Positions 1 through 21,143 of a stretch of DNA of 21,143 bases are shown here, piece after piece. Position numbers and translations under genes: made by a program. The stretch covers positions 1 to 21,143 of IMG/VR virus record IMGVR_UViG_3300032895_000395. One strand, written 5' to 3'. Under the pieces are notes generated by a model. That model did no database searches and had not been told where the DNA came from. It saw only the letters and a list, made by a program, of their open reading frames with translations. Each line of letters opens with the position of its first letter. The stretch's first letter is position 1. The DNA comes from a virus.

Positions 1-1257
1 GAGCCGGTTTTGAGTGTACGTTCCGTCGAGAGGCACGGTCGCGGGGTTCAGCGAGCGAACGACTGCGCGCGGACGCAGTAGTTCGATGATCTCCGCCGAA
101 TACGATCCCTGCAGCGCGTAGCCTCCATCGGCCGCCGAGCTCGCCGCCGCCGCAAACGAACGGGCGACCAGCTCATCCTTCAAAACCTCGCGTGCGAACT
201 TCTCGGCTCGGCCGAAGTCGCCGCGGGATGCCGCCAGGGCGCGAAGCGAACGGGCAACCACAATGCCCTTATCGCGCTTGTCGGCAACGTCGCGCACAAC
301 CTCGATCGCAGGCTGCGTCGCCGGTGCGGCGGAACGAACCTCTGCAACCTTGGACGCCTCACGCTGAGTCTTCAAAATCTCAGCCCGCACAGAGTCAACC
401 GTGACTCCGTTGTTGATGGCCTTTTCGGCCGCCTCACGTGTGAAGTGGTCGCCATGCTCGCGCTGAAGCGCGTTGATTTCGCTCACGCGCTCCCGCTCGG
501 CACGTGCGGCCTCTTCCTTCGCTGCCTTGAGCTGTTCCTCGTTCATACGCTCCTCAGTTGCGGCTTGCGCCGGTTTGCTTACTTCATTCGCGCCACGGTT
601 TCCATCGCCGTAATCGCAATCCTCGGTTGTGCAGTCGGAATGGTTACCGTCCGCGCATGCGGCACATTCGCAGCCGCAATCGTCATCGTCGTCACCCTCA
701 TCGGCGTCCCGCTCGTTCAGGCAGCGGACCGGAAACCTCGGGCCACCGCGATCCTCGAGCGATCGCCCGATACCCACCGTGATGTCCGCGGGCACAGTGA
801 CGAGCGAAGCCTCCACTGGTGTCCAATTCGTCCATCTCACCGTGTCAGGCTTGCCGTTTTTGCCTTCAGTGAACTGGTAGTCATGCGGGATATACCCGAT
901 GCTGGCATCCACGAGGATCTTGTCTCGCGCGTCTACCAGCTTTTCCTGGGCAAACGGAGAGTTGCCAAACCGCTGAGTGACGTAGAGCTTTTTATCCTTG
1001 ACCCCGAAGTCCTCGATTCGTCCCGTCTGGAGGTTACGGTCGTGATTGAATAGCCCGGGAATGCCTTGGTTGAGGCGAGACTTGTCGATAGACGAAGGCG
1101 AATGGTCGAGGATCTCGATTCCATACCAGCGCTCGACAGGAGCCTCGGAAGAAACCGAGAAGGTGACTATGCGGTTCTCGAAATCAACGCTCTCCACCTT
1201 TGCGTCGCGGTATTGAACCGGTAGCGATTCGAGACGCTTTTGCAGTTTCTTGTTCAC
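1..1257 (-). CDS. Prohead protease-major capsid protein fusion (HK97 type), 3' end cut by window
   Basis: The reading frame is open from a GTG at 1257 to the window edge (419 codons, no stop). Residues about 10-165 look like an HK97-type prohead protease (peptidase S78/U35): there is a GIPGLFNHD motif with His72, then DASIGYIPHD, then VEASLVTVPAD with Ser151; His72 and Ser151 are the likely catalytic pair. Residues 179-219 form an acidic, cysteine-rich linker (Cys179, 194, 196, 198, 201, 209, 214). Residues 238-275 are a charged helix like a scaffolding delta domain. From about residue 300 the sequence resembles the N-terminus of an HK97-fold capsid protein, with AADGGYALQGSYSAEII and then VVRSLNPATVPLDGTY. 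The enzyme would cleave the scaffold during head maturation. The start has no clear ribosome binding site; GTG 1257 is the only start codon between the upstream terminator and the conserved domain. It follows the portal gene. Confidence 0.9.
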   Translation of the reverse strand, partial: MNKKLQKRLESLPVQYRDAKVESVDFENRIVTFSVSSEAPVERWYGIEILDHSPSSIDKSRLNQGIPGLFNHDRNLQTGRIEDFGVKDKKLYVTQRFGNSPFAQEKLVDARDKILVDASIGYIPHDYQFTEGKNGKPDTVRWTNWTPVEASLVTVPADITVGIGRSLEDRGGPRFPVRCLNERDADEGDDDDDCGCECAACADGNHSDCTTEDCDYGDGNRGANEVSKPAQAATEERMNEEQLKAAKEEAARAERERVSEINALQREHGDHFTREAAEKAINNGVTVDSVRAEILKTQREASKVAEVRSAAPATQPAIEVVRDVADKRDKGIVVARSLRALAASRGDFGRAEKFAREVLKDELVARSFAAAASSAADGGYALQGSYSAEIIELLRPRAVVRSLNPATVPLDGTYTQNRL

Positions 1258-1278
1258 AACGCGGTTGTGCCAGAGAAA

Positions 1279-1306
1279 CGAAAAACCCGGCAAACTTCGC
1301 CGGGTT
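1279..1306 (-). terminator. Rho-independent terminator between portal and protease-capsid genes
   Basis: Read on the minus strand, AACCCGGC (1306-1299) pairs perfectly with GCCGGGTT (1291-1284) around a 7-base loop, and the stem runs into a string of five T (1285-1281). It lies 25 bases after the portal stop codon and about 20 bases before the capsid start. It should reduce capsid transcription from upstream unless an antiterminator acts or RNA is processed here. I see no convincing promoter between it and the capsid start. Confidence 0.8.
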
Positions 1307-1331
1307 AGTCGTCTTATCTTGGAGCGCAGGC

Positions 1332-2972
1332 TTATCCCTTTTTCTTCGCAGCCTTCTTTTGCTGAGCCTGCTTGCCGGTCGAGTTGCCGTCTTTCGCCTC
1401 GTCGACATCGGCCGCAGCGTCCTCATCGCCGGCCGCGACGCCCTTGCCCGCCTGATCTCCCGCGAGATCGGTGCCAAGCATAACGGGATTGCGCAAGCCG
1501 AAACGCTCTTGCAAGTCTTCGACGTACTTCTGCTCGCGTGCGCGCTCGTCCATCACCTCTTCAAAATCGAGGCCCTGCGAGCCCAGCTCGCTTGAATATG
1601 TGCTCAGCCCGTTGCCAAGACGTAGGACCGTAGCGTTCGCATCCTTCTGCGGGTCCACCCAATCCCACCCGCGCGGATGCCACTTGATCTGGTTGCAAAC
1701 CGCATCGATATCCGCCGTGCCGATTTGCACTCGTCCCGATAGGACCGCAGACTTTAGCCACGAACGGAAGACCGGCCGGTGAAAGTTCTCAATCACCCAT
1801 CGCTGCCGCCGCCGCCAGGCGTCGCGCTCCATGAGAAGTCCCGCCCGGATCGACGAGAAGTTGATGTCCGACAGGTCGTCGTACAAAGAAACGTAGGCGA
1901 CATCGAGACCTGTGGCGATGTCGCGCTTTACCTCTTTGATGAAGGGTTGCAGCGCGGCTGTCGGAAACTCTGACTTGAATGTCGTGATGTCTTCGCCGTC
2001 GTACAGCGTATGGAAACTTCCCGGCTCTGCGTCGATATCATCTCCATCGGTCCGCCGGCCGTCACGCCAGAGCTCACCGGAGCGGCCATCATGCTCGTCG
2101 ACCTCGGTGAGAGGTAGCTCGCCCTCTGGCGCGGGCTTGCGGATGAAGCCCATAACGGAAGCCGCCAGGCGCGTCGCGACCGTCGCAGCTTCGTAGGTTC
2201 CGCGAAGCTGAAACATCAACCCCATCACCGGAGTTGCCCAGGGGATGCCGCGCGTCTGACGCGCCGAATCGGGACGATACAGATGAAGCACTGATTCCGC
2301 CGGTATGCGGTAGCGGTTCGCCGGCCCGTTGCCGATCTCCGAAGGGTGCCCGGAATAGAGCCAGTAGGCCATCGGCCGCTGGAACTTATCAATCTCCACG
2401 CCCATCCGCACTTCGCGAATTCCATCCCACTTCACGAAATAGGTGGGGTCGAGCTGGTCGGCGTCAAGAAACTGCAGCGAGAATCCCCATGGATTGTCTG
2501 CCACGTTCTTCAGAAACAGACTTTCTCCGTCCATCGGCGTCGTGCGCATCACCAACTCTTCGAGTTCGTGAAACGTGTACTTGCCGTCCATCGTGCAATT
2601 GCCTTTCGCACTCCAAGCCTTCCACTCGTCGGCAATTTGCTTGTTCAGGTCGGCGTTCAGGCTGCCGCCGCGCTGCAGCTTTACCTTCGGCTGCATACGA
2701 ACACCGTGCTGTCCGATGACGTTCGTCACGCAGAGGTCGAGAAACCGCTGCATCGTGGCGTCATTATCCGCGAGCTGGCGGGAGCGGAAACGCAGCGGCC
2801 GGAGCGCCTGAAACACTTTCTGATCGCGCGACAGCGGACTCATCGCCCAGTCCATTGTCTGACGCGTAATCTTCGCCGCATTGAAGCCGCGAATAGCGAG
2901 CTCCGAGGCCGGAACAGTGCGCTTTTGCGGACGCGAAGGAGATTCAAGATTGAGCAGCGTCAAATTAGCCAC
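1332..2972 (-). CDS. Phage portal protein, lambda gpB family
   Basis: This 546-residue protein has the usual length and motifs of the lambda-type portal family (Phage_portal_2): an N-terminal segment with DNDATMQRFLDLCVTNVIG, the block MRTTPMDGESLFLKN, QFLDADQLD, and near the C-terminus ERDAWRRRQRWVIENFHRPV. Twelve copies would form the ring at the capsid vertex through which DNA enters and leaves. The last 35 residues are a low-complexity acidic then lysine-rich tail (ending KKAAKKKG). The start is a GTG at 2972 with GGAG eight bases upstream, overlapping the end of the gpW-like gene by 8 bases, which suggests translational coupling. A strong terminator follows the stop codon. Identification is firm; the exact function of the basic tail is unknown. 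Confidence 0.95.
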   Translation of the reverse strand: MANLTLLNLESPSRPQKRTVPASELAIRGFNAAKITRQTMDWAMSPLSRDQKVFQALRPLRFRSRQLADNDATMQRFLDLCVTNVIGQHGVRMQPKVKLQRGGSLNADLNKQIADEWKAWSAKGNCTMDGKYTFHELEELVMRTTPMDGESLFLKNVADNPWGFSLQFLDADQLDPTYFVKWDGIREVRMGVEIDKFQRPMAYWLYSGHPSEIGNGPANRYRIPAESVLHLYRPDSARQTRGIPWATPVMGLMFQLRGTYEAATVATRLAASVMGFIRKPAPEGELPLTEVDEHDGRSGELWRDGRRTDGDDIDAEPGSFHTLYDGEDITTFKSEFPTAALQPFIKEVKRDIATGLDVAYVSLYDDLSDINFSSIRAGLLMERDAWRRRQRWVIENFHRPVFRSWLKSAVLSGRVQIGTADIDAVCNQIKWHPRGWDWVDPQKDANATVLRLGNGLSTYSSELGSQGLDFEEVMDERAREQKYVEDLQERFGLRNPVMLGTDLAGDQAGKGVAAGDEDAAADVDEAKDGNSTGKQAQQKKAAKKKG

Positions 2973-3564
2973 GAATAAAGCTCCTTAACGTACGCGAAGG
3001 AACGCGTTCACCCCGGCGGATGCGGATTTCCCTCACTCGGCGCGCGTAAATGCCGCGCAGCTTCTCGAGTTCGGCGAACGTATAGCGCTGCAACTCGCGG
3101 CCGGCGCCGTTCGGCCCATGAATCATGTATCGCTGTGCGTCGCCGGATAGCACTTTGCCCGCGAGAAGATCCTTGATGGCGGCTAGAATCTTCTCGTCCA
3201 TCTCGCGATCGTCATAGCCTTGGCCATTGGTCTGCTGCAGGTTTGGAAGGATGCGCAGGACACCCTCATCAACAGTCCAGCGGTTTCCGTTGCCGTCAGT
3301 GATGTAGGCCTGCCAGCGATAGAATCCCTTCATCCACTGCGCGGTAGTCGCAGCCGGAATCGTGACGACGAAGCGGTCACCATCGGCAGTTACCTGATCG
3401 CCGCTCACGTCATACGAAACGGTGCGACTCACAAGAGCATAGGCAAGCGAAAACCCGCCACTTGCGGGGTAGTCGAGAAAGTAGCGCTGCCAACTAACAG
3501 TGTCGCCAGCGCGAATTTCTGACGGCTCTTGCCTCGGTTCACAAAGAATAGCGGACGTTCCCAC
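2965..3564 (-). CDS. gpW-like head-tail connector with extra N-terminal beta (Ig-like) domain
   Basis: The protein has 199 residues. Residues about 15-108 are beta-rich and look like a small Ig-like or baseplate-type domain (IRAGDTVSWQRYF, then FYRWQAYITDGNGNRWTVDEG). Residues about 118-187 resemble lambda gpW: a helix DEKILAAIKDLLAGKV, a beta hairpin around RYMIHGPNG, then YTFAELEKLRGIYARRV. The position between the large terminase and the portal is exactly that of gene W in lambda. gpW completes the head by binding under the portal ring. True gpW is only about 68 residues, so the N-terminal half is an addition. The start is a GTG at 3564, 36 bases after the terminase stop, with AAGGG rather far upstream; a slightly later start is possible. 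The gpW assignment rests on position and weak motif likeness. Confidence 0.72.
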   Translation of the reverse strand: MGTSAILCEPRQEPSEIRAGDTVSWQRYFLDYPASGGFSLAYALVSRTVSYDVSGDQVTADGDRFVVTIPAATTAQWMKGFYRWQAYITDGNGNRWTVDEGVLRILPNLQQTNGQGYDDREMDEKILAAIKDLLAGKVLSGDAQRYMIHGPNGAGRELQRYTFAELEKLRGIYARRVREIRIRRGERVPSRTLRSFIRG

Positions 3565-3600
3565 AGTTCACGCTTACCCTTCCGCGGACGATTGCCGCAA

Positions 3601-5583
3601 CTATCCGCGCCAACCGCCCATCCATCCGCCGCCGCGGCGACGGTTCAGGCTGCGCTCTTGGAGACGCAGATTGCGGCGCTGTTCAGCCTCTACCCTTTCG
3701 CGCTCCTGCTCTTGCTGCTCCTCATACGCGACAAGCTTGCCCTTCGGCTCCTCCGGCGGCAGCTCCGGCCGCGGCGTCCTCGCGACGGTCCGCTTCTGCA
3801 GGCTGCGCTTCAACGCCGGGAAGTCCGCTCGAATACGCTCAAGTGCCGCCATCGCATAGACGCGAGTGTCCAGAGCTTCATTCCGTTCGCGGCGCTTCTG
3901 CCAGACCTTCACCCTCTGACCGCCCCGCTGCACGGTAATGAGTTGCTCTGCGGCAATCTGCGCAAAAAACTCTTTGTCGAACATCGTCGGATTATCGGGA
4001 AAGTGACAGTAGCCCGGACCTTCCTCCTCAATCTTCAGCCGCGCATAGAACGATTCCTTCGCGGCATCGACGCCAACCATGTACAACACCGTCTTCGATT
4101 CGTCGACCCGCCGCGGCCGCGCGAGGATCGGATGCGCCCCAGAACGCCCCTTGCAGGCGTATATCTTCCGCCCGCGTCGCGTACGAGTGAAGGCGTACAC
4201 GGCCTTCGTCTGGTCACCGGAGTCCACCATCGCGCACCGAATTCGCAGGTGAATTCCGCTCTCGTGCACATAGGTTCGATTCAGCCATTTGTCAACGTCG
4301 CCCCACACCTTCGGCCGGGATGGATCGCCCTCGAAGATCCGATGCTCCAACGCCCACGACTCCTCGCCGGCGCCCCAGCCGATAGCCGTCGCTTCTATAC
4401 GATCCTTCTGTACGTCGAGACCGGCGGTAATTACGAGGACACCGGCCGGAGCTTCGGCCTCGTATGCGTGTACGCGGCTCGCAAAGACGTCCTGCTCGAT
4501 CCGGTCGCCCTTGAGTTCCCATGTCTCCGCCAACACTGAATTGACGAAGGTCTGTAGAAGAAACGGGTCGTTGCCAGCGTTGATGAACTTGCGGATGATC
4601 TCGGGCCATGTGACCCACGGCGAATAGAGCTGGTTGAGATGAAAGCCAGCCGTCTTCCCATCGACGCTCTTCGCCTGGGCAATCCACTTGCCGTGCCGAA
4701 CCATGTCTGGCTTATCGCTCTCAAGTATCTCGCAGCCATTCACACAGACGTAATAGCAGGAGTCCGGATCGTGCTCAACCGTTCCGTCTTGCGCCCTCCG
4801 CTTCGACCATTTCAGATTCGCCCACTTGAACGTCTGGGGCTCTCCACAGTGTGGACACGGAACGAAGTACTGACGCTTATCGCTCTTCTCGTACTCGGAA
4901 TCGATGCGCGAGGCACCTTTCACGGATGGTGTGGAGGTGTAGACGATCAGCCTGTTCCAGAACGTCGAGGTGCGTTCCTCCATCAGCTTGCCAGGATCGC
5001 CTTCGGCACCGGCCGAGGCCTCCCACTTGTCGACCTCATCACCCTGCACGACGCGCCGCGATCGAGATGCTAGTCCCGCCGGAGAGTTTGCACCGGCGAG
5101 CGCCAGGCCGCCGCCCGGAAATTCCTTATTGAGCAAGGTGTTTCCAGAATGGCGAGAGCGCGGGTCGCCGAAGAGCGGACGCAGCACCGGCGTGTCGCGG
5201 ATAGCTGGCGCCAGCCGCTCCTTCGAGAAATTCTCGGCCGCCTCGAGCGTCGGCTGCACCATCAGAATCGGCGACGGGTCATGGTGGACGTAGTACCAAA
5301 GCATGTTCAGCAGCCCGGCAGTCTTGCCGAGCTGCGCGCCCCACATGGCCACGATGCGCTCGATGGTCGGGTCCGACCCGGCATCCATGAAGCCGCGTTG
5401 ATACTCCGCCGTCGCCGTGTCCCACTTGCCCGCCTGCGCGGACGACTCCCGCGGCAGATATGCATAGCGGTCGGCCCACTCAGACACGGTGAGCTGCGGC
5501 GGAGGCTCTAGTAAGGCGAGGCCTGTTCCGAGAGCCTCATCCAGCGCCTCTAGACTCTCGGCGGTCGAGGCGTAATCAATCAT
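3601..5583 (-). CDS. terL: Terminase large subunit, lambda GpA family
   Basis: This 660-residue protein is the ATPase-nuclease motor that cuts concatemeric phage DNA and pumps it into the prohead. The ATPase domain has a Walker A-like WGAQLGKT (residues 81-88) and Walker B VVQGDEVD around residue 182. A zinc-binding insert follows (CPHC near 243-246 and further cysteines near 276-284), as is usual for the GpA family. The nuclease domain begins near residue 383 with VLVITAGLDVQKDRIEA; its Asp390 is a likely metal ligand, and CAMVDSGDQTKAV follows. Length is typical for the family. I prefer the ATG at 5583 over the GTG at 5589; both overlap the end of the small subunit gene. It is followed by the gpW-like and portal genes. 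Confidence 0.96.
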   Translation of the reverse strand: MIDYASTAESLEALDEALGTGLALLEPPPQLTVSEWADRYAYLPRESSAQAGKWDTATAEYQRGFMDAGSDPTIERIVAMWGAQLGKTAGLLNMLWYYVHHDPSPILMVQPTLEAAENFSKERLAPAIRDTPVLRPLFGDPRSRHSGNTLLNKEFPGGGLALAGANSPAGLASRSRRVVQGDEVDKWEASAGAEGDPGKLMEERTSTFWNRLIVYTSTPSVKGASRIDSEYEKSDKRQYFVPCPHCGEPQTFKWANLKWSKRRAQDGTVEHDPDSCYYVCVNGCEILESDKPDMVRHGKWIAQAKSVDGKTAGFHLNQLYSPWVTWPEIIRKFINAGNDPFLLQTFVNSVLAETWELKGDRIEQDVFASRVHAYEAEAPAGVLVITAGLDVQKDRIEATAIGWGAGEESWALEHRIFEGDPSRPKVWGDVDKWLNRTYVHESGIHLRIRCAMVDSGDQTKAVYAFTRTRRGRKIYACKGRSGAHPILARPRRVDESKTVLYMVGVDAAKESFYARLKIEEEGPGYCHFPDNPTMFDKEFFAQIAAEQLITVQRGGQRVKVWQKRRERNEALDTRVYAMAALERIRADFPALKRSLQKRTVARTPRPELPPEEPKGKLVAYEEQQEQERERVEAEQRRNLRLQERSLNRRRGGGWMGGWRG

Positions 5584-6124
5584 CCTCACCGCCGGCGTCT
5601 GCAGACGCGTTCGGGCGCAGGGCCATCAGGCGGCGACAAAGCGCGTCCGCTTCCCGCTGGAGGATCTCTTGAATGCGCTTCCGATCCTTGACGCCATAGA
5701 GGTGCCCGGTCAGCTTCGCAGGCATCGACAGGATTGAAGTGCGCAGAGCGCTGGATACCCGAGCCATTGCCGCCTTCGCGTCGGCGATCGCTACAACCTG
5801 GCCCCGCTCGCGCGCCAGCTTTATCTCCAGCAAGTCGGCTTCTTTCTTTACCTTGCGGAGAACGGCTTCGTCGTATGTCTCCTCGTCGCGCGAGGGCACC
5901 GAGACGCCCATACTTCCACGACTTCCAGCAAGCTCAATGCGATATTGGACATACCACTCTCGCACCGCTGGCCACGAGAAGCGGCGCCCGCGTCCGTCTC
6001 CGGAACATGGCAAGTCATTGTCTTTTATATAGTTGCGAACCATCCGGGCCGAGACACCCAGGAGCTCCGCTACATCCTCTAACTCGAGAGCCGAGTAGGT
6101 GGATGGAGTTTCAACAGAAGGCAT
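5576..6124 (-). CDS. terS: Terminase small subunit, Nu1-like
   Basis: This 182-residue protein has an N-terminal winged-helix/HTH (residues about 12-38, VAELLGVSARMVRNYIKDND), a linker, a long helical stretch rich in charged residues (EAVLRKVKKEADLLEIKLAR) and a C-terminal segment with LRTSILSMPAKLTGHLYG, a pattern shared with lambda Nu1-type proteins. It would recognise the packaging site and hand the DNA to the large subunit. The gene overlaps the large subunit gene by a few bases. The stretch of about 105 bases between this gene and the upstream HNH gene holds no supported gene; a weak promoter-like TTGGCG / GATAGA pair at 17-base spacing is present there but is not convincing. Confidence 0.88.
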   Translation of the reverse strand: MPSVETPSTYSALELEDVAELLGVSARMVRNYIKDNDLPCSGDGRGRRFSWPAVREWYVQYRIELAGSRGSMGVSVPSRDEETYDEAVLRKVKKEADLLEIKLARERGQVVAIADAKAAMARVSSALRTSILSMPAKLTGHLYGVKDRKRIQEILQREADALCRRLMALRPNASADAGGEDD

Positions 6125-6230
6125 ATCCGGTCTCTATCGCGGAAGTGGAAATGACCGCCAAAAAATCTGGCGCTAGAACGAACGCGCAGTGGCGCGTCAC
6201 CCGCGGATTGCGAAAGCTGGCGGAGTACCT

Positions 6231-6986
6231 TTAGACTTTAGCGCCCTTAGCGAGATTGTCAGCCGCCCACATCGGTTGAAGATTTGGAAGAGCCCAAGCG
6301 CGTAGAAGCTGGGCCTTGTCGAACAGATCGAACGCGGCGAGGGGCACAACGTGGTCGATATGTATCCGCCCAGCCAAAAACTCCTGCCAATTCATTCCTT
6401 CGGTAAACCGCTGCTCCAGATGCTCCCTGAGATCGCTGATGGAATATCCGAGTAGGTTCTCGACTGCCTTGGATTGCCCACCCCTCCTGATTGCATCGCG
6501 CATTAGATCGCACAGCTTGGCGCCGGGCTTTTTCCGTTTATGTTGGCGACGCATGCGCTCGCGGAGGTTGAATTCCGGATCAATTCGATAGCGGATGCGA
6601 TACCTCTCTCCCACGGATAGCCCTTGCGCTAGCCATGGCTTTGCGCGTACCAAATCGTCTTTAGCCGCAACGCGTGCAGCTTCTTGTGCTTCTTTTTGTG
6701 CGCACCGTTGATGTCTCCGCTCAGCGCGAATGCCATACTTGCTGCCGCGCTTCTGTGCCTCTTTGATTCGACTATTGCGCCGCTCCTGTAGCCGCTGCTC
6801 CGGAGTTTGACGTGCGCGCCTTCTCCGCATTCGCTCTCCGGCTAGACTGCGAAAATAATCAGAGTTTCTTGCTTGGCGCTCTCGCCACTTGACGACGCAG
6901 CACGCCTTGCACGTCAGTCCCTTACTCGGAAACGCATCTCTTGGTAGAGCGAGTCCACACCCCTTGCAGCCTTTTTCCCGGGTCAC
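6231..6986 (-). CDS. HNH endonuclease with N-terminal zinc finger
   Basis: The 251-residue protein starts with a Cys4 motif (Cys7, Cys10, Cys26, Cys29) followed by a very basic helical region of about 120 residues. The C-terminus carries an HNH nuclease core: IHIDHVVPLAAFD (Asp211, His212), LPNLQPMWAADNLAKG with Asn235 and Asn244. An HNH gene beside the terminase genes is common in phages that cut DNA at cohesive ends, where it helps the terminase cleave; it could also be a free-standing homing endonuclease. The start is a GTG at 6986, the only start codon in the frame after an in-frame stop; it has no well-spaced ribosome binding site. Just upstream lies a palindromic, operator-like sequence. 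Confidence 0.9.
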   Translation of the reverse strand: MTREKGCKGCGLALPRDAFPSKGLTCKACCVVKWRERQARNSDYFRSLAGERMRRRRARQTPEQRLQERRNSRIKEAQKRGSKYGIRAERRHQRCAQKEAQEAARVAAKDDLVRAKPWLAQGLSVGERYRIRYRIDPEFNLRERMRRQHKRKKPGAKLCDLMRDAIRRGGQSKAVENLLGYSISDLREHLEQRFTEGMNWQEFLAGRIHIDHVVPLAAFDLFDKAQLLRAWALPNLQPMWAADNLAKGAKV

Positions 6987-7017
6987 CCTTCGGTTATGCG
7001 GGTAACCCTGGGTTACG
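6981..7017. promoter_or_regulatory. Palindromic operator-like repeats upstream of HNH-terminase genes
   Basis: The bases 7002-7016 read GTAACCCTGGGTTAC, a perfect inverted repeat with 7-base arms and one central base. A related 8-mer GGTCACCC begins at 6981, exactly 20 bases from GGTAACCC at 7001, so the sites would lie on the same face of DNA. The site covers the start of the HNH gene, in the 80-base gap that separates the small-gene region from the packaging genes. It could be a repressor or activator binding site, or an RNA hairpin hiding the weak HNH start. Function is inferred only from symmetry. Confidence 0.4.
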
Positions 7018-7068
7018 CGCTAATCTGATGGATACAGCTGTTCGCGGGTGTGCTACATTGACACAAGA

Positions 7069-7293
7069 TCAATAGCCGCTGCGCACGGTTGGGTGGGTTG
7101 TCAGATTATCGGCGAGCCACTGCTGGATATGGTCTGGATGGTAACGAACGGACCGACCCACTTTGATATATGGTGGCCCGATCCGTTCAACCCTCCACCT
7201 ACGCAGGGCTCCCTCGTTCACACCTAAAATCAGCGACACCGCGCGAGTATCAAGCAACTTTTGGGATATATCAAGGTCTCGGCGGTTACTCAT
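7069..7293 (-). CDS. Excisionase-like helix-turn-helix DNA-binding protein
   Basis: The 74-residue protein has the small MerR/HTH_17 fold used by phage excisionases and many phage regulators: LLDTRAVSLILGVNEGALRRW, then a wing GPPYIKVGRSVRYHPDHIQQWL. The start is the ATG at 7293, with GGGAG six bases upstream; a longer frame upstream is open, but only the part from this ATG resembles the family. It overlaps the end of the upstream small gene by 8 bases. No integrase is in the window, so a role as regulator is as likely as true excisionase. It is the last gene before the gap that leads to the packaging genes. Confidence 0.8.
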   Translation of the reverse strand: MSNRRDLDISQKLLDTRAVSLILGVNEGALRRWRVERIGPPYIKVGRSVRYHPDHIQQWLADNLTTHPTVRSGY

Positions 7294-7510
7294 CCTGTCT
7301 CCCGGCGATCTCCTGAAGATGCTCCAGCGTGAGGATGAAATCACCCGCAAAGGTCGGGATAGCGACACTCCCATATTGCGCCAACTGCTCTCCAATTCGG
7401 CTAGCGTACGTGTCTATATAGTCAGCAACCTCTTCCTGAATGCGAACCTCGCTGTCGGCTATGCCCTTATCAATCCGATGAATTATCTCCCGCATGTCCA
7501 TCTCGTTCAC
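7286..7510 (-). CDS. Small hypothetical protein, acidic and helical
   Basis: The frame encodes 74 residues, with a charged N-terminal helix (REIIHRIDKGIADSEVRIQEEVADYI by composition, about residues 7-32) and a C-terminal part ending LTLEHLQEIAGRQDE. No family is recognised. Its stop overlaps the start of the HTH gene, so the two are probably co-translated. The start could be GTG 7510, or the ATG codons at 7501 or 7495; none has a clear ribosome binding site. Confidence 0.6.
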   Translation of the reverse strand: MNEMDMREIIHRIDKGIADSEVRIQEEVADYIDTYASRIGEQLAQYGSVAIPTFAGDFILTLEHLQEIAGRQDE

Positions 7511-7626
7511 TATTGTCTCGCGGGAGGCTTCCCCACGCCAAGATATAGCTGTCGGCTCAGGACGCCCCTCTGCACAAGTGGCTCCAAATATACGACCAAT
7601 ATCCAGTAAAGAAGTTCTTTGTTCAC
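7510..7626 (-). CDS. Possible 38-residue hypothetical protein
   Basis: A short frame from a GTG at 7626, preceded by GGCGGG seven bases upstream, ends with a TAG that shares one base with the next gene's possible GTG start. The product has a hydrophobic patch (LLYWILVVYLEPLV) and is otherwise unremarkable. The frame is open further upstream to a GTG at 7692. Support comes only from spacing and gene packing; it may not be a gene. Confidence 0.3.
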   Translation of the reverse strand: MNKELLYWILVVYLEPLVQRGVLSRQLYLGVGKPPARQ

Positions 7627-7672
7627 GTCTTTGCCCGCCTCATAAAGTGTTCTAGTTTGCAAGCCTCGCGGG

Positions 7673-7879
7673 TCACGGCCACACCGGCTCACTGACGGTC
7701 ACAATGTACGCTCCACAGTTGAACGTCACCGTCGCGCCGCCCTTGCCATCCGGCACCGAGCTCACCACCGGGCAATCGCTACTCGCCCTCACCGGCTGCT
7801 CCACACACCTGCCCGCAATACACAGCGCCAGCAGGAAGCCAGCCGCGGCCCACAGCGCCATGCACACCCAGCGCCTCAT
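7673..7879 (-). CDS. Small single-pass membrane protein
   Basis: The 68-residue protein begins MRRWVCM and has one hydrophobic segment (ALWAAAGFLLALCIAG, residues about 8-23), then a short outer part with two further cysteines (Cys40 and Cys55 by position in the sequence) and a beta-like GGATVTFNCGAYIVTVSEP. The Cys after the hydrophobic segment does not fit a lipobox well, so I do not call it a lipoprotein. The ATG at 7879 forms an ATGA overlap with the upstream gene's stop; an ATG four codons earlier (7891) is an alternative. No family is recognised. A role at the host envelope is possible but not shown. Confidence 0.6.
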   Translation of the reverse strand: MRRWVCMALWAAAGFLLALCIAGRCVEQPVRASSDCPVVSSVPDGKGGATVTFNCGAYIVTVSEPVWP

Positions 7880-8127
7880 GTCGTCAGCCATCCCCGCAGC
7901 TTCGACTCCGCCATGCCCAGCGGCACGATGCGCGGCCTGCTCACCACCCGCCAAGTCAGCACACCCAGCTTGGCGTCGTAGTGGTATCCGATCGATACCC
8001 CATCCTTCGACGCCACTCCCTGCACCGAGCCATCCGTACCAGGCGCAGCCAGCGCCACACCGTACTTCGCCTTCAGCTCCGCACTCTTGGCTGCGAACTC
8101 ATCAGGCGTCAACTTGACCGTTACCAT
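7876..8127 (-). CDS. Hypothetical phage protein (83 residues)
   Basis: The protein starts MVTVKLTPDEFAAKSAELK, a charged helix, followed by a region that reads as a beta sheet (GVSIGYHYDAKLGVLTWRVV) and ends AESKLRGWLTT. I do not recognise the family. The start is the ATG at 8127 with AGGGA about 11 bases upstream, and the gene overlaps the following membrane-protein gene by four bases. The compact alpha-beta shape suggests a soluble protein. Confidence 0.7.
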   Translation of the reverse strand: MVTVKLTPDEFAAKSAELKAKYGVALAAPGTDGSVQGVASKDGVSIGYHYDAKLGVLTWRVVSRPRIVPLGMAESKLRGWLTT

Positions 8128-8146
8128 CGCGTTGTTTCCCTTTCAC

Positions 8147-8260
8147 CTATTCGTTCAGTGAATAGCGATATGTAGGTGGCAGGCCAGCGCAGGCGCCGCA
8201 AAGCAGGAGAAAACCTGCCAGCCATAACGCCCACTCAGGAATATCGAGACCCGGATACAT
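8147..8260 (-). CDS. Membrane microprotein (37 residues)
   Basis: A short frame from the ATG at 8260 encodes 37 residues with one hydrophobic segment (WALWLAGFLLLCGACAGL, residues 10-27) and a short polar tail ending YRYSLNE. GAGG stands five bases upstream of the ATG at good spacing. It starts six bases after the stop of the zinc-ribbon microprotein gene and ends 19 bases before the next start, so it fills the only space between two real genes. Function unknown. Confidence 0.6.
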   Translation of the reverse strand: MYPGLDIPEWALWLAGFLLLCGACAGLPPTYRYSLNE

Positions 8261-8266
8261 CGCACC

Positions 8267-8401
8267 TCACTCACTGTCAGCTTCGCGCTCCGCGTGATAC
8301 AGCGGCGGCGCATCGCTGGGATTGATGAATGGCGGCCAGATACACGGCACACCAGCACACACACCACACTTCCGACACTTGACGCTCAGCGGATCGCGCA
8401 C
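8267..8401 (-). CDS. Zinc-ribbon microprotein (44 residues)
   Basis: The frame begins with a GTG at 8401 directly after the TGA of the HNH gene and encodes 44 residues: RDPLSVKCRKCGVCAGVPC gives four cysteines (positions 9, 12, 15, 20), followed by a Pro-rich segment and an acidic end. The CxxC-G-x-PC pattern is typical of tiny zinc-binding proteins common in phage genomes; their function is mostly unknown. It likely relies on translational coupling with the HNH gene. Confidence 0.6.
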   Translation of the reverse strand: MRDPLSVKCRKCGVCAGVPCIWPPFINPSDAPPLYHAEREADSE

Positions 8402-8782
8402 TCAGCCGACTACCTTTCTCGGTACAACCTTCTTTGGCTTGTGCGTTTCGTCGTGACACTCGTGGCAAAGCCACTTCAGATTCGCCAGCCGATCATCCCT
8501 ATGCGCTCCACCCATCCCTCTGAGCCGCCTATGATGTGCATGCCCGGCTTTCGTCAGAACCGGCAAATACACTCCGTCCGCAGCGCCGTGAACGTCATGT
8601 AGCGGCGCAAAATCGCCGCAGTCCTCGCACATGCCGCGCTCACGCTCAAAGCACTCCTGGCGACGCCGTTCCCACGCTTCGCCAGTCAGCACTTCGCGGC
8701 CGTCATCACGCCGGACCGTCTTCGTCTCAACCGGCTTCCGCTTGAACCCCGTTCGCCGCAATGGCGTATAGCTGCGCAGCAT
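8402..8782 (-). CDS. Small HNH endonuclease
   Basis: The 126-residue protein begins MLRSYTPLRRTGFKRK, a basic N-terminus common in small phage HNH proteins. It has CEDC (Cys52, Cys55), HAHHRRLRGMGG (His81-His84), Asn101 in RLANLKWLCHECHDETH, and Cys106/Cys109, so the zinc-stabilised beta-beta-alpha-metal core is complete: residues for metal binding and catalysis are all present. It would nick or cut DNA. The start is the ATG at 8782, forming a TGATG overlap with the upstream gene; a TTG at 8803 is less likely. This is the second HNH gene of the window and is not related in sequence to the longer one near the terminase. Confidence 0.9.
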   Translation of the reverse strand: MLRSYTPLRRTGFKRKPVETKTVRRDDGREVLTGEAWERRRQECFERERGMCEDCGDFAPLHDVHGAADGVYLPVLTKAGHAHHRRLRGMGGAHRDDRLANLKWLCHECHDETHKPKKVVPRKVVG

Positions 8783-9018
8783 CAGTCGTTCGCGCCAGGG
8801 CAACGCTGCACGTACTTGCGCGCCGCGTTCTCATCCCACGCCGGAAAATGCTGCGCGCCGGCGCACCACACCACAAACTGATCCTGCTTCGTGAACTGCG
8901 TATACTCGCCCACCACAACGTCATGCCGGTTGCGATAGATCTCGTGCACCCGAAACCCTCCGCCGCCAACCTGGAAGTATCCGGTGCCGAGCGCCAGCGT
9001 AAGCAAAAACGCTTTCAT
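8782..9018 (-). CDS. Hypothetical protein with hydrophobic N-terminus
   Basis: The 78-residue protein starts MKAFLLTLALGTGYFQV, which may be a short signal peptide or membrane anchor, followed by a soluble part (EIYRNRHDVVVGEYTQF, VVWCAGAQHFPAW) with two cysteines that could form a disulfide. The ATG at 9018 has GAGG eight bases upstream. The stop overlaps the start of the small HNH gene. No family is recognised. Confidence 0.65.
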   Translation of the reverse strand: MKAFLLTLALGTGYFQVGGGGFRVHEIYRNRHDVVVGEYTQFTKQDQFVVWCAGAQHFPAWDENAARKYVQRCPGAND

Positions 9019-9027
9019 CGAATTGCC

Positions 9028-9123
9028 TCAAATGTGTAGGGTTGCGGGATGGAACTCTCGGCCGTTGCCGCTCTCTTGAGCGTTGGCTAGCACGATGAGC
9101 CCGGTTGCAGCTCCATCCCGCAA
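9028..9123 (-). CDS. Possible short protein or frameshifted tail of the upstream gene
   Basis: A frame with coding-like content (RDGAATGLIVLANAQESG, then REFHPATLHI) runs to a TGA at 9028, ten bases before the next gene. A TTG at 9123 is the first possible start after the upstream gene ends at 9131; there is no clear ribosome binding site. It may instead be the true C-terminus of the upstream coiled-coil gene, reached by a frameshift near 9131. I cannot decide between these. Confidence 0.3.
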   Translation of the reverse strand: MRDGAATGLIVLANAQESGNGREFHPATLHI

Positions 9124-9130
9124 GGCGTTG

Positions 9131-9346
9131 TTACGCTGCGGCCATATTTGCGGGCAATTTCGCCCGCTTGCGCTTCGGCTGCCACACCGCGACACACACA
9201 TTCGCCGGCGGCGAGTTCTTTTCGAGCTCCGCGTCAATGTGCGCGATCTCTCGCGTCAGCTCGGTTATCCGGTTGACGCGAGCATCCCGCTCCGCGATGA
9301 GTTGTTTCCAGTCGAGTCCGCTAAATCCGAGTACGCGCGTCTGCAT
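9131..9346 (-). CDS. Small coiled-coil protein
   Basis: The 71-residue protein has a charged helical core likely to form a coiled coil (LIAERDARVNRITELTREIA and the next ten residues, about 16-45), then a basic C-terminus (WQPKRKRAKLP). Codon third positions are GC-rich as in its neighbours, which supports coding. The ATG at 9346 is preceded only by a weak GCAGG. No family is recognised. Confidence 0.6.
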   Translation of the reverse strand: MQTRVLGFSGLDWKQLIAERDARVNRITELTREIAHIDAELEKNSPPANVCVAVWQPKRKRAKLPANMAAA

Positions 9347-9380
9347 GCCTGCACACTGCGCCGATACTCAAAATCACAGC

Positions 9381-9405
9381 AAAAGTAACGTTACTGAGTC
9401 GTTAC
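9381..9405 (-). terminator. Weak terminator-like hairpin with a 12-base palindrome
   Basis: On the minus strand GTAACG (9405-9400) can pair with CGTTAC (9390-9385) around a 9-base loop and is followed by TTTT (9384-9381); the 5' arm covers the stop codon of the upstream gene. The same bases contain a perfect 12-base palindrome AGTAACGTTACT (9384-9395), which could instead be a protein-binding site. The stem is short and not GC-rich. Confidence 0.3.
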
Positions 9406-9605
9406 GATCGATGATTTATCGTCTTCTCCGGCCAAGTGTACGGATCAGCATAGTCTTCATCCGCAATTTCGACCACAGGAACGCCGTTATACGTTGCGAC
9501 GAACACGCTCGGATGCGGAATCATTACGTGGGTCTCGTAGCGAAGGTAGACTTCAAGCTGTGACTGCATCCCCTGCAGCTTTTCTATAAGCTCGGCGACG
9601 GTCAT
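9402..9605 (-). CDS. Hypothetical phage protein (67 residues)
   Basis: The 67-residue protein starts MTVAELIEKLQGMQSQLEVYLR, a pattern seen in many small phage proteins with an N-terminal helix followed by a beta sheet, and then PVVEIADEDYADPYTW. No function is known to me for this group. The ATG at 9605 follows GGAG at close spacing and overlaps the end of the upstream zinc-ribbon gene by four bases (ATGA). Confidence 0.75.
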   Translation of the reverse strand: MTVAELIEKLQGMQSQLEVYLRYETHVMIPHPSVFVATYNGVPVVEIADEDYADPYTWPEKTINHRS

Positions 9606-9769
9606 TTCTCCACCTCGAGACTCTCCGGTTTACTATGGCCAGGTTCGCACTTGTCCGTTGAATGCATCCACACCCCACAACTCTTGCAATCTGGTTGCCG
9701 TTCTGACTTCACAACAGACCCGCAAAACCAGCAGTGCCATTCCCTCACCGTCTCAGGCTGCTTCTCCAT
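9602..9769 (-). CDS. Zinc-ribbon microprotein (55 residues)
   Basis: The ATG at 9769, with GAGG seven bases upstream, opens a 55-residue frame: residues 13-31 hold two CxxC pairs (WHCWFCGS; DCKSCGVWMH), then a further Cys41 and His45. This is a compact zinc-ribbon likely to bind nucleic acid or protein. It overlaps the end of the helicase-methyltransferase gene by 17 bases and the next gene by four, so it is embedded in the same transcript. Confidence 0.72.
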   Translation of the reverse strand: MEKQPETVREWHCWFCGSVVKSERQPDCKSCGVWMHSTDKCEPGHSKPESLEVEK

Positions 9770-12269
9770 CTCTCACCTCATCACTCATCAGACTAAACAA
9801 ACTCGGCATCTCTTTCTCCTGCTCTGCCGCCTTCAGGTACGCGCAGCCGTCCAGGAAGTACGCCGGATTCAACTCCACGCCCATCCCGCGCCGATTCTTC
9901 AGCAACGCGCGATACGGAACCGTCATCAACCCACCGAACGGGTCGAACACCAGCTCACCCTCCATCGAGAACTGCTCAATCACCCGGTCCACGATATCGA
10001 ACTGCAGCGGACACAGGTGCATTTCCTTGCCCTTGGCGTGCTGCGCTCCGTTCAGCGTGCGCATCCGCGTCACATCGCTCCAAACCTCGTCATTGTGGCT
10101 CTGCGGCTGCAACAGCATGAACGTGACCGGCAGAATCCCCTTTGCCTCCAGCGCCTCGCCCAGCTTCACATGCTGCTCAAAGCTGTACACCTCGTTCAAG
10201 CTGTAGTCGCGGAACATCTTGAAGATCTGCGCGTGGTCCAAACCCTCCAGCTCCGCCGGCGTCAGCAGCCGCTCACCGCTGCTTCGCGTAAAGCCATGCG
10301 CGTCAATCTGCCAGCGCGAGCGCGAGTACTTCGACTTCTGCTTCACCACCGGATTGTCGGCGTAGCTATTGCTCGTGTCCGAAGGTGGTTTGCGGAACAG
10401 CAGCAGGTATTCTGGCATGCCGCAACCCATCTTCGTGCCATCCTTGCACTGCTCCGTCCATCCCAGCCGATAGGTCTGGTTGTTCTCCCGAACGACGTCT
10501 GTCACGATCGTCTTCATGCCCATGTACGCGAAGCCGTGCTTCGTATAGTGCTCGATGCAGCGCGCGTGGAACGGATAGACCGTCTGGAAGCCCAGCCCCG
10601 TCATCCCGCCCGGCACAATCCGGTCCTTCACGTGAATCGCCGCAATGCGACCGGGCTTCATCACCTTCAGCAGATTCGGCGTCAGAAAGTCCATCTGCTC
10701 AAAGAAATGCTCGTTCGAGTCGGTATGGCCGAAGTCGTTATAGCTCGGCGTGTACTCATACTGCGTGCTGAACGGAATCGACGTGACCAGCAGGTCCACG
10801 CTGTTCTCTTCCATCCGCGCCGTCTCTTCCACGCAATCGTTATTCACAGCCGTCCAGCCGCGGCCGCTCACCTCCACGCGCTCCACGCCCAGGCTGCGCT
10901 CCAGTGCGCTCGCCATCGCTTCCTTCGCCAGTCCGTACTCCCGAATGATCTCGCTCATCTTCCTGCTCGTCTCCTCGTGTTTGGCCCACTTGGCCTGCAG
11001 CAACTCCAGCACCTTGCGCTCGCTCTCGGCGTGGATGATGTGAATCTCCACCTCCTCGGTCTGCAGAAAGCGGTAGATGCGGTGAATCGCCTGGATAAAG
11101 TCGTTGAATTTGAAGCCAATGCCGACAAAGATCGCTTTGTGGCAATGGCGCTGGAAGTTGCACCCGCTGCCCGCGATGACCGGCTTCGCCGCAAGGTATT
11201 GAATCTTGCCATCGCTGAAGTCGAGAATCGCCTGCTCGCGCTCGTCAAGGTCTTGGCTGCCGTACACACTGACAGACGCCGGGATCGCTTGCTCAATCGC
11301 CGCGCGTTCTGCCTCGAGGTCGTGCCACAGCAGAAAGCTGTCCGCCGGCGACGCCGCCAGAATCTCCTGCATCTTCGCCACGCGCGCTGCCAGCGTATCG
11401 CGCTTCTCCCGCGCCGCGTCCACCACGCCCAGCGACGCTGAGCGCATCAGAGCCACCTGCCCGCTCGTCTCAATCTGCGCCTGCGAGTGGTCGACTGCGA
11501 CCTCGTGATAGATCACCTTCATCGGCGGCAGCGCATAGCCCTCGTCGGAGTAGCCAAGATCGCTCGGCTGTTGCAGGAACAGCGCCCAGCTCGCCACCCA
11601 CAGCCAGAACTCGCGCTCTTTATGCGGATGGATGGTCAGTTCGTCGGCTTTCTCGCTGTTGCGCTTGAAGAAGCGCGTCTTCGCCTCGCCCACATCCATA
11701 ATGCCGAGAAACGCCGAGTACGCGAGGATCTCGATGTAGTCGTTCGGGCTCGGCGTCGCCGTGGCCACGAAGCGGTACGGAACCGGCTCAAACAGCCGCA
11801 TGAACTCGCGGAACGTCTTCGTCCCACCGAATCCGCGCAGCACGCTCGCCTCGTCGAGACTGGCAACCGTGAACTGCGCGGGGTCCAGCTTCCCATCGCG
11901 GACCGTCTCGTAGTTCGTCAGATAGATGCCCGTCTCGCCACACTCCGCAATCGATCGCACGAACGTCACCGGCACGCCAAGCTTCTCCGCGTCGCGGCGG
12001 AATTCCTGGCGCACACCGAGCGGCAGCACGATCAATCCGCGGCCGCCAACCTTTTCGAGCGTCAGCCGCACCGCCTCAATCTGCATGAACGTTTTGCCCA
12101 GCCCGAACTTCGCGAAGATCGCCCGCCGTCCGCCGCGCACCGCCCACAACACCGTGTCGCGCTGGTGCGGTTTCAGCAGTGGATGCACGGCCGAGGCCTC
12201 GATGCCCACCCCGAGGTCCGCTGCCACACACTTCTTCGCCGCCAGAAACTCTCTGTACATCTGAATCAT
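9753..12269 (-). CDS. SF2 helicase-DNA methyltransferase fusion protein
   Basis: The 838-residue protein joins two enzymes. Residues about 30-430 form an SF2 helicase/translocase: Walker A KFGLGKT (54-60), DEAS at 139-142, a TATP motif at 170-173, and QAIHRIYR (393-400) as motif VI. Residues about 465-815 form an amino-methyltransferase of the beta order: motif IV as TSIPFS (496-501) first, then the segment HLCPLQFDIVDRVI, then SAM-binding motif I DPFGG (776-780). This class makes N6-methyladenine or N4-methylcytosine. The usual catalytic motif is (D/N/S)PP(Y/F/W); here the second position is Ile. There is no visible nuclease domain. The ATG at 12269 has GGAGG in front at good spacing and overlaps the cytosine methyltransferase stop (ATGA). 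Likely role: modifying phage DNA against host restriction. Confidence 0.9.
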   Translation of the reverse strand: MIQMYREFLAAKKCVAADLGVGIEASAVHPLLKPHQRDTVLWAVRGGRRAIFAKFGLGKTFMQIEAVRLTLEKVGGRGLIVLPLGVRQEFRRDAEKLGVPVTFVRSIAECGETGIYLTNYETVRDGKLDPAQFTVASLDEASVLRGFGGTKTFREFMRLFEPVPYRFVATATPSPNDYIEILAYSAFLGIMDVGEAKTRFFKRNSEKADELTIHPHKEREFWLWVASWALFLQQPSDLGYSDEGYALPPMKVIYHEVAVDHSQAQIETSGQVALMRSASLGVVDAAREKRDTLAARVAKMQEILAASPADSFLLWHDLEAERAAIEQAIPASVSVYGSQDLDEREQAILDFSDGKIQYLAAKPVIAGSGCNFQRHCHKAIFVGIGFKFNDFIQAIHRIYRFLQTEEVEIHIIHAESERKVLELLQAKWAKHEETSRKMSEIIREYGLAKEAMASALERSLGVERVEVSGRGWTAVNNDCVEETARMEENSVDLLVTSIPFSTQYEYTPSYNDFGHTDSNEHFFEQMDFLTPNLLKVMKPGRIAAIHVKDRIVPGGMTGLGFQTVYPFHARCIEHYTKHGFAYMGMKTIVTDVVRENNQTYRLGWTEQCKDGTKMGCGMPEYLLLFRKPPSDTSNSYADNPVVKQKSKYSRSRWQIDAHGFTRSSGERLLTPAELEGLDHAQIFKMFRDYSLNEVYSFEQHVKLGEALEAKGILPVTFMLLQPQSHNDEVWSDVTRMRTLNGAQHAKGKEMHLCPLQFDIVDRVIEQFSMEGELVFDPFGGLMTVPYRALLKNRRGMGVELNPAYFLDGCAYLKAAEQEKEMPSLFSLMSDEVRDGEAA

Positions 12270-13364
12270 CCCAACTCCTCCACCGTCCGAATGCGCTGCC
12301 CGATCCATCGCACGACGGGCACAGCCTTTGAATTGCCGAGCGCCTTGTATCGAGGCCCGTCCGCCGCTGGCTTCTTTCGGAACGGCACGAGCGTGTAGTC
12401 GTCGGGGAAGCCCTGCAGCCGCTCACACTCGCGCGGCGTGAGACGGCGCACAGCCATGGAGTGCGCCACCATTCCAGGCACTCCTCCACCACTCCGCGAC
12501 GCCGAGAATGCAATCGGCACGAGCGGCGTACCGCGCCCTGTCCCATCCTCGCTCGCATCGAATCCGTCGGCGCGTAAGGCGTGAGCCACGTCAGGGAAAC
12601 CCCCAACGGGCACGAATAGGGGATGCCCCCCGTTGATGTGCTGATCCTCAAGGCCCATCTTGTCGCCGAAGTGAGCGTTGAGTGTGGAAGCGACGTCTGC
12701 TGGCCACTTCTCGGCGATCAGGCCGCCGTCACAGTCGAAGTCTGTTCCGAGCCCACCGCCTGCAGAGCTGCGCGAAGGGATGCTGGGAGCGACTTGCCGC
12801 GCTTCTCGGCGCGGCGGAGGATTCCCCGACAGGCTGTGGCGCTCAAAAAGTACCGCTGCGGCACATCGCCAGTCTCCAAGATGTCCGACAAGGAAGACGC
12901 GACGGCGGCGCTGGGGTACTCCAAAGTGCTGAGCGTCAAGGATTCTCCAGGCGCACTGATACCCGAATTGGCCCAGCAGCCCGAGGAAGATTCCAAACGC
13001 CCGTCCTCCGTCAGCCGACAGGACGCCGGGCACGTTCTCCCAAACCACCCAACGGGGCCGAAGCCGGCCAGCCAGTCGAGCAAACTCGACCGTGAGCGCA
13101 CCACGCTCTCCATTGATTCCGGCTCGCAGTCCGGCGACGCTGAAGTCCTGGCAGGGAGTTCCGCCGACGAGAAGATCGATAGCTGCATAATCACCCGGTT
13201 GAATCGTGGTGAAGTCACCGTGGTTCGGGACTTCGGGGTAGTGGTGCTTCAGCACCGCCGATGGGAACGGCGCAATCTCGGCAAGGAATTCTGGTGTCCA
13301 ACCCCAGCGGATGCCATGCGACCGTGGCGCTCTCGATTCCGCTGCAAACACTGCCGTACCTCAC
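12266..13364 (-). CDS. DNA (cytosine-5) methyltransferase, N-terminus frameshifted
   Basis: The main frame shows C5-methyltransferase motifs: motif IV GGTPCQDFSVAG with catalytic Cys, motif VI ENVPG, motif VIII QRRRRVF, motif IX RECERLQGFPDDYT and motif X GNSKAVPVV. Motif I is missing from that frame. It is present in the next frame: from GTG 13364 the codons read RYGSVCSGIESATVAWHPLG, the usual motif I block, up to 13302. The main frame takes over at Trp (13300), so removing one T at 13300-13301 restores a 365-residue protein. GTG 13364 has GGAGG four bases upstream and overlaps the previous stop (GTGA). As written the gene is disrupted, unless ribosomes slip or the base is a sequencing error. 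The target-recognition region lies between motifs VIII and IX; its sequence target cannot be read. Confidence 0.9.
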
Positions 13365-13882
13365 GCCGCCTCCATCTGTGCAAACAAGCATCCCTGATCC
13401 AGCTCTGGCACTACGCGCGGAGCATCGAACAGCGGCTCCTCGCTCTCATCCGGAGGATTCTGCGTCAGATACTCAATTCGTGCCCAAACCTCGTCGGTGT
13501 CGAAGTCCGCCATCGAATCAATCCAGCTCAGCAACCCCGTCCGCTCGGCATCCGCGTTCAGGCCGAGCACGTCGCAGCAGTTGTCGAAGCTCAGCAGGTA
13601 GCCTTCTCGGTCCAGCCTCGCGTCCGGCGCGCCGCGGCGAATCCAGTCCCGCGCCATCACCGCCCGGTCCCACGGCTCGCCGAACAGCCGCAGCATCCAG
13701 TCGCCTGCCGTCTGCGGAATCCGCGTCTCCCACTCGGCGTCGACGTAGGGACAAGGCACGTTCTCAACCTGCCCAACCTCGATGATCGCCGTCCGGATCA
13801 GCCGCATCGCCAGTTGCATGACGGGCGTGTAATTCCACTCCCGCCGCGCCGGTTGCCACTTCGATACGTTCAGTCCCGCCAT
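13361..13882 (-). CDS. Hypothetical phage protein (173 residues)
   Basis: The protein is acidic in its C-terminal half (DSMADFDTDEVWARIEYL; PPDESEEPLFD) and has a central part rich in Trp, Asp and Arg (DWMLRLFGEPWDRAVMARDW). The only cysteines are near VPCPY, DNCCDV and GCLF. I do not recognise a family. The ATG at 13882 follows a GGGGTGGG sequence. It lies just upstream of the cytosine methyltransferase and provides its ribosome binding site, so the two are coupled. Confidence 0.75.
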   Translation of the reverse strand: MAGLNVSKWQPARREWNYTPVMQLAMRLIRTAIIEVGQVENVPCPYVDAEWETRIPQTAGDWMLRLFGEPWDRAVMARDWIRRGAPDARLDREGYLLSFDNCCDVLGLNADAERTGLLSWIDSMADFDTDEVWARIEYLTQNPPDESEEPLFDAPRVVPELDQGCLFAQMEAA

Positions 13883-14040
13883 AATCCCACCCCGTCAGCT
13901 AGCTCCGTCAGTTCGCGACAGATGACATACTCACAGTCGTCTTCGGGTCCGTTATGACTGCAGTGGATGATTCGCCTCGCCCACAAGAGCACGTGCACGA
14001 TCCGCATGCGGTCGACCTTCTTATCTCGAACTTCCGCCAT
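13870..14040 (-). CDS. Small hypothetical protein (56 residues)
   Basis: The ATG at 14040 forms a TGATG overlap with the stop of the initiator-like gene, and the frame ends 13 bases inside the next gene. The 56 residues are helical and charged (MAEVRDKKVDRMRIVHVLLW), with Cys27, Cys36 and Cys41 that might bind metal. It fills the space between two secure genes and has matching codon usage. Function unknown. Confidence 0.65.
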   Translation of the reverse strand: MAEVRDKKVDRMRIVHVLLWARRIIHCSHNGPEDDCEYVICRELTELADGVGLWRD

Positions 14041-15128
14041 CACGCCACCGCCGCTTCTGCCGGCTCATTCGCCAACCGCTGCCGCACCCAGTTCGGAGCC
14101 TCCGCCTCGTACCGCGGAGAGCCGCGCGATCGCACCACGCGCCAGTACGCCAGAACATCCTCGTCCTGCTTCGCCAGCAGCTTCTTCGTCTGCTCCGCGC
14201 TCGGCGCCGCCGCGGTCCGCATGCCCACCTGCGCTTCCGCCCGCTTCAGCGCCTTCGGCTTCCCAAACGCATCCAGCGGGCCGAGCTCGTACCCCGGCAG
14301 ACTCGCAATCCACTTGCGCGGCCGCTCCGCCAGGTTCACATCGCTCGCGCCGCGGTTACGCAGCATGGCCTCGAATCGCTCGATCGTGATGCCGGGCAGC
14401 GATCGCAACAGGTCCGCGAGGTGGGCATTGTCGCCGCCGTTCCACGCCGGATCGTTGCCCGTCCAGGCGCGAAAGGCTGCGAAGAGAGCGTCTTTGCAGG
14501 TGCCGTGCAGCGGATGTGCTTCGCTCTTCGCCTTGGCCGGTTTTGGTGCGGGCGCGGCGTCAGCCGTGCCAGTCTTTTCATCAACACCTACACCAACGCC
14601 TACACCAACACCAACACCAACATGGTCAGAAACTTTTTCAACGTCTCCAGAACTTTCTAAAACTTTTTGAAAAGTTCTAGAACTCTTCGGAATGTTCTGG
14701 AATCCATGTGCGAGGTCGTCAGAGTTGCGGCGCTGCTCATTCTCCAGCCGGATCTTCTCGACATAGGCCGCGCGGTACGCCTCATGCTCCCGCTCTGGCG
14801 GTGCTGGCGTCTGTCGGTCAGCAACGGAGCGGTACTGCCCCAGCATCTTCGCCGGTATCTCCCACTGGGCCCAGGTTGAGCCGTCTGGCGCACGGTAGAC
14901 GAACAGCAGGAAGTTATCGTGGAACTCCCGCATCCACTTGGTGAGCTGCTCGCGTGTCGGCTTCGTGCGAAACGAGCCATAGACCTCGCTCAGCAGCCAT
15001 TCCATGCTCATCTTGAATCGCCCGAAGCTGTTCGAGGCTGCCAGCAGGCGTGGAAAGTGGAGCTGCGCTTCATCGCTGCACGCGCGAAGCCGGTCTCCGT
15101 GAAGTAGCCCTTGAGGATCAATCAACAT
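14040..15128 (-). CDS. Replication-initiator-like protein
   Basis: This 362-residue protein has an N-terminal region (about 1-110) like those of phage replisome organisers: LIDPQGLLHGDRLRACSDEA, a helical block ending in WLLSEVYGSF, and a wing-like YRAPDGSTWAQWEIP. A flexible middle (about 147-200) includes seven Val-Gly pairs encoded by a tandem DNA repeat. The C-terminal domain (about 205-362) is helical with RFEAMLRNRGASDVNL and ends with a charged helix. Its position beside the sliding clamp gene, and the origin-like sequence inside it, support a role like lambda O, but no helicase loader is seen in the window. The ATG at 15128 follows the upstream stop directly. Assignment is by position and weak likeness. 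Confidence 0.6.
   Translation of the reverse strand: MLIDPQGLLHGDRLRACSDEAQLHFPRLLAASNSFGRFKMSMEWLLSEVYGSFRTKPTREQLTKWMREFHDNFLLFVYRAPDGSTWAQWEIPAKMLGQYRSVADRQTPAPPEREHEAYRAAYVEKIRLENEQRRNSDDLAHGFQNIPKSSRTFQKVLESSGDVEKVSDHVGVGVGVGVGVGVDEKTGTADAAPAPKPAKAKSEAHPLHGTCKDALFAAFRAWTGNDPAWNGGDNAHLADLLRSLPGITIERFEAMLRNRGASDVNLAERPRKWIASLPGYELGPLDAFGKPKALKRAEAQVGMRTAAAPSAEQTKKLLAKQDEDVLAYWRVVRSRGSPRYEAEAPNWVRQRLANEPAEAAVA
14582..14621. repeat. 12-bp tandem repeat (3.3 copies)
   Basis: The units CAACACCTACAC, CAACGCCTACAC, CAACACCAACAC and a partial CAAC lie head to tail, with one or two differences between copies. On the coding strand they give a run of Val-Gly pairs. They lie beside an AT-rich palindromic tract and may be iterons. 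Confidence 0.85.
14582..14690. other. Candidate phage replication origin inside the initiator-like gene
   Basis: The 12-bp tandem repeat (14582-14621) is followed at once by about 60 bases that are strongly AT-rich in an otherwise GC-rich window. That tract holds three related blocks AAACTTTTTC, GAACTTTCTA and AAACTTTTTG, an inverted pair around 14661-14676, and a perfect 12-base palindrome AGTTCTAGAACT (14673-14684). Iterons plus an AT-rich unwinding tract inside the initiator gene is the layout of the lambda origin in gene O. Origin function is inference. Confidence 0.45.
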
Positions 15129-15812
15129 TTAGGCCGCCCACTCTCTGTCTTGTTCGTACTCAATGCGGGAGCCGCGCATCATCTCCGTCAGCTCGCCCTT
15201 TAGCCACTCCTGATCGCAGCGCGCCAGATTCAAATCCTGCAGGTGCTCGCGCAGGAATCTCCGCACTGTGGCTGTCGAATAGATGCCGCCGTAAGGCTTC
15301 ATTCGACCGCGCATCGTCCATCGGTTCACGGTCGCCGCGTGCACACCGAGAGCCACCGCCAGCTCACTCACCGTGAATCCGTCATGGCTGACGCGGCAGG
15401 AGTGCCCGAGCTTGCACAACTTCAACTTCACCGCGTTATGCGTGCGACCCAGGCGCTGCGCGATCGCGGAGACGGGATGCTCGCCGGCCATATCGAGCAG
15501 CAGAGTGAGCTCCGCACTCGACCACGGCTTACGCTCCGCCTCAAAGCGCAGGCCGAGAATCCGGCAGCGCCACTTCACCGACTCCGTAGGGATGTTTGTC
15601 AGCTTCCGGAACGCTGCCAGCTTCTCACTGAGCGCCTGGCGTGTTTTCTGCGCATACGCTTCGCGCAGCAACGCGTCGCGCTCCGGCGTAAAGCTGTATT
15701 TCTGCCGCGTTGGATGGTTGCGGCATATCGGACAAAGACGGTCCTTCGGCGACGCGATCCGCTTTCCGCAGCCGTCGCACTCCACGGCATTCTTTGGGAT
15801 ACCTTTCGGCAC
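15129..15812 (-). CDS. Zinc-finger protein with Myb-like and HTH domains
   Basis: The 227-residue protein has a Cys4 zinc finger (Cys12, 15, 27, 30), a helical region YSFTPERDALLREAYA, a second Myb/SANT-like block (PWSSAELTLLLDMAGEHPVS, near 97-136, including AIAQRLGRTHNAVK) and a MerR/HTH_17-type domain near residues 146-190 (FTVSELAVALGVHAATVNRW then GGIYSTATVRRFL). It is very likely a DNA-binding regulator. The GTG at 15812, with GGAG seven bases upstream, is preferred; a longer frame would overlap the sliding clamp gene. Its stop is directly followed by the start of the initiator-like gene (TAAATG), so the two are probably made together. Confidence 0.8.
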   Translation of the reverse strand: MPKGIPKNAVECDGCGKRIASPKDRLCPICRNHPTRQKYSFTPERDALLREAYAQKTRQALSEKLAAFRKLTNIPTESVKWRCRILGLRFEAERKPWSSAELTLLLDMAGEHPVSAIAQRLGRTHNAVKLKLCKLGHSCRVSHDGFTVSELAVALGVHAATVNRWTMRGRMKPYGGIYSTATVRRFLREHLQDLNLARCDQEWLKGELTEMMRGSRIEYEQDREWAA

Positions 15813-15844
15813 TGCTCTTCTCCATCTGCGTTGAGTAAAGGTCT

Positions 15845-15871
15845 GCGACGGGCTCCCACTCCGCCCGTCGC
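15845..15871 (-). other. Perfect 9-bp hairpin after dnaN
   Basis: On the minus strand GCGACGGGC (15871-15863) pairs perfectly with GCCCGTCGC (15853-15845) around a 9-base loop. It lies in the 71-base gap after the dnaN stop, one of the few gaps in this packed region. There is no U-run after it, so it is not a standard intrinsic terminator; it could protect or punctuate the mRNA. Confidence 0.6.
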
Positions 15872-15883
15872 AATTCGGGTGAA

Positions 15884-17005
15884 TCAAATTTTCATCGGCA
15901 TGACAACGTACTCGAAGCTCTCGCCTTCGACCGGAGAGCACGAGATCCATAGCGGCTGCCGGCTGGAAGTGTCGGCAAAGCGAAGCGCCACGTCGCCATC
16001 GAGCCGCGTCAGAACGTCCAGCAGATAGTTCGCGTTGAACCGCGCCTTGAACGGCTCAAAGCTATCCGCAGACGCCGCCGAAACATCGTCATCGATCTCG
16101 CCAGCCTGCTCCGAGGCCGACTGAAAGTGAATCGACTCCGGATGGATGGTGAGTGTGACCGCGAAACTCCGCTGCTCCGCGAAGCTGACGCAGCGCCGCA
16201 GTGATCCGACCATCTCCGCTGCATTCACCCGCACAATCACCGCCGACTGCGACGGCATGACGCCGCGGTAGTTCGGAAACCGCTTCACCAGCTTGCGTCC
16301 GCCGATCTCGATCGATCCGGTCGAGTCGCCAAACGAGGCGTAGACGTTCTCTCCGCCATCGCGCAGCTCAATCTTCGCGGCGCCGTCGCCGACGAGCTTG
16401 CGCAAGGCATTCACCATCGGGAGCGAGAGAAGTACGTCGTCCAGCTTCCCGTCCGTGTGAACCGAGTAGCGCGTGAGACGGTGGCCATCGACCGAAACCA
16501 TGCTCAGCTTGCCGTCGCGGACCTCGAGTAGCGCACCGGGAACGCCGCCGTTCTTCGTGTCGTCCTCCGGGACCGCGAAGGTGAAGTCAAGCATCCGCGC
16601 GAATTGCTCCGGCTTGAGAGCAAGCGCAGCCTCTCCAGCCAAAGCACCGACGCTCGGAAACGACTTCGGGTCGAGAATCGGAAGCCTGGTGCGCGCCTTG
16701 CCGCAGGTCAGCGAGGCGCGGCGATCGTCAACAGCCGAGAGCTTCACGCTGTCGCCGGCCAGCAGCTTGGAGAACTTCTCGAGCGTGAGCGCAGGCAGAA
16801 GCAATGGCTCTCCTGGCTGACCGGCCGCCGCGAGGCGGACCCGGATGTAAAGCGTCAAGTCGGTGGCCGTGAACTCCAGAAACTCCGCGTCTTTCTGCTG
16901 CACACGGATGGTTCCGAGCACTGGAATGGTCGTCTTGCGCTCCACGGCGGGCGAGACGGTGGCGACGGCTTTCTGTAACGAACGAAGAGGAACCGCGATA
17001 GTCAT
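15884..17005 (-). CDS. dnaN: DNA polymerase III beta subunit (sliding clamp)
   Basis: The 373-residue protein has the three-domain layout and length of bacterial beta clamps: an N-terminal MTIAVPLRSLQKAVATVSPA, IPVLGTIRV, FTATDLTLYI, a middle with LSMVSVDGHRLTRYS, then GRKLVKRFPNYRGVMP, and the typical ending YVVMPMKI. The last residues form part of the pocket that binds polymerase and other partners in bacterial clamps. A phage clamp would tether the host or phage polymerase to phage DNA. No polymerase gene is in the window. The ATG at 17005 directly follows the stop of the zinc-finger gene, with AAGGAG a little far upstream. Downstream lies a strong hairpin. Divergence from a host copy cannot be judged here. 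Confidence 0.95.
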   Translation of the reverse strand: MTIAVPLRSLQKAVATVSPAVERKTTIPVLGTIRVQQKDAEFLEFTATDLTLYIRVRLAAAGQPGEPLLLPALTLEKFSKLLAGDSVKLSAVDDRRASLTCGKARTRLPILDPKSFPSVGALAGEAALALKPEQFARMLDFTFAVPEDDTKNGGVPGALLEVRDGKLSMVSVDGHRLTRYSVHTDGKLDDVLLSLPMVNALRKLVGDGAAKIELRDGGENVYASFGDSTGSIEIGGRKLVKRFPNYRGVMPSQSAVIVRVNAAEMVGSLRRCVSFAEQRSFAVTLTIHPESIHFQSASEQAGEIDDDVSAASADSFEPFKARFNANYLLDVLTRLDGDVALRFADTSSRQPLWISCSPVEGESFEYVVMPMKI

Positions 17006-17197
17006 CTAAGCTGCTTTCTCCTTTGTCGCCTTCAGGCACAGCGCGCAGTCGGATGCGTTGTGGTCCGGCGGGTTGAATAACGCCAATTCATATGCGTGAA
17101 GGCAGGTTGGGCAGAGCTCGCCGCCTCGCTTCTCACACAACTCGCTGCGCCGATACGATTTGCGGCACGTTCGGCATTCCTCTCTTGGTTCAGTCAT
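17006..17197 (-). CDS. Small zinc-finger protein (63 residues)
   Basis: The 63-residue protein carries CRTC near the start, a lone Cys, CPTC in the middle and CALC near the end (seven cysteines in all), so it may bind two zinc ions. The ATG at 17197 overlaps the end of the DUF1064 gene by eight bases. No precise family is recognised; small treble-clef proteins of this sort are common in phage replication clusters. Confidence 0.7.
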   Translation of the reverse strand: MTEPREECRTCRKSYRRSELCEKRGGELCPTCLHAYELALFNPPDHNASDCALCLKATKEKAA

Positions 17198-17507
17198 CGA
17201 TCGCCTCATTGAAGTGCTCGTACTTCCATCCATCTCTTCGGTTGCACGTCACCGCGACAAACCGATATTCCGGATACATCTCCGCCGCGACTTTCACCTT
17301 CACGCGCGCGTCGTCCTCCCAGAAACCCTTCACCTCGTGGAACTCGATGAAGCCTTCCGGCGTGACCACGCAGAAGTCCGGCTCGTAAAACGTCCTGTCC
17401 GCCAGGCGCAGCTTCAGCGGCTCAAATCGCCACCGCGCAACCTCTTGCGGCTTCGTGCGCGTGCCGATCTCCAGCAGTTCGGCGTAGCGCGTCTCCAGTT
17501 GATTCAT
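17190..17507 (-). CDS. DUF1064 phage protein, likely PD-(D/E)XK nuclease fold
   Basis: The 105-residue protein matches the DUF1064 pattern: MNQLETRYAELLEIG, then RWRFEPLKLRLADRTFYEPDF, FIEFHEVKGFWEDDARVKVK, and a last strand YRFVAVTC. The YEPDF Asp and the EVK Glu and Lys have the arrangement of a PD-(D/E)XK nuclease site, with Glu6 as a possible further ligand. The family is common in phage replication modules and may resolve branched DNA, but its activity is not established for this protein. The ATG at 17507 is chosen because the conserved part begins here; its ribosome binding site is weak. Confidence 0.85.
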   Translation of the reverse strand: MNQLETRYAELLEIGTRTKPQEVARWRFEPLKLRLADRTFYEPDFCVVTPEGFIEFHEVKGFWEDDARVKVKVAAEMYPEYRFVAVTCNRRDGWKYEHFNEAIDD

Positions 17508-17545
17508 GCGGCCCGGCTGATGCTGTACGCGACGGGCGCGGCCCC

Positions 17546-17737
17546 TTACTCGCAAGCACCCTCCTCGTCGTCAACGTGCGGACGCCCGCACACCGCGTCC
17601 CACGGCATCGCCGTAACAGCCATGCAGATGCACAGATAGGGAAAGTTGACGTGCCGCTCACGCGTCGCGAGCACCAGCCCTGCGACGGCCAACACAACCG
17701 CCAGCCACACCCGAACCGCTAAAACGACTCCCCGCAC
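17546..17737 (-). CDS. Small membrane protein with cysteine-rich tail
   Basis: A GTG at 17737 with GGAGG six bases upstream starts a 63-residue protein. One hydrophobic segment (VVLAVRVWLAVVLAVAGLVL, residues 4-23) is followed by a tail with five cysteines. It begins inside the end of the upstream gene (19-base overlap). No family is recognised; membrane insertion is likely. Confidence 0.65.
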   Translation of the reverse strand: MRGVVLAVRVWLAVVLAVAGLVLATRERHVNFPYLCICMAVTAMPWDAVCGRPHVDDEEGACE

Positions 17738-18039
17738 TGCGCACCTCCATGTTTTGCAGCCAGATCTGCTGTCCTCGCGGCCGTCGCGCTCCGCGCCTTT
17801 GCCGCTGCCATCTGCTCAGACTTCTGCTTCATCCACGACACCTCGCGCGTGCGCTTCTCGACCATGTGATCGAGCGCCAGAGTGTCGCATTGCGCCTGCA
17901 GCTTCTTCACGCAAACTGCGACATCCTCGTGTTCGAGGACTTCCGCCGTAAGCGAGAGAAAGACGCCATCGCTCGCGTAATCGATATGCTGCGACGGCCG
18001 CTTGAACTGCGAACTGACTGTGATCGTCGTCACGCGCAT
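17719..18039 (-). CDS. Hypothetical protein (106 residues)
   Basis: The N-terminal half reads as a beta-containing domain (MRVTTITVSSQFKRPSQHID, then GVFLSLTAEVLEHEDVAVCV) and the C-terminal half is a charged, alanine-rich helix. The N-terminal pattern is seen in phage proteins of unknown function. The ATG at 18039 has GGAGG eight bases upstream, and the gene overlaps both neighbours. I give no function. Confidence 0.72.
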   Translation of the reverse strand: MRVTTITVSSQFKRPSQHIDYASDGVFLSLTAEVLEHEDVAVCVKKLQAQCDTLALDHMVEKRTREVSWMKQKSEQMAAAKARSATAARTADLAAKHGGAQCGESF

Positions 18040-18194
18040 ACGTCATCCCTCCGCCGGCGCGTGTGCCGCACCGTCGCCGTGCACCGGCCCATCATCCGCA
18101 GCCGGTAGCACTGCATCTGCGCCTCAAAGTCGGAGCCGAGGTACTTCCATTCCTTCTTTGCCGCGGACCACGCGTAATAACTGCAAACCGGCAT
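18030..18194 (-). CDS. Small basic hypothetical protein (54 residues)
   Basis: The ATG at 18194 forms an ATGA overlap with the stop of the sigma-like gene, and the frame ends ten bases inside the next gene. The product MPVCSYYAWSAAKKEWKYLG continues with a helical part and an arginine-rich end with TVRHTRRRRDD. Four cysteines are spread along it. No family is recognised. Its exact fit between two secure genes is the main support. Confidence 0.6.
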   Translation of the reverse strand: MPVCSYYAWSAAKKEWKYLGSDFEAQMQCYRLRMMGRCTATVRHTRRRRDDVCA

Positions 18195-18400
18195 CACTCG
18201 TACCTCCCTGCGCGGCTCGTCCCTTTCGGGATGGCGTAGCGTCGTCTGCTGTGAAACACCGCATACATGTCGAGTGCGGCTCCGTGGTTGCGGGTGCGCA
18301 GCTTCTGCATTCCAGACTCGAAGAGCTGCCGCGCCCGCTCGCGCGTCACGCCAAGCTCCCGCCCAATCTGCTCAAAGGTCATGGCTGGCTTCGACACCAT
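18194..18400 (-). CDS. Stand-alone sigma-70 region 4-like HTH protein
   Basis: The 68-residue protein contains TFEQIGRELGVTRERARQLF followed by ESGMQKLRTR (residues 8-37), which closely resembles region 4.2 of sigma-70 factors, the part that reads the -35 element. Regions 1-3 are absent, so it cannot be a full sigma factor. The C-terminal 30 residues are basic. The ATG at 18400 has AGGAGGT six bases upstream and forms a TGATG overlap with the nuclease gene. It may steer host RNA polymerase or simply bind DNA as an HTH regulator. Confidence 0.75.
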   Translation of the reverse strand: MVSKPAMTFEQIGRELGVTRERARQLFESGMQKLRTRNHGAALDMYAVFHSRRRYAIPKGTSRAGRYE

Positions 18401-19434
18401 CACGCCACCTCCTGCATCGCTTCGCGCTTGCCTTCCACCTCGGCGGCGTCATACACGCGCAGCACCTCAATCGGCTCGCCACAGCGCTTGTACTTCGCCG
18501 CGAGCTCCGGATGCTCGGCGTCGAGAGCACGGCTATCCCACGTCAACCGGCCGCTCTGAATGCTCTTGTTGAGCTTCACGCCCTGCGATGGGACGGCGAC
18601 GTGGGTGCGATCGCCCAGCAGCGCCTTGATGCCGGTGCGCAGTGTGCTGCGAGTCGCCTCCAGCTCCTCGATCAACGCATCCGTCTCTTTGAGTCCGCCC
18701 ACGAGGCGAACCAGGTCTGGATGATCGTCGGGGATATAGTTCGGCTTCGTCTTCGGCTTCGCCGGCAGCGCCTCGGCATTGCGGCAACCGCGCCGGTAAA
18801 CGCACTTCTCGCAGCGCTGATCGTTGAAGTCCGCGAGCTTGGCCGGAATCTGCCCCGCCTGCACCTGCTTCCAGAACCGCTCCTCGGCGGAGTTCAGCAC
18901 GGCAATCAACTTTTCGTCGCGCTCGTACCGGAAGCTGAGAAAGCGAAAGGTGTACGGCTCGAGGACCGCGAAATAACCCCACTTCCATCCCGTCACCGCC
19001 AGGCCGTGCTGCACCTGCAGGACGTAGTGCGGCGGCATCCCCTCTTCGAGCATGTTCTGAAACACATGCTCGTTCGCCGTCTTGCACTCGAGGTATCCCG
19101 GGCCCTCCGCCTCGTCCACCGTCTCGATGCAGCGGTCGACGTTGACGCGCATCCACGGACGGTCCTTTGAGACCCGCGTTGGCATCTTGCGGACCTTCAG
19201 CCCGGTCCGCTCGACGAACATCTGCGCAATGATGGGCTCCAGCTTGTGGCCACGCTCGAACAGGCCGAGCTCGCGCTCGGTGTGCTGATAGTCGGGTGCC
19301 ACGCCAGACTTATCGAGGAACAGAGCGCGCGGGCAGCCGTAGCCTTCCTGCAACACGCCAGCCGCATCCGATCCGCCGATACCAAGACGCCGCTCCTCGA
19401 GCCACGCCTGCGTTCCAGAGAGAGCAGAGTTCAT
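18400..19434 (-). CDS. YqaJ/lambda-exonuclease-like nuclease with iron-sulfur-type cysteines
   Basis: The 344-residue protein is a PD-(D/E)XK nuclease of the YqaJ viral recombinase type: GIGGSDAAG (18-26), a helix with ERGHKLEP (Glu60, Glu66), Asp100 in RVNVDRCIE, and GYLECKT with Glu116 and Lys118. It would chew double-stranded DNA ends for recombination and replication. Cys34 in YGCPRALFL and Cys208, Cys211 and Cys217 (spacing C-x2-C-x5-C) match the four-cysteine pattern that holds a 4Fe-4S cluster in Cas4 and AddB nucleases. The C-terminal part adds a helical domain. No single-strand annealing protein is found nearby. The ATG at 19434 overlaps the upstream stop (ATGA); the frame is open further upstream but those residues look like noise. 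Confidence 0.9.
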   Translation of the reverse strand: MNSALSGTQAWLEERRLGIGGSDAAGVLQEGYGCPRALFLDKSGVAPDYQHTERELGLFERGHKLEPIIAQMFVERTGLKVRKMPTRVSKDRPWMRVNVDRCIETVDEAEGPGYLECKTANEHVFQNMLEEGMPPHYVLQVQHGLAVTGWKWGYFAVLEPYTFRFLSFRYERDEKLIAVLNSAEERFWKQVQAGQIPAKLADFNDQRCEKCVYRRGCRNAEALPAKPKTKPNYIPDDHPDLVRLVGGLKETDALIEELEATRSTLRTGIKALLGDRTHVAVPSQGVKLNKSIQSGRLTWDSRALDAEHPELAAKYKRCGEPIEVLRVYDAAEVEGKREAMQEVA

Positions 19435-19658
19435 GCCGCCCCGCTCTCTGGCGCGGCCACAACCTCGCCCTGCGGCTTGCATGCCTCGCATACAAAACGC
19501 CGGCTGCTGGCGTCCATCACGGCCTGACCGGCGACAACACGGCCTTTGTGGAGAACGATGGTTGCCGGCTTGAGGCACGCGCAGCACTTCCGCGGCGTCT
19601 CGTTCCCGCTGAGTGGACGGCTGAAGAGAAGAATGGAGCGAGGATTTAAACGCTTCAC
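19431..19658 (-). CDS. Small CxxC protein (75 residues)
   Basis: The 75-residue protein carries CCAC (residues 25-28) and CEAC near residues 57-60, a likely zinc ribbon, with a short basic N-terminus. The GTG at 19658 has GAGG seven bases upstream and overlaps the previous stop (GTGA). It ends in an ATGA overlap with the nuclease gene. No family is recognised. Confidence 0.7.
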   Translation of the reverse strand: MKRLNPRSILLFSRPLSGNETPRKCCACLKPATIVLHKGRVVAGQAVMDASSRRFVCEACKPQGEVVAAPESGAA

Positions 19659-20071
19659 GCTGCCACCTCGTTCTGCATCGCCATCGCGACACCGGGATTC
19701 ACCGGCTCCAGCAGCCGGTACTCAAACAACCCTTTCGCCACATGCCGCCGCTCCACGCGGTAGCCAAGCTTGCGCAGGTTGCGGAGTTGCGCCTGGACGC
19801 TGTTTTCCGGGAAGCCGACGCGCGGATGAGCCTTACGCAACTCCGCCGTCAGCTTTTGAATCGTGCGCCACTTCCCGTCCAACGCGTGCTCGCGGATGCA
19901 ATCGATCTGCGTCGCCAGCCGCGTGCGATCGCGAGGCTCGACGTATTCCGGCCCATCAAACGGAGCAGGCTGGGGCGCGGGCGATGGGGGCGCCTCGATC
20001 CTGCGCCGCGTCGGAAGCGAGGCGAACGGACCGTCCAGTTCGCCTTCGGGCACAAAGTCGAAGAGGTTCAT
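19655..20071 (-). CDS. Winged-helix DNA-binding-like protein
   Basis: The 138-residue protein has a proline-rich N-terminal part with little structure and a C-terminal domain (about 58-120) that reads as a winged helix: CIREHALDGKWRTIQKLTAE, then ENSVQAQLRNLRKLGYRVER and a wing AKGLFEYRLL. This suggests DNA binding, perhaps regulation of the early genes. The ATG at 20071 forms an ATGA overlap with the stop of the DUF7666-type gene. Its exact role is unknown. Confidence 0.75.
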   Translation of the reverse strand: MNLFDFVPEGELDGPFASLPTRRRIEAPPSPAPQPAPFDGPEYVEPRDRTRLATQIDCIREHALDGKWRTIQKLTAELRKAHPRVGFPENSVQAQLRNLRKLGYRVERRHVAKGLFEYRLLEPVNPGVAMAMQNEVAA

Positions 20072-20895
20072 TCGGACACCTCCACGAACTTGCCGCCGCG
20101 CAGCATGTAGAAGGTGTCGGCCTTGATTCGCTTCCCATCAACACGCTTCGTCTGCACGTCGATGCGGCGCCACTCGTAGCCGCGCTGTTCCCACTCGGCG
20201 AGCGTCAGCCAGCAGCCCTTGGCACCACTCGCTTTACCCTCAATGCCGAGAGATACAGCGCAACCCTCTTCGCCGGTGTTGGTGGCCGCGCTCCGGTAGC
20301 CGGTGTTGGTGGCCGCGCTCTGGTAGCCGGTGTTGGTGGCCGCGCTCTGGTAGCCGGTGTTGGTGGCCGCGCTCTGGTCGCCGGTGTTGGTGGCCGCGCT
20401 CCGGTTGCCGGTGTTGGTGGCCGCGCTCCGGTTGCCGGTGTTGGTGGCCGCGCTCTGGTCGCCGGTGTTGGTGGCCGCGCTCCGGTCGCCGGTGTTGGTG
20501 GCCGCGCTCTGGTAGCCGGTGTTGGTGGCCGCGCTCCGGTTGCCGGTGTTGGATTCCTTCGCGTTCGTGAAATCAACTTTTTCCAGAATGAATTTCACGC
20601 CGGCGCCGATCAGATGCGACAGACTGATCTCAGCGCCAATACGCAGCGTCTTCGCGGCGCGCTTTGAGTCGCCGCAGCTCTCCGGCGCAGAAACGTCCTC
20701 GCCTTCGACCTCAGCGAATCGAGACGACGGATCGTAGTAGCCGAAGATGTCGAGCGGAAACTCGCAGAAGTGGAAACCACTCTTACAAAGCGAGACTCGG
20801 CCAGTGTGCGTGTAGCTCTTCCCCGGCTCATATTGGAAGCCGCGGCACTGGAAGTTCTTATCGAAACCCTTGAATCCCTTGACGGTATCGCTCAA
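20068..20895 (-). CDS. DUF7666-type protein with ten 9-residue repeats
   Basis: The 275-residue protein starts like DUF7666 proteins (VKGFKGFDKNFQCRGFQYEP, then LCKSGFHFCEFPLDIFGYYD) and ends with GCWLTLAEWEQRGYEWRRID and TFYMLRGGKFVEV, also typical of the family. Between them, from about residue 118, ten copies of NTGxxSAAT follow each other, most likely forming a beta-helix-like solenoid. The x positions are Asn, Asp or Tyr followed by Arg or Gln. The function of the family is unknown. Translation starts at a TTG (20895) with GGAGG six bases upstream, overlapping the previous stop. Confidence 0.85.
   Translation of the reverse strand: MSDTVKGFKGFDKNFQCRGFQYEPGKSYTHTGRVSLCKSGFHFCEFPLDIFGYYDPSSRFAEVEGEDVSAPESCGDSKRAAKTLRIGAEISLSHLIGAGVKFILEKVDFTNAKESNTGNRSAATNTGYQSAATNTGDRSAATNTGDQSAATNTGNRSAATNTGNRSAATNTGDQSAATNTGYQSAATNTGYQSAATNTGYRSAATNTGEEGCAVSLGIEGKASGAKGCWLTLAEWEQRGYEWRRIDVQTKRVDGKRIKADTFYMLRGGKFVEVSE
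20273..20552 (-). repeat. 27-bp tandem repeat, ten full copies
   Basis: Ten units begin at 20273, 20300, 20327, 20354, 20381, 20408, 20435, 20462, 20489 and 20516, with a 10-base partial copy after them. Twenty-five of the 27 positions are identical in all ten units. Only two positions vary: one is A, C or T and the other is C or T on the plus strand, and both change the encoded amino acid. Confidence 0.97.
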
Positions 20896-21143
20896 CGCGC
20901 ACCTCCGAGGGTCCAGAGGCCACCGTCAACGCGCCGCGCTCCGCAGTCCCAGCATTTCGTCAGGTAGGCGAGCGGCCGGTGCGTGTTGCGGTGCGGGCAG
21001 GAGTTACGGAGTTCGCGCAGCATACCGCGAACGAACACCAGCGCATTCGCGATCCTGCTCTGTAAGGTGGGTGACTTTATTTCGCGAACAGCCGACGATT
21101 CGGCTGTTGTTCTGGTACTTCCCGCAGCGAAGGACTCTCGCAT
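20892..21143 (-). CDS. Zinc-ribbon-like protein, possibly cut by window edge
   Basis: The frame runs to the last base of the window, where an ATG happens to sit, so the true start may be there, further upstream, or internal (for example the ATG at 21023). The C-terminal part SCPHRNTHRPLAYLTKCWDC has one Cys-x-His pair and a CxxC pair, as in small phage zinc-ribbon proteins, and the end is glycine-rich. Its stop overlaps the TTG start of the DUF7666-type gene, whose ribosome binding site lies inside this gene. Confidence 0.65.
   Translation of the reverse strand: MRESFAAGSTRTTAESSAVREIKSPTLQSRIANALVFVRGMLRELRNSCPHRNTHRPLAYLTKCWDCGARRVDGGLWTLGGAR

What the first reader, a model, noticed from the sequence alone, without database searches (positions are those of the whole stretch)
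13290..13364. Cytosine methyltransferase motif I lies in a different frame: one extra base splits the gene
The methyltransferase frame lacks the SAM-binding motif I. The neighbouring frame, from GTG 13364 with a good ribosome binding site, encodes RYGSVCSGIESATVAWHPLG, the expected motif I block, and ends exactly where the main frame begins its conserved WTPEFLAEI. Deleting one T at 13300-13301 (in GGGGTTGG) restores a 365-residue enzyme. This may be a real inactivation, a phase-variable or slippage switch, or a sequencing error. Motif reading is direct; the cause is inference.
Basis: partly seen in the sequence, partly recalled or inferred. Interest (0 to 1): 0.62.

Follow-up and report, generated by a model that had tools for sequence, protein, structure and literature searches.

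The report
One-base break in phage cytosine methyltransferase
A phage DNA-methylating enzyme gene has one surplus base that cuts off its cofactor-binding start; none of 157 comparable relatives has a break there, so this is an ordinary sporadic mutation or an assembly error, not a new kind of genetic switch.

Summary
On the minus strand, the frame from GTG 13364 encodes RYGSVCSGIESATVAWHPLG, the usual N-terminus and motif I of a phage C5-cytosine DNA methyltransferase. The rest of the enzyme (WTPEFLAEI... to 12266) lies one base out of register. Every comparable relative reads through this point in one frame: 79 of 79 viral and 78 of 78 bacterial-genome relatives, leaving out three whose contigs start inside the gene. 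The DNA alignment puts one surplus base in the window exactly at the Leu-Gly|Trp codons. This is the only frame break in the window wherever relatives allow a check. Both sides of the break remain well conserved, so it is recent or artificial. There is no long homopolymer, no conserved shift site and no phage tRNA, so nothing supports phase variation or programmed frameshifting. The enzyme as assembled should be inactive. Real mutation and assembly error cannot be separated without reads, since no other viral record found spans the site. Ordinary; low interest.

The parts
13215..13364 (-). N-terminal frame of the C5-cytosine methyltransferase: GTG 13364, first 21 residues in the family's register (motif I block), then 28 out-of-frame residues to the stop
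   Evidence: 19 of 20 residues identical to the family consensus; score 108 against 29 for the next best place in the window
13300..13305 (-). GGGGTT: site of the single surplus base (any of the six)
   Evidence: DNA alignment with ten relatives places a one-base insertion here; none of 157 comparable relatives has a frame change here
12266..13299 (-). Body of the methyltransferase, in frame from Trp 22 to the stop, with PCQ (motif IV), ENV (VI), QRRRR (VIII), RLTPRECERLQGFP (IX) and GNSKAVPV (X)
   Evidence: PF00145 E=1.8e-51; PHROG 116 E=2.3e-84; motifs read directly from the translation
13359..13378 (-). Start region: GGAGG four bases before GTG 13364, GTG overlapping the TGA of the upstream gene
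   Evidence: read from the sequence

Best explanation
This is an ordinary phage-borne C5-cytosine DNA methyltransferase gene (GTG 13364 to the stop at 12266) carrying one sporadic surplus base at 13300-13305. As assembled, translation from the true start leaves frame after 21 residues and ends after 49. A product from the internal GTG 13351 would lack motif I (part of the AdoMet site) and should not methylate DNA (inferred). The break is neither programmed nor a switch: it is either a recent inactivating indel in this virus or a one-base assembly error. The data here do not separate the two, and I hold them about equally likely.
For: All comparable relatives are in one frame across the site: 79 of 79 viral, 78 of 78 genomic. 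It is the only frame break in the relative-covered parts of the window. The alignment shows a one-base insertion in the window only. Motif I block and body are both well conserved, so there is no long decay. Antonov et al. (PMC3711429) class such singletons, validated by BLASTp and Pfam, as sequencing errors or indel mutations.
Against: No reads and no second record across the site, so polymorphism in the population was not tested. A low level of spontaneous +1 shifting at GGGGTT cannot be ruled out.
Confidence: 0.94

Rival explanations
1. Sequencing or assembly error: the surplus base is not in the virus, which makes a normal 365-residue enzyme.
For: Everything else in the gene is intact and conserved; single breaks private to one record are often errors (PMC3711429).
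Against: No other frame break in the relative-covered parts of the window; 4307 bases at one end are identical, without gaps, to another record; the tract is short (G4) while longer runs in genes are in frame.
Confidence: 0.47
2. Real, recent inactivation: the virus carries the extra base and has lost this methyltransferase.
For: The sequence looks clean elsewhere. Broken members occur: 2 of 80 genome relatives carry an internal stop or a frame break elsewhere in the gene (L230, L236). A confirmed bacterial methyltransferase frameshift without methylation is known (Cj0031/Cj0032, PMC3526280).
Against: No further decay; none of 79 viral relatives shows a break.
Confidence: 0.47
3. Phase variation: slippage at GGGGTT switches the enzyme on and off.
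For: The break lies next to a G4 run.
Against: G4 is short and common (12 in the genes examined); no relative is off-frame.
Confidence: 0.02
4. Programmed +1 ribosomal frameshift at CTG GGG TTG.
For: The two frames are in the right order and overlap.
Against: Not conserved: all relatives are in frame; no tRNA gene in the window; no recoding of a phage DNA methyltransferase seen in the titles and abstracts of the literature search.
Confidence: 0.02
5. Two-polypeptide enzyme: the 49-residue and the 361-residue products work together.
For: Both frames have a GTG start with a purine-rich stretch upstream. Two-subunit C5 enzymes exist (M.AquI, from general knowledge).
Against: The cut would fall inside the AdoMet-binding fold right after motif I; both products carry residues foreign to the family; no relative is split here.
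Confidence: 0.01

Closest known systems
Phage-encoded C5-cytosine DNA methyltransferases (PF00145; PHROG 116), e.g. in Caulobacter phage DMCA and Roseobacter phage CRP-821
   Same: Same domain, motif order and N-terminal RYGSVCSGIE-type block; 52-57% identity over nearly the whole body to these two phages
   Different: Here one surplus base separates motif I from the body
Singleton frameshifted genes (sequencing error or indel) as classed by Antonov et al., PMC3711429
   Same: Break in one record only, validated by BLAST with relatives and by Pfam
   Different: Nothing of substance; here in a metagenomic virus rather than a finished bacterial genome
Campylobacter jejuni Cj0031/Cj0032 (PMC3526280)
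   Same: A methyltransferase gene with a frameshift; there confirmed real, with no methylation found
   Different: A bacterial Type IIG enzyme; here a phage C5 enzyme, with the break not confirmed by reads

Membership tests
C5-cytosine DNA methyltransferase (PF00145) | Domain match above the curated cut-off | tested here: met
   175.9 bits for the body alone, 183.7 bits with the read-through N-terminus, cut-off 22
C5-cytosine DNA methyltransferase (PF00145) | Catalytic PCQ, ENV and QRRRR motifs and C-terminal motifs IX-X | tested here: met
   Read in the body translation
C5-cytosine DNA methyltransferase (PF00145) | Motif I in the same polypeptide as the catalytic motifs | tested here: not met
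   Different frames as assembled; same frame in all comparable relatives. So it is filed as a broken copy, not as an active member
C5-cytosine DNA methyltransferase (PF00145) | Methylates DNA | not testable with these tools
   Needs expression or methylation-aware reads
Programmed ribosomal frameshift gene | Frame transition conserved among homologs | tested here: not met
   0 of 157 comparable relatives
Phase-variable methyltransferase | Long homopolymer or tandem repeat at the break | tested here: not met
   Only GGGGTT at the break
Phase-variable methyltransferase | Mixed alleles in the population | not testable with these tools
   No reads; no other viral record with these exact flanks

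The most novel reading that the evidence does not exclude
This phage lineage makes its cytosine methyltransferase only through a leaky +1 shift, or varies the short GGGGTT tract, so that only a fraction of infections or molecules yields active enzyme.
Probability: 0.03. Interest if true: 0.5.

Novelty: already known. Interest (0 to 1): 0.12.

Why it matters
Mainly for annotation: the methyltransferase starts at GTG 13364, and the gene should be flagged as frameshifted rather than read from GTG 13351. If the base is real, this virus has probably lost one of its two predicted DNA methylases, which could bear on its sensitivity to host restriction.

Tried and rejected
Scan of viral contigs for other tract lengths between the exact flanks: none. 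Scan with the upstream gene for syntenic records: none. Near-identity DNA search in named phages: none. Phage tRNA that might read a four-base codon: none in the window. Other frame breaks as a sign of poor sequence: none found. A first motif scan by regular expression found no match in 7 viral loci; tblastn showed 6 to be intact, and the seventh, L017, starts inside the gene. Promoter and terminator scan around the gene: nothing useful.

Full report
What is there. The window is a 21,143-base virus record, with its main genes on the minus strand. The region 12266-13364 (minus) holds a C5-cytosine DNA methyltransferase gene. The body frame matches PF00145 (E=1.8e-51), PHROG 116 and, among solved structures, HhaI methylase. 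Its own upstream end, from GTG 13351, reads VFAAESRAPRSHGIRW and lacks motif I. The neighbouring frame starts at GTG 13364, four bases after a GGAGG, and that GTG overlaps the stop codon of the preceding gene as GTGA. It encodes RYGSVCSGIESATVAWHPLG, 19 of 20 residues identical to the family consensus. No other 20-mer in six frames comes near it (108 against 29; best of 300 shuffles 43).

Relatives. The body was used as query in the viral and bacterial-genome collections, and 80 loci were kept from each. With the read-through protein as tblastn query, 79 of 80 viral and 78 of 80 genome loci show the N-terminal block and the body in one frame. The other three (L017, L181, L198) have matches that begin in the first bases of their contigs or stored stretch. 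A DNA alignment with ten relatives puts a one-base insertion in the window exactly at the Leu-Gly|Trp codons, within GGGGTT 13305-13300. The surplus base cannot be assigned to G or T, because both give the same protein.

Is the window poor in general? All open segments of at least 100 residues from the 246 other loci fetched by then were compared with the window. The only place where a relative's frame runs across two window frames is 13300, with 100 such matches. Relatives cover about 1-6,250, 8,250-9,000, 9,500-15,250 and 15,750-20,750, thinly in parts. Another viral record, L164, is identical to window 1-4307 without mismatch or gap. Longer homopolymers in the genes examined are in frame. 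So, where it can be checked, the assembly looks clean apart from this base.

Cause. A shift programmed in the family is excluded, since no comparable relative changes frame here, and no long repeat supports slipped-strand switching. What remains is a private indel. The lack of further decay says that it is recent or artificial. Antonov et al. (PMC3711429) treat such singletons as sequencing errors or indel mutations. No other viral record was found across the site with either allele, so the two cannot be separated here. If the base is real, the enzyme is expected to be inactive, since motif I forms part of the AdoMet site (established knowledge of C5 methyltransferases; not tested here). A confirmed case of a frameshifted methyltransferase without methylation is Cj0031/Cj0032 (PMC3526280). 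Breaks do occur in this family: L230 has an internal stop and L236 a frame break, both elsewhere in the gene.

Verdict. Observation confirmed, with a small correction about which base is surplus. Interpretation partly supported: the break is in the record, but the switch reading has no support. Ordinary.

Noticed in passing
L164 (IMGVR_UViG_3300032896_000047) against window 1-4307: Another viral record is 100% identical to the window over 4307 bases and runs on for about 1.3 kb beyond window base 1: the same virus, apparently, in another data set.
   Followed up: partly
9753-12308 (minus): An 851-residue protein with a C-terminal N6/N4 methylase domain, 61-72% identical to many viral relatives: a second, apparently intact DNA methylase gene directly downstream of the broken one.
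   Followed up: no
20068-20895 (minus): A protein with many tandem copies of a nine-residue unit like SAATNTGYQ / SAATNTGDR; matches PHROG 4433 and 27197 of unknown function.
   Followed up: no
15884-17005 (minus): A phage-encoded DNA polymerase processivity factor (sliding clamp; PHROG 947).
   Followed up: no
L236 and L230: Two bacterial-genome relatives of the methyltransferase are themselves broken, by a frame change near query residue 216-238 and by one internal stop.
   Followed up: no

Follow-up and report, generated by a model that had tools for sequence, protein, structure and literature searches.

The window analyzed here is a complete IMG/VR record, 21,143 bases of viral DNA that encode a portal protein, a terminase, a RecE-like/YqaJ exonuclease and a sliding clamp. 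Its minus strand contains an initiator-like gene (14040..15128), an open reading frame of 362 amino acids with repeats in its middle. A Pfam search with the 362-aa product returned zero families at E≤1, the best hit of a PDB sequence search was too poor to be of use (E 0.37), and matches to PHROGs were weak (phrog_12005, unknown, E 0.1; phrog_5810, ‘replication initiation protein’, E 0.13). The upstream neighbor (15129..15950, minus strand) encodes an HTH and zinc-ribbon-like protein (phrog_323, E 6.8e-16), beyond which lies a DnaN-like beta sliding clamp gene (15884..17005, minus strand; PF00712, PF02767, PF02768; phrog_947, E 2.1e-51); the initial annotation had the clamp gene adjoining the initiator-like gene, but the HTH gene sits between them. 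No helicase-loader gene was recognized in the window.

The minus strand also encodes an 851-aa protein (9753-12308), an apparent helicase-methylase fusion in which a weak helicase C-terminal match (346-414) precedes an N6/N4 DNA methylase domain (504-818). A DUF7666 gene (20068-20895, minus strand) contains a 27-bp unit repeated 10.4 times (20272-20552; Tandem Repeats Finder, TRF, score 485), giving SAATNTG-type repeats of nine residues; a similar 27-bp repeat opens the related loci L122 (1-166) and L124 (1-135).

In the AlphaFold2 model of the initiator-like protein, an N-terminal and a C-terminal domain are separated by a segment predicted to be disordered (residues 130-212, pLDDT <50), and it is here that the repeats fall. 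The N-terminal domain (residues 13-100; 14829..15092, minus strand; pLDDT about 60-80 across most of it) is a predicted winged helix, putatively iteron-binding, and is kept in all ten genes compared below. Its structural matches are all of winged-helix type (Z 5.7-7.5, none >8), with unrelated regulators tied, so that for the predicted fold they represent a common arrangement and no family assignment; matches to ORC2, Fur and LmrR were taken as this shared arrangement only. The structures 4pql, 5kbj and 4pt7 (Z 6.5-6.7, 16% identity), which we take to be of RepA_N type, rank level with unrelated winged helices, and a RepA_N Pfam match is absent from the window protein. RepA_N-type plasmid initiators have their origin within the rep gene. 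The C-terminal domain (residues 205-293; 14250..14516, minus strand), delimited by hmmsearch, is common to L122 and to phage proteins with another type of N-terminal part; its profile matches the window protein, which is in the training set, at 4.7e-37, and L155, which is outside it, at 7.6e-21.

Two adjoining repeats in the middle of the gene

In coding orientation, the central part of the gene presents an AT-rich repeat block and then a hexamer array. The array (14582..14622, minus strand) was called by TRF with a period of 12 (3.4 copies, 89% matches, score 68) or, alternatively, with a period of 6 (6.8 copies, score 61). The 12-bp tandem repeat reported in the initial annotation is therefore a real array, but its true unit is the minus-strand hexamer GTTGGT/GTAGGY, which encodes (Val-Gly)n; together with TRF, its codon bias and its position relative to that in relatives mark it as a putative unwinding or loading element. 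When the whole window was dinucleotide-shuffled 150 times, one shuffle produced an array scoring 68 and 12 produced one scoring at least 54. By itself the hexamer array is uncommon, yet could have arisen by chance in a window of such size; that it directly adjoins a second array is the stronger point.

The second array, on the same strand (14625..14701), holds seven TTYNGAA-like sites, two exact and five with one mismatch, at successive spacings of 9, 11, 8, 12, 9 and 21 bp; TRF, motif count and stability suggest a block of putative iterons spaced by about 10-11 bp. The AT-rich tract is itself repetitive by TRF (14655-14702, period 20, score 54; 14651-14684, period 10, score 33). At positions 14628-14687 it is 70% A+T, the highest value of any 60-mer in the window (gene 38%, window 39%), and by nearest-neighbor energy this region is the least stable in the window at widths of 40, 60 and 80, while at a width of 100 the lowest-stability stretch is 14600-14699. 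AACTTT has six copies in the window, three of them in the tract (14631, 14651, 14661). Composition, stability and motif count thus bear out the 60-base AT-rich tract with AACTTT blocks as first described, in coordinates as well as features. The perfect 12-bp palindrome AGTTCTAGAACT (14673..14684), also first described there, does lie inside the repeat block, but is unremarkable alone, being one of four in the window.

Per step, the AT-rich block of the window is less stable than the hexamers (dG -1.252 versus -1.434). In L135, L136 and L124 it is the hexamers that are less stable than the upstream block, and lowest in the middle of the gene. The tract contains the least stable 60-mer of 38 kb in one longer relative (G002) and, on the hexamers, the third least stable 60-mer of 39 kb in another (G004). 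The window's stability minimum coincides with the putative iterons rather than with the hexamers, which blurs the assignment of roles, and the upstream block may here do both jobs, binding and melting.

Relatives and a natural exchange of domains

A protein search of viral_contigs with the window gene gave four stretches that fitted a pattern, none of them confirmed; tblastn with this gene against phage records found no relatives, and a search for relatives of the neighboring HTH gene gave none. Similarity of the tract DNA to phage records (356 records at E≤10, no consistent gene) was left unused. A scan of viral_contigs for Val-Gly-coding runs was dropped, the matches listed (L002-L121) being for the most part antisense readings of long ORFs, in their Pro-Thr linkers.

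Relatives were reached via the clamp, as homologs in the same neighborhood (L122/L123 and L124), and later searches added L129/L135, L136, L137, L138, L139, L140 and L141. The set used for comparison comprises ten genes, all with the N-terminal domain: the window gene, L122, L124 and L135-L141. Duplicates of counted loci (L123, L127, L129/L133/L135) were removed before counts were made, and L143, which matched only part of the N-terminal region, was excluded. The relatives of the window gene sit in Acidobacteriaceae prophages, L129 in Acidobacteriaceae bacterium TAA 166. Of 398 Acidobacteriaceae genomes, 25 match the profile at least in part, many of them by the C-terminal part alone, and only the N-terminal matches from those 25 genomes (L135-L141) joined the ten-gene set.

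The N-terminal profile matches the ten genes at E values from 2.6e-66 to 2.8e-23 (four of the ten are in the training set). Their C-terminal domains differ: the window gene and L122 have one type, L124, L135, L136, L137 and L141 another, and L138-L140 neither. Profile A3, representing the second type, matches these same five proteins and neither the window protein nor L122; in L124 the domain corresponds to phrog_1032, ‘replication initiation protein’ (E 1.1e-5). L124, L129, L136 and L137 thus have their C-terminal domain in common with phrog_1032 or DnaD-like replisome organizers, whereas the window gene and L122 have another.

Throughout the ten-gene set, the segment before the C-terminal part reads Val-Gly, Ile-Gly or a near variant, encoded by GTWGGT-type hexamers that are weak in L138, use GGG in L139 and are degenerate in L141. 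L139 and L140, two distant members in which the hexamer is kept as GTNGG, lack the TTYNGAA motif, and within the N-terminal family the hexamer is the better conserved of the two. The same hexamer is retained among homologs at <40% protein identity; its copies are near perfect, and their number differs between relatives. Relatives that keep the gene but have lost the repeats, which the initial annotation named as evidence against its proposal, were never found outright, but the degenerate array of L141, the weak one of L138 and the missing TTYNGAA of L139 and L140 qualify this result.

Where the same C-terminal domains are joined to other N-terminal parts, other repeats are found, ACAGGA in L142 and AGTGCC in L148, and likewise in the wider family described below. 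The repeats track the N-terminal domain across this swap of C-terminal domains, and the simplest reading would assign recognition of the DNA in the repeat region to the N-terminal domain. L148 combines a window-type C-terminal domain and a different N-terminal part with a long AGTGCC array coding Ser-Ala repeats. In L122, L124 and L129, an ORF in another frame overlaps the 3' end of the initiator gene (6445-6954, 5789-6301 and 6830-7381, respectively); a weak helicase-loader match (phrog_2289, E 0.098) was obtained with that of L124 only, and no counterpart was recognized in the window.

Codon choice in the ten genes is skewed within the tract. GTT or GTA accounts for 43 of 45 tract Val codons, versus 76 of 173 elsewhere in the genes (Fisher p 4e-11), and GGT or GGA for 60 of 69 tract Gly codons, versus 137 of 301 elsewhere (Fisher p 9e-11), pooled p-values that overstate independence because the ten genes are kin. 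Taken gene by gene, the preference for A/T-ending codons is significant (p<0.05) in eight of the ten but not in L139 (0.56) or L140 (0.07). For the upstream block the null was a set of synonymous-codon shuffles, made per gene with the protein unchanged, and the block exceeds it in lag self-match or TTYNGAA count (p<0.05) in 7 of 10 genes: self-match at lags 10/11/20/21 is significant in the window, L122, L124, L135 and L136, the TTYNGAA count in L124, L135, L136, L137 and L141, and neither in L138, L139 and L140. The window alone gives p 0.011 for self-match and 0.098 for the motif count. By eye, L139 and L140 contain other repeats, about 10-11 bp apart. Forty spacings from seven of the ten genes cluster at 8-12 and 18-21 bp, with R(10.5)=0.82, a purely descriptive value.

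Because A/T-ending codons are preferred and the repeats track the N-terminal domain, the constraint appears to act on the DNA rather than on a Val-Gly linker. The initial annotation took Val-Gly for a linker that the protein tolerates; given the codon bias and the domain swap, the stretch more likely arises as a by-product of repetition in the DNA. As to the DNA-level conservation that it proposed to look for in relatives, the choice of codons reveals constraint at the level of DNA, and the repeat blocks keep their place. The repeats are real, and the DNA element they form is probably functional.

Array order in a wider family of initiators

The phrog_1032-type C-terminal domain also occurs in Vibrio phage genes and in gp42 of Ruminococcus phage phiRgIBDN1, annotated as a replisome organizer, whose linker contains 11-bp TGTCAACC repeats and then GGTTA-type repeats. 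A scan with twelve such C-terminal domains gave 292 relatives; the analysis used the best 80, which form 61 clusters at 70% identity. A tandem array is present in the gene in 77 of these best 80 and in 59 of the 61 non-redundant initiators, at 1.85 arrays per kb in the gene versus 0.22 elsewhere in those loci; across the 61 clusters, 88 of 95 arrays sit in the linker. One further observation concerns L163 (Vibrio phage VPBES), in which the linker of a replication initiation gene (1955-2923) contains about 4.5 copies of a 27-bp unit.

Arrays were divided by period into helix-spaced (9-11, 20-22, 31-33) and short (5, 6, 12, 15, 18) classes. Both classes occur together in 18 of the 61 genes, and in all 18 the helix-spaced array comes first, 1-35 bp ahead of the short one, a test of order that is somewhat weakened by the choice of classes after data inspection. 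Short arrays are less stable than their own gene in 42 of 45 cases (p 2e-11), helix-phased arrays in 22 of 36 (p 0.16). The residues encoded at the array site vary (NP, TG, DK, VD, EK and others) while the DNA remains repetitive. A strand asymmetry of the short arrays (28 of 45 have a base at ≤5%, versus 2% of random 45-mers) was discarded, as it follows from hexamer repetition: about 62% of random hexamers are missing one base or more. A literature search, in which subscription literature was thinly covered, found no description of a short array after iterons as a general feature.

A candidate replication origin and its alternatives

Several mapped or annotated origins lie within initiator genes. 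Lambda O has four annotated iterons in mid-gene, then an AAAAGAA-like AT-rich sequence; lambdoid origins occupy the middle of O with iterons and an AT-rich region, and replacing the AT-rich region leaves O binding unchanged (PMC7466680). The layout proposed for the window gene resembles oriλ, in which the origin is likewise set midway along the initiator gene and iterons precede an AT-rich tract in the coding direction. Lambda iterons, however, are 18 bp long and about 20-24 bp apart, in contrast to a 7-bp motif at a spacing of about 10-11 bp, and in the window gene, unlike lambda, the putative iterons and the AT-rich stretch overlap, and what follows is a GT-rich array of hexamers. The Rep gene of Lactococcus phage Tuc2009, whose record notes that it ‘contains origin of replication’, likewise has, in the initiator linker, 11-bp repeats and directly after them a short-unit array (AGGAT x11), but differs in its N- and C-terminal domains, its repeat sequences and its low-GC host. 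In TP901-1 rep (annotated as experimental), with a similar layout, a 15-bp repeat precedes AT-rich short repeats. SPP1 oriL lies inside gene 38 and combines initiator-bound direct repeats with an AT-rich unwinding element (PMC6316719), like the repeats and AT-rich element of the window gene; SPP1 has a second origin elsewhere.

Plasmid iterons are generally helix-phased, and lambda iterons bind O dimers (PMC5043065); plasmid Rep proteins bind one strand of the unwinding-region repeats, every one of which is needed (PMC4081077). Iteron plasmids such as RK2 (TrfA), in which winged-helix initiators bind duplex iterons as well as one repeat strand, provide a model for the hexamer array, but an RK2-type origin lies outside the initiator gene, whereas the repeats of the window are inside it and strand-specific binding is only putative. 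DnaA-trio elements showed no sequence match by eye, and no link to them is claimed.

Comparison thus lends good support to a lambda-like candidate origin within the gene. The fixed order of the arrays, the parallel with lambda and the low stability of the short arrays suggest that the AT-rich block represents the iterons and the hexamers the melted, helicase-receiving part, and we put at roughly 0.78 the probability that this region is a phage replication origin, so arranged, in its own initiator gene. A lambda-like origin had already been proposed in the initial annotation; the proposal gains from the place of the repeats in relatives, the codon constraint and the order in lambda O and Tuc2009, but the roles of the parts probably need to be reversed. 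The AT-rich AACTTT/TTCTAGAA blocks look like iterons, being helix-spaced, motif-like and associated with the N-terminal domain, and the tandem hexamers, initially taken for iterons, occupy instead the position of lambda's unwinding tract.

We infer that the protein would bind the repeats and that replication would start here. The N-terminal winged-helix domain would bind the TTYNGAA-like iterons (14625-14701), spaced by 10-11 bp, and the initiator-iteron complex would bend the DNA and melt the adjoining low-stability DNA up to the GTWGGT array (14582-14622), whose exposed strand might then take other contacts of the initiator together with the helicase loader and helicase. Cumulative GC skew, also suggested in the initial annotation, lends no support: it has no minimum at the tract in the two longer relatives, G002 reaching a maximum 2 kb from it and G004 rising steadily; gene orientation confounds both.

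An origin with the roles exchanged, in which the initiator would bind the GTWGGT hexamers as iterons and the AT-rich block would unwind, overlaps with the leading account, since both make the region an origin, but we regard it as rather unlikely. It would suit the stability difference within the window, the greater uniformity of the hexamers as a repeat, and their better conservation, as GTNGG, in L139 and L140. Across the wider family, however, the phased array invariably precedes the short one, which corresponds in position to the AT-rich tract of lambda, instability is a property of the short arrays and not of the phased ones, and in L135, L136 and L124 the hexamers are the less stable element; in addition, a spacing of 10-11 bp fits stacked sites, whereas 6-bp spacing presents no single helical face.

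Winged-helix proteins can bind repeats to regulate their own genes, and the evidence assembled here is that of sequence comparison, so the region could instead be a site at which the initiator or another protein acts in transcription regulation or partition; the location in mid-gene, the low stability and the parallel with mapped in-gene origins speak against such a site, which we consider improbable. Somewhat less credible still is that Val-Gly serves as a flexible linker between two domains and that the AT-rich segment has merely a biased composition. The region is predicted to be disordered and simple composition is common in linkers, but the codon skew goes far beyond the rest of the genes, the DNA of the wider family stays repetitive under quite different residues, and units of 10, 11, 20 and 22 bp do not divide into whole codons, so that the protein does not repeat along with them. 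Neutral expansion by polymerase slippage, which would account for near-perfect hexamers of varying copy number, simple repeats being prone to grow in disordered regions, is the least plausible reading of all in view of an array density about ninefold that of the flanking DNA, the constant order in 18 of 18 genes and the retention of one hexamer at <40% protein identity.

Read as an origin with iterons followed by a melted hexamer array, the region would be of a known kind, the dipeptides coded by its hexamers a variant, and the general two-part layout the part of interest. We suggest, tentatively and at somewhat less than even odds, that many tailed phages have an in-gene origin of this design, in which helix-spaced iterons read by the N-terminal domain precede a strand-specific melting and helicase-loading array of 5-6-bp units, the dipeptide repeats of the initiator (Val-Gly, Asn-Pro, Thr-Gly, Asp-Lys and others) being its by-products. 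If this is true, an origin and the target of its initiator could be read from the initiator linker alone. Origins have been mapped in few phages; should the layout hold, a single gene would suffice to predict the start site and the binding repeats for a large fraction of phage genomes, uncultured ones such as this 21-kb fragment among them, and the low-complexity dipeptide stretches of phage initiators would be explained as DNA signals. The layout would also offer matched pairs of DNA-binding domain and target in which to study short single-strand repeats in helicase loading.
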